From the NCBI GenBank assembly GCA_029882995.1, contig JAOUJV010000008.1, forward strand, positions 1 to 49,245: DNA of 49,245 nucleotides. Direction: 5' to 3'. The translations under genes were made by a program, and so were the position numbers. The stretch's first letter is position 1; every line of letters starts with the position of its first letter. The DNA is from Gammaproteobacteria bacterium. GTDB taxonomy: Bacteria > Pseudomonadota > Gammaproteobacteria > DAOVJZ01. The notes under the pieces are model-generated. The model worked only from the letters and a program-made list of their open reading frames with translations, did not search any database and was not told the origin of the DNA. This document shows positions 1 through 49,245 of the stretch, piece after piece.

Positions 1-154
1 TACTGGCAATTTGCAGTGCCTGATCCAGAATCTGATGACGAATCTCGGATTCCGGTTTGTCACTTTCCAGTTTGTGCACAGCACGATTACGAGCGTCATA
101 ACCCGCAATAAAGTAGTTGCTGTCTTCGATTTGTGTCGCTAGCGTTCTGGACAT
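1..154 (-). CDS. Unknown protein, N-terminal 51 residues only
   Basis: The gene enters from the left edge on the minus strand, so only its beginning is present. I place the start at the ATG whose A is base 154, because a purine-rich GGGGG run (164-168) lies about 9 bases upstream. An in-frame ATG at 163 sits too close to that run. The visible peptide begins MSRTLATQIEDSNYF and is soluble and charged, with no signal peptide or membrane segment. I do not recognise the family. The only neighbour is a divergent thioredoxin-fold gene at 398. Confidence 0.6.
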   Translation of the reverse strand, partial: MSRTLATQIEDSNYFIAGYDARNRAVHKLESDKPESEIRHQILDQALQIAS

Positions 155-397
155 GGAACGCATCCCCCTTAATTAAATAAACCCGAAATATCCTATGCTA
201 GAACCGTGCCAATAAGGCTAGATATGGGAATATTCGTAAAATCAGTATGATACATCCATATTAATAGTCAAGCCCCTATTTAAGTCAAATATTTGACGAA
301 AATTGACATCAAACAGGCGGACAAAGCTTGCCGCAGGCTTCAGTTTGACGTCTATATTTAGACGTATTCAACGTATAACTTGTTAGAGACATCGGAA
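155..397. other. Divergent intergenic region
   Basis: About 240 AT-rich bases separate the divergent starts of the partial gene at 154 and the thioredoxin-fold gene at 398, so promoters for both should lie here. I see no small gene. The one clear structure is the inverted repeat at 348-365, listed separately. A TTGACA hexamer occurs at 303-308, but no good -10 box follows at standard spacing. Confidence 0.5.
348..365. promoter_or_regulatory. Inverted repeat upstream of thioredoxin-fold gene
   Basis: The arms ACGTCTA (348-354) and TAGACGT (359-365) are perfect inverted copies separated by four bases. The repeat lies 33 bases before the ATG at 398 and just upstream of a TATAAC hexamer (374-379) that could serve as a -10 box. 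That placement suits an operator for a dimeric regulator. The regulator is unknown and the role is inferred. Confidence 0.35.
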
Positions 398-1468
398 ATG
401 CGGAAATTTAATTTATTGTATTTACTGTGGTTTTTATTGGCAGGTAGCCTGCCATTGACCTCACAGGCAGAAGAGAAGGTAACAGAGACACCCAAAGCCA
501 GCGAACAACCAGTCAGCTTTGATCATCCTGGTGCTATTGATCACCCGGAGTGGTTCAAGGTCACTTTTTATGATCTAAAAGAAGATGTCGCCGAGGCAGC
601 TGAGGCCGGTAAGCGGGTTATTTTATATTTCTATCAGGACGGGTGTCCGTACTGCAAGAAACTGATTCAGGAAAATCTGGGTCAACGTCGCCTGGCTGAA
701 AAGACCCAACAGCATTTCGATTTCATTGCCATCAACATGTGGGGCAATGTTGATATCACCTGGACTGATGGCAAGAAATACAGCCAGAGTAAATTTGCCG
801 AACACATGCAAGTCATGTTTACTCCGACTCTACTGTTCCTTGATGAAGAGGGAAAAATAGTGGGGCGTGTGAATGGTTATTATGAACCACACAAATTTGA
901 AGCAGTGCTGGATTACATTGCCGGGAAAAAAGAAAAGGAAATGTCATTCCGTGATTTTTATGCCAGCGTGTCACCGGTACCGGCTTCCGGCAAAATTCAT
1001 CAGGAACTGTTCTACCTGCAATCACCGTATCGCCTACAGTCACTTTTCCGTTTAGGTAAAAAACCGCTCATGGTCATGTTTGAACAAAAGCAATGCAAGG
1101 ATTGTGACGAATTGCACATGGACATCCTGAAGCGTAAGGAAAGCATTGAGCAACTCGAACGCTTTGATGTTGCGGTACTGGATATGTGGTCAGACGAAAA
1201 AATCATTGCCGCCGATGGAGCAGAAATCACCATGGCGGAATGGGCAAAGAAACTGAATATCACCAATGCACCTTCGATCGTGTTTTTTGATGCAGAAGGA
1301 AATGAAGTCTTCAGAACAGAAGCGTATCTAAAGGCATTCCATATGCAATCGGCAATGGATTACGTGGCATCACGCGCCTATGTCGTGCAGTCGAGTTTCC
1401 AGCGGTTTATTTCAGAACGTGCGACCAATCTGGAAGCACTGGGTATTCATGTTGATATTATGAAATAA
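398..1468 (+). CDS. Periplasmic protein with two thioredoxin-like domains
   Basis: This 356-residue protein starts with a typical signal peptide (MRKFNLLYLLWFLL, cleavage probably after SQA), so it should act in the periplasm. Two thioredoxin-like folds follow. The first has a CPYC active site near residue 85 and the cis-proline stretch FTPTLLFLD; the second has CKDC near residue 232 and the stretch NAPSIVFFD. SoxW-like and DsbD-gamma-like proteins share this style of domain, which suggests disulfide reduction or a thiol relay. I chose the ATG at 398 over the in-frame TTG at 380 because it puts the signal peptide at the extreme N terminus. The next gene begins 8 bases after the stop, so the two are probably co-transcribed. 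The exact substrate is unknown. Confidence 0.75.
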   Translation: MRKFNLLYLLWFLLAGSLPLTSQAEEKVTETPKASEQPVSFDHPGAIDHPEWFKVTFYDLKEDVAEAAEAGKRVILYFYQDGCPYCKKLIQENLGQRRLAEKTQQHFDFIAINMWGNVDITWTDGKKYSQSKFAEHMQVMFTPTLLFLDEEGKIVGRVNGYYEPHKFEAVLDYIAGKKEKEMSFRDFYASVSPVPASGKIHQELFYLQSPYRLQSLFRLGKKPLMVMFEQKQCKDCDELHMDILKRKESIEQLERFDVAVLDMWSDEKIIAADGAEITMAEWAKKLNITNAPSIVFFDAEGNEVFRTEAYLKAFHMQSAMDYVASRAYVVQSSFQRFISERATNLEALGIHVDIMK

Positions 1469-1476
1469 CAGAAGAC

Positions 1477-2484
1477 ATGCAGGCAAAAGAAAGGGATGTC
1501 GAATTTGATCTTTTAAGGGCAATGATAATATTGAGCGCCCTGTTTCTGCATTTTCATACCAACTTCAATATTGAAACAATTATAACTCCATTCTGGTTTA
1601 TGCAGATGAAATTGCTTACAGTGGGCGGTTTTTTCTTTTTCACTGCGGGTTATATGGCCCGAAAAATATATTATAAAAAGTTCCTGCAAAAAAACGGGGA
1701 AGTGGCAAAAAGACTGGTATTTAAAGGTGTGAGTATATTAATAATATATATTGCCTTTGTATTGTTCATGCATATCTCTACCGGAACAAATATACCTGAT
1801 AATGCAGAAGGGTTTATTTTTAACCACAGGTTTTTTACAAAAATACTTTTCACATTTTCTCTTTTATTCATTATTACACCAGTCATTCTTTTTATAGCAA
1901 CAAGATATGAGAAGAGTCTCCTTGTATTTTTTCTTGTCATAATAGCGCTGGTTTATTTATATAATCAGGAATGGGTTTCTTCCTTATTGGTTAAAAAACT
2001 GCTTTTCGACAGAAAAGAATTTCTTTATCCATTAATGCCGGCATTGGCTGTATATCTTTCAGGTTATTATTTTGCTTTTTATGAGACCAATATTATTCAT
2101 AAGGTGTCACTGGAAAAACTGGCTGTGATATGCATTTTGATTCTGGCAATGCATTATCTGTTGCTCGATAATTCCTATACATATAACAAACTGGCAACAG
2201 ATAAACAGAATATTACATTTATTGAGATGTTCTCTCCCGCATTGCTTGTGTTTATAGCAAGATATGTTTTGCTGTATGAGCGGGTTAAAAAATATTTATC
2301 ATCAAAATATGTGCTGTGCATCGGCATATTAAGTCTTCATTTTTATGTGTTTTCCAATGTGCTTATTGGATTGGTGCCTGTCAGTGTTACCAGCGATGTG
2401 TGGTTCAAGATGACCGTGTTGCTGTTAATAGCAACTGTGACCTATATATTTGTTTATTGGCGCTACAGAAACAGGCCGGAATAA
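1477..2484 (+). CDS. Acyltransferase-3-like integral membrane protein
   Basis: The 335-residue protein is almost entirely hydrophobic helices, roughly ten of them. Its N terminus carries the acyltransferase-3 (OafA/WecH) signature: R-D-V-E-F-D-L-L-R at residues 6-14, a conserved histidine about a dozen residues later within LFLHFH, and the FFFFTAGYMA segment resembling the FF-x-SGY block. Such enzymes move acetyl or other acyl groups onto sugars, lipids or peptidoglycan across the inner membrane. It follows the thioredoxin-fold gene by 8 bases, and its stop abuts the end of the convergent reductase gene at 2485. The substrate cannot be predicted. The gene is more AT-rich than its neighbours. 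Confidence 0.65.
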   Translation: MQAKERDVEFDLLRAMIILSALFLHFHTNFNIETIITPFWFMQMKLLTVGGFFFFTAGYMARKIYYKKFLQKNGEVAKRLVFKGVSILIIYIAFVLFMHISTGTNIPDNAEGFIFNHRFFTKILFTFSLLFIITPVILFIATRYEKSLLVFFLVIIALVYLYNQEWVSSLLVKKLLFDRKEFLYPLMPALAVYLSGYYFAFYETNIIHKVSLEKLAVICILILAMHYLLLDNSYTYNKLATDKQNITFIEMFSPALLVFIARYVLLYERVKKYLSSKYVLCIGILSLHFYVFSNVLIGLVPVSVTSDVWFKMTVLLLIATVTYIFVYWRYRNRPE

Positions 2485-3231
2485 TTATTCTTCCTGCGCC
2501 TTGATATGCTGACCCGAAACATCGGCGCTGTCGTCACCCATCAGGTAAAGATATGGCATGATGACATCATCCGGTTTGGGTAGTTTTCTGATATCTTCTC
2601 CCGGATAGGCACTGCGTCTTAATGCACTTTGAATCGCACCGGGGTCGATGCTGTTAACGCGTATTTTAGTGTTGGCTTCGAGTTCATCGGCCAGTGTTTG
2701 CATCAGGTTTTCCAGACCGGCCATGGAAACACCATAGGCACCCCAATAGGCTTTACCCTGTTGCCCGACCTTGTCAGTTGAAAAAATAATAGCCGCATTG
2801 TCGGCTTTTCTGAGTAAGGGCAAACAGGCCTGCGTTAATAAAAAAGTCACATTCAGATTCACATGCAACACGCGCGCCCATTCTTCCGGATCAAAGTGAT
2901 CAATCGTGGTCAGTTCACCAAGTCGGTGATTGGCATGTAACAGGCCATCAAGTTGACCAAATTCCTTTTCAACAATGTTACTCAGCTCGGCATATTTTTC
3001 CGGTGTTGCCTCAGCCGGTTGTAATGGAAAAATGGCCGCCTCGGGTCCACCTGCCTGTTCAATGGCATCATAGGTATTTTCCAGTTCCTTCACATGACCA
3101 CCAAGCAGGATCACCGTAGCGCCATGTTTGGCATAAATTTTGGCAGCAGAACAACCAATATCGGTATCAGCGCCGGAAACCAGAATCACTTTTCCTTTTA
3201 ACAAATCATTTGCAGGCTGGTAATTATTCAT
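2485..3231 (-). CDS. yciK: YciK-like short-chain reductase, probably inactive
   Basis: This 248-residue protein aligns end to end, from memory, with the YciK branch of short-chain dehydrogenases (shared blocks YLYLMG, AYWGAYGVS and LLKGKVILVSGA). Key positions have changed. The glycine motif reads GADTDIG with Asp for the middle Gly; the NAG block reads HANH; the active-site serine block reads FSTDKVG with Asp where Ser is expected; and YxxxK reads YGVSM, replacing the catalytic lysine by Met. Cofactor binding and catalysis are therefore doubtful, and a structural or regulatory role is possible. It is the last gene of the minus-strand block, and its ATG overlaps the hpnE stop by 8 bases. In pseudomonads yciK directly follows ubiG-mupP; here rmuC and hpnCDE intervene. 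Confidence 0.8.
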   Translation of the reverse strand: MNNYQPANDLLKGKVILVSGADTDIGCSAAKIYAKHGATVILLGGHVKELENTYDAIEQAGGPEAAIFPLQPAEATPEKYAELSNIVEKEFGQLDGLLHANHRLGELTTIDHFDPEEWARVLHVNLNVTFLLTQACLPLLRKADNAAIIFSTDKVGQQGKAYWGAYGVSMAGLENLMQTLADELEANTKIRVNSIDPGAIQSALRRSAYPGEDIRKLPKPDDVIMPYLYLMGDDSADVSGQHIKAQEE

Positions 3232-4567
3232 TTTCTGTCAGTTCTTCTTTCATTTGGTTACTGATGATATGTCTGGCACAGGCAACACCACTGCGTACTG
3301 CACCTTCCAGTGTGGCGGGATAACCGGTAGCGGTATAATCGCCTGCAAGCCAGCAATTTTCAACCGGTGTTTCCACATCAGGGCGCACCTCGTTCGAGGC
3401 CACACCACAATAAAAAGTGGCACGCTTTTCCTTGATCACAATGGCTTCCTCATGTTCCGGCCACTGCGGGAACAATTGCTTAAGTTCATCCGCAATGTGT
3501 GCAATCAGTTTTTCATTATCCATTTTCATGTGCGGACCATCGGCACTGATCACCACCGCCATCACACCCGGTTGACCATTCAGACTGCGATCAAACACCC
3601 ATTGTCCCAACGTGTCATGCATGCCCAGCATCGCAGTGCCGGTAGTGACGCTATCCGGGTATTTCAGATAAATCGTGGTAATGGGTTGTTGCCCCATGTA
3701 GGCCAGTTGTTCGGAAACAGAATTAAAAATTTCATGCCGGGTTAACAGGCGACGGCTGATAATATGGGGCAGGGCAAGAATAACTTCATCGGCTTTAATC
3801 AATTCATTACCCACATAAACACCTTTAACAAATTCACCGTCCAGTTCCAGTCCGGTAACACGACTGCCCATACGAACACTGCCGCCATTGTTTTCAATGT
3901 ATTCCATCGCCGGGTCAGGAAAAATATCGCCCAGATCCGCAATCGGAATAATAAAATCGGAATAATCCCGGGTTTGTAAAAAGCTGTCGTGCATTACCGT
4001 GACAAACACTTCAGCCGAAGCCTTGTGAATCGCAAGATTTAATGCGCCAATACAAATCGGTTCCCAGAAATAATGAATCAAACGCGTTGATTGCCCGTTC
4101 TTGATCAACATGGCCTGAACACTGATATCACTTTGCAGATCCAGTTTACCCAGCGCCAGTTTCGCGCAAAAACGCAAGGCCTGAATTTTCTCCCTTACCG
4201 AAAAACCGGAAGCCTTGATAAATGACCACAACAAATTAAACGGCTTGGGTAAACTCGACGGGGGAATCACCATGTGATTTTTTTTGGTCGAGGTATAACG
4301 CATCTGAAAAGGAATACGGTGAAACACCTTGTCGACATCGACACCGACAACATCCAGCAGATGCAATAATTCAGTATAAGCCCCCACACCGATGTGCAAA
4401 CCGTTATCAACCCGCATGTCATTGAATAACACACGTCGCGCACGTCCACCGAGTTGTTTGGCCGACTCGAGCAGAGTCACCTTGTAATCATGTTGTGCGA
4501 GCTCAACCGCTGCCGCCAGACCACTCCAGCCGCCACCGGCAATAACAACATGTGGTTTAGTGTTCAT
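3224..4567 (-). CDS. hpnE: Hydroxysqualene dehydroxylase (HpnE)
   Basis: This 447-residue FAD-dependent amine-oxidase-fold protein opens with the dinucleotide-binding motif VVIAGGGWSGLAAAVEL, followed by the ELLES-like turn (VTLLESAKQLGGRAR). Near the end it has the family's second FAD block, NCWLAGDYTATGYPATLEG. Together with hpnC and hpnD immediately upstream this identifies HpnE, which converts hydroxysqualene to squalene in the three-step route from farnesyl diphosphate. Length is normal for the family. A 72-base gap separates it from hpnD, and its stop overlaps the start of the reductase gene by 8 bases. It is unlikely to be a carotenoid desaturase given the hpnC-hpnD context. Confidence 0.9.
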   Translation of the reverse strand: MNTKPHVVIAGGGWSGLAAAVELAQHDYKVTLLESAKQLGGRARRVLFNDMRVDNGLHIGVGAYTELLHLLDVVGVDVDKVFHRIPFQMRYTSTKKNHMVIPPSSLPKPFNLLWSFIKASGFSVREKIQALRFCAKLALGKLDLQSDISVQAMLIKNGQSTRLIHYFWEPICIGALNLAIHKASAEVFVTVMHDSFLQTRDYSDFIIPIADLGDIFPDPAMEYIENNGGSVRMGSRVTGLELDGEFVKGVYVGNELIKADEVILALPHIISRRLLTRHEIFNSVSEQLAYMGQQPITTIYLKYPDSVTTGTAMLGMHDTLGQWVFDRSLNGQPGVMAVVISADGPHMKMDNEKLIAHIADELKQLFPQWPEHEEAIVIKEKRATFYCGVASNEVRPDVETPVENCWLAGDYTATGYPATLEGAVRSGVACARHIISNQMKEELTENE

Positions 4568-4639
4568 TACTATTCATAATGTGTGCATGAGGGGATTCCG
4601 GCACGTGCCTCTGGCCTGAGCGGAATAATGTAAGTTTTT

Positions 4640-5509
4640 TCATTGAGAGATGTTTTTCAATTCTTTATGTCGTCTCTTTTCCCGCAATACCGTCGTCCAT
4701 GCGATCCAGAGTTTTTTAACAGGGCTTAGTCCTGTCCGTTTATTAATCACTTCAAAATTATTTTTCTGCATTTTACCCAAAATGGCATGATAAATCTCGC
4801 CCATAATAATGCCGCTCAACTGTGGATAACGGTCTTCATCCGTTAACTTATCCCATGCCTGATTATAATAACTTTCCGCGCGATTGGCCTGATGTTCAAA
4901 CAGCTTGCGCATGTTGTCCGACATCTTGCCGAGCAGGATATCCTTTTCATCAACACCAAACTGCGCCAGCTCATCCTGCGGAATATAAATGCGACCACGG
5001 CTGGCATCCTCTGTGACATCACGCAAGATATTCGTGAGCTGTAAGGCCAGTCCTAAATTGTGGGCATACTTCAATGTATCACGATGCTGATAACCAAAAA
5101 TTTCTGCCGCCAGCAAACCAACCGCCGATGCCGCACGATAACAATACAGATTCAATTCATTGAAAGAAGGGTAGCGCGTCTGGAATAAATCCATTTCCAT
5201 GCCATCAATGATCTCAAGAAAATATTCCTGCTGCAGATTAAAGGCCTTGATATATTTTTCCAGAGCACGGGTGACAGGATGTTGCGGTATGCCGTTAAAG
5301 GCCTTGTCGATCTCCTCGCGCCACCATTGCAGTTTGATTTGCGCCAGTGCCGGTTCACGGCATTCATCCACCACATCATCGACTTCACGACAAAACGCAT
5401 ACAGTGCCATGATCGCATGATTCTTTTCCGGCGGTAAAAACAGGAAACTGTAATAAAAGCTGGTACCGCTTCTGGCAACCTTGTCCTTGCAATATTGATC
5501 AGGTGTCAT
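4640..5509 (-). CDS. hpnD: Presqualene diphosphate synthase (HpnD)
   Basis: The 289-residue protein is a trans-isoprenyl head-to-head synthase. The first metal-binding motif DDVVDE lies at residues 44-49, and the second acidic motif appears in NILRDVTED with the adjoining RGRIYIP block. The N terminus (MTPDQYCKDKVARSGTSFYY) is characteristic of HpnD rather than HpnC. It condenses two farnesyl diphosphates to presqualene diphosphate. It is separated from hpnC by about 200 bases filled with repeats, so the two may not be tightly coupled, although all genes here point the same way. Confidence 0.9.
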   Translation of the reverse strand: MTPDQYCKDKVARSGTSFYYSFLFLPPEKNHAIMALYAFCREVDDVVDECREPALAQIKLQWWREEIDKAFNGIPQHPVTRALEKYIKAFNLQQEYFLEIIDGMEMDLFQTRYPSFNELNLYCYRAASAVGLLAAEIFGYQHRDTLKYAHNLGLALQLTNILRDVTEDASRGRIYIPQDELAQFGVDEKDILLGKMSDNMRKLFEHQANRAESYYNQAWDKLTDEDRYPQLSGIIMGEIYHAILGKMQKNNFEVINKRTGLSPVKKLWIAWTTVLREKRRHKELKNISQ

Positions 5510-5539
5510 GTTTAAATGGTTATATGTTTATTGAGTTCA

Positions 5540-5682
5540 TGGTTCGACAAGCTCACCACGAACGGTTTAATATGCAGCCCGTCAAGTTCACCACGAACGG
5601 TTTAATATGCAGCCCGTCAAGTTCACCATGAGTAGTTTAATGTCTTTCCCGTTCGTCCTGAGCGCGAAGCAGTCGAAGGATA
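5540..5682. repeat. Dispersed palindromic repeat with 35-base tandem copies
   Basis: The spacer between hpnD and hpnC contains the same CACCACGAACGG and CCGTTCGTCCTGAGC arms seen at 8476, 8566 and 10890. Inside it, a 35-base unit starting CACCACGAACGG repeats at 5554 and 5589, and a decayed third copy starts at 5624. The right arm, CCGTTCG to GTCGAAGG, occupies 5649-5679. The internal tandem copies make this member longer than the 78-base form elsewhere. There are no coding signals. Confidence 0.8.
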
Positions 5683-5716
5683 TATAAAAACGGTTATCAA
5701 TATTAACATCATTTGA

Positions 5717-6565
5717 TTAAAACAATGCCCTTAACATCACTATTATCCAGTCAATTTTCCCGAGACGCGGGCGGCTGAAGACATCCTCTTTCTGGTTTTC
5801 CAGCTTATCCAGTATACGCAAACCGCCTTGCACTACGGCGCGAATCTCGATACCGACACGGCCTTTCAGGCGATTGCCCAGCGGCTGTCCGGACAACATC
5901 AAATCACGTGTGCGTTTTATTTCAGACTGGATAAAGGCGCGCATCTTGTCATCACTGATGCGGTTGGCAAGGTGTTGTTCAGTCACACTAAAACGTGCCA
6001 TGTCGACCAGCGGCAAATAAATACGATTGTTCTCGACAAAATCCTGCTGGATGTCCTGCAGGAAATTAATGATTTGCAAGGCACTGCAAATACGATCCGA
6101 CAGCTTGAGATTGTCGGGGCTGACTTCATTAAACAAATGCAATAATAAACGCCCGACCGGATTGGCGGAATAACGACAGTAATGCAACACTTCGCCATGA
6201 TTGGCAAAACGTTTCTTGGTGACATCCATTTCAAATGCGGTAATCAAATCATCAAACAAAATCACCGGCAAATTCCATTGCTTGATGACATCTCCGAGCG
6301 CAACAAACACAGGATCATTAACTCGTTCACCGCGCGCACACGCCTGCAGTTTATGGCGGTGTTCCGTCAGGGCAACCAGTCGTTCCTGATCACTCAGATC
6401 ACCTTCGTCAGCAAAGTCATCGGCAACGCGTGCAAATGCATAGACAACACTTACAGGCGGTCTTAAATGTTTCGGTAACAGCAGGGAAGCAACCGGAAAG
6501 TTTTCGTAATGATTGCTTACGCGTTCACCACAATATTGGTAGGATTCAGTGAGTGATATCGACAT
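5717..6565 (-). CDS. hpnC: Hydroxysqualene synthase (HpnC)
   Basis: This 282-residue protein is the second squalene/phytoene-synthase-fold enzyme of the block. It carries the motif VADDFADEGD near residue 50 and a second acidic block (INFLQDIQQD). The opening SYQYCGERVSNHYENFPVAS and the early proline-rich LLPKHLRPP are typical of HpnC, which turns presqualene diphosphate into hydroxysqualene. I chose the ATG at 6565, which overlaps the end of rmuC by 20 bases; an upstream in-frame TTG at 6592 is possible. Translation is probably coupled to rmuC. No squalene-hopene cyclase gene is in the window. Confidence 0.88.
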   Translation of the reverse strand: MSISLTESYQYCGERVSNHYENFPVASLLLPKHLRPPVSVVYAFARVADDFADEGDLSDQERLVALTEHRHKLQACARGERVNDPVFVALGDVIKQWNLPVILFDDLITAFEMDVTKKRFANHGEVLHYCRYSANPVGRLLLHLFNEVSPDNLKLSDRICSALQIINFLQDIQQDFVENNRIYLPLVDMARFSVTEQHLANRISDDKMRAFIQSEIKRTRDLMLSGQPLGNRLKGRVGIEIRAVVQGGLRILDKLENQKEDVFSRPRLGKIDWIIVMLRALF

Positions 6566-7817
6566 CTTCGGTAGTAGTGATTTGTTTGGCAATCACATCA
6601 ACCTGCTCTGCATCCTTGATGTCCTTCTTGCTTGAAATACCCAGCTCGGCAAACTTGCGCGCACCGGGAAGAACACGCGACTCAAAAGAAGAAATCGCGC
6701 TGTTAAAATGACTGACACTCTTGTTCAGACTACTGCCGACCTTGCCAAGATAATCACCAAAGGTGGCAATGCGGCCATAAAGCTCTTCACCCAGCTTACG
6801 AATCACTTCAGCATTCTCGGCCAGTGATTCCTGTTTCCAGCCAAACGCAACGGCACGTAACAGCGCCACAAAACTGGTCGGGGTTGCCAGAATAATCTTT
6901 TCTTTTAATGCGTCTTCCAGCAGGTCACGATCATATTCCAGTGCGGAACTCAAAAACTGATCGCCCGGAATAAACAACACCACAAAATCCGGACTGGTCG
7001 CAAACTGATTCCAGTAAGACTTGCTTGCCAGCTCGCGCACACGTTCACGCACCTTTTTGGCATGGTGTTTCAAAAACTCCACACGCTGAGCATCATCACT
7101 GGCTTCGACCGCATTGAGATAAGCATCGAGCGGTGTTTTCACATCCACCACAATATCGCGCCGGTCCGGCATACGCACAATCATGTCCGGGCGCAGATTA
7201 CCGTCTTCGGTTTTGGTGTGCACCTGTTCATCAAAATCACAATGTTCGACCATGCCGGCCAGTTCCGCCAGCCGCTTTAATGTCATTTCGCCCCATTGGC
7301 CGCGCACTTCCGGACGACGTAACGCCTGTACCAGATTACGCGTTTCACCCTGCAGCTGTTGATGCGTCAGCGTTAAACCCTCGAGTTGTTTACTCAACGA
7401 ACCATGTGCCTCGCGGCGTTCGTTTTCCATTTTCTGTAACTGTTCTTCGGTCTTGGTGAGTGCTTCACGAATCGGTTTTACCAGATGCTCAATCGCCTTT
7501 TCTTTTTGTTCGAGATCGCCTTGCGATTTGATATGAAACTGTTTCAGGTTTTCCTGTGCCAGTTTTAAAAATTCTTCATTATTGTGTTTAAGTGCCTGAC
7601 TCGAGAGAGCGGCAAAGGTATCACTCAACTGCTGGCGCGCCTGCTCAACAGCTTTCAGCTTTTCTTCAGCACTGCGTTTTTCCGAATCAAGCAAGGTCTT
7701 GAGCTCGGTATTCTTTTCGCGCAGTTCGGCAATTTCCCTGTGTTTGCGCATGTGCACCACAAACGCACCGGCGGCCATCGCAAGCACAGCAACAATCAGT
7801 ATCAAGACTATATCCAT
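6546..7817 (-). CDS. rmuC: DNA recombination protein RmuC
   Basis: The 423-residue protein has one N-terminal membrane anchor (MDIVLILIVAVLAMAAGAF), a long charged coiled coil (about residues 25-150) and the RmuC domain. That domain contains RRPEVRGQWGEMTLKRLAE, the PDMIVRMPDRRDIVVDVKTP block with its D...D-x-K nuclease-like residues, and the FIPGDQFLSSAL segment. RmuC limits inversion recombination at short repeats in E. coli; the domain is related to PD-(D/E)XK nucleases. The start overlaps the end of the phosphatase gene by 10 bases and the stop overlaps hpnC, so it sits inside the operon. Confidence 0.92.
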   Translation of the reverse strand: MDIVLILIVAVLAMAAGAFVVHMRKHREIAELREKNTELKTLLDSEKRSAEEKLKAVEQARQQLSDTFAALSSQALKHNNEEFLKLAQENLKQFHIKSQGDLEQKEKAIEHLVKPIREALTKTEEQLQKMENERREAHGSLSKQLEGLTLTHQQLQGETRNLVQALRRPEVRGQWGEMTLKRLAELAGMVEHCDFDEQVHTKTEDGNLRPDMIVRMPDRRDIVVDVKTPLDAYLNAVEASDDAQRVEFLKHHAKKVRERVRELASKSYWNQFATSPDFVVLFIPGDQFLSSALEYDRDLLEDALKEKIILATPTSFVALLRAVAFGWKQESLAENAEVIRKLGEELYGRIATFGDYLGKVGSSLNKSVSHFNSAISSFESRVLPGARKFAELGISSKKDIKDAEQVDVIAKQITTTEDVDITH

Positions 7818-8461
7818 TGCATCAACTCCTCAGGAGAGTGAATCATGCCGTCCGCGCCCCAGGTTTCCGGTTTATCCTGTTCCCCAATATAACCGAATAG
7901 GGCGACCAATGTCTGCATACCGGCATTTTTTCCGGCCTCGATATCACGTATTGCATCACCGACATAAAGACATTGCGCCGCTTCACTGCCCGCCAGTTTA
8001 CAGGCCTCAAGCAATGGTTCCGGATGTGGCTTGCGATTATTGGTTGTATCGCCACTGATAATACAGGCCGCACGTTCACTCAAGCCCATTTGCTCCAACA
8101 GTGGATCAGTCAACCAGCCCGGCTTATTTGTGACTACACCCCAATTCATCCCGCTGGATTCAATCTTCTCCAGCACCTTATCCATACCCGGAAACAATCT
8201 GGTTTCAACACACAGATTGGCTTCATAAATTTCAAGCAGACGTTTGCGCAGACGCTCAAACTCGGGGTGATCCTTATCCATATCAAAACCAATGCGCGTG
8301 ATCGCCACACTGCCGTGCGACACTTCAGTACGAATGGTTTCATAGGGCAGGGGAGGCAAACCTTCCTCGGCACGCACTTTATTTAATGCGGATGCCAGAT
8401 CAGGTGCTGTATCGGCAAGCGTGCCGTCGAGATCAAAAAGGATGGTGTTTAAGGACGACAT
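7808..8461 (-). CDS. mupP: HAD phosphatase, MupP/Gph type
   Basis: This 217-residue HAD hydrolase has motif I DLDGTLADT at residues 10-18, a motif II/III region VVTNKPG, and motif IV YVGDAIRDIEAGKNAG. Automatic annotation would call it phosphoglycolate phosphatase. The position directly after ubiG on the same strand, with a YciK-type gene further down, matches the ubiG-mupP-yciK order of pseudomonads, where MupP removes phosphate from N-acetylmuramic acid 6-phosphate in cell-wall recycling. The choice between MupP and Gph rests on this context and is not certain. The gap to ubiG (196 bases) is filled with palindromic repeats. Confidence 0.75.
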   Translation of the reverse strand: MSSLNTILFDLDGTLADTAPDLASALNKVRAEEGLPPLPYETIRTEVSHGSVAITRIGFDMDKDHPEFERLRKRLLEIYEANLCVETRLFPGMDKVLEKIESSGMNWGVVTNKPGWLTDPLLEQMGLSERAACIISGDTTNNRKPHPEPLLEACKLAGSEAAQCLYVGDAIRDIEAGKNAGMQTLVALFGYIGEQDKPETWGADGMIHSPEELMQWI

Positions 8462-8475
8462 ATTATTTTATATTC

Positions 8476-8553
8476 CCGTTCGTCCTGAGCGCGAAGCAGT
8501 CGAAGGACATTCATGGTTCGACTACTCGTTTTACTCGCGCTCACCACGAACGG
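8476..8553. repeat. 78-base palindromic repeat, copy 1
   Basis: This is a long imperfect inverted repeat. The outer arms are CCGTTCG and CGAACGG, the next GAGCGCGA and TCGCGCTC, and the inner AGCAGTCGAA pairs with TTCGACTACT apart from a mismatch. It is followed by a T run in the plus direction. It is nearly identical in sequence and identical in length to the element at 10890-10967. Because the flanking genes run on the minus strand, it cannot act here as their ordinary T-tailed terminator. Confidence 0.85.
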
Positions 8554-8565
8554 TTTTTTAGACCT

Positions 8566-8640
8566 CCGTTCGCCCTGAGCGCGAACACAGAGAGCAGTCG
8601 AAGGGTATAGTAAAGAGATTTTATAATTCACCACGAACGG
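8566..8640. repeat. Variant palindromic repeat, copy 2
   Basis: This has the same outer arms as the 78-base element (CCGTTCGCCCTGAGC on the left, CACCACGAACGG on the right) and the GCAGTCGAAGG block, but the centre is rearranged and lacks the full inner stem. It ends in seven T residues (8641-8647). It lies in tandem with copy 1 between ubiG and the phosphatase gene. Confidence 0.75.
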
Positions 8641-8657
8641 TTTTTTTATATTTCCCA

Positions 8658-9365
8658 TTAGCCCTTGCAATAACTCGCCAGATAATTCACATCCACATCA
8701 CGCCCCAGCGAATAGGTTTGTGAAAACGGGTTATACGACATGCCCTTCAATTCATGAATCGCAAGACCGGCCGCACGTGCCCACTCATCCATCTCGGAAG
8801 GTTTAATAAACTTGGCATAATCATGCGTGCCCTTGGGCAACATTTTTAAAAGATACTCAGCACCCACAATCGCAAACATATACGACTTGGGGTTCCGGTT
8901 AATCGTGGAAAAGAAAACATGCCCGCCGGGTTTCACCAACTGCGCACACGCGGCAATGGTTGAAGCCGGATTGGGTACATGCTCGAGCATTTCCATGCAA
9001 GTCACCACATCAAACTGCGCCGGTTTTTCTGCCGCCAGTTCTTCAGCGGTTATGCGTTGATAAGTCACCTCGACACCGGATTCAAGCTGGTGCAGTTTCG
9101 CCACCGAAAGCGGGGCTTCGCCCATATCGATACCGGTCACATGCGCACCGCGTGCCGCCATACTCTCGGCCAGAATCCCGCCGCCGCAACCGACATCAAT
9201 CACCTGCTTACCGGCAAGCCCGGCGATATGATCGATAAAATCCAGCCGCAGGGGATTAATATCATGCAGGGGTTTAAATTCACTGTTCGGATCCCACCAA
9301 CGCGAGGCGAGCTCTTCAAATTTGGCAATCTCTGCCGGATCCATATTCAACGCGGTATTTGTCAT
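8658..9365 (-). CDS. ubiG: Ubiquinone O-methyltransferase (UbiG)
   Basis: The 235-residue SAM-dependent methyltransferase shows the UbiG opening ([18 protein letters not shown]), the SAM-binding motif [13 protein letters not shown] near residue 56, the [11 protein letters not shown] block and the C-terminal [18 protein letters not shown]. It performs both O-methylations of ubiquinone synthesis at the inner membrane surface. It is the first gene of the minus-strand block. No other ubi gene is in view. Length and all motifs are normal. Confidence 0.95.
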
Positions 9366-9410
9366 GGACGTAGGATACCGTACCGGCTAAAGGGATGGAA
9401 TTCCTTTACC

Positions 9411-9431
9411 CCCTCTCCCTCCGGGAGAGGG
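9411..9431. repeat. Short dispersed palindrome, CCCTCTCCC family
   Basis: CCCTCTCCC (9411-9419) and GGGAGAGGG (9423-9431) form a perfect 9-base stem with a three-base loop. Related copies occur at 11018-11040 and 37028-37048, always between genes. No T tract follows, so it is classed as a repeat. Confidence 0.7.
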
Positions 9432-9611
9432 CGAGGGTGAGGGGATCAAAATCAGCAAAAATTCATTTTTTCAAAGTCACAAAAGAATGCGCCTTCTTTT
9501 ACTTCCCCCCTCCCAAGAGGAAGGGCTAAAAATTCAGAAATCAGGGCTTTTTCTTTAATTTAAGGATAAATTGAAATAAGAAAATCCTTATATTCAAAAG
9601 TAGGCTAGAAT

Positions 9612-9640
9612 TTGACATAACAGCCCGTGAGGACTAAATT
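9612..9640 (+). promoter_or_regulatory. Predicted sigma-70 promoter for fic
   Basis: A consensus -35 box TTGACA (9612-9617) is followed after exactly 17 bases by TAAATT (9635-9640) as the -10. Transcription would start near 9647, about 42 bases before the fic ATG. An AGGGG ribosome site lies at 9671-9675. Confidence 0.6.
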
Positions 9641-9688
9641 ACGATATATAAGGGACTTTATATCGAAAACAGGGGTGCTTTTTAATAT

Positions 9689-10843
9689 ATGAATATACGT
9701 GATTTTCAAGCAGGCGAGCTCAAACAACAGTATGAATACAAAAGCTTCTCACCAGAGGCGATTAACCATGCCTGGGAAATAGCAGATGGTGAAATCCAGC
9801 AATTGCTGAGTGACGCAGACAGGGCATTGGGAGAATTGAATGCCTTTTCCCAACTGGTGCCGGATGTCGATTTTTTCATACGCATGCATATTACAAAAGA
9901 AGCAACCCAGTCCAGTCGCATAGAAGGGACGCGCACTAATATAGAAGAGGCCCTGCTGGATGAAAAAGATATTGAACCAGAGAAAAAAGACGACTGGATC
10001 GAAGTACAGAACTATATCAAAGCCATCAACGACGCGATTGGGCAATTAGAAACCCTGCCATTATCAAATCGTTTATTACGTAATACTCACCGAATCCTGA
10101 TGCAAGGTGTGCGTGGTGAAAGCAAGCAACCGGGTGAGTTTCGTAAAAGCCAGAACTGGATAGGTGTCAGCCTGAAAAATGCCATCTTTATTCCGCCTCA
10201 TCAGGATGAAGTAGATGAGCTAATGAGTGATCTGGAGAAGTTTATTCATAATGATGAACTGAAGGTGCCACATCTAGTAAAAATAGCCATTGCCCACTAC
10301 CAGTTTGAAACTATCCATCCATTTCTGGATGGTAATGGGCGACTTGGTCGATTGATGATAGCGTTGTATCTGGCTAATTTTGGCCTGTTGCATAAACCTG
10401 CCCTGTATCTATCAGATTATTTCGAACGCAATAAAACTGAATACATAGATCGCCTGATGGCTGTGCGAGAAGCAAACAGAATGAAAGAATGGCTGGTGTT
10501 TTTTTTATATGGTGTACGTGAAACTGCGGAAAGCTCAATACAGGTATTTAAAGACATTATCCTGCTGAAAGGGAAAATGGAACGCGAAGTATTATCGCAT
10601 TTCAGTACACGTAGACAGGAAAATGCACAGGCACTAATGCAGTATCTGTATCAAACACCGGTAACCAACATAAAAACGGTTGCCCAACAACTCGATTTAA
10701 AGATCAACACAGCATCAGCATTAATAAATGATTTTGTTAAACATAATGTGCTCACTGAATTAACAGGCAACAAGCGAAACAGAACATTTTTATTTGAGGA
10801 ATATGTCCTGATATTCAGTCGCCAATTTACAGGGCGGGAATGA
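9689..10843 (+). CDS. Fic family protein with built-in inhibitory helix
   Basis: The 384-residue protein has the full Fic active site HPFLDGNGRLGR at residues 210-221, including the catalytic histidine and the phosphate-binding DGNGR. Upstream, S75-S-R-I-E79-G80 fits the inhibitory motif [ST]xxxE[GN] of class II Fic enzymes, whose glutamate blocks productive ATP binding until released. The N-terminal segment is the usual Fic_N-type region, and the last 70 residues look like a winged helix (TVAQQLDLKINTASALINDF). It probably transfers AMP to a protein; the target is unknown. The gene stands alone with its own promoter and is followed by palindromic repeats. Confidence 0.88.
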   Translation: MNIRDFQAGELKQQYEYKSFSPEAINHAWEIADGEIQQLLSDADRALGELNAFSQLVPDVDFFIRMHITKEATQSSRIEGTRTNIEEALLDEKDIEPEKKDDWIEVQNYIKAINDAIGQLETLPLSNRLLRNTHRILMQGVRGESKQPGEFRKSQNWIGVSLKNAIFIPPHQDEVDELMSDLEKFIHNDELKVPHLVKIAIAHYQFETIHPFLDGNGRLGRLMIALYLANFGLLHKPALYLSDYFERNKTEYIDRLMAVREANRMKEWLVFFLYGVRETAESSIQVFKDIILLKGKMEREVLSHFSTRRQENAQALMQYLYQTPVTNIKTVAQQLDLKINTASALINDFVKHNVLTELTGNKRNRTFLFEEYVLIFSRQFTGRE

Positions 10844-10889
10844 CGGGAGGACCTGAGTGCAAAGCAGTCGAAGGGAGCATACTGAAGCC

Positions 10890-10967
10890 CCGTTCGCCCT
10901 GAGCGCGAAGCAGTCGAAGGGCATTCATGGTTCGACTGCTCGTTTTACTCGCGCTCACCACGAACGG
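10890..10967. repeat. 78-base palindromic repeat, copy 3
   Basis: Same length and nearly the same sequence as 8476-8553. The arms CCGTTCGCCCTGAGCGCGA and TCGCGCTC-ACCACGAACGG fold back, and AGCAGTCGAA pairs perfectly with TTCGACTGCT. A T run follows on the plus strand, so after fic it could double as a transcription terminator. A partial copy (CCTGAGTGCAAAGCAGTCG) lies just before it at 10852-10870. Confidence 0.85.
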
Positions 10968-10983
10968 TTTTTTTCAAAGCAAC

Positions 10984-11014
10984 AAAAAAGGCCGATTAAA
11001 TCGGCCTTTCTTTT
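10984..11014. terminator. Bidirectional intrinsic terminator
   Basis: AAAGGCCGATT (10987-10997) and AATCGGCCTTT (10999-11009) form a strong stem flanked by an A run on the left and TTTCTTTT on the right. It can therefore terminate transcription from both directions: fic on the plus strand and the 40-residue gene at 11062-11184 on the minus strand. Confidence 0.75.
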
Positions 11015-11017
11015 ACT

Positions 11018-11040
11018 CCCTCCCCCTTTACGGGGGAGGG
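11018..11040. repeat. Short dispersed palindrome, CCCTCCCCC variant
   Basis: CCCTCCCCC (11018-11026) pairs with GGGGGAGGG (11032-11040). It belongs to the same group as 9411-9431 and 37028-37048. It lies between the terminator and the 40-residue gene. Confidence 0.6.
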
Positions 11041-11061
11041 TTGGGGAGGGGGTAAAACTAA

Positions 11062-11184
11062 TTACCTGTTTCTACGTACATCCTGTAAATGCTGGCGAAT
11101 ATGTGCCACTTTACCAACCTGATTTCCAATGTAATAACCAAATACGAACAAAACCAAACCTGCCGCTAATATCGTTGTCATCAT
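11062..11184 (-). CDS. 40-residue single-span membrane mini-protein
   Basis: This short reading frame starts with a double ATG (11184 and 11181) after a purine-rich stretch (GAGAAGGTAGAAGAAG) that serves as a ribosome site. The product begins MMTTILAAGLVLFVFGYYIG, one hydrophobic helix, and then has a basic tail (RQHLQDVRRNR) expected in the cytoplasm. A strong terminator lies just downstream at 10984-11014. The ribosome site, helix, positive-inside tail and terminator together make a real gene likely. I do not recognise the family. Confidence 0.6.
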   Translation of the reverse strand: MMTTILAAGLVLFVFGYYIGNQVGKVAHIRQHLQDVRRNR

Positions 11185-11409
11185 CTTCTTCTACCTTCTC
11201 TTATTCTTCAAAACTGTTGGATTTTTGCCCTATATATAAAGACTGTATCGGACGCATCTAGTTCATCTGAACCCCAAAACAAGCCTCGAAACCACTTTAA
11301 AAATTTCACCAATTATTAAGGTATTATCCAGCTTTGTGCTGTATCCTCTTGTATCTAAAAAGGATATACCCTAGATTAAGTGCAGGCACCAAAAGGACCC
11401 AAATCACCC

Positions 11410-11841
11410 ATGCTCAAATTTGCGACCCAGTTCACACTCTGGCTCCTGCTGAGTCTGGCCACCCCGGCCATGGCAGATGACCGGGTCATTTACGACATCA
11501 CCCTGCACAAACCCGAGGAAATTCGGGCCCTGCTCGAGCGTATCGAAAAGACCTCCAAAGCCCCGCGCCCGAAACAAAGTCACCCGCCCATCGCACTCGT
11601 CCTGCATGGCCCCGAAGTCGATATATTCACCATCAAAAATTACCCCCGATATCAGGACATCGTCGACAAAGCCGCCCGACTCGACGCGCTCGGCCAGATA
11701 GAAGTCAAAATGTGCCGCACAAAAATGGGCGAACACAACCTCACCGAACAAGACATTCCTGCCTTTATCGAAACCGTGCCCTTTGGGCCGGATGAAGCAG
11801 CAAGACTGGAAGAAAAGGGCTATCAGCGGTTTCGGTTTTAA
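11410..11841 (+). CDS. Exported DsrE-like protein
   Basis: The 143-residue protein carries a signal peptide (MLKFATQFTLWLLLSLATPAMA) and then a compact domain with ALVLHGPEVDIF and a single cysteine in VKMCRTKMGEHNLTEQDIP. This is the pattern of periplasmic DsrE/DsrF-like proteins; this fold handles sulfur relay in its cytoplasmic members. I chose the ATG at 11410 rather than an in-frame GTG at 11380 because it places the signal peptide correctly. The cysteine could carry persulfide, but no other sulfur-oxidation gene is nearby. The DsrE assignment is from memory of the family pattern. Confidence 0.65.
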   Translation: MLKFATQFTLWLLLSLATPAMADDRVIYDITLHKPEEIRALLERIEKTSKAPRPKQSHPPIALVLHGPEVDIFTIKNYPRYQDIVDKAARLDALGQIEVKMCRTKMGEHNLTEQDIPAFIETVPFGPDEAARLEEKGYQRFRF

Positions 11842-11860
11842 AGGGAATAAAAACCAGATA

Positions 11861-11985
11861 GTAGCCCGGATGTAGCGACCTGAGTAACACGAAGAAATGC
11901 TTGATGAAAGCTCGAAGAGGGTTCTGAAGTAAGAGCGGAATCCGGGAAATGCCCCCCGGATTCCATTTCATTCCATCCAGGCTAC
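11861..11985. repeat. GTAGCCCGGATG-type palindromic element
   Basis: GTAGCCCGGATG (11861-11872) and CATCCAGGCTAC (11974-11985) are inverted copies with one mismatch. Inside, GGAATCCGGG (11937-11946) pairs perfectly with CCCGGATTCC (11955-11964). The right half folds as a strong hairpin. Elements with these arms are common between genes in gammaproteobacteria. It lies directly after the DsrE-like gene. Confidence 0.7.
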
Positions 11986-12025
11986 AGAATAATCATTCTG
12001 ACCCATTCCGTACACCAAAAATAAC

Positions 12026-12044
12026 TGTACATTATTAATGTACA
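12026..12044. promoter_or_regulatory. Perfect palindrome, predicted AbiEi operator
   Basis: TGTACATTA (12026-12034) and TAATGTACA (12036-12044) form a perfect 9-1-9 palindrome 10 bases before the first ATG of the AbiEi-like antitoxin gene. AbiEi proteins repress their own promoters by binding inverted repeats, so this is the natural operator candidate. A possible -10 (TACTAT, 12045-12050) adjoins it. Confidence 0.6.
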
Positions 12045-12054
12045 TACTATATTT

Positions 12055-13137
12055 ATGTGCATGGAGACTAAGAAAAAACACACAGAACGGGATATCCTCG
12101 ATCAGGCCTTACAAGCAGTAAAGCAGGAGACTGGTTTACGCATGCGTGTCAAAAAGACCAATGCCATACTCAACAACTATCAAGTTGATGCACTTATTCA
12201 GATAGACGACACCAAGCAGGTAGTCGCAGTAGAAATTAAAAAATGGGCTCAACAGGCAAATTTGGGAGCCTTAATAAATCAGGTTAAACAGCTACCCAAA
12301 AAAGGCATGCTGGTTGCGGATTACGTGAACCCGAAAATGGCAGAAAAATTACGCCATGAGGGTGTGCAGTTCATCGATACTGCCGGTAACGCGTTTATCA
12401 ATATGCCACCAGTCTATATGTATGTGACTGGCCATCGATGTGAGACGCCTCAATTTATGCCAACCGAAGGGGGAGCCAAACGCGCATTTGAGCCAACCGG
12501 CCTGAAGGTTATTTTTGCCTTCTTGTGTTATCCCGAGTTGGTGAATGCACCTTATCGTGAGATTGCAGAAAAAGCAGGTGTCGCAGTTGGTACCGTTGGT
12601 TGGGTGCTTAATGGTTTGAAAGCGGCAGACTTTATTCGCGACAAAGGTGACAATCAGCGCCGTCTGGTTCACGCTAAAAAATTATTAATGCGCTGGGTTG
12701 AAGTCTATCCCGAGAAGCTTCGGCCCAAGCAATTTATCGGTGAGTTTATCGCGGATGAACCAAATTGGTGGAAGAATATAAATATAAAGAAATACCATGG
12801 CTATTGGGGCGGCGAAATTGCGGCCGCCAAATATACACGTTATCTCAAACCACAGATTGCGACTCTTTATATACATGATGATGCACTGGCTCGACTTTTA
12901 GCCGATGGCCGTTTACGCAAAGCAACCACATGGCCTGGTGATGCACCGGGGGTGGTGAAGATTTATCGGCCATTCTGGAATGAAGATATTATTGAGCCAG
13001 ATATAGAAATAAAAAAAGGATACGTTCACCCCATTCTGGCGTATGCTGATCTCGTCGCAACGGGTGACACAAGGAATAGTGAAGTAGCACGGAGGATTTA
13101 TGACGAGCGGATTGCTCAATATTTCAGGGAAGGTTGA
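12055..13137 (+). CDS. AbiEi-like type IV antitoxin with nuclease-like N domain
   Basis: The 360-residue protein begins with a domain whose core reads VDALI...VAVEIKKW, giving D45, E60 and K62 in PD-(D/E)XK spacing. A winged helix follows at about residues 165-190 (YREIAEKAGVAVGTVGWVL), then a conserved C-terminal part. This matches the larger AbiEi-type antitoxin family found with nucleotidyltransferase toxins. No ribosome site precedes the ATG at 12055 (or the one at 12061), and the palindrome with a -10-like box ends only a few bases upstream, so the mRNA may be leaderless. The toxin gene overlaps the 3' end by 38 bases. Whether the nuclease-like core cuts DNA is unknown. Confidence 0.75.
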   Translation: MCMETKKKHTERDILDQALQAVKQETGLRMRVKKTNAILNNYQVDALIQIDDTKQVVAVEIKKWAQQANLGALINQVKQLPKKGMLVADYVNPKMAEKLRHEGVQFIDTAGNAFINMPPVYMYVTGHRCETPQFMPTEGGAKRAFEPTGLKVIFAFLCYPELVNAPYREIAEKAGVAVGTVGWVLNGLKAADFIRDKGDNQRRLVHAKKLLMRWVEVYPEKLRPKQFIGEFIADEPNWWKNINIKKYHGYWGGEIAAAKYTRYLKPQIATLYIHDDALARLLADGRLRKATTWPGDAPGVVKIYRPFWNEDIIEPDIEIKKGYVHPILAYADLVATGDTRNSEVARRIYDERIAQYFREG

Positions 13138-13948
13138 TGATCAAATCACAGAAGTATTTGAACTAGTAAATAGTATTTTAGCCGAACTGAAAATGCCCTA
13201 TGTTGTAGTCGGTGCATCTGCGAGAGACCTGGTTATGCATTATGGATATGGGGCTACGGTACAACGTGCTACGGAAGATGTGGATTTTGCCATTGAAGTT
13301 TCTGGTTGGAAGGTATTTGATATTCTTAAAAGCAAACTCGGTGAAAAAGGATTTCATACTACAAGTGCACCGCACCGACTCATTAGCCCAAATGATATGA
13401 TTATTGATATAGTGCCGTTTGGTGGTATTGAAGATGAACAAGCCTCTATCTCATGGCCACCAACAGAGGAGATAACAATGAATGTGCTGGGATTCAAGGA
13501 AGCTTGCGATCATGCACAATGGGTACGCATACAAGACGCACCTGAAATTGATATCCCTGTTGCCACGCCAGAGGGCATGGTTTTATTAAAAATGATTGCA
13601 TGGACAGATCGCGCCCGTGACTTACGAAAAAAAGATGCAAAAGACATCGCGTATTTATTATCGACGTATGAAACAATACCCGAAGTAAAAGAGACTCTAT
13701 ACACAGACACGGAAATAATAGAAACCTATGATTGGGACATTACGCAAGCTGCGGCTTATTTATTAGGTCAGCGTGTAAGCAATATAGCAAACTCAAACAC
13801 ATCTAAAACAATTAAAGCACTGGTTAATGAAGAAATAAAAGAGTTAAACATGGATTTATTGATCGAAGAGATGTGTACACATATTGGAAATGAGTTTGAA
13901 CGAAAATCACAATTAGTGTCTGCTTTTCTGGATGGGTTTAATAGTTGA
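13100..13948 (+). CDS. AbiEii-like nucleotidyltransferase toxin
   Basis: This 282-residue protein has the minimal nucleotidyltransferase signature: VVVGASARDLV at residues 35-45 (the GxxxRD-type loop) and TEDVDF at 58-63 supplying two metal-binding aspartates, with a third acidic strand near DMIIDIVPFG. Toxins of this class transfer nucleotides to RNA or other targets and cause reversible growth arrest. The start at 13100 lies inside the antitoxin gene after a strong GGAGG (about 13092), so the pair is translationally coupled. Orientation and overlap support a type IV toxin-antitoxin unit. Confidence 0.78.
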   Translation: MTSGLLNISGKVDDQITEVFELVNSILAELKMPYVVVGASARDLVMHYGYGATVQRATEDVDFAIEVSGWKVFDILKSKLGEKGFHTTSAPHRLISPNDMIIDIVPFGGIEDEQASISWPPTEEITMNVLGFKEACDHAQWVRIQDAPEIDIPVATPEGMVLLKMIAWTDRARDLRKKDAKDIAYLLSTYETIPEVKETLYTDTEIIETYDWDITQAAAYLLGQRVSNIANSNTSKTIKALVNEEIKELNMDLLIEEMCTHIGNEFERKSQLVSAFLDGFNS

Positions 13949-13960
13949 AGAGAGAAAACC

Positions 13961-14149
13961 ATGCCATTATTTTCTAAATCAAAAACGGTTGAATCTACCG
14001 CATTTTCTGAATTCATCCGCAATGCCTCTTCCAGAGAAAAGAAGCGTGTGTATTCTGCTGTGTTGAAGAAGGCCACAGAGAGACAATTCAGTGTAATTCG
14101 CAAGGTAGGAAAAACGGGAAAAACGGGGTCAGAGAACAATTATTCCTAA
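13961..14149 (+). CDS. Small basic protein, 62 residues, tail formed by a repeat
   Basis: The gene follows the toxin gene by 12 bases after a GAGAG ribosome site. The protein (start MPLFSKSKTVESTAF) is basic and helical in its centre (SREKKRVYSAVLKKATERQ). I do not recognise it. The last eight or so residues (GSENNYS) and the stop codon come from the hairpin repeat at 14125-14176, so the original C terminus was probably replaced when that repeat arrived. It may be a third gene of the toxin-antitoxin locus. Confidence 0.45.
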   Translation: MPLFSKSKTVESTAFSEFIRNASSREKKRVYSAVLKKATERQFSVIRKVGKTGKTGSENNYS

Positions 14150-14176
14150 TATTAGTAAATATTGTTCTCTGACCCC
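14125..14176. repeat. Hairpin with GGGGTCAGAGAACAAT arms
   Basis: The 16-base arms GGGGTCAGAGAACAAT (14125-14140) and ATTGTTCTCTGACCCC (14161-14176) are perfect inverted copies around a 20-base loop. The loop itself holds the palindrome CTAATATTAG (14146-14155). Single GGGTCAGA motifs recur at 26204-26211 and 33014-33021. No T tract follows, so a simple terminator is unlikely. Confidence 0.8.
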
Positions 14177-14294
14177 AGTATTAACACCAGTATTACCAAC
14201 CATTCCACCCCAACAGGACATAATCCGGGGGGATTGTGTTATCAACTTTGTGCTACCTTTCACTATCAGAATTTTTATATAGAGTATTCATTCG

Positions 14295-15830
14295 ATGATA
14301 ACAGCAACAACCTGGTTGAGTTTTGCATTTGGTCTTGGGCTATTCATGCGCCTGATCGGCCTGCCGCCGCTGGTCGGTTATCTGGCGGCCGGTTTTTTAC
14401 TCAGCTCGCTCGGGCATGAAACCAATGACATCCTGAATCAGGTCGCGCATGTCGGTGTGTTACTGCTGTTATTCAGTATCGGCCTGAAACTACGCCTGCG
14501 TTCCATCATCACCAGGGAAGTCCTGTTTGGTTCCATCCTGCACATGGCCATCATGATCGGCCTGGTTTATGTTGCGAACGTCACGCTATTTGGCATGGAA
14601 GAACAACTCGCCTTAATCATCGCGATTGCGCTGTCATTTTCGAGTACGGTTGTGGCGGCCAAGGTGCTGGAAAGCAGGAAAGAGTTACGCGCCTTTCACG
14701 GTCGCCTCGCCATCGGTATTTTAATCATGCAGGATTTGGTCGCGGTGGCCGTGCTCAGTGTCGGCAGCGGCACCACACCATCGCCGTTTGCCTTTCTGTT
14801 GTTTGGCCTGTTTTTCATTCGCCCGTTATTTCATCGTTTACTCGACGTCAGTGGCCATGGTGAGCTGGTCATCCTTTATGGTTTATTACTTGCGGTCGTC
14901 ATCGGCGGGCATGGCTTTGAGTACTTCGGTTTAAGCTCGGAACTGGGCGCCTTACTGTTTGGTGTGTTACTGGCTGATCATAAACGCGCGATTGAAGTAT
15001 CCAATTCAATCTGGGGTCTGAAAGAAATCTTGTTGGTCGGTTTCTTTTTACAAATCGGCCTCATGGGCCAACCAACCATGGCGATGCTGGTGGATGCCTT
15101 ATTAATTAACCTGCTCATCATTTTCAAAATCCTGTTGTTCTTCGGCATTATGGTTATGTTTCGTCTGCGTGCGCGCACCGCCTTTCTGGCCAGCCTGTCG
15201 TTGGCCACCTTCAGTGAGTTTGGTTTGATCGTGGCAAACATGGCGGCACGCAATGAATGGTTAAGCAATGAATGGATGGTACTGCTGGCGTTAACCATTG
15301 CGATCTCGTTTACCATAGCCGCCCCCTTCAACCGCTATTCGCATGAAATTTATAGCTGGCTGGAAAGCAGGCTGACAAAATTCGAATCATCCAAACGCCA
15401 CCCGGATGATGAACCCATCAATATCGGCAACTCGCATATCATGGTGGTCGGTATGGGCCGTGTTGGCAGCGGTGCCTATGAATTTCTGGCCCAACAAAAC
15501 GAACGCGTGATCGGGCTGGACTCTGATCCCGTTAAGGTTGAAATGCATCGCGAACAGGGCAGAAGGGTGCTCTACGCCGATGGTGAAGATCCCGGCCTGT
15601 GGCGCAATATTCAGCTGGGTGGCGTGCATACCGTTTTGCTGGCCATGCCCGATGCGTCAGCGAAAGTCATCGCCGCAAAGGAATTACGCGGTATTGGTTT
15701 TTCCGGCACAATTTCCGCCACCGTGGTATTTGAAGAAGATATCGAACCCCTGAAAAAAGCAGGCGTTGATTACATCTATAACTTCTACGATGGCATTGGC
15801 GCCAGTTTTGCGTTTAACTCTATCGAGTAG
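14295..15830 (+). CDS. Kef-type cation/proton antiporter with TrkA-N domain
   Basis: The 511-residue protein has about 12 membrane helices of the CPA2 exchanger family (blocks VGYLAAGFLLS, LLFSIGLKLR, LSFSSTVVAAKVLES, ELGALLFGVLLAD). A cytosolic TrkA-N domain follows, starting at IMVVGMGRVGSGAYEF and including VIGLDSDP. Such proteins exchange K+ or Na+ for H+ and are gated through nucleotide or glutathione binding. Its GC content and codon use look like core genes, unlike the AT-rich genes on both sides. There is no clear operon partner. Confidence 0.88.
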   Translation: MITATTWLSFAFGLGLFMRLIGLPPLVGYLAAGFLLSSLGHETNDILNQVAHVGVLLLLFSIGLKLRLRSIITREVLFGSILHMAIMIGLVYVANVTLFGMEEQLALIIAIALSFSSTVVAAKVLESRKELRAFHGRLAIGILIMQDLVAVAVLSVGSGTTPSPFAFLLFGLFFIRPLFHRLLDVSGHGELVILYGLLLAVVIGGHGFEYFGLSSELGALLFGVLLADHKRAIEVSNSIWGLKEILLVGFFLQIGLMGQPTMAMLVDALLINLLIIFKILLFFGIMVMFRLRARTAFLASLSLATFSEFGLIVANMAARNEWLSNEWMVLLALTIAISFTIAAPFNRYSHEIYSWLESRLTKFESSKRHPDDEPINIGNSHIMVVGMGRVGSGAYEFLAQQNERVIGLDSDPVKVEMHREQGRRVLYADGEDPGLWRNIQLGGVHTVLLAMPDASAKVIAAKELRGIGFSGTISATVVFEEDIEPLKKAGVDYIYNFYDGIGASFAFNSIE

Positions 15831-16145
15831 GGGTATCAACTTCACCCGTCATTCAGGCCTTCAGAAATCCCACAATCCCACTCCCGAATCCATTTACCTT
15901 ATATATGGGTGCATGTACTATGGAGGCATAATAAATATAAGGTAATGGGGGAGTATTATGAGGTTCAAGGAAAAACGTCTAATAAACAATTCTTATAGAG
16001 GATATAAGTATCTCTATCGCGAAAAAGTGGTTGACTATTTGCGTTTTGCCCAATGTACGTATACAGTATCTATTAACAACACCCGCCACGCATCCCGTAA
16101 GATCTGCGCACCCTGGTGGGTTACTTTTTTCTGGGGCTTGCAAAA
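15831..16145. other. Intergenic region between antiporter and Abi gene
   Basis: These 315 bases hold no certain gene. They contain the weak candidate reading frame at 15958-16149 and a short inverted TTACCTTATAT / ATATAAGGTAA pair (about 15895 and 15935) upstream of it. Nothing else is recognisable. Confidence 0.45.
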
Positions 16146-16149
16146 ATGA
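15958..16149 (+). CDS. Possible 63-residue protein, weak
   Basis: A GGGGGAG ribosome site sits 6 bases before the ATG, which is why I list it. The product is basic and cysteine- and tryptophan-containing (ending CAPWWVTFFWGLQK) and matches nothing I know. Its stop overlaps the start of the Abi_2 gene (ATG at 16146). It may be a leader peptide for that gene or a chance reading frame. Confidence 0.25.
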   Translation: MRFKEKRLINNSYRGYKYLYREKVVDYLRFAQCTYTVSINNTRHASRKICAPWWVTFFWGLQK

Positions 16150-17036
16150 AGTTTACCAAGCCCGCAACTTCCTTTGATGACCAAATCAAAATACTTGAAA
16201 GTCGTGGAATGACAATTCCTGATCATGGCCGCGCTAGACATTACCTTTCTCATCTCAATTATTATCGAATAGGAGCCTATTGGTTACCATTTGAAACAAA
16301 CCACTCGACCCATACTTTTGCAAAGGGTACAAATTTTGAAGATGTATTAAGTTTATATGTCTTTGATCGGGAACTTAGATTGCTGGTTATGGATGCAATC
16401 GAAAGAATAGAGGTATCTGTTCGCACTCAATGGGCATATCATTTGGCACATACTTACGGTAGTCATGCTCACCTCAATAGTAGTATTTTTAACTGTCAAA
16501 ATGAATATTTAAATACACTGGCTAAACTTGCAGGTGAAATAGGTAGAAGCCGTGAAACTTTTATTAAGCATCTGCTAACAACATATGATGAAGCGATGCC
16601 GGCAATATGGGCTGTGGTTGAAATAATATCGTTTGGTCAACTATCTAAATTTTATGCCAATCTTAAAATGCGGCATGATAGAAATAAAATTGCACAGATA
16701 TATAATCTTGATGAAACAATTCTAATCTCCGTTTTACATCATCTAAATACAGTAAGAAATACTTCAGCACATCATAGCCGCCTATGGAATCGCAGTTTTA
16801 CCGTCACAATGAAAAGGCCTAAGAAAGATCCACAAATACTTAGACAAAGTTTTAATCCTAGTAAGGATAGAAAAATTTATAATACCCTGGTGATGCTGGA
16901 ATACCTGATGGAAAAAATCAGCCCCGGCACGCACTGGAAACAACGTTTGTTTAAACTGTTTCAGGATCATCCTGTGGTCGATCCAAAAGCCATGGGTTTT
17001 CCAGACAACTGGAAAAACTTGCCAATTTGGCAGTAG
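16146..17036 (+). CDS. Abi_2 (AbiD/AbiF-like) abortive infection protein
   Basis: The 296-residue protein matches the Abi_2 family, with the early block RARHYLSHLNYYRIGAYW (residues 29-46), the DRELRLLVMDAIERIEVSVR helix pair and the HEPN-type motif RNTSAHH at residues 204-210. Abi_2 proteins are phage-abortive factors, and the R-x4-6-H motif is the ribonuclease site of HEPN domains. I start at ATG 16146; an in-frame GTG at 16116 is less attractive. It lies 55 bases before hsdM and may be co-regulated with the restriction operon. It is AT-rich compared with the antiporter gene. Confidence 0.85.
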   Translation: MKFTKPATSFDDQIKILESRGMTIPDHGRARHYLSHLNYYRIGAYWLPFETNHSTHTFAKGTNFEDVLSLYVFDRELRLLVMDAIERIEVSVRTQWAYHLAHTYGSHAHLNSSIFNCQNEYLNTLAKLAGEIGRSRETFIKHLLTTYDEAMPAIWAVVEIISFGQLSKFYANLKMRHDRNKIAQIYNLDETILISVLHHLNTVRNTSAHHSRLWNRSFTVTMKRPKKDPQILRQSFNPSKDRKIYNTLVMLEYLMEKISPGTHWKQRLFKLFQDHPVVDPKAMGFPDNWKNLPIWQ

Positions 17037-17091
17037 AAATTTAGTTATTTAAAACTTTATAAAACACATTTTAATTATAGAAAAGAAGCAT

Positions 17092-19824
17092 ATGAACTTT
17101 AAATTAACCCTATCACGCTTAGAGAGCCTCCTGTTAACTGCCTGTGACGATCTTCGTGGCAGTATGGATGCAAGTGAATACAAAGAATATATTTTTGGTA
17201 TGTTGTTCCTTAAACGTGCCAGTGATTTATTTGATCAACGCCAAGTTGAATTAAAAAAAGAATTCTCAGCCAAAGGCATGAGTGAAGCCGATATTGAAAT
17301 CGCGCTAAATGATCCAGATAACTATTCCGGTAAGTATTTCTTTGTTCCAGAACGTGCACGCTGGAACCAGGGCTGGGATGAAGAGGTTGTCGAAGATGGT
17401 GAAACAAAAATTATTCACCATGCTGCATTAAAACATGTGAAAGAAAATGTCGGAACCATGTTGAATAAAGCATTGGAATCAATCGAAGATGCAAACCTTG
17501 ATGCATTACAAGATGTACTTAAAGGCATTAACTTCAACCGCAAGATTGGACAACGTACTCTTGATGACGATACCCTTGCCAACTTTGTACAAAACTTTGA
17601 AAAAATCCCCCTTAAAGATGAGGATTTCGAATTTCCTGATTTGTTAGGTGCCGCTTACGAATGGTTAATCAAATACTTTGCGGACTCCGCCGGTAAAAAA
17701 GCCGGTGAATTTTATACACCTGCCGAAGTCGTTAGAGTCTGTGTAGAAATCTGTGATCCTAAAGAAGATATGCGTGTATATGATCCAACCTGTGGTTCTG
17801 GTGGTATGTTAATCCAGGCACGTGATTATTTACGCGAAAATGGCGGCAAACCAGAGAACCTTCCACTATTCGGTCAGGAAAAAATTGGCACTACCTGGTC
17901 TATTTGTAAAATGAACATGCTATTACATGGTATCTCTCACGCAGATATTCGCCAGGAAGATACCATACGAGAACCCCAGCACCTGAGCGAAGACAATGAG
18001 CTAAAACGTTTCAACCGTGTCTTGGCAAATCCACCTTTTAGTCAAAACTACATTAAAAAAGATCTCAAATTTCCTGGCCGCTTTTCAGTCATGATGCCAG
18101 AGAAAGGCAAGAAAGCTGATCTTATGTTTGTGCAACATATGTTGTCGGTTTTAAAACACGATGGGCGTTTAGCCACCGTCATGCCACACGGTGTGTTATT
18201 CCGCGGTGGTGAAGAACGCGCAGCACGAAAACACTTTATTGAACATGGCTACCTGGAAGCCGTTATCGGTCTACCCAGTAACCTGTTTTATGGTACAGGG
18301 ATTCCCGCCTGCATTCTGGTAATGAACAAGCAAGGTGCTGCCGAACGTGAGCATGTGCTTTTCATTAATGCCGACCGTGAATACCGCGAAGGTAAAGCAC
18401 AAAATCATCTTCGCCCTGAAGATATCGATAAAATCATTCATGCGTACCGTTCCGGTGAAGATGTACCGGCTTATGCGCGTAAAGTACCCAAAGCTGAAAT
18501 AGCAGATGAAGATTACAATTGTAATATCCGTCGCTATGTCGATAATGCACCGCCGCCAGAACCCCATGATGTACGCGCACATCTACACGGTGGTGTACCC
18601 ATTACCGAAGTTGATAGCCTGGAACACTTCTGGAGCAACTACGCACAACTGCGTGACGATAGTTTTATTCCTAGAGATGAAAAATATCTCGATATTGCAC
18701 CTATCATCAATGACAAGCGTGAGATTGCTGATTTTGTCAGCCTGCACCAGGGCGTGATGAATCGACAGGAACAGTTCATGCAACAATTGGAAAACTGGTG
18801 GCAGGCCAATCTACCCATTGTCGAAGCGCTGGCACCTGATCCAGAAAATCAGCATGAAACCTCAGGCAATGTTTACCATATGCGCAGTACCTTGTTAAAC
18901 AGCATTGCCGAAGAACTTGCCGGGCAAGCGCTGCTCACCGCCTCACAAGTGCGCGGTGCCTTTGCCAACTATGTGGATTTGCTCAAGGCTGACTTCAAAT
19001 CCATCGCCGCCAGTGGTTGGGGGCCGGAACTCATTCCCGACCAGGATATCCTGCAAAGCCAGTTCCCTAAAGTGTTGGAAGAGCTAGAGCAAGCCCAAAC
19101 CCGCTTGGCTGAATTGCAAGCCCTGTTTGCCGCTGCTGATGAAGAAGATTTTGAAGACACCGAAGACAGCGGCGTGTTACCCAGTAGCGAAGTCAAAAAC
19201 AAAAAAGACGAATTAAAACAATCTAATGCTGAATGGAAAGCCCAGCTTAAACTCATCAAAGATCTGGCCGGTAATATCTTCGCTGAAATTAAAGCCGCCG
19301 ATCACTTACCTAAAGGTAAGAAAAAAGGCACTTATTGCACAGAAGGCTTAACCCAAAAAGACCCTCAGTTTACCAATGGCAAACGTATTTTAGATTTGGC
19401 GGTACAAGTGAAGCATCAAAGTGAATATGCTGAAGCTATCACCGAAGCGATCACGCAAGCTCAGTTTGCCCATGAACGCGCCGAATCCATCACCCAAAGT
19501 CTGGCACGCCATAAACTGCTGGAAGATGAAGTCAAAGAACTCAGGGCTACTATCAAAGGCATTGAGAACAAACGTGATGAACTAGTTGAGAAGGCCCGCA
19601 AGGAAATCTCTATCGATAAAGCACGCACTGTTATTATTGAACGCCTGCGCCAGGTATTGATGAATACCTATCAAGCCTATTTGCGAGCAGACCAACGTGC
19701 TTGTATCAAAGCGATTGAGAATCTGTGGACGAAATATGCGGTAACCGCTAAGACCATAGAAGATGAACGCAATGCTGCTTCAAATCAGCTAAAAGAATTT
19801 TTGGTGGAGTTGGGGTATGAATGA
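17092..19824 (+). CDS. hsdM: Type I restriction-modification methylase subunit (HsdM), extended
   Basis: This N6-adenine methylase has 910 residues, far longer than the usual 500 or so. The helical N-terminal bundle is followed by the catalytic domain, with the SAM motif DPTCGSGG at residues 231-238 and the catalytic NPPF at 313-316. The block [19 protein letters not shown] precedes it, as usual. From about residue 500 there is a long extra region, including an acidic patch ([10 protein letters not shown]) and a C-terminal coiled coil (roughly 750-905). It pairs with HsdS to methylate the recognition site. Its 3' end overlaps hsdS by 8 bases. Confidence 0.93.
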
Positions 19825-21151
19825 CGATTCACCTAACGTTTCTATAAAACCTTTAGGAAAAATTGCAACGCTTCGACGCGGCATAACATATTCTGCTGAT
19901 ATGCTAGTTGAAAGAGATTTGGGTATTCCCTATATCAATATGAAGTCATTTAAAAAGGGTGGGGGATTCAACAAGGAGGGATTAAAGTATTTTAGCGGAC
20001 CACATGTGGTGGAAGATTTGGCTAAAGAAAATGATTTGCTTATAGCAAACACAGATGTGACTCTCGATGGTGATATTGTTGGTATCCCAGCATACTTGCC
20101 AGTTCATATAAGAAAAAACCCCGTTCTATTTTCTCACCATGTAACTAGGTTAAGGTTAGAAAATGAAATTAATTCTCATTTTTTATATTACTTGTTAAAT
20201 ACTGAGGAGTATCGAAGATGGATGCATAAGTATGCACGAGGTACTACCGTACTTATGCTTGACATGAATGCAATTAAACGCATTCCTATACGTTATCCTG
20301 CGACAATAAAAGTTCAAACTGAAGTTGTTAGGAGAATCGAGATTATTGATTACGCTATAGAAAAAACCGAGGCACTAATTAAAAAATATCAGAACATCAA
20401 AGTAGGTTTGATGCACGATCTATTTACCCGCGGCATCACCGCCGACGGCAAACTCCGTCCACCCAGAGAAGAAGCCCCGGAGTTATATCAAGAAACGCCT
20501 ATTGGTTGGATTTCGAAGGATTGGAATGTAATTCCATTGGGGCAAATATCAGACATAACCTCAGGTGTTACTCTTACTTCAAAAGTTACACCAGATCAAA
20601 CAATAATAGTACCTTATTTAAGAGTGGCTAATGTTCAAGATGGCTACTTGGATTTGTCAGAAATTAAAGAAATAAAGGTAAATAAAAAAACATTCATCAA
20701 TTTGTTATTACAGCCTGGTGACGTTCTCATGAATGAGGGTGGTGATTTCGACAAGCTGGGTAGAGGGACAGTATGGCAAGGTGAAATTGAACAATGTATA
20801 CATCAAAACCATGTGTTCAGAGTACGAACAGACAAAAATATTTTGCGATCATTCTATTTGGCTTATTGGTCTGAATCGAATTTCGGCAAAAAATATTTTA
20901 TTTTAAGTTCAAAACAGTCAACAAATCTGGCGTCAATAAATTCAACACAATTAAAAGCATATCCAATTGGGGTGCCTGATGATGGAGAGCAAATTCGCAT
21001 AGAAGAAAGAATAGATTCAATAAATAGTAAAATACAGTCGCTTAAAGATGAGCGAAATAAACTGTCAAATCAGAAATCAGGTTTAATGCACGATCTGCTT
21101 ACTGGCGAAGTCGAAGTAAAGGTTGATGAACCTGAGGCAGCCCATGTCTGA
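19817..21151 (+). CDS. hsdS: Type I specificity subunit (HsdS)
   Basis: The 444-residue subunit has two target-recognition domains, each closed by a conserved helix. The first ends in [19 protein letters not shown] near residue 200 and the second in [13 protein letters not shown] near the C terminus. The duplicated GLMHDL blocks are the central and distal conserved regions of HsdS. It defines which bipartite sequence is methylated or cut. The start (ATGAATGA) overlaps hsdM by 8 bases and the end overlaps hsdR by 8 bases. The two recognition domains are more AT-rich than the conserved blocks, as expected for swapped modules. Confidence 0.92.
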
Positions 21152-24100
21152 ATACACGGAAGTAGAACAGCCTTTTCTTGAGCAGCTTCATGGGCTAGGT
21201 TGGAACCCTATTGACCAGGGGCCGGATATTCCCCAAGACCCAAGTAAAAGCTTGCGCCAGAATTTCCGCCAATGGCTGTTACCCGATGTTTTTAACCAGG
21301 CTATTTCTGCCATTAATAAAACTGCTTCTGGTGAAGAGTGGCTTACCAAAAAACAACTGCAAGACTTGCAGGATGAAATCTTGCGCCAACCTAACCGGAC
21401 TTTATTAGAAGCCAACGAAGCCATTCAAAAGCTGTTATTTAAAACCCAGGTGGATGTGAATGAAGCCACCGGTGAGCAAGACCCTGTTGTTAAGTTAATC
21501 GACTTGTCTAACCCGGAAAATAATCAGTTTCATGCCATTAATCAATTCCGTATCGACACACCGGGTTGTGTTAAGCAGTTCATCATTCCTGATATTGTGT
21601 TGTTTGTGAATGGCATACCTTTGATCGTTGTGGAATGTAAAAAGGGTGGGCCAACCTGTGCTAACCCCATGGCGGAAGCCTTTGAACAATTACAGCGCTA
21701 TATGAATAAGCGCAAGGCCACTCATCAACAAGGTTTAAAAGAAGGTGAACCACGACTTTTTCATACTGCCTTGATGGTGGTGCGTACTTGTGGTCTGGAG
21801 GCAGATTACGGCACTATTACCTCAGGCCTTGAGCATTTCTTTCCTTGGAAGACCCAATGGCCTAATGATGACTCAACAGCTAAAGATATGAATCAGCAAC
21901 AGCAACTTATCAGCGGCATGCTGTCGAAATCTAATTTGCTGAGTATCTTGCGTACTTCTAGTGTATTTATGGATACCGATGGTGGTCCACGGATTAAAGT
22001 GGTTTGTCGTTATCAACAGTTTAGAGCAGCCAATAAAATTGTTGAGCGTTTACGACATGGAAAAAATGTGGCTGATAAAAGTGGCGTGGTGTGGCACACG
22101 CAAGGTTCGGGTAAAAGCCTGACTATGGTATTTGTGGCACGTATGTTACGTGTCTCAAAAGATTTAAATGATTACAAAATACTGCTTATTAATGATCGTG
22201 TAGATCTTGAGGATCAACTAGCAGAAACTGCAACATTGATCGGTGGCCGAATTAATAGTATTGAAAGCACCCAATCTTTGCGTGAGCACCTGGCAACTGA
22301 TAGCTCCGATATTAATATGGTGATGGTGCATAAATTTCAGGTGCGCGAGCAAAGTTTACCCTTGAAAGTTGCAGAAGCACTTGGCACCTATCTAGGTATG
22401 CCAACTGGGCAAACGTTTGGTGTAGTGAATGATTCATCACGTATTGTATTGATGATTGATGAAGCACATCGTACTCAAGGCTCAGATCTGGGTGATAATA
22501 TATTTGAAGCATTTCCAAATGCGGCACGGATTGCTTTTACCGGCACGCCGCTAATTACAGATAGACATGGTGAGAAAAAGACGCATAAACGATTTGGTGA
22601 ATATATTGATACTTACCGTTTAATGGATGCTGTTAACGATGGAGCTACTTTACAGATACTGTATGAAGGTCGTACTGCTGATTCGGCTTTAAATGATAAA
22701 TATGGTTTTGAGACCCAGTTTGAAAATTTATTTAAAGATCGTAGTGAAGAAGAACTACTGGCAATCAAAAAGAAGTATGGAGCTACTGGTGATATTTTAG
22801 AAGCCGAACAACGTATTAATGCCATTGGGAAAGATATGGTCAATCACTATCTTGAACATATCTTTCCCAATGGTTTTAAGGCACAGGTGGTTTGTCATTC
22901 TAAATTAGCAGCAGTGAGATACCAGACAGCAATTCATGCAGCATTACAAGAGAGGATCGAACAACTAAGATCTGTGCCTAACCCAGATGAAGAGCTTATA
23001 AAGAAAATATCATTTTTAAAGGCCGTAGTTGTTATATCAAGTGATGGTACGAATGAAGCTGCCTATATCACTGAAGCACGCAAGCAAGCCAAAGCATGGA
23101 ATGCAGTTGATAATTTTTGTCGTTCTTTCGATATGGATGATCCTGACAAGGCAGATACCGGCATTGCCTTTTTGATTGTGTGCGATATGTTAATGACCGG
23201 TTTTGATGCACCTATTGAGCAAGTGATGTATATCGATAAAAAGATTCGAGAACACACTTTGTTGCAGGCTATTGCCCGAACCAATCGTGTTAAACAAGGT
23301 AAAAAGCGTGGCTACGTGGTGGATTATATTGGTTTGACTGAAAACATGACTGAAGCACTCACATTGTATGCGGCGGCTGATGAACAACAAGAATTGGCGC
23401 AAGGACTAAAAAGCATCACCTCAGAGATGCCAGTTTTGGAAGAACGCTACCAGCGTTTATTGCAATTATTCTCAGAAAACAAGGTGGCACAAGTTAAAGA
23501 CTTTGTAGAAGGTAAATTACTAAATATTGAAGCCGATGCCGCCATTGTGCATGAGGCAGTAAAGTTGCTTAAAGATGAAAAAACCCGGGCAGATTTTGAT
23601 GTTTACCTGAAAAAATTCCTGATGAGCATGGATATTATATTACCGCATCAAGCAGCAAATCCTTTTCGGGTTCCAGCCAAACGTTTTGGCTATATTCTAA
23701 GAGTGGCCAAGGAACGCTATAAAGATACAAGTCTAAATTTGGGTGATGCAGGTGAAAAAATTAAAGATTTAATTAATGAACACTTGATTAGTCTTGGCAT
23801 TAATCCAAAGGTGCCGCCAGTTGAATTATTATCAGAAGATTTTATCGAGAATTTGAATAAGCATGCAGCGGGAAATGCAGAGGCTAAGGCCAGCGAAATG
23901 GAACATGCTATTCGTAAACACTGCACGGTACATCATAATGAGGATCCAGCATTTTATAAGAGCTTGTCAGAGAAAGTTGAAAATCTGATCGACCAGTATC
24001 AAGATCAATGGGAGAAATTGGCGGAAGAATTAGAAAAACTTCGTGTTGAAGCTATAGAAGGAAGAAAAGCAGGCGAAGAAGGGATGAGCAAAGAAGCGAC

Positions 24101-24410
24101 AACCTTCTATGAACACATCGCAAACGAAGCTTTTGACAACGGTGAAGTACCATCTGAAGAAAAAGCAAAGATGAAGGTACTAATGGAAGCTATAGTAGAA
24201 ACATTGCAAGACAGTATTGGTAGTATCGATTTTTGGAATAATGCTGACAAACAAAAGAAAACCCGCAGTGACATAAAAACAGCATTGACTTTAACTGGTA
24301 TTGATCAGCTAAAACAAAAACGCGAGAGGGTGGCTGTAGAAATCATGAAGCTGGCTAAAAACAGACATGATGAATTGATTAAAGGCACATATGGAGGTGG
24401 TGAAAAATGA
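21144..24410 (+). CDS. hsdR: Type I restriction endonuclease subunit (HsdR)
   Basis: This 1088-residue motor-nuclease begins with a PD-(D/E)XK domain (D150, E164-x-K166 in IIPD...VVECKKG). Superfamily 2 helicase motifs follow: GSGKS at 321-325, IDEAH at 438-442 and FTGTP. Late motifs include LMTGFDAP and QAIARTNR. The C-terminal third is helical. I start at ATG 21144 because GAGG lies 6 bases before it and it gives an 8-base overlap with hsdS like the hsdM-hsdS overlap; an ATG at 21126 is in frame but has no ribosome site. HsdR translocates DNA and cuts unmodified invaders. Confidence 0.93.
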   Translation: MSEYTEVEQPFLEQLHGLGWNPIDQGPDIPQDPSKSLRQNFRQWLLPDVFNQAISAINKTASGEEWLTKKQLQDLQDEILRQPNRTLLEANEAIQKLLFKTQVDVNEATGEQDPVVKLIDLSNPENNQFHAINQFRIDTPGCVKQFIIPDIVLFVNGIPLIVVECKKGGPTCANPMAEAFEQLQRYMNKRKATHQQGLKEGEPRLFHTALMVVRTCGLEADYGTITSGLEHFFPWKTQWPNDDSTAKDMNQQQQLISGMLSKSNLLSILRTSSVFMDTDGGPRIKVVCRYQQFRAANKIVERLRHGKNVADKSGVVWHTQGSGKSLTMVFVARMLRVSKDLNDYKILLINDRVDLEDQLAETATLIGGRINSIESTQSLREHLATDSSDINMVMVHKFQVREQSLPLKVAEALGTYLGMPTGQTFGVVNDSSRIVLMIDEAHRTQGSDLGDNIFEAFPNAARIAFTGTPLITDRHGEKKTHKRFGEYIDTYRLMDAVNDGATLQILYEGRTADSALNDKYGFETQFENLFKDRSEEELLAIKKKYGATGDILEAEQRINAIGKDMVNHYLEHIFPNGFKAQVVCHSKLAAVRYQTAIHAALQERIEQLRSVPNPDEELIKKISFLKAVVVISSDGTNEAAYITEARKQAKAWNAVDNFCRSFDMDDPDKADTGIAFLIVCDMLMTGFDAPIEQVMYIDKKIREHTLLQAIARTNRVKQGKKRGYVVDYIGLTENMTEALTLYAAADEQQELAQGLKSITSEMPVLEERYQRLLQLFSENKVAQVKDFVEGKLLNIEADAAIVHEAVKLLKDEKTRADFDVYLKKFLMSMDIILPHQAANPFRVPAKRFGYILRVAKERYKDTSLNLGDAGEKIKDLINEHLISLGINPKVPPVELLSEDFIENLNKHAAGNAEAKASEMEHAIRKHCTVHHNEDPAFYKSLSEKVENLIDQYQDQWEKLAEELEKLRVEAIEGRKAGEEGMSKEATTFYEHIANEAFDNGEVPSEEKAKMKVLMEAIVETLQDSIGSIDFWNNADKQKKTRSDIKTALTLTGIDQLKQKRERVAVEIMKLAKNRHDELIKGTYGGGEK

Positions 24411-25114
24411 ACGCAAGACGTGTTCGAGATATTGAATATCAGCTTTTATCTGGTAGTGAGCGAAAAACAACTGATATTGTTATTGAGCGAAATGGGGAAG
24501 TTGTTGTACGACCCCCAAAAAATTGCAGTCCAGAAAAAGTAGATGCTGTAGTTGAAAGTAAGAGGATGTGGATTTATAGAAACCTTGCTGAGTGGCGAGA
24601 TTTGAATGCGACTGCCGTTGTGCGCGAATGGGTCAATGGTGAAACTTTTTTGTATTTAGGAAGATCTCATCGATTGTCTTTGATGGCAAATCAGGACAGC
24701 GCTTTAAAATTGAAGGATGGTAGATTTTGTTTAAACCGCAATTTAATTGATGAAGGCGGAACTGATGCAGCCAAACATGCCTTTGAGCAATATTATATCG
24801 TCAAGGGTTTACAGAGAATAAAAAACAGAGTGGAGTACTACACACCTAAAGTTGGTGTTAGACCAACATCTATTAAAGTTAAAGAAATGGGTTATCGGTG
24901 GGCTAGTTGCGGTAAAAATAACAGCTTAAGTTTTCATTGGAAGTGCATGATGGCCCCGCCTAAAATTATTGACTATATAATTGTTCATGAACTTTGCCAT
25001 ATCCACAAACAAAATCATTCTGATGCGTTTTGGAATGAAGTGGATAAAGTAATGCCTGATTACAGAGAGCGGAAAGAGTGGTTAAAATTAAACGGTGCCA
25101 ACCTGGATTTATAA
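24407..25114 (+). CDS. YgjP-like zinc metallopeptidase of type I operon
   Basis: The 235-residue protein has the metal motif HELCH (194-198) followed by H204 (HSDAFW), and the family block GYRWASCGKNNSLSFHW just before it. This is the YgjP/M48-related (DUF45) metallopeptidase family, commonly encoded beside type I restriction genes. It overlaps hsdR by the tetranucleotide ATGA, so it is translated with it. Its job in restriction is not established; one guess is proteolytic control of HsdR. Confidence 0.82.
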   Translation: MNARRVRDIEYQLLSGSERKTTDIVIERNGEVVVRPPKNCSPEKVDAVVESKRMWIYRNLAEWRDLNATAVVREWVNGETFLYLGRSHRLSLMANQDSALKLKDGRFCLNRNLIDEGGTDAAKHAFEQYYIVKGLQRIKNRVEYYTPKVGVRPTSIKVKEMGYRWASCGKNNSLSFHWKCMMAPPKIIDYIIVHELCHIHKQNHSDAFWNEVDKVMPDYRERKEWLKLNGANLDL

Positions 25115-25117
25115 TAG

Positions 25118-25432
25118 ATGAAAAAGCTTATTAAGCCAAGGGGTATGGTCAAGAGTGATTTTGATGAATTTATAGAACTCTATAAGGCAGATGATAGAAG
25201 CAAACGACGTGAGTCTAAAAAGAACGAAAGATGGAAGTCATTTACATACGATGAGTTAATAGCAAGAGATAAAACTAATCTAGATATATTCTGGCTAAAA
25301 GATGATTCATTAGAAGACACAGAAAACTTACCTGCACCCGATATATTAGCGCAAGAAATAGTTGAACAACTCGAAGCGGCGTTGGAGGAATTTCGGAGTG
25401 TGGAAGAGGTGTTGCCCAGCAATGATGTTTAA
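25118..25432 (+). CDS. Small protein like the C-terminal tail of other HsdM proteins
   Basis: The 104-residue acidic protein reads FTYDELIARDKTNLDIFWLK, then LAQEIVEQLEAALEEFR. From memory this pattern is the C-terminal tail of many shorter type I methylases (the RW-x-F-x-YEELI-x-RDK...LDIFWL block). Here the main HsdM (17092-19824) lacks that ending and the tail is a separate gene. It starts 3 bases after the metallopeptidase stop and ends 3 bases before the next gene, so it is firmly within the operon. It may dock on HsdM. Confidence 0.6.
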   Translation: MKKLIKPRGMVKSDFDEFIELYKADDRSKRRESKKNERWKSFTYDELIARDKTNLDIFWLKDDSLEDTENLPAPDILAQEIVEQLEAALEEFRSVEEVLPSNDV

Positions 25433-25435
25433 CTT

Positions 25436-26083
25436 ATGAAAACTACTGTATTTAAGCTAATTGATCCAATATTCGAAATGGTTGATGAGAACTCTGATCT
25501 AGTCAAAGAGATTTATATAGCACCAACATTACCGGCATATGCAATTTTGAACTCTGAGGTTGAAAGATCATGTGAGACTATAGATCTTATGTATATGCCA
25601 GCAAGACATGAGGTATCGATTGATAGAATAATTATTGATGGTGTTAATTCATTATTACCTACAGAGGTACGTAGTGCTACTCTTACGGTTAATTACTCAG
25701 GTATTCGTGATTACAAATTATTATTTCCTCAAGTGACAAATAAAAGATTAAAGGAACGATTAGGTCAGTTTGCAGAAGAAGCTGAAATAGCATTTGATGC
25801 AGGCGCATGGATGTCATTCACCATTATGGCTGCATCAGTCCTTGAAGGATTATTATTTGATGTTTATGAAAAATATCATTTTCATGAGCTAATTGATTTA
25901 GCTAATGAAAATGGTGCAATAACCAATGATGAAGCCGACCTGCTTAATAATGTAAGAGAAATACGGAATAGAGTGCATGCCAGTAAATATAAGCAGTCAT
26001 TTTCAGATCGTAAAGTCAGCAATGATTTATATGTGTTATATGATAGATTAATAAAAAAAAATTGGGCTAAGAAAGATGTATGA
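25436..26083 (+). CDS. HEPN-like (DUF4145-type) protein ending the type I operon
   Basis: The 215-residue protein has an unassigned N-terminal half. Its helical C-terminal half reads AGAWMSFTIMAASVLEGLLFD and then VREIRNRVHASKY (R174, R177, N178, H181). The arginine-asparagine-histidine pattern after a long helix pair resembles DUF4145 and related HEPN domains, many of which are RNases or toxins in defence loci. It is separated from the previous gene by 3 bases. A 219-base AT-rich gap with no gene follows and ends the operon. Confidence 0.6.
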   Translation: MKTTVFKLIDPIFEMVDENSDLVKEIYIAPTLPAYAILNSEVERSCETIDLMYMPARHEVSIDRIIIDGVNSLLPTEVRSATLTVNYSGIRDYKLLFPQVTNKRLKERLGQFAEEAEIAFDAGAWMSFTIMAASVLEGLLFDVYEKYHFHELIDLANENGAITNDEADLLNNVREIRNRVHASKYKQSFSDRKVSNDLYVLYDRLIKKNWAKKDV

Positions 26084-26302
26084 ATTTAAAAAAAACATGT
26101 GCTTTAATATATTTTGGCAATTAAAGGGTTTGTTAGCATGTCATTAATCAGTCTTTGGAATTCGAATAAAACAGACATAGAGTCTAAGCAGATACAATCA
26201 ATAGGGTCAGACTCAATTGAAACATAAATTATCCAAATGTATAAAGAAAATATCCATGTATTCTTTTCAGGGAAATCATAAAAATATTGTTACACTTGAA
26301 TA

Positions 26303-27700
26303 GTGAATAAAAAAACAGCCATATATGATTCTCCTGCCAGCAAGGATATTTCAATTGAAAAATTAGTTGAAATATTTAAAGGCCTTGGTGTTAGTCGAGT
26401 TTTGTATAAATCATTATCCCCCAATGACAATAGCAAGAACCAGCCTTATCTGGCAGGCCATCTTACAGACTTAGGCTTTATTCCTACAGGCGAAATCACT
26501 GAATCCAAATCCACTTCTGGTAAAACCAAAGATCCAAAACGACAAATAAAATATACAGCCTCTCTTGATTATTCCTGGGTTTCTTCAGATGGACAATTAT
26601 TTACAGCCCCGGATGCAAAGCTTATTTATTACCCGCAATATCCTGAAGTCAGGCTTTCCGGTTTTGTTACCAAATGCAATTTTGATATGGGCGGTTGGAT
26701 GGATCCTTTAAAAAAAGGAAGAAGCTCTGGCCGGGTTTTGTTTTTCGGTCTAAAGGATACAGGTGAAATATTGGCTTACCTGGCTGTACCTGATACCCGT
26801 ATTGCAAAAGAAATACATGATTATCCCTCAGTTACTGTAAGTGGTGTTTTTAATGAAATTGCCTTGATACAAAGTGATCGTACAGGTGATTCAAAAGATA
26901 TTCTGATTTCCGAGTTATGCCGAATTCATCAAAAAGAGTGGATTGCTGGTAAAAAACTTAATCCAGATAGAACGTTTAAGGAATATAAGGCACAAAATGG
27001 TGGCGGGTATACGATGGAGGCTGAACTTGGCATTATACCGAACGGTATTGCCGAGCCTGATTTTATGGGGTGGGAAATCAAACAGTTTGGCGTAAAAAAA
27101 TGCCACCTGATTAACAGCAAGCCATTGACAGTCATGACGCCTGAGCCTGATGGTGGTTTTTATGTTGAACAAGGTGTTGAAGCTTTTGTTCGCAAGTATG
27201 GATACACCTCAACTGACAAGCCCGATAGATATGATTTTACTGGTCGTCATTTTTCAGGAACGGTTTGTGATAAATCAGGGTTGCTTCTTGTAACACAAGG
27301 TTATGATCCTGAAACCGACACGATTACGGATGGAGGAGGTAGTATTGCCCTTTTGGATAATAAAGGTAATCCAGCATCAATATGGACATTTGCCAAGATT
27401 ATGGCGCACTGGAAAAGAAAACATGCAAAGGCGGCATATATTCCATCACTTTCCAGAAATGAATCTGATAAATCCCGCTGTTATTCATACTGCAATAATG
27501 TTCGCCTTTTTGAGGGAACAACCTTTAACAAACTGCTTAAAGGTATTGCAGAGAATCACGTTTATTATGATCCAGGTATTAATATTAAAAATGCTGATAC
27601 AAAGCCTGTTTCAAAAAGACGGAGCCAGTTCAGGATAAAATCATCAGAATTACACCACCTGTACCATTCTCAGGAAGATATAGACGTTTTGAAGCCGTAA
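26303..27700 (+). CDS. MvaI/BcnI-family type II restriction endonuclease
   Basis: The 465-residue protein has an unrecognised N-terminal part (1-195), then the MvaI/BcnI catalytic core with EAELGIIPNGIAEPDFMGWEIK. The catalytic set E239, D253, E258, K260 has exactly the spacing recalled for MvaI (E36, D50, E55, K57). MvaI cuts CC^WGG and BcnI CC^SGG as monomers. The adjacent Dcm-type methylase favours CCWGG. The start is a GTG at 26303 with no strong ribosome site, so the N terminus is uncertain. It is about twice the length of MvaI because of the N-terminal extension. Confidence 0.82.
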   Translation: MNKKTAIYDSPASKDISIEKLVEIFKGLGVSRVLYKSLSPNDNSKNQPYLAGHLTDLGFIPTGEITESKSTSGKTKDPKRQIKYTASLDYSWVSSDGQLFTAPDAKLIYYPQYPEVRLSGFVTKCNFDMGGWMDPLKKGRSSGRVLFFGLKDTGEILAYLAVPDTRIAKEIHDYPSVTVSGVFNEIALIQSDRTGDSKDILISELCRIHQKEWIAGKKLNPDRTFKEYKAQNGGGYTMEAELGIIPNGIAEPDFMGWEIKQFGVKKCHLINSKPLTVMTPEPDGGFYVEQGVEAFVRKYGYTSTDKPDRYDFTGRHFSGTVCDKSGLLLVTQGYDPETDTITDGGGSIALLDNKGNPASIWTFAKIMAHWKRKHAKAAYIPSLSRNESDKSRCYSYCNNVRLFEGTTFNKLLKGIAENHVYYDPGINIKNADTKPVSKRRSQFRIKSSELHHLYHSQEDIDVLKP

Positions 27701-27736
27701 TCAGGCTAAAATTTACTTGTTGCAAAAGGGACAAAA

Positions 27737-27766
27737 AAGGGAAATAATTACCTCAATATTTCCCTT
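27737..27766. promoter_or_regulatory. Inverted repeat upstream of Dcm-type methylase gene
   Basis: AAGGGAAATA (27737-27746) and TATTTCCCTT (27757-27766) are a perfect 10-base inverted repeat with a 10-base spacer, ending 20 bases before the methylase ATG. The methylase has an N-terminal helix-turn-helix, and C5 methylases such as M.SsoII repress their own operon through such sites. No T tract follows, which argues against a terminator for the nuclease gene. Confidence 0.5.
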
Positions 27767-27786
27767 ATATAACAAGAAGAATAATT

Positions 27787-29040
27787 ATGGATGCAAAGGT
27801 CACTACCCGCAACTTACTCAAGATTGCAATGGAACGTTACTCACCAGTTGATATTGCCAGAAAGCTGAATGTTACCCCTAAGACGGTTCGAAATTGGGAG
27901 GTTAGGGAAGATGGGCCTCCAGAATATCGTACATCTCAGCTGCAGGGATTACTGTTTGGTAATGAACCATCTAATGAAGGTGACTTTACCTTTATTGATC
28001 TGTTCGCAGGAATTGGTGGAATGCGTAAGGGGTTTGAGAAGAATGGTGGAAAATGTGTTTTTACCAGTGAGTGGGATAAATACGCAATAAAGACCTATTG
28101 TGACAATTTTAAAGTCGATCATCAGATTGTCGGAGATATAACGCAGGTATCTGAAAAGGATATTCCAGATCACGACGTACTCCTTGCCGGTTTTCCGTGT
28201 CAGCCGTTTTCAATTGCGGGTGTTTCTAAAAAAAATTCCTTGGGAAGAAAACATGGTTTTAAGGACAAGACACAGGGAACACTGTTTTTTGATGTTAAAA
28301 GAATCATAAAAGAAAAACAGCCGAAAGCCTTCTTGCTGGAAAATGTCAAAAACCTCAAAAGCCATGATAAAGGAAGAACATTCCAGGTTATCCAGGAAAC
28401 ACTACAGGATGAACTGGGTTATAGAATTTTCCCAATGGTTGTAGACGGCAAGGGTTTTGTACCCCAGCATCGTGAACGTATATATATTGTAGGCTTCAGA
28501 GAAGATACTGATTTTTCCTGGGATGCATTCAGAAAAGTAAAGAAAGATAAAATGGTAATGGATGATATCTTTCATTCACAGGATGGCTCTGAAAAACCAG
28601 AAAAGGACTACACAACAGGAAAGTATGCCAAGGTAAACGAAAAATATATTCTCAGCGATAAACTCTGGCAATATCTTTATGACTATGCGGCCAAGCACAA
28701 GGCTAAAGGTAATGGTTTTGGTTACGGTATGGTAACGAAGAATAGTGTTGCCAGGACCTTGTCAGCAAGATACTACAAGGATGGTTCAGAAATACTTGTA
28801 TCAAGAGGTCGTGGTAATCCGCGCAGATTAACGCCAAGAGAATGTGCGCGGCTTATGGGTTATCCAGACAGTTTTAATATTCCAGTTTCAGACACCCAGG
28901 CCTACAAGCAGTTTGGTAATTCGGTTGTTATGCCTGTCATTGCCGAGATTGCCAGAATCATGAAGCCACACATTATTGAACTTAAGGAAGAGGAAGCAGA
29001 AGCAATTCATCAGGGAAGGCTGGCATTGGCCAGTGGTTGA
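27787..29040 (+). CDS. dcm: Dcm-type DNA cytosine-5 methyltransferase
   Basis: The 417-residue enzyme has a small helix-turn-helix-like N terminus (SPVDIARKLNVTPKTVRNW, residues 19-37), then all C5 methylase motifs: DLFAGIGG (71-78), PCQPFS with the catalytic cysteine (137-142), ENVK (185-188) and QHRERIYIVG (227-236). Long stretches, including GVSKKNSLGR and the target-recognition region ARYYKDGSEIL and GNGFGYGMV, match E. coli Dcm closely, so the target is probably CCWGG with the inner C methylated. It lies between the MvaI-like nuclease and vsr and overlaps vsr by 8 bases. Confidence 0.92.
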   Translation: MDAKVTTRNLLKIAMERYSPVDIARKLNVTPKTVRNWEVREDGPPEYRTSQLQGLLFGNEPSNEGDFTFIDLFAGIGGMRKGFEKNGGKCVFTSEWDKYAIKTYCDNFKVDHQIVGDITQVSEKDIPDHDVLLAGFPCQPFSIAGVSKKNSLGRKHGFKDKTQGTLFFDVKRIIKEKQPKAFLLENVKNLKSHDKGRTFQVIQETLQDELGYRIFPMVVDGKGFVPQHRERIYIVGFREDTDFSWDAFRKVKKDKMVMDDIFHSQDGSEKPEKDYTTGKYAKVNEKYILSDKLWQYLYDYAAKHKAKGNGFGYGMVTKNSVARTLSARYYKDGSEILVSRGRGNPRRLTPRECARLMGYPDSFNIPVSDTQAYKQFGNSVVMPVIAEIARIMKPHIIELKEEEAEAIHQGRLALASG

Positions 29041-29479
29041 TGTTGTAGATAAAAAGACCCGTAGCCGGATGATGTCTGGCATACGTAGCGAGAACACGAA
29101 ACCTGAAATTGTCTCGCGAAAGGCCCTTCACCATCTTGGCTACAGATTCAGGTTGGGTAGCAGGATTGGAAAAATAAAGCCCGATATTGTTCTTAGTAAA
29201 TATAAAGTCGCTATTTTTACCCATGGCTGCTATTGGCATCAGCACAAAGGCTGTAAACTGGCTTATTCTGACAGGTCCTATTCAAAGGAATGGTTAAAAA
29301 AATTCAGTGATAACAAAGCCAGAGATGAAAGTGTCACTAATCAGTTGCTAGATAAGGGTTGGAGAGTTGTTATATTATGGGAATGCGTAACTCGTAAGGA
29401 AGATATATTTATCAAAAAAATTAGTCAGCTCGACAAATGGATAAAAAATAATAAAAAAGATTATATTGAATTCGGATAA
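29033..29479 (+). CDS. vsr: Very short patch repair endonuclease (Vsr)
   Basis: The 148-residue protein aligns from its first residues with E. coli Vsr (VDVVDKKTRSRMMSGIRSEN against ADVHDKATRSKNM). It has the catalytic PDIVLSKYKVAIFTHGCYWH block with the key aspartate, histidines and zinc cysteines, and the later GWRVVILWEC. It nicks 5' of T in T:G mismatches that arise when 5-methylcytosine deaminates, so it protects sites of the upstream methylase. I start at GTG 29033, which gives the family's normal N terminus and an 8-base overlap with dcm, like the overlap in E. coli. Confidence 0.92.
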   Translation: MVDVVDKKTRSRMMSGIRSENTKPEIVSRKALHHLGYRFRLGSRIGKIKPDIVLSKYKVAIFTHGCYWHQHKGCKLAYSDRSYSKEWLKKFSDNKARDESVTNQLLDKGWRVVILWECVTRKEDIFIKKISQLDKWIKNNKKDYIEFG

Positions 29480-29485
29480 CACGAA

Positions 29486-29629
29486 ATGTCCTACCTAAGT
29501 ATCTTCATTAACGACAAACTCGCCTTCGAGTATGATCTTTCAAAAACACTCGATGACAGCCAGCTTGCGTTTCTCGACAAGATGGATAGTGTAACTACCG
29601 CAGTTGTGGCTGTAATTGAGCATGTGTGA
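29486..29629 (+). pseudogene. Truncated 5' copy of the 110-residue gene at 33068
   Basis: The first 34 codons (29486-29587) match the start of the complete gene at 33068 at roughly nine of ten bases (MSYLSIFINDKLAFEYDLSK against MSYLSIFINDQLAFEHDLSK). Homology stops abruptly after DKMD. Thirteen unrelated codons then lead to a stop. Upstream bases do not match. It is therefore a 5' fragment left by an old duplication or insertion. Confidence 0.85.
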
Positions 29630-29656
29630 CACTCGTTATTTTATGGGGATATATAA

Positions 29657-29833
29657 TTGGAAAATGAATACTTTTCTTTAATTTGTGCATATCGTGAAAA
29701 ATTTGATGAAGGCCCACCTACTTGGGAGTTAACTCAAGAGGAAGCTATGCAGAAAATGAAAGAGGCACTAAAAACAGGTGAAAAAATGAAAGGGTTTGAT
29801 ATGAGCAAGTTGCCACCGGACACATTGTTATGA
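29657..29833 (+). CDS. 58-residue protein coupled to the GIY-YIG nuclease
   Basis: A TTG start at 29657 follows GGGGA by about 7 bases. The product is acidic and helical (ELTQEEAMQKMKEALKTGE, ending GFDMSKLPPDTLL). Its stop overlaps the ATG of the nuclease gene as ATGA, the classic coupling signal. I do not recognise the family. Size, charge and coupling to a nuclease fit an antitoxin or accessory subunit, but that is inference. Confidence 0.55.
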   Translation: MENEYFSLICAYREKFDEGPPTWELTQEEAMQKMKEALKTGEKMKGFDMSKLPPDTLL

Positions 29834-30291
29834 GTATTAAATTTGATTCAATTATTAAAGAGGTTAAAGAAAAATATACACAATTAGTGTTGTCGAAAAA
29901 ATTCAAATATTCTGATTTACCTAAAAGACTTCCTTCAGCAGGCATTTATTTCTTTTCTGAGGATGGAATCCCTCTCTATGTGGGGAGGACAAATAACCTA
30001 AAAAAAAGACTGCAGTACCATACTCGTAACAACCATAACCAGGCAACATTTGCTTTTCTTCTGGCAAGACATGAAACTGGAAATATCAAAGCCTCATATA
30101 CTAAAAAAGGTTCGCGTTCAGATTTATTAAAAGATAATGTTTTTAGAGAGGCGTTTGATAGAGCTCGTGAACGCATTTGCCATATGGATATTCAGTTTGT
30201 TGAGGAGTCTGACCCGATAAACCAAACAATTCTGGAGGTTTATGCTGCATTTGAATCAGGAGCTAAATATAATAATTTTGACAACCATTAA
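29830..30291 (+). CDS. GIY-YIG nuclease family protein
   Basis: The 153-residue protein has the superfamily motifs: GIY at residues 38-40, LYVGRTNNLKKRL with YVG at 50-52 and the catalytic-type arginine following, and a late glutamate in ILEVYAAFESG. It is a stand-alone GIY-YIG domain with an extra helical N terminus, so it is neither UvrC nor a homing endonuclease. The start overlaps the upstream 58-residue gene by ATGA. A 57-base gap leads to the next nuclease gene. The substrate is unknown; the setting suggests phage defence. Confidence 0.8.
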   Translation: MSIKFDSIIKEVKEKYTQLVLSKKFKYSDLPKRLPSAGIYFFSEDGIPLYVGRTNNLKKRLQYHTRNNHNQATFAFLLARHETGNIKASYTKKGSRSDLLKDNVFREAFDRARERICHMDIQFVEESDPINQTILEVYAAFESGAKYNNFDNH

Positions 30292-30348
30292 GCAAGATAT
30301 TGTTTAATTTTTTGCAATTGTGTGGAGCTAAATTACAGGGGTATTTAA

Positions 30349-31407
30349 ATGGCAATTTATCAAATTAATAATGAGAAAATAATTCCCATTAAAGAAACCT
30401 CGTTTGCAGAACGTGGTTTAAAAGAGAGAACAGATCTCCAGCGTCTTCTCAAACAACAGGTCGAGATAATATCACCTGATACCTTGGTCATTTCAGAAGA
30501 ATTTGGCGAATGGGATGAAAGCAGGCGTCGCATTGATATCCTTGCTATTGATAAGGCAGCAAACATTGTTGTTATAGAACTTAAACGCACAGAAGATGGT
30601 GGCCATATGGAGTTGCAAGCAATTCGATATGCTGCCATGGTTTCCACGCTTACTTTTGAACGAGTTATTGAGATATACAGTAAATATCTTGGTGCAAACA
30701 ATATAGAAGGTGATGCCAGAGAGAAAATTCTCGATTTCCTTGAATGGGAAGAAGCGGATGAAGATCAGTTCGCACAGGATGTTCGAATTGTTTTGGCATC
30801 TGCAGAGTTCTCAAAAGAATTAACTACAGCAGTGATGTGGCTTAATGAAAGGAATCTGGATATTCGTTGTGTTCGTCTTAAACCATATAAAGATGGTGAT
30901 CGTACGTTACTAGATGTACAGACTGTTATCCCACTCCCTGAAGCAGAAGACTACCAGGTTAAAATAAGAGAAAAACAGCAAAAAGAAAGGCAATCTCGGC
31001 GAACTAATAGGGATACTACACGTTATGATGTCACAATTAATGGTGCAACAGTTGCTAATCAACCTAAGAGAGGCGTGATGTTTCATGTTATTAAGCCCAT
31101 TATTGATTCTGGTGTCACTCCTGAAAAAGTTGCCGAAATAATTTCTTGGCGAAAGAATAATCTTTTCTATAGTTTTGATGAGGAATTAGATGAAGAACAG
31201 GTGAGCACCATATTAATGGAAGAAGATAAAGGTGGAATTATTCCAAAACCAAGGCGTTATTTCAGTAAGGAAGATGAGTTGTTTCATGTGAATGGTAAAA
31301 CCTACATTTTGACAAACCAATGGGGTGATCGAACTATTGAGGCTGTTGATATACTAAGTAAAGCTTTTTCTAAATTGAATATAAAAGTAGAGCCTGTCTC
31401 AGAATAA
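30349..31407 (+). CDS. NucS-like PD-(D/E)XK nuclease
   Basis: The 352-residue protein has a DUF91/NucS-like core: SRRRIDILAIDKAANIVVIELKR, giving D63, E77-x-K79, with the helix GGHMELQAIRYAAMVSTL after it. That core is found in nucleases acting on branched or mismatched DNA and in restriction-like proteins. A basic linker (about 205-225) leads to a C-terminal domain with repeated short segments that I do not recognise. It lies 13 bases upstream of the NERD gene and probably shares its transcript. Confidence 0.72.
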   Translation: MAIYQINNEKIIPIKETSFAERGLKERTDLQRLLKQQVEIISPDTLVISEEFGEWDESRRRIDILAIDKAANIVVIELKRTEDGGHMELQAIRYAAMVSTLTFERVIEIYSKYLGANNIEGDAREKILDFLEWEEADEDQFAQDVRIVLASAEFSKELTTAVMWLNERNLDIRCVRLKPYKDGDRTLLDVQTVIPLPEAEDYQVKIREKQQKERQSRRTNRDTTRYDVTINGATVANQPKRGVMFHVIKPIIDSGVTPEKVAEIISWRKNNLFYSFDEELDEEQVSTILMEEDKGGIIPKPRRYFSKEDELFHVNGKTYILTNQWGDRTIEAVDILSKAFSKLNIKVEPVSE

Positions 31408-31420
31408 ACGCAATATAAGA

Positions 31421-32467
31421 ATGATCATAAAAAACAAAGACGGATGCCAGGATCAGATCGACTATTTATCAGATCTGATGGAGCGAGATTTACCCGCAGA
31501 CAAAAAAGGTCTTATTGAACGCGAACTAAAAAATCTTTATTCAGGCAAAAAGGGAGAGGAAACATCTGCCTATTATCTAGATTTTGATTTAAAGAAGACC
31601 AAGAATTGGGCGTTAATCCATGACCTCCGTATTGAGCATGATGGCGATGTGGCACAAATAGACCATTTACTGATTGGTAGAATGATGGATATTTATGTTA
31701 TTGAATCAAAGAATTTTAATTATGGTGTTTCTATATCAGATGATGGGGATTTTAGTTTTTTTTATAAAAAAAAACCCTATGCAATTCCATCGCCGATAAC
31801 ACAAAACGATCGACACATCCGGTTGTTGGATAAATTTCTAACAGATAATGATTTGTTGCCTAAAAGACTCGGTATTACATTAAAGCCATATTATCGAAAT
31901 ATTGTTCTTATTTCGCCCACATCGAGGTTAACCAAGCCTAAAAAGGGTATTTATGACTGTAGCACCGTAATGAAGGCAGATAAATTCACGGAACGATTGA
32001 ATCTTGATCTTGATGAAAATTCATTAAAAAATATGGTGGGAATGGCAAAGATAATATCTCAGAAGAGCTTATGTGAATTTGCTGAGAAGTTGGCGTTATT
32101 ACATAAACCAGTCACCATCGATTATGTTGCCAAGTTTGGTTTGAAAGATTCCAGTAATGTTGTTACTGAATTGGTGGACGATTATCATGTTAATCCTCCC
32201 TTATGTCCTAAATGCAATAAAGAAATGGTTGTCCGCAACACTAAAAAAGGGAAGAATATTGGAAAAAAGTTCTGGGGGTGTTCAGATTTCCCGACGTGTC
32301 GTGGTGTTATTGATATTACCCTACCTGATACATCATCTCCTTTATGTCCTAAATGTGGTGAGAATATGGTAAAGCGGACATCTAAAAAAGGGAAAAATAT
32401 AGGAAAAGAATTTTGGGGATGTTGTAAGTTTCCTAAATGTTTTGGTTCAATTCAGATAGAGAGCTAA
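31421..32467 (+). CDS. NERD nuclease-like protein with two topoisomerase zinc ribbons
   Basis: The 348-residue protein starts with a NERD domain: GKKGEE (residues 42-47), AQIDHLLI with D81, and VIESKNF with E95-x-K97, a PD-(D/E)XK relative. The C terminus has two tandem copies of the topoisomerase-type zinc finger, each C-PKC...FWGC...C (starting LCPKCNKEM and LCPKCGENM). Zinc ribbons of this type bind single-stranded DNA. The preceding gene is 13 bases away. A truncated GFA-family gene begins only 2 bases after its stop. Confidence 0.82.
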   Translation: MIIKNKDGCQDQIDYLSDLMERDLPADKKGLIERELKNLYSGKKGEETSAYYLDFDLKKTKNWALIHDLRIEHDGDVAQIDHLLIGRMMDIYVIESKNFNYGVSISDDGDFSFFYKKKPYAIPSPITQNDRHIRLLDKFLTDNDLLPKRLGITLKPYYRNIVLISPTSRLTKPKKGIYDCSTVMKADKFTERLNLDLDENSLKNMVGMAKIISQKSLCEFAEKLALLHKPVTIDYVAKFGLKDSSNVVTELVDDYHVNPPLCPKCNKEMVVRNTKKGKNIGKKFWGCSDFPTCRGVIDITLPDTSSPLCPKCGENMVKRTSKKGKNIGKEFWGCCKFPKCFGSIQIES

Positions 32468-32469
32468 CA

Positions 32470-32544
32470 ATGAATGAGGCAACGCTAAAAGGCTCATGCC
32501 TATGCGATTCTGTCCAATACGAAGTCATCGGCGAGGCACAATAG
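32470..32544 (+). pseudogene. Truncated GFA-family gene fragment
   Basis: The 24 codons from ATG 32470 read MNEATLKGSCLCDSVQYEVI and resemble the start of the complete GFA-family gene at 37723 (MPATLKGSCLCGSVQYEVTG), with roughly four of five bases shared. A stop (TAG) follows GEAQ, before the zinc-binding CxC-x2-C block, so no functional protein can result. Confidence 0.8.
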
Positions 32545-32588
32545 CTGCCCGCTAGACGGACATTTTTACAAAAAATACGGGGGTTTTT

Positions 32589-33005
32589 ATGACAGAAGAA
32601 CAGGCCCAACAGATTGCAGAGCAGTGGTTAGCGCAAGTGGTTGAAACTGCCGGGCAAAGAGACCTTAAGGCGCATATGGGGATGATATCAACCCATGTTA
32701 GCGTTCAGGGTGTTCCCGGCTTTGATAACATTGATTACGATATCTGGTACAAGCAGTGCAAACATCAGTTTGAACATGCCATGATAAAAAGCATTGCCTA
32801 CAAGGGCTTTAACCATATCAGTGCAACGGAGACTCAGATCGTATTCACTGTTTATGAAACAGTGGTGGGGACTGATGGCACGCTGAATGAACAGATTGTC
32901 GAGATGTCGCTGGAAAAAGAAGACGATGGTGTATGGCGTCTGGTGCAGGAGCGAGTGCTTATCGAGAATGATGCGATGAGAAATCATGAAACAAAGGAAT
33001 CGTAG
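32589..33005 (+). CDS. NTF2-like (SnoaL-type) small protein
   Basis: The 138-residue soluble protein has the layout of the NTF2-like cone fold: a first helix (EEQAQQIAEQWLAQVVETA), a strand, a short second helix (YDIWYKQCKHQFEHAM), and then alternating strands ending in GVWRLVQERVLIEND. No catalytic residues can be assigned. It lies 45 bases after the truncated GFA fragment and is followed by a GGGTCAGA motif at 33014. The fold call is moderate. Confidence 0.5.
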   Translation: MTEEQAQQIAEQWLAQVVETAGQRDLKAHMGMISTHVSVQGVPGFDNIDYDIWYKQCKHQFEHAMIKSIAYKGFNHISATETQIVFTVYETVVGTDGTLNEQIVEMSLEKEDDGVWRLVQERVLIENDAMRNHETKES

Positions 33006-33067
33006 AAATAGTTGGGTCAGAGTAAAAATTCACACAACCAACAAGATTGTTTAAGAGAAGTATAAAA

Positions 33068-33400
33068 ATGTCATACCTAAGTATTTTCATTAACGACCAG
33101 CTCGCCTTCGAGCATGATCTTTCAAAATCACTTGATGCCAATCAGCTTGCGTTTCTCGACAAGATGGATGGGGATATGGATCGTGGTTTCAGGATTTCTG
33201 GCGAGATGATCAGTGAGCCGGATGCAAAACAAAAGGCGACCTTTGTTGCGATGAACCTGCTGCGTGCCCTGCAACAGGAAGATGATGCCAAGATTGCGGT
33301 TGCCTGTGCCTATATTGGTCATCGTTTGCCGCATGTGATTGAGGTGCGTGCCAGTGATCAGGGTGATCGTATTCATATCGAGTTTGTCGAAGAGCATTAA
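33068..33400 (+). CDS. Conserved 110-residue protein of unknown function
   Basis: The protein starts MSYLSIFINDQLAFEHDLSK and is soluble and mildly acidic, with an alpha-helical centre (KQKATFVAMNLLRALQQ) and a C-terminal strand pair. I do not recognise the family. It is likely real because a decayed partial copy of its 5' end exists at 29486-29629 and the substitutions between them often fall on third codon positions. I chose the ATG at 33068, not the upstream alternative at 33047, because the duplicate also begins there. Confidence 0.65.
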   Translation: MSYLSIFINDQLAFEHDLSKSLDANQLAFLDKMDGDMDRGFRISGEMISEPDAKQKATFVAMNLLRALQQEDDAKIAVACAYIGHRLPHVIEVRASDQGDRIHIEFVEEH

Positions 33401-33566
33401 GGCTAATAACGCCGGTTCGAAGTAGCACTGTTAGTACGTAACACCGTGAATTCATTGATTATAAATTCGCTGTCGCATTCTATTCTGATTTTAAACCAGC
33501 CGGTTTTGACCCTTCTCGCCATTCCCTTTATATTGTTTTCTCATAACAACAACACGGGGGAGTGGT

Positions 33567-34925
33567 ATGTCGCAAGTTAAGATTTTGCTTGATGAAAACG
33601 AGATTCCAAAGCAGTGGTATAACGTGGTGGCGGATATGCCGAATCCTCCCACACCGCCGCTTGGGCCGGATGGCAAGCCGATTGGTCCCGAGGCGCTGAC
33701 GGCCATTTTCCCGATGTCGCTGATCGAGCAAGAGGTATCGAACCAGCGCTGGATTGATATCCCCGAACCGGTACGCGAGGCTTATCGCATGTGGCGCCCG
33801 AGCCCGTTGTTTCGTGCCGTTCATCTCGAAAAGGCACTCGGTACACCGGCAAAGATTTATTACAAGTATGAAGGTGTGAGTCCGGCCGGTTCACACAAAC
33901 CCAATACTGCAATTGCGCAGGCCTATTACAACCAGCAGGCCGGCATCAAACGCCTGACCACAGAAACCGGTGCAGGTCAGTGGGGTTCTTCTCTCGCGCT
34001 GGTCGGGCAGAAGTTTGGCATTCAGGTGCGCGTTTACATGGTGAAGGTTAGTTATGAACAAAAACCGTTTCGTCGTTCCATGATGCAAACCTGGGGTGCC
34101 GAGGTGTTGGCAAGCCCGACCGACCAGACTGAATCAGGGCGCAAGATCCTTGCCGCCGATCCGAATTCACAAGGCTCACTCGGTATTGCGATTTCCGAAG
34201 CAGTGGAAGAAGCGGCCTCGCGCGCGGATACCAACTATTCACTCGGTTCTGTGCTTAATCACGTGTTATTACACCAGACTGTGATTGGACAGGAAGCGAA
34301 GAAACAGCTCGAGATGGTGGGTGATTATCCGGACATGATCTTTGCACCGTGCGGCGGCGGTTCCAACTTTGGTGGTATTGCGTTTCCGTTTTTTGCCGAC
34401 AAGGCGGCGGGCAAGAATATACGACTGGTGGCGGTGGAGCCGACGTCGTGCCCGACCTTAACCAAGGGCAAGTATGCGTATGACTTTGGTGATACGGTTG
34501 GCCTGACCCCGTTAATGAAAATGTACACACTCGGACATGACTTTATGCCGCCGGGGATTCACGCAGGTGGTCTGCGTTATCATGGTGATTCGGCACTGGT
34601 GTCACAACTTTATAGTGAAGGTTTGATCGAGGCAGTGGCCGTGCCGCAGGTCGCGACGTTTGAAGCCGGTGTGTTGTTCGCCAAGACCGAAGGCATTATT
34701 CCGGCGCCGGAATCCAACCACGCGATCCGCGCCTGCATTGATGAGGCCATGCGCTGCAAGGAAAGCGGTGAACCGAAAACATTGTTGTTCAATCTTTCCG
34801 GTCACGGACATTTTGACATGGCCGCCTATGATCGTTATTTCCAGAATGAGCTCGAGGATTATGACTACCCGGAAGAGGCGATCAAAAAATCAATGGCAAA
34901 CCTGCCTGATGTGGATTTTCCATAA
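33567..34925 (+). CDS. TrpB2-type tryptophan synthase beta-like enzyme
   Basis: The 452-residue PLP enzyme has the Schiff-base lysine in GSHKPN (K111), the [13 protein letters not shown] block and the phosphate-binding CGGGSNFGG. The N-terminal extension and length of about 450 residues are typical of TrpB2, which lacks the TrpA-contacting regions of TrpB1 and works alone to join indole and serine. There is no trpA or other trp gene nearby, which supports a stand-alone indole-salvage role. It is GC-richer than the island genes to its left. Confidence 0.88.
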
Positions 34926-35050
34926 GGCAGGAACCCTTTTGTTTCATCCGGGATACGAGACTATGCTACCTGTTATAGTTATATCTATATAATATATATC
35001 ACTACATACGAGACATAAGCAAAATTCTCAGGGCAAAAACAATTAGTTTT

Positions 35051-36412
35051 ATGAAGTTAAAGAATTTTTTTCACAATTTAAAGGATAAGGAATTGCTTGG
35101 CCTGAACGAGCAATTAGTGCTTTCAATGGAACAGGAAGCAGATAAGGCAATCGCAAAGCGTTCTATTCCGGGATCAGTTGTGTTATTCCTTCTCTTGTCT
35201 ATTTCAGCATTCATATCTGATATTGAGTCAGATATTCCGATTTTTTATTACACACTGCTATCGTTATCGATACTGACGATTGTGATACATCTTTTTCTGG
35301 TGCGCTCACTGGAACAACAAACAGATGAAAGCATAACCCGTTGGAAGATAAAGTTTAGCCTGATTGTTTTGTTTTCAAGTATTAATTGGAGCATATTCAG
35401 TAGCTGGGCGCTTATCCAATATGGCATTGAAATTTCAACATTGGAGTATTTGCTTTTTACAGCGGGCATTGCGAGTGGTGCCGCCTCAGCGCTGTTTGTC
35501 TGGAAACGGCTTGCACAGATGTACCTGACGATATTATTGATACCAATAATTATTGTAATGGAGACTCAAATAGCTGATCCAGACTCAATTATTCTGGGTT
35601 TGGGATTTGCATTGTATTTTATCTTTTTGTTTTACCAGATATATCGTTCAAACGATGAATACTGGATTGCATTACTTAACAACAGAAAGCTTGAAATTCA
35701 GACACAGGAACTGACAGAGGCCAACCGGATAAAGACAGAATTTTTGTCCAACATGAGTCATGAATTGCGTACACCGCTTAATGCGATCCTGGGTTATGGG
35801 CAACTGCTGGAGTTGGATATCAAGGATGATAATCAAAAGACACAAGTTAAAGAAATACTCAATGCGGGTAATCATCTATTAACAATGATTAACGAGTTGC
35901 TTGATTTGTCCAAAATAGAGGCTGGAAAGATCGAAGTGACAATGCAAAACTGCCAGCTGAATAATATCATTGAAGAATGTGCTGTATTAATTAAACCGTT
36001 GGCAGAGGCAAATTCGATACAGATTATAAATAATACCGAGCATGGCCCTTCTTATTTTGCTTATGTTGATGTCTTGCGATTTAAGCAGGTGATGCTTAAT
36101 CTGCTTTCCAATGCGATAAAATATAATTGTGACAATGGTTCTATAACAATCAATATAGAACAGGTAAATTCGAAACGTTTGCGTATAGAAGTCAGTGATA
36201 CTGGTCAAGGTCTTTCGCAAGAACAGCAAGAGAGATTGTTCACTCGATTTACGCGTTTGGAGGGTCATAAAAATATCGAGGGCACCGGTATTGGTCTGTC
36301 CATATCCAAACAAATTATTGAGCTGATGGATGGCGCAATTGGTGTTGAGAGTGAAGAAGGTAAGGGCAGTAAGTTCTGGATTGAAGTGGCAGTTGGTTCT
36401 GAAACTGAATAG
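35051..36412 (+). CDS. Membrane-bound sensor histidine kinase
   Basis: The 453-residue kinase has five or six N-terminal membrane helices (residues 38-205) and a short coiled coil. A HisKA domain follows with phospho-acceptor motif SHELRTPLNA (H near 237), then an HATPase domain with N-box NLLSNAIKYN, DTGQGLS and GTGIGLS. There is no periplasmic sensor loop, so it may sense a membrane signal. No response regulator is adjacent, so it is an orphan within this window. It lies 125 bases after trpB2. Confidence 0.88.
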   Translation: MKLKNFFHNLKDKELLGLNEQLVLSMEQEADKAIAKRSIPGSVVLFLLLSISAFISDIESDIPIFYYTLLSLSILTIVIHLFLVRSLEQQTDESITRWKIKFSLIVLFSSINWSIFSSWALIQYGIEISTLEYLLFTAGIASGAASALFVWKRLAQMYLTILLIPIIIVMETQIADPDSIILGLGFALYFIFLFYQIYRSNDEYWIALLNNRKLEIQTQELTEANRIKTEFLSNMSHELRTPLNAILGYGQLLELDIKDDNQKTQVKEILNAGNHLLTMINELLDLSKIEAGKIEVTMQNCQLNNIIEECAVLIKPLAEANSIQIINNTEHGPSYFAYVDVLRFKQVMLNLLSNAIKYNCDNGSITINIEQVNSKRLRIEVSDTGQGLSQEQQERLFTRFTRLEGHKNIEGTGIGLSISKQIIELMDGAIGVESEEGKGSKFWIEVAVGSETE

Positions 36413-36461
36413 GGTGGTACAAAGGCAAGCATGCCGGGATCACCAGAGGTAGTGTGTAACC

Positions 36462-36743
36462 ATGGCTAAAGAAGCATTGGTATTTGAAGTTGGTGAGTCG
36501 GGTTTTGATCGTTATGTGATTGAGAATTCGCATAAGGTGCCCGTGTTTGTCGAGTTTATGGGCATGTGGTCAGAACCTTGTGAATCGTCAGTCATGCAAA
36601 AAGTTTTTGCTGAAGGTTTGACGGTGGCAGCCTGGGTTTCAATGTGGGAGGCGCTAGCTACTTTTCTGATAAACTGGACGCCCATCAGCAAAAAGATAAT
36701 GCTTTACAAACGTATTGCTAACACTTCTGTACAGTTTGTATGA
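36462..36743 (+). pseudogene. Broken thioredoxin-like gene
   Basis: The first 43 codons read like the start of a YbbN-type or other thioredoxin-family protein (VPVFVEFMGMWSEPCES), with only one active-site cysteine (WSEPC). After that the sequence no longer resembles the fold. In another frame from about 36625, a protein-like stretch (GFNVGGASYFSDKLDAHQQ) ends at a stop near 36722. This looks like a gene start joined to unrelated or frame-shifted sequence. Its last codon overlaps the next gene by ATGA. Confidence 0.6.
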
Positions 36744-36994
36744 ATACAGATCCACTGGACAAACTTCCCGCTATTTTAAAAAAAGATTTGGACAAGAATC
36801 TATGCACCTGCATGGATGTGCCCAGGATGGACATCATTAATGCCATTGTGAACGGGGCGACCACGCTGGATGCTGTTAAAAAAGAAACTTATGCGGCAAC
36901 GGGTGCCAGGTGTTGTGAGCAAGAGGTAGAACGTTTGATTGAGTGTTTGACTGGGCCTGAACCACGTAGAAGGGGAAGGAAGTGGAGAAAATGA
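36740..36994 (+). CDS. BFD-like [2Fe-2S] protein
   Basis: The 84-residue protein has the BFD pattern CTC (C22, C24) followed about 34 residues later by a cysteine pair (GARCCEQEVERL, C58-C59), plus the usual VNGATTLDAVKKET helix. Classical BFD domains end with C-x-x-C; here the two cysteines are adjacent, so the cluster ligands may be altered. The family includes bacterioferritin-associated ferredoxin, but the basic tail (RRRGRKWRK) is unusual. It follows the broken thioredoxin gene with an ATGA overlap. Confidence 0.7.
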   Translation: MNTDPLDKLPAILKKDLDKNLCTCMDVPRMDIINAIVNGATTLDAVKKETYAATGARCCEQEVERLIECLTGPEPRRRGRKWRK

Positions 36995-37027
36995 ATAAGG
37001 CCTTTAATTTAAGTTAAATTCATTATT

Positions 37028-37048
37028 CCCTCTCCCTGGGGGAGAGGG
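37028..37048. repeat. Short dispersed palindrome, CCCTCTCCC family
   Basis: CCCTCTCCC (37028-37036) pairs with GGGAGAGGG (37040-37048) around a three-base loop. It is another copy of the element at 9411-9431. Confidence 0.7.
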
Positions 37049-37147
37049 GGTTTATGGTGTGGCAGGAATGACGACAGGTTTTACCTGTTATGACGGTGGG
37101 AGTGCTATCATGGCTGTCATCGAGCCACTCACTAAACGAGCTAACTT

Positions 37148-37681
37148 ATGAATAACCTCTTTACCCTTTTTACGCGTTTTGCCAATAGCCCCTGGTATTG
37201 GCTGATGTATGTTGCGGGTGGCTCGGGGTTGTTGGGTGTGGCGCTGTATTATCAATATCGGCTGAATGAACTGCCGTGTGTGCTTTGTATTCATGTGCGG
37301 TTGTGGATTGCCTTGCTGGTGTTGGTGGGGGTTGCCGGTTTGCTCTCCAATAAATTTAGAGAGATGAAAGTATTGCTTCATACTTCAGTTGTGTTGATTG
37401 CCGTTGCACTGGCTGAGCGTTCGTATCAGTTGCTGGGTACGGAGCGTGGTTTTGTTGAAGGCGAGTGCGGTTTTGATATCGGTTTGCCATCCTGGTTTGC
37501 CATCGAGCAGTGGCTACCGTGGTTGTTTCGGGTTGAAACGTCTTGTGGTTATACGCCGGTGATTATGTTTGGTATTACCATGGCGGAATCGTTAATGGTG
37601 ATGTCAGTGATGATGTTGCTGGTCGCACTGTCTGCACTGGCGGCTTCGTTTTGCGGTAACAGCCAATCTGAAATCCGCTAG
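37148..37681 (+). CDS. dsbB: Disulfide bond formation protein B (DsbB)
   Basis: The 177-residue membrane protein has four helices and the two periplasmic cysteine pairs of DsbB: C44-V-L-C47 in loop one, and C107 with C133 in loop two (GECGFD and ETSCGY). The GLPSWFAIEQWLPWLF block is diagnostic. It reoxidises DsbA and passes electrons to quinone. No dsbA is in the window. The double thioredoxin-fold protein at 398 is the only other periplasmic thiol protein seen here. Confidence 0.93.
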   Translation: MNNLFTLFTRFANSPWYWLMYVAGGSGLLGVALYYQYRLNELPCVLCIHVRLWIALLVLVGVAGLLSNKFREMKVLLHTSVVLIAVALAERSYQLLGTERGFVEGECGFDIGLPSWFAIEQWLPWLFRVETSCGYTPVIMFGITMAESLMVMSVMMLLVALSALAASFCGNSQSEIR

Positions 37682-37722
37682 CCGGTCTTTTCTGAATTCA
37701 ACGTGATATTAAGGGAGCGATT

Positions 37723-38136
37723 ATGCCTGCAACATTAAAAGGTTCTTGTCTGTGCGGTTCTGTTCAATATGAAGTCACCGGCGAGCCGCAACGTTTTTAT
37801 CATTGCCATTGTCAGCGTTGCCGCAAGGCAACGGGTACCGGCCATGGGAGTATTGTGATGATGACGCCAGTCACTGGTATTACCTGGATCAAGGGTGAAG
37901 ACCTGTTGGGGCGTTACAAGGTGCCGGAGGCAGAGCGGTTTTATACTTGTTTTTGTACTCAGTGTGGTGGTCCGATGCCACGCACTGTGCCCGAGCTGGA
38001 TGCGGTGTTTATTCCGGCGGGTTCGCTGGATACCGAATCGCCGATTCCGGCGCAGGCGCGTATTTTCTGGGATTCGCGTGCCGAGTGGTCTTGTTCGGAT
38101 GCGTTGCCGCATTTTGCGGAGTACCCGCCGGCGTAG
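37723..38136 (+). CDS. GFA family (CENP-V/GFA) zinc protein
   Basis: The 137-residue protein has the GFA fold motifs GSCLCGSVQYEV (residues 7-18), CHCQRCRKATG (zinc cysteines C28, C30, C33) and a later CFCTQCGG pair. The family includes glutathione-dependent formaldehyde-activating proteins, but most members have no proven activity. A good ribosome site (GGGAG) precedes the ATG. A truncated relative lies at 32470-32544. Confidence 0.82.
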   Translation: MPATLKGSCLCGSVQYEVTGEPQRFYHCHCQRCRKATGTGHGSIVMMTPVTGITWIKGEDLLGRYKVPEAERFYTCFCTQCGGPMPRTVPELDAVFIPAGSLDTESPIPAQARIFWDSRAEWSCSDALPHFAEYPPA

Positions 38137-38151
38137 TGCGGGTGTAGTTAT

Positions 38152-38213
38152 CTTTCGCCAAGCTCAGGACGAACGGATTTTAAAATAAGTTAGTCATGCC
38201 GGGCTTGACCCGG
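38152..38213. repeat. Two short palindromic repeat fragments
   Basis: CTTTCGCCAAGCTCAGGACG with ACGG following (38152-38176) is the right half of a GTTCGTCCTGAGC-type repeat in inverted orientation. CCGGG (38199-38203) and CCCGG (38209-38213) form a hairpin of a common intergenic type. Both lie between the GFA gene and the second toxin-antitoxin locus. Confidence 0.55.
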
Positions 38214-38335
38214 TATCTCGTAATACGGTGCAAAGGTTTAGGGGGCGCGCCTCTAGGCTGTGGATTTTGTGTTCAACAGAATTCCTTCTATAAAACAATA
38301 ATTTATAAAGCAGTATTAATTTTTAATGCGACAAC

Positions 38336-38376
38336 AATTTACAGAAACTTGCAAAAAATGGAAGTTAGTGTAAATT
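38336..38376. promoter_or_regulatory. Inverted repeat, predicted operator of AbiE locus
   Basis: AATTTACAGAAACTT (38336-38350) and AAGTTAGTGTAAATT (38362-38376) match as inverted copies at 13 of 15 positions around an 11-base spacer, ending 6 bases before the antitoxin ATG. AbiEi antitoxins bind such pairs to repress their own promoter. The ribosome site of the gene is poor, and the repeat overlaps the place where the core promoter should lie. Confidence 0.65.
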
Positions 38377-38382
38377 ATTAGC

Positions 38383-39033
38383 ATGACACCTCTGACTGAA
38401 ATCATCCTCGACTCAGGCAATGCGGATCGAGTTTTATCTGTTCAACAGCTTGAACGCTTGCTGGGTGGTAGCAGTGCGCGTCGCTATGGGTTGGTGAACA
38501 GAGCGTTGAAAGCGGGTGAGTTGCTAAAGGCGCGACGGGGCTTGTATGTATTGGCTGAAAAATATCGTCAACATCCGCTTCATGAATTTGTTTTGGCTCA
38601 GCAATGGGTGCCGGGTAGCTATGTTTCAGCAGAGACAGCATTGAGCTTTCATAACTGGATTCCTGAAGGAGTGCATAGCGTTGTGAGCATGACGCTTGGT
38701 GGCAAGTCGATGGAATTTACGCATGAGGTTTTTGGAAAATTCGAATTTTGTCGAATGACTGTGAAGCAAGGTTATTTTTTGCAAGCGGTGGCAAGGCATG
38801 AATTGCAAAACCAGATCGCGTTGATTGCAGAACCTGTGCGGGCATTGCTGGATATGGTGTATCTGCGCAAGCTGAAATGGCAGGGACTGGATTATTTGTT
38901 AGAGGGATTGCGCATTGATGAGCAAGCGTTAAAGGCTGTACCATCTTTGAGCATTACAATGTTGCTGGACGTATATAAAGGGAAAAGGGAACAACTGTTC
39001 ATTGAAGAACTGCTAAGGGAGCTAGGGTTATGA
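38383..39033 (+). CDS. abiEi: AbiEi-family type IV antitoxin
   Basis: The 216-residue protein has an N-terminal winged helix (LSVQQLERLLGG, then LVNRALKAGELLKARRGLYVL), which is the usual AbiEi opening. A C-terminal antitoxin domain with SAETALSFHNWIPE and the PVRALLDMVYLRK block follows. It represses the operon and neutralises the toxin. The toxin ATG overlaps its stop as ATGA. This is a smaller, more classical protein than the antitoxin at 12055. Confidence 0.85.
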   Translation: MTPLTEIILDSGNADRVLSVQQLERLLGGSSARRYGLVNRALKAGELLKARRGLYVLAEKYRQHPLHEFVLAQQWVPGSYVSAETALSFHNWIPEGVHSVVSMTLGGKSMEFTHEVFGKFEFCRMTVKQGYFLQAVARHELQNQIALIAEPVRALLDMVYLRKLKWQGLDYLLEGLRIDEQALKAVPSLSITMLLDVYKGKREQLFIEELLRELGL

Positions 39034-39878
39034 TTGATTTGATTCAAAAGCGATTGCTGGATTATGGCGCAGGTAATGCGTTGGAAGAAGAGAATGCACT
39101 CAAGGAAATCGCGCAGGAGATTATGTTATTTGCATTGTGGCAAGCCGGTTTTTTTGAGGTGGGCGCATTTCAAGGCGGGACAAGCTTGAGGATTTTGCAT
39201 GGTATGTCACGTTTTTCGGAAGATATTGATTTTATTATGCGCAAGCCTGATCCGGAATTTGTATGGCAGCCTTATCTGGACAAGCTTGCGAGCACATGTA
39301 ATGAGTTTGGTATTGAGCCGGAAGTACTCGACAGAAATAACATGGATAAAAACATCAAGGCGGCAGTGATTAAGGATACATCCATTGCCAACCAGCTTAA
39401 TTTAAGTTTTGTAAATAATACGGGTGCTCGTCAATTAAAGATTAAACTGGAAATTGATTGTAATCCTCCTGCGGGTTCCGGTTTTGATTATACCTACATG
39501 GATTTTCCTGTTGATTTTGAAGTATGTCATCAGGATCTGGCTAGCAATTTTGCATTAAAAACACATGCCTTGTTATGTCGACCTTATATTAAAGGTAGAG
39601 ATTGGTATGATTTTAACTGGTATGTTGCACAAGGGGTGAAGCCCAATCTTTTATTATTGCAAAATGCGTTGGTTCAATATGGCCCATGGAAAGGGCAAGA
39701 AATCAATGTTGATGAGAAATGGTTGCTCACAGAATTAGGGAAAAAGATTGCTTCAATCCAATGGCAAGATGCGGCAGAGGATGTTAAACGCTTTTTACAA
39801 CCATTAGAGCAGAAGAGTCTGTCGATTTGGAGTGAAAAATTGTTTATGAGTAAGCTTGAAAAGCTGAAGCGGTTATAA
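39030..39878 (+). CDS. abiEii: AbiEii-family nucleotidyltransferase toxin
   Basis: The 282-residue toxin has the DNA polymerase beta-like signature GGTSLR (49-54) and SEDIDF (63-68) with both metal aspartates, and the later conserved LCRPYIKGRDWYDFNWY block. AbiEii toxins arrest growth and provide phage abortive infection. Translation is coupled to the antitoxin through ATGA. All key residues are present, so it should be active. Confidence 0.88.
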   Translation: MIDLIQKRLLDYGAGNALEEENALKEIAQEIMLFALWQAGFFEVGAFQGGTSLRILHGMSRFSEDIDFIMRKPDPEFVWQPYLDKLASTCNEFGIEPEVLDRNNMDKNIKAAVIKDTSIANQLNLSFVNNTGARQLKIKLEIDCNPPAGSGFDYTYMDFPVDFEVCHQDLASNFALKTHALLCRPYIKGRDWYDFNWYVAQGVKPNLLLLQNALVQYGPWKGQEINVDEKWLLTELGKKIASIQWQDAAEDVKRFLQPLEQKSLSIWSEKLFMSKLEKLKRL

Positions 39879-39900
39879 GCATTCTAAACTTGAGCAAGTT

Positions 39901-40635
39901 ATGACACCGGAAACTTATCTCGCTGCCTTTTTTATTCTCCTGATCGCTTATTTGATTCGCGGCATCACCGGTTTTGGTTCCGGTTTGATCGCGATCCCGT
40001 TGCTAGCGCACTTTTTACCGTTGACCTTTGTTGTACCGCTGGTATTGGTGCTGGATTTCACGGCATCAATTGTGATCAGTCGGCATATGCATTTGCAGGT
40101 GCGTTGGGAGGAAATCCGGTTTTTGTTGCCGACGAGTATTGCGGGTGTTTTACTGGGTACGTTTTTGCTGGTGAGTTTGCCGCGTGAGCCGTTGCTGGTC
40201 GGACTGGGCTTGTTCGTTATCTTTTTTGGTTTGCGTTATGTGTTTAACATACACAGTGAAAAACCGATCAGCCGGTGGTGGGCAGTGCCTACCGGTTTGA
40301 GTGGTGGCATGATTGGTGCCATGTTTGGTACCGGCGGCCCGCCTTACGTGGTGTATCTCTCACATCGTTTGCATGACAAAACCCAATTGCGCGGGACTTT
40401 GTCGGGCTTGTTTATGCTCGATGGTGCACTGCGTGTTATTACCTTCCTGTTTTTTGGTCTTCTTCTTCAGGATGATATGTTTATCTCGTTATTGATTGCA
40501 TTACCGTTGATGGGGCTGGGGCTTTATTTAGGCAACAAGATACATTTAGGGATCACGCACCGCCAGCAGTTGGCGATTATTGGCGGTTTATTGCTGATCA
40601 GTGGCGGTTCCTTGTTGTGGAAGGCGTTGGTATGA
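39901..40635 (+). CDS. TauE/SafE (TSUP) family transporter
   Basis: The 244-residue membrane protein has about eight helices and the two family repeats: IRGITGFGSGLIAIPLL in the first half and MIGAMFGTGGPPYVVYL in the second. The family exports sulfite, sulfonates or other small sulfur compounds, or imports them in some members. It starts 22 bases after the toxin gene but is GC-richer and unlikely to be part of that locus. Confidence 0.82.
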   Translation: MTPETYLAAFFILLIAYLIRGITGFGSGLIAIPLLAHFLPLTFVVPLVLVLDFTASIVISRHMHLQVRWEEIRFLLPTSIAGVLLGTFLLVSLPREPLLVGLGLFVIFFGLRYVFNIHSEKPISRWWAVPTGLSGGMIGAMFGTGGPPYVVYLSHRLHDKTQLRGTLSGLFMLDGALRVITFLFFGLLLQDDMFISLLIALPLMGLGLYLGNKIHLGITHRQQLAIIGGLLLISGGSLLWKALV

Positions 40636-40777
40636 TGGCACACGCAATCGCACGGTTAGTGTGCAGATTTATGGGGAATAATGACCCAGAAATGTAATTC
40701 CAATATAAACTCTGGCATATTTATTTCGGATACATGGCATACAATTTTCTCAATGGAGATTAAAGGAGAGAATAACT

Positions 40778-41251
40778 ATGCTTGAAAAAGACCAGATTGC
40801 ACCGGTATTCAGCACTCCCAACCAGAATAACAAGATAATTAACCTTGCTGATTACAAGGGAAGTAAAAACGTGGTGCTGTATTTTTATCCCAAAGATGAC
40901 ACATCGGGATGTACTATAGAGGCCAATGAGTTCACAGAACTGGCAGATAAATTTATCAACGCCGATGCAGTGGTGCTGGGTGTGAGCAAGGATTCTTGCG
41001 ATAGTCATCAGGCGTTTATCGACAAGTACAATATCAAGGTAGATCTGCTGGCCGATACATCAGGTGAGCTGTGTGACACCTACGGTGTCTGGCAGGAAAA
41101 GGAAAAGAACGGAGAGAAAAAAATGGGTATTGTACGTTCCACCTTTTTGATTGATAAAGAAGGTCTGCTGGTTGATGCGCAGTACGGCGTCAAGCCGGAA
41201 GGTCATGCGCAGGAAATCCTGCTAAAGGTACAGGCACTTCAGGATCTCTGA
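40778..41251 (+). CDS. bcp: Peroxiredoxin, Bcp/PrxQ type
   Basis: The 157-residue protein has the peroxidatic cysteine in YPKDDTSGCTIEANEF (C45). The second cysteine usual at position 50 in E. coli Bcp is replaced by Asn; C74 (KDSCDSH) is placed to be the resolving cysteine instead, as in some PrxQ relatives. It reduces peroxides using thioredoxin. A strong AGGAG ribosome site precedes the ATG. The sdaA gene begins 10 bases after the stop, so the two form one transcript. Confidence 0.9.
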   Translation: MLEKDQIAPVFSTPNQNNKIINLADYKGSKNVVLYFYPKDDTSGCTIEANEFTELADKFINADAVVLGVSKDSCDSHQAFIDKYNIKVDLLADTSGELCDTYGVWQEKEKNGEKKMGIVRSTFLIDKEGLLVDAQYGVKPEGHAQEILLKVQALQDL

Positions 41252-41261
41252 AGCCCTCGCC

Positions 41262-42641
41262 ATGTTTATCAGCACACTGGAGCTTTTTAAAATCGGGATC
41301 GGTCCCTCGAGTTCACATACTTTGGGGCCGATGATCGCGGCCAAAGCATTTATTGATCAACTCAAACAAAAAAAGCTGACAGAGTGTATTAATGGTAATG
41401 CAGTTCTGCGCTGTACCCTGAAAGGTTCACTGGCCTTTACCGGCAAGGGGCATTCCACTGATCGTGCGATTGTGTTGGGTGTGCACGGACATGAACCGGC
41501 ACAACTGGCAACACAGGATGTCGAGCAACGGGTAAACCAGTTGTGGTGCACAGACAAAATACAGATTGATGATGTTGGTAGCCTTGGTTTTAATCCTGAA
41601 ACACACATTGTGTTTGATAAGGGTGAGCCACTGCCGGAACATCCCAATGGTATGGTGTTTGAGGTACTGGGGCCGGATAACGAGATTGTATTCAGTGAGA
41701 CATATTTTTCTCTTGGTGGCGGCTTCATCAGTACCCTGGATGAGATTCGTAATCTGAAAGCACCGGTAAAGATAAACACATCAGGTTCTTATCCTTATCC
41801 ATTTGATTCTGCTGCGGCCATGTTGCAAATGGCGAGTGATCATGAACATTCAATTGCAGACATGAAGCGCAAGAATGAAGGTAAAAACCTGTCGGATGAA
41901 ACCCTGAATAAAGGAATGGATGCAATCTGGCAATCCATGACGCAATGCATCAAGACCGGTTTATCTACCGACGGTATTTTACCTGGCGGCCTTGAGATTA
42001 AACGGCGTGCAAAAGATTTATATCAGCAAATCAGTTCAAACTCGGATAACGTCACGATTAATGACTGGTTGTGTGCCTATGCCATGGCCGTGAATGAAGA
42101 AAATGCAGCCGGTCATATGGTGGTAACAGCACCGACTAATGGTGCAGCCGGTGTGATACCGGCTGTGTTGTATTATTTTGTGCATCATGAAAACGGTACT
42201 ACCGAACAAGTGTATGATTTTTTGCTGACAGCAGCGGCCATTGGTGGATTAATCAAACATCGCAGTTCGATTTCCGGTGCAGAAGTGGGATGTCAGGGTG
42301 AAGTCGGTTCGGCGGCAGCCATGGCGGCGGCCGGGTTGTGTGCCGTGCGTGGCGGTACACCCAAACAAATTGAAAACGCCGCTGAAATTGCACTTGAACA
42401 TCATCTGGGTATGACCTGTGATCCGGTGAACGGATTGGTGCAGGTGCCTTGTATTGAACGCAATGGCTTTGGTGCGATTAAGGCCTACACGGCGGCATCA
42501 TTGGCGATTCGCGGCAGTGGTCAACATTTTATGCCATTGGATAATTGTATTGCCGCAATGAAGCAAACCGGGCTGGAAATGTCGCAAAAATATAAGGAAA
42601 CCTCATTAGGCGGGCTCGCCGTCAGTTTTATTGAATGTTGA
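41262..42641 (+). CDS. sdaA: L-serine ammonia-lyase (SdaA), iron-sulfur type
   Basis: The 459-residue enzyme has the N-terminal signature GPSSSHTLGPM and three cluster cysteines in GCQGEVGSA, MTCDPVNG and PCIERN. It deaminates serine to pyruvate with a [4Fe-4S] cluster. Both domains are fused in one chain, as in E. coli. The cluster is oxygen-sensitive, which may explain the co-transcribed peroxiredoxin directly upstream. Confidence 0.94.
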   Translation: MFISTLELFKIGIGPSSSHTLGPMIAAKAFIDQLKQKKLTECINGNAVLRCTLKGSLAFTGKGHSTDRAIVLGVHGHEPAQLATQDVEQRVNQLWCTDKIQIDDVGSLGFNPETHIVFDKGEPLPEHPNGMVFEVLGPDNEIVFSETYFSLGGGFISTLDEIRNLKAPVKINTSGSYPYPFDSAAAMLQMASDHEHSIADMKRKNEGKNLSDETLNKGMDAIWQSMTQCIKTGLSTDGILPGGLEIKRRAKDLYQQISSNSDNVTINDWLCAYAMAVNEENAAGHMVVTAPTNGAAGVIPAVLYYFVHHENGTTEQVYDFLLTAAAIGGLIKHRSSISGAEVGCQGEVGSAAAMAAAGLCAVRGGTPKQIENAAEIALEHHLGMTCDPVNGLVQVPCIERNGFGAIKAYTAASLAIRGSGQHFMPLDNCIAAMKQTGLEMSQKYKETSLGGLAVSFIEC

Positions 42642-42714
42642 AGACTGATAAAAAATTCAGGTTTTCGATTTAATGATTTAAGATAAGCCTTACTCCAAAT
42701 TCACAGGGCTTATT

Positions 42715-44262
42715 GTGAACACTGAAAGTCCCACTCAACTCAGTTCTGTCTCACGCCGCAAGGTGATCGGGTATGGCTTCACTATTTTTTTAAGTTCGGC
42801 GGTCTTGCTGGTACTCGAGATCGTGGCCGGTCGTTTGATCGCGCCTTACGTGGGTGTCTCGATCTATAGCTGGACATCGATCATTGGTGTGATTCTGGCC
42901 GGGCTTTCGCTCGGGAACTGGCTTGGCGGGCGTTGGGCTGATCGTGGTGCCAGCGGAACGGCAGTCGGGATCGTGTTATTACTCGCGGCTGTTTTTTGTA
43001 TTGCCAGTCTGTTACTGCTGACTGTTGTTGCACCCGTTGTGCAGGAGAGCGGGCTTGACCTGATCAGTGCAAGTTTTATTTATGTGTTGTCCATGTTTTT
43101 TATACCGGCTGTGTTACTCGGTGTAGTGACACCACTGCTTACGACACTGGCATTACAACTGGATACGCGCACAGGTCATATTGTCGGGCGCATGCACGCA
43201 TTGGCTGCATTAGGCAGTATTGTTGGAACCTTTATCACCGGTTTTGTTCTGGTACAGTATTTTGGTACGCGCGGCGTTATTATTGGCAGCGCAATTTGTT
43301 TGTTATTACTGGCGATCCCTTTTCTACGTCGGGTCAACCCGGTACACGCTGTGGTGCTGGTTGTTCTCGCTATTGGTACCGTTGCAGGTACCAAGATGCG
43401 TAATGGTTTTGCGAACCCGTGTCAGTGGGAAAGTAATTATTTTTGTTTACGCGTGGTGGATGCCTCCAATTATCAATATGGCGAGGCCAGCGCCATGATA
43501 CTCGATCACCTTTTGCATGGGATTAATCAGAAGGAGAATCCGGGACTGTTTGTTTCTCCTTATGTACATGCCATGGATGAAATCGTACGTCATTATTTTA
43601 ATGTCAATGAAACTTCTGCCTTGCGTTATTTTTTTGCCGGTGGTGGTGCCTATACTCAACCGCGTGCAGTAAAAGCAATGTATCCCAATGCCCGGATAAC
43701 AGTTGCCGAACTTGATCCGCAAGTGACGGCTGTGGCTGAAAAACAAATGTATGTTGATACGAAGGGCATGAATATTATTCATCAGGATGCGCGTGCCGTA
43801 CTGCAAAGAGATCCGGCGCAATACGATATCGTGGTTACGGATGTGTTTCATGATATTTCCGTGCCTTATCATATGGTCACACGTGAGTTTGCACAGACGG
43901 TCAAGCGCAGGTTATCAGATCAGGGATTGTATTTAATTAATATCGTTGATTTGTTTCCGGATGCTCGATTGGTGAAAAGTCTGATTAAGACACTGAAACA
44001 CGAATTTGAACATGTAAATATCTGGCTGGAGGAGCAGGAGATATACCCAAGCCGGGCAACTTACGTGATTACCGCAAACAACAGTCATGCACTGCCGGAT
44101 GAGTTGGCATCTCAGCGTGGTTTTAGCCGACGCTGGATGAACATAGAATCACATTTAACAAGTAATGGATCAGCAATACAGACACTGCCGGTATTGACGG
44201 ATGATTACGTCCCGGTCGAGCGGCTATTGTCCGGATTACTGCTGAGTAAAGAGGGACTATGA
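42715..44262 (+). CDS. Membrane-anchored spermidine-synthase-like protein
   Basis: The 515-residue protein has seven or eight membrane helices (residues 15-230) and then a spermidine-synthase-like Rossmann domain (about 285-480) with FAGGGAYTQPRAVKAMYP, AELDPQV and VVTDVFHD. Such fused proteins are common, but polyamine synthesis by them is rarely shown. The likely start is GTG 42715, with an AGGG ribosome site partly held in an ATAAGCC/GGCTTAT inverted repeat (about 42684-42712). It starts 73 bases after sdaA. Confidence 0.8.
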   Translation: MNTESPTQLSSVSRRKVIGYGFTIFLSSAVLLVLEIVAGRLIAPYVGVSIYSWTSIIGVILAGLSLGNWLGGRWADRGASGTAVGIVLLLAAVFCIASLLLLTVVAPVVQESGLDLISASFIYVLSMFFIPAVLLGVVTPLLTTLALQLDTRTGHIVGRMHALAALGSIVGTFITGFVLVQYFGTRGVIIGSAICLLLLAIPFLRRVNPVHAVVLVVLAIGTVAGTKMRNGFANPCQWESNYFCLRVVDASNYQYGEASAMILDHLLHGINQKENPGLFVSPYVHAMDEIVRHYFNVNETSALRYFFAGGGAYTQPRAVKAMYPNARITVAELDPQVTAVAEKQMYVDTKGMNIIHQDARAVLQRDPAQYDIVVTDVFHDISVPYHMVTREFAQTVKRRLSDQGLYLINIVDLFPDARLVKSLIKTLKHEFEHVNIWLEEQEIYPSRATYVITANNSHALPDELASQRGFSRRWMNIESHLTSNGSAIQTLPVLTDDYVPVERLLSGLLLSKEGL

Positions 44263-44429
44263 CATTGCACGGTAGTAGCGGCCCTATATAAGGCAATTTC
44301 CGAGATTCCTGATACATAAGCATTTGTTTATAGATAGAATAAATATCTCTGTATTTACTTATAACTATAAACCTCCCATGATTACCCCTGTTTGAGAAAG
44401 TCATGCTTCGAATGAAGCAGGAGCGGGTG

Positions 44430-45611
44430 ATGCCTTTAGTTAATATGCGCGATATGTTGCAGCATGCTTATGCCAATGGTTATGCCGTTGGCGGCTTTGA
44501 TCTGGTGAGTCTGGATTTTATTGAAGCCATTATGGCGGCAGCCGAAGCAAAACAATCACCGGTTATTCTGTCGCTCGCCGAATCCCATTTTGAATATTAC
44601 GATTTCAGGTTGGCCATGCAGGCCGCGGAACTTGCCGCACAGCGTGCCTCGGTGCCGGTGGCGATCCATCTTGATCACGGTGCCTCGTTTGAGTCTGCGG
44701 TGACGGCGATCAATGCCGGGTGTAATGGTGTGATGGTCGATGCTTCGCAAGAATCGTTTAATGGCAATGTTGCCCTGACTCAAAAAGTGGTCAACATGGC
44801 ACACCAATGCGGTGTACCGGTAGAAGGCGAGTTGGGTTATGTCGCCGGTGTCGAAGGTGATGATGCCGAAAAGCATCCCGGTGACGTGGTGTATACCTCG
44901 GTGGAGGAAGCCAAAACCTACGTGGCACAAACACAAGTGGATTTTCTGGCGGTGTCGATTGGAACGGTACACGGTCGCATGCAAGGCGAACCGGTGCTTG
45001 ATTTTGATCGCCTTAAACAAATTAATGATGCATTAAACATACCGCTGGTGATTCATGGCGGTACCGGTTTGTCGGATGATCAATTTAAACAGTTGATTGC
45101 CAATGGTGTGGCCAAGATAAATTATTATACGGCTCTGGCTGATGCTGCCGGTGCACAAATGTGCGCAAATGTGAAAGCGAATGCGCGTGCCGGTTACACC
45201 GGGATTGTGGCCGGGATTCAGGATGCGATTCGCAACGAAGTGGAACGCTGTATGGATCTATGGGGTTCATCCGGCAAGGCCGATGCGGTTTTGTCGGTTT
45301 CTGAAAAATGGATGCCGGTACATCATGTCATTATTTATAATGTGGATATTGATGACGACGCACAGGTGCGACGCATGATGAGCGAAGGTGAAACCGTGCT
45401 GGGGAAAATTCCCGGCGTGCGTCGTATCGTGACTGGCAATGCGGTACAGGAAAACGCCAAATATCAATTCACATGGCTGGTTGAGTTTGTCCATGAAAAC
45501 GTGATCGCGAGCTATCGTGACCATACTGATCATGTGGCTTTTGCGAACAACCTGTTCCGACCGGTTGCGGGTGACCGGATCAGTATCGATTACCGGCAGA
45601 ATCATTTTTAA
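44430..45611 (+). CDS. Class II aldolase fused to a C-terminal Dabb domain
   Basis: The 393-residue protein has a complete class II (KbaY/GatY/FbaA) aldolase: HLDHG with catalytic D82 and zinc H83, EGELGYV, SIGTVHG and VIHGGTGL with the remaining zinc ligands, and KINYYTAL in the phosphate-binding part. After about residue 295 a separate region (HHVIIYNVDI to YRDHTDHVAFANNLF) resembles a stress-response Dabb dimeric barrel. I chose ATG 44430, since AGGAG lies 6 bases before it and it puts the catalytic Asp at the family's usual position 82; ATGs at 44403 and 44412 are also in frame. The substrate is unknown. Confidence 0.82.
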   Translation: MPLVNMRDMLQHAYANGYAVGGFDLVSLDFIEAIMAAAEAKQSPVILSLAESHFEYYDFRLAMQAAELAAQRASVPVAIHLDHGASFESAVTAINAGCNGVMVDASQESFNGNVALTQKVVNMAHQCGVPVEGELGYVAGVEGDDAEKHPGDVVYTSVEEAKTYVAQTQVDFLAVSIGTVHGRMQGEPVLDFDRLKQINDALNIPLVIHGGTGLSDDQFKQLIANGVAKINYYTALADAAGAQMCANVKANARAGYTGIVAGIQDAIRNEVERCMDLWGSSGKADAVLSVSEKWMPVHHVIIYNVDIDDDAQVRRMMSEGETVLGKIPGVRRIVTGNAVQENAKYQFTWLVEFVHENVIASYRDHTDHVAFANNLFRPVAGDRISIDYRQNHF

Positions 45612-45722
45612 CAACCGGTTTCCAGTTGTAGTTTATAATCATCAGCGTAGAATCATTACTCTTTGGCATGCCATGTAGTTTGTCGTTGGCACTTTTTCAA
45701 CAATCGATAAACGGGGTGAGTT

Positions 45723-46553
45723 ATGGATTTCAGATTCAAAACGGTGATCTCCGCAATGCTGGCTGTTTCTGCCTTGTTGTTATCCAGCACATTGTGGGCT
45801 GATGATGACGATGATAAACAATCAATCTTTGATGCCATCGCTGAAGGTGGCCAGTTGTATGACAAATGGTGGAAAGTGTATGACCTGAAACCACCCAAAG
45901 GAACACATCCTGCCTATCCCGCTAGCGGTAAACAAAAAGGTGAAACAACATGGCGTTGCAAGGAATGTCATGGCTGGGACTATAAAGGCAAGGATGGTGC
46001 TTATGCCAAAGGTAGTCACTACACAGGCATAAAGGGGATCAGGGATTATCAGGAAAAGTCGCCGGAAAAAATTGTTGCCATTCTAAAAGATCAAAATCAC
46101 CAGTATGACAAGGTCATGTATGATCGTGCATTGAGCCGGATTGCCTTGTTTGTTTCACGCGGTCAGGTGGAAATGAATGACTACATCAACAATGACAACA
46201 GAAAGGCAAAGGGAGAAGTGAAATCGGGCCGCGCTGTTTTCATGGATAAGTGTTCGCGCTGTCATGGTGAACAAGGTAACGATATTAATTTTGGTAATGA
46301 TGTCGAGCCCGAGTTTGTAGGAACCGTTGCGGTTAAAAATCCCTGGGAAGCGGTGCACAAGATCCTGAATGGGCATCCCGGTGCCTATATGGCGCATGAC
46401 ATCATGCATTCAAAAAACACCATACATCGGCGTCATCGTCAGGGTTTGATTAAACCGATGGAACCGATGCCGTCTTTCCGTGATGAGTTAAGTGATGAAG
46501 GTGTTCTGGATTTATTGACGTTCTTGCAGATATTGCCGGTGGATGATGAATAA
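45723..46553 (+). CDS. Exported di-heme cytochrome c
   Basis: The 276-residue protein has a signal peptide (ISAMLAVSALLLSSTLWA) and two heme c motifs, CKECH (79-83) and CSRCH (177-181). A late KPMEPMPSF supplies candidate axial methionines. It is an electron carrier or the cytochrome subunit of a periplasmic enzyme. No oxidoreductase partner is encoded next to it. A GGGGTGAG ribosome site precedes the ATG. Confidence 0.88.
   Translation: MDFRFKTVISAMLAVSALLLSSTLWADDDDDKQSIFDAIAEGGQLYDKWWKVYDLKPPKGTHPAYPASGKQKGETTWRCKECHGWDYKGKDGAYAKGSHYTGIKGIRDYQEKSPEKIVAILKDQNHQYDKVMYDRALSRIALFVSRGQVEMNDYINNDNRKAKGEVKSGRAVFMDKCSRCHGEQGNDINFGNDVEPEFVGTVAVKNPWEAVHKILNGHPGAYMAHDIMHSKNTIHRRHRQGLIKPMEPMPSFRDELSDEGVLDLLTFLQILPVDDE

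Positions 46554-49245
<2,692 letters not shown>

Follow-up and report, generated by a model that had tools for sequence, protein, structure and literature searches.

A run of three different predicted nuclease genes at the edge of a candidate defence island in a gammaproteobacterium

A GIY-YIG core with a common set of catalytic residues is found in UvrC, Cho and T4 endonuclease II. The GIY-YIG nuclease domain occurs also in CMoRE (PD-T4-3), a type IV restriction enzyme that is defined by a GIYxY-YIG motif together with a C-terminal sensing domain (PMC12923530). The mismatch endonuclease NucS/EndoMS has a catalytic domain of the PD-(D/E)XK type. The PDC class has been described (PMC10855318), where PDC-S11 is reported solely as prevalent in resistant strains. 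Finally, stand-alone GIY-YIG (URI) and NERD genes tend toward the boundaries of Dnd defence systems, and separate roles have been proposed for them (PMC10853773).

We have analysed a window of 49,245 nucleotides from a gammaproteobacterium (contig JAOUJV010000008.1 of assembly GCA_029882995.1), this being the whole stretch of DNA to which our coordinates refer. It contains a run of three genes predicted to encode nucleases, preceded by a small gene. We conclude that these are very probably independently acquired, stand-alone nucleases of an island edge that lie side by side by chance, and not the components of a joint system. The arrangement resembles the Dnd-island boundaries in that URI (GIY-YIG) and NERD genes lie at the edge of a modification or restriction locus, but no Dnd genes were identified, and the neighbour in the window is a restriction-modification (RM) system of the MvaI/BcnI type.

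The gene row and its predicted products

Within the run there are four open reading frames.

29657-29833, + strand: orphan gene of 58 amino acids, with a TTG start and an acidic product (pI 4.7), overlapping the next gene by ATGA
29830-30291, + strand: single-domain GIY-YIG nuclease gene, 153 amino acids (Pfam, alignment, AlphaFold model)
30349-31407, + strand: NucS/EndoMS-like PD-(D/E)XK gene, 352 amino acids, corresponding to PADLOC PDC-S11 (profile match, motif, fold)
31421-32467, + strand: NERD gene with two tandem zinc ribbons, 348 amino acids (Pfam)

The gap between the GIY-YIG and NucS-like genes is 57 bases, and that between the NucS-like and NERD genes is 13 bases. Reading of the frames thus agrees with the preliminary description in placing four genes on one strand with this overlap and these gaps. 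Its further statement, that three different predicted nuclease families lie in a row between two truncated gene duplicates, is borne out by the domains and by comparison of the repeats. In a promoter scan, promoter-like sites were no commoner than in shuffled sequence, and so give no guide to the transcription of the run; terminators likewise were not above chance.

The 153-amino acid protein matches Pfam GIY-YIG (PF01541) over the cut-off with E = 3e-6, and the catalytic positions Y, Y, R, H, E and N are conserved in an alignment of 15 sequences. The AlphaFold model has a pLDDT of 88, and its eight best fold matches in the PDB are UvrC GIY-YIG domains. Catalytic positions and fold together place the protein in the GIY-YIG superfamily. 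It has the core and catalytic residues in common with UvrC, Cho and T4 endonuclease II, but it is a single domain and lacks the partner domains of UvrC. The nuclease domain is shared with CMoRE, whereas the C-terminal modification-sensing domain and the GIYxY-YIG motif are absent. The sequence GIYFF and the length of only 153 amino acids rule out a CMoRE identity, and the fold match of the model to CMoRE is weak (E = 0.73). The closest relatives are found on rhizobial plasmids, lying among unrelated genes, and the family occurs also in scattered genomes.

The NucS-like protein is, by its profile match, already catalogued as the PADLOC single-gene phage-defence candidate PDC-S11. Residues 1-348 align with positions 1-343 of the 347 in the profile (E = 3.3e-140), which places it in the family over its length, and no difference was found between PDC-S11 and the window protein. 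The neighbours of PDC-S11 differ from locus to locus. D63, E77 and K79, forming the D...ExK motif, are invariant in the protein and its relatives, and the top PDB fold matches of the model are EndoMS/NucS (5gke and 2vld); motif and fold are those of a PD-(D/E)XK nuclease. Assignment as a NucS/EndoMS orthologue was rejected, as both scores fall below the curated cut-offs (Pfam NucS_C, E = 2.6e-4, 21.4 against 24 bits; NCBIfam NucS/EndoMS, 22.4 against 216 bits). The catalytic domain is common to the mismatch endonuclease and the window protein, but just 150 or so of the 352 residues align, and the C-terminal half of the window protein differs.

The last protein contains a NERD domain (Pfam E = 1.7e-19, 70.8 bits against a cut-off of 22.1), which makes it a member of that family, followed in Pfam by two copies of the topoisomerase-type zinc ribbon Zn_ribbon_Top1. 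The DNA encoding the ribbons is a tandem repeat (32196-32282 against 32337-32423, with 77.5% identity). No solved structure related to the NERD protein by sequence was found.

The island and its flanking duplicates

The run forms the 3′ edge of a predicted defence island that is low in G+C. The G+C content is 34-41% over about 25-33 kb, compared with 46-51% in much of the flanks, and it is up again at about 49-51% by 33-35 kb. The island and its borders contain the following features.

16116: AbiD, a defence-island gene
17092-25114: type I RM locus, which includes a YgjP-like gene
26303-27700, + strand: MvaI/BcnI-type restriction enzyme, directly upstream of the run
27787-29040, + strand: C5-cytosine methylase
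ending at 29479, + strand: Vsr
29484-29587, + strand: 5′ fragment of a duplicated gene of 110 amino acids, with a full copy at 33068-33400
32479-32535, + strand: 5′ fragment of a GFA-family gene, with a full copy at 37723-38136 (Pfam GFA)

Some further features of the region can be recorded. The YgjP-like metallopeptidase gene (24407-25114) has an ATGA overlap with the end of hsdR, and is probably an accessory in the type I RM locus. The MvaI/BcnI-type enzyme has an N-terminal part of approximately 200 residues outside the Pfam domain, and comparison by sequence gave no solved relative. CCWGG occurs 52 times where 65 are expected, a mild depletion that does not establish the target of the RM system (98 of 100 shuffled sequences had at least 52). 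Loci of the AbiE type (type IV toxin-antitoxin) lie on both sides of the island, at 12055-13948 and 38383-39878; one of these comprises AbiEi_2 and AbiEii, and the other AbiEii behind a 216-amino acid gene lacking a Pfam match. An 85-base repeat (8475-8559 and 10889-10973, 96% identical), of which a 35-base piece is found again at 5646-5680, lies outside the main annotated genes.

The first gene fragment comprises the initial 104 bases of the duplicated sequence, starting 2 bases ahead of the ATG, and is 90% identical to 33066-33169. The second is 82% identical to 37729-37785 over 57 bases. Both start at or near the start codon, directly after the stop codon of Vsr and of the NERD gene, respectively, a placement that suggests insertion of the island genes at the starts of host genes. 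Among the repeats at the island edge the gene-start duplicates alone stand out, the other repeat families being short.

The duplicated starts, with full copies of both genes downstream, and the low G+C content might be taken to indicate that the genes are the cargo of one mobile element inserted between them. We consider this unlikely. At the edges we found neither an integrase or transposase nor a tRNA or a terminal repeat common to both, a search for structural RNAs or tRNAs serving as integration sites found none, and the two fragments, differing in their identity to the full copies, need not share one age. A single congener is available (77% complete), in which 32.6-38.2 kb finds only scattered matches of 59-192 bases with no collinear locus, and in which no NucS-like or NERD match was found.

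The small gene and the neighbours of relatives elsewhere

The 58-codon reading frame looks to be coding. Its codon score of 0.37 bits per codon is higher than that of every one of 123 open stretches read in a wrong frame within the island and falls inside the range of true genes, and its codon usage matches that of the island genes. Searches of Pfam, PADLOC, NCBIfam and PHROGs, and of 369 genomes of the class, plasmids, phages and viral contigs, gave no credible homologue of the protein. The preliminary description had proposed it as an antitoxin or specificity factor of the GIY-YIG enzyme. Formation of a toxin-antitoxin or nuclease-inhibitor pair would be in keeping with the ATGA overlap, the coding signal and the position of an acidic small protein ahead of a basic nuclease (pI 9.4). 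However, no small frame resembling it is found upstream of any of 36 GIY-YIG relatives, including those that are 57-64% identical (L014, L015, L016 and L031). The proposed role is therefore left without comparative support, the conserved two-gene pairing expected of a type II toxin-antitoxin system was not found, and such a pair is improbable.

We have sought relatives of the three nucleases and analysed their neighbours with the profiles of all three families. The GIY-YIG sample comprises 36 distinct loci (five plasmid loci out of 10 plasmid records, 25 from genomes and six from viral contigs), the NucS-like sample 53 (three from plasmids, 10 from genomes of the class, 11 from further genomes of the phylum and 29 from viral contigs), and the NERD sample about 16, drawn from genomes of the class and of the phylum and from a single viral contig. 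Locus depth is often just 1.5 kb, or is ended by a contig edge. Raw profile counts were 63 for the NucS-like, 36 for the GIY-YIG and 31 for the NERD family, and these include some places fetched twice and some matches to the zinc ribbon only.

No stretch among these loci holds two of the three families. At the level of whole genomes, none of 369 in the class has both NucS-like and full NERD matches (10 and 9 other genomes, respectively, carry one), and the same is true of 399 genomes of the phylum (12 and 7). About 0.2 shared genomes would be expected by chance in each set, so these zeros are weak alone, and it is the adjacency counts that carry the argument. The nearest relatives each have other neighbours. 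One NucS-like relative sits between HsdR- and HsdM-like genes of a type I RM locus (L090), and another has a GajB-like helicase close by (L088). Of the NERD relatives, one is in the vicinity of HsdM (L094) and one in that of a type IIG enzyme (L101).

Two NucS-like relatives lie immediately behind short-Argonaute operons beside brxL, with gaps of 9 bases (L011) and 32 bases (L084). In these loci (L011:2549-5053 and L084:5977-8606) the PDC-S11 relatives are 57-58% identical to the window protein. The two Argonautes are just 29% identical and their partner domains differ (REase/SMEK in one case, TIR in the other), so the association of PDC-S11 with a short-Argonaute operon beside BREX genes may be a repeated one. 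The remaining PDC-S11 loci that we collected gave no pAgo relative, and this is a lead that lies outside the window.

These data bear directly on the suggestion that the run is a multi-nuclease unit. The preliminary description had regarded the NucS-like and NERD genes as the firmest pair, and had held that the unit would fall if homologues almost never occurred together and neither phage protection nor toxicity were seen. In the gene-neighbourhood search, which bears on the first half of this condition, homologues of the three nucleases were never found together, and the NucS-like/NERD pair has neither a stretch nor a sampled genome in common. A lineage-specific, newly assembled defence operon, the products of which act jointly on phage DNA, would be consistent with the single strand, the short gaps and the setting in a defence island, and co-translation would accord with the 13-base gap and with the overlap at ATGA. 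But no pair recurs in the loci examined, nor did we find the recurrence together in unrelated genomes that marks a multi-gene defence system. With a single, incomplete congener and such shallow loci a young assembly of this kind keeps some probability, though a very small one. About as improbable is a lineage-restricted defence unit in which a GIY-YIG nuclease, a single-domain member of a so far uncharacterised family, would be under the control of the orphan acidic protein.

Probable stand-alone nucleases at an island edge

Several lines of evidence lead us to favour independently acquired nucleases acting separately. In the loci collected no two families share a stretch, the nearest relatives have different surroundings, PDC-S11 stands in PADLOC as a candidate of one gene only, and the G+C content is low. 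The pattern reported for Dnd boundaries (PMC10853773) fits this picture. Most likely the genes encode separate nucleases, each of a kind already recognised, with an activity and an anti-phage role predicted from its family. A defence function, which the preliminary description had inferred for the run as either one operon or two adjacent modules, is retained to the extent that predicted nucleases, one a catalogued candidate, lie in a defence island; it does not extend to a functional unit.

We propose that the island was acquired horizontally, and that three separately mobile nuclease genes together with a small orphan gene would have come to be adjacent at its 3′ edge. Each enzyme would most likely work alone on DNA. 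The GIY-YIG protein would be a small DNA endonuclease, and the PDC-S11 and NERD/zinc-ribbon proteins would probably be single-gene or back-up nucleases directed against invaders. The common strand and short gaps may lead to shared transcription, by virtue of position only and in the absence of a conserved complex.

PDC-S11 is uncharacterised so far as we found, and our search gave no role for the short GIY-YIG family of rhizobial plasmids and scattered genomes; each offers a modest target. More generally, operon-like spacing in a defence island appears to be a poor guide to function, when three nuclease genes only 13-57 bases apart can have unrelated histories.
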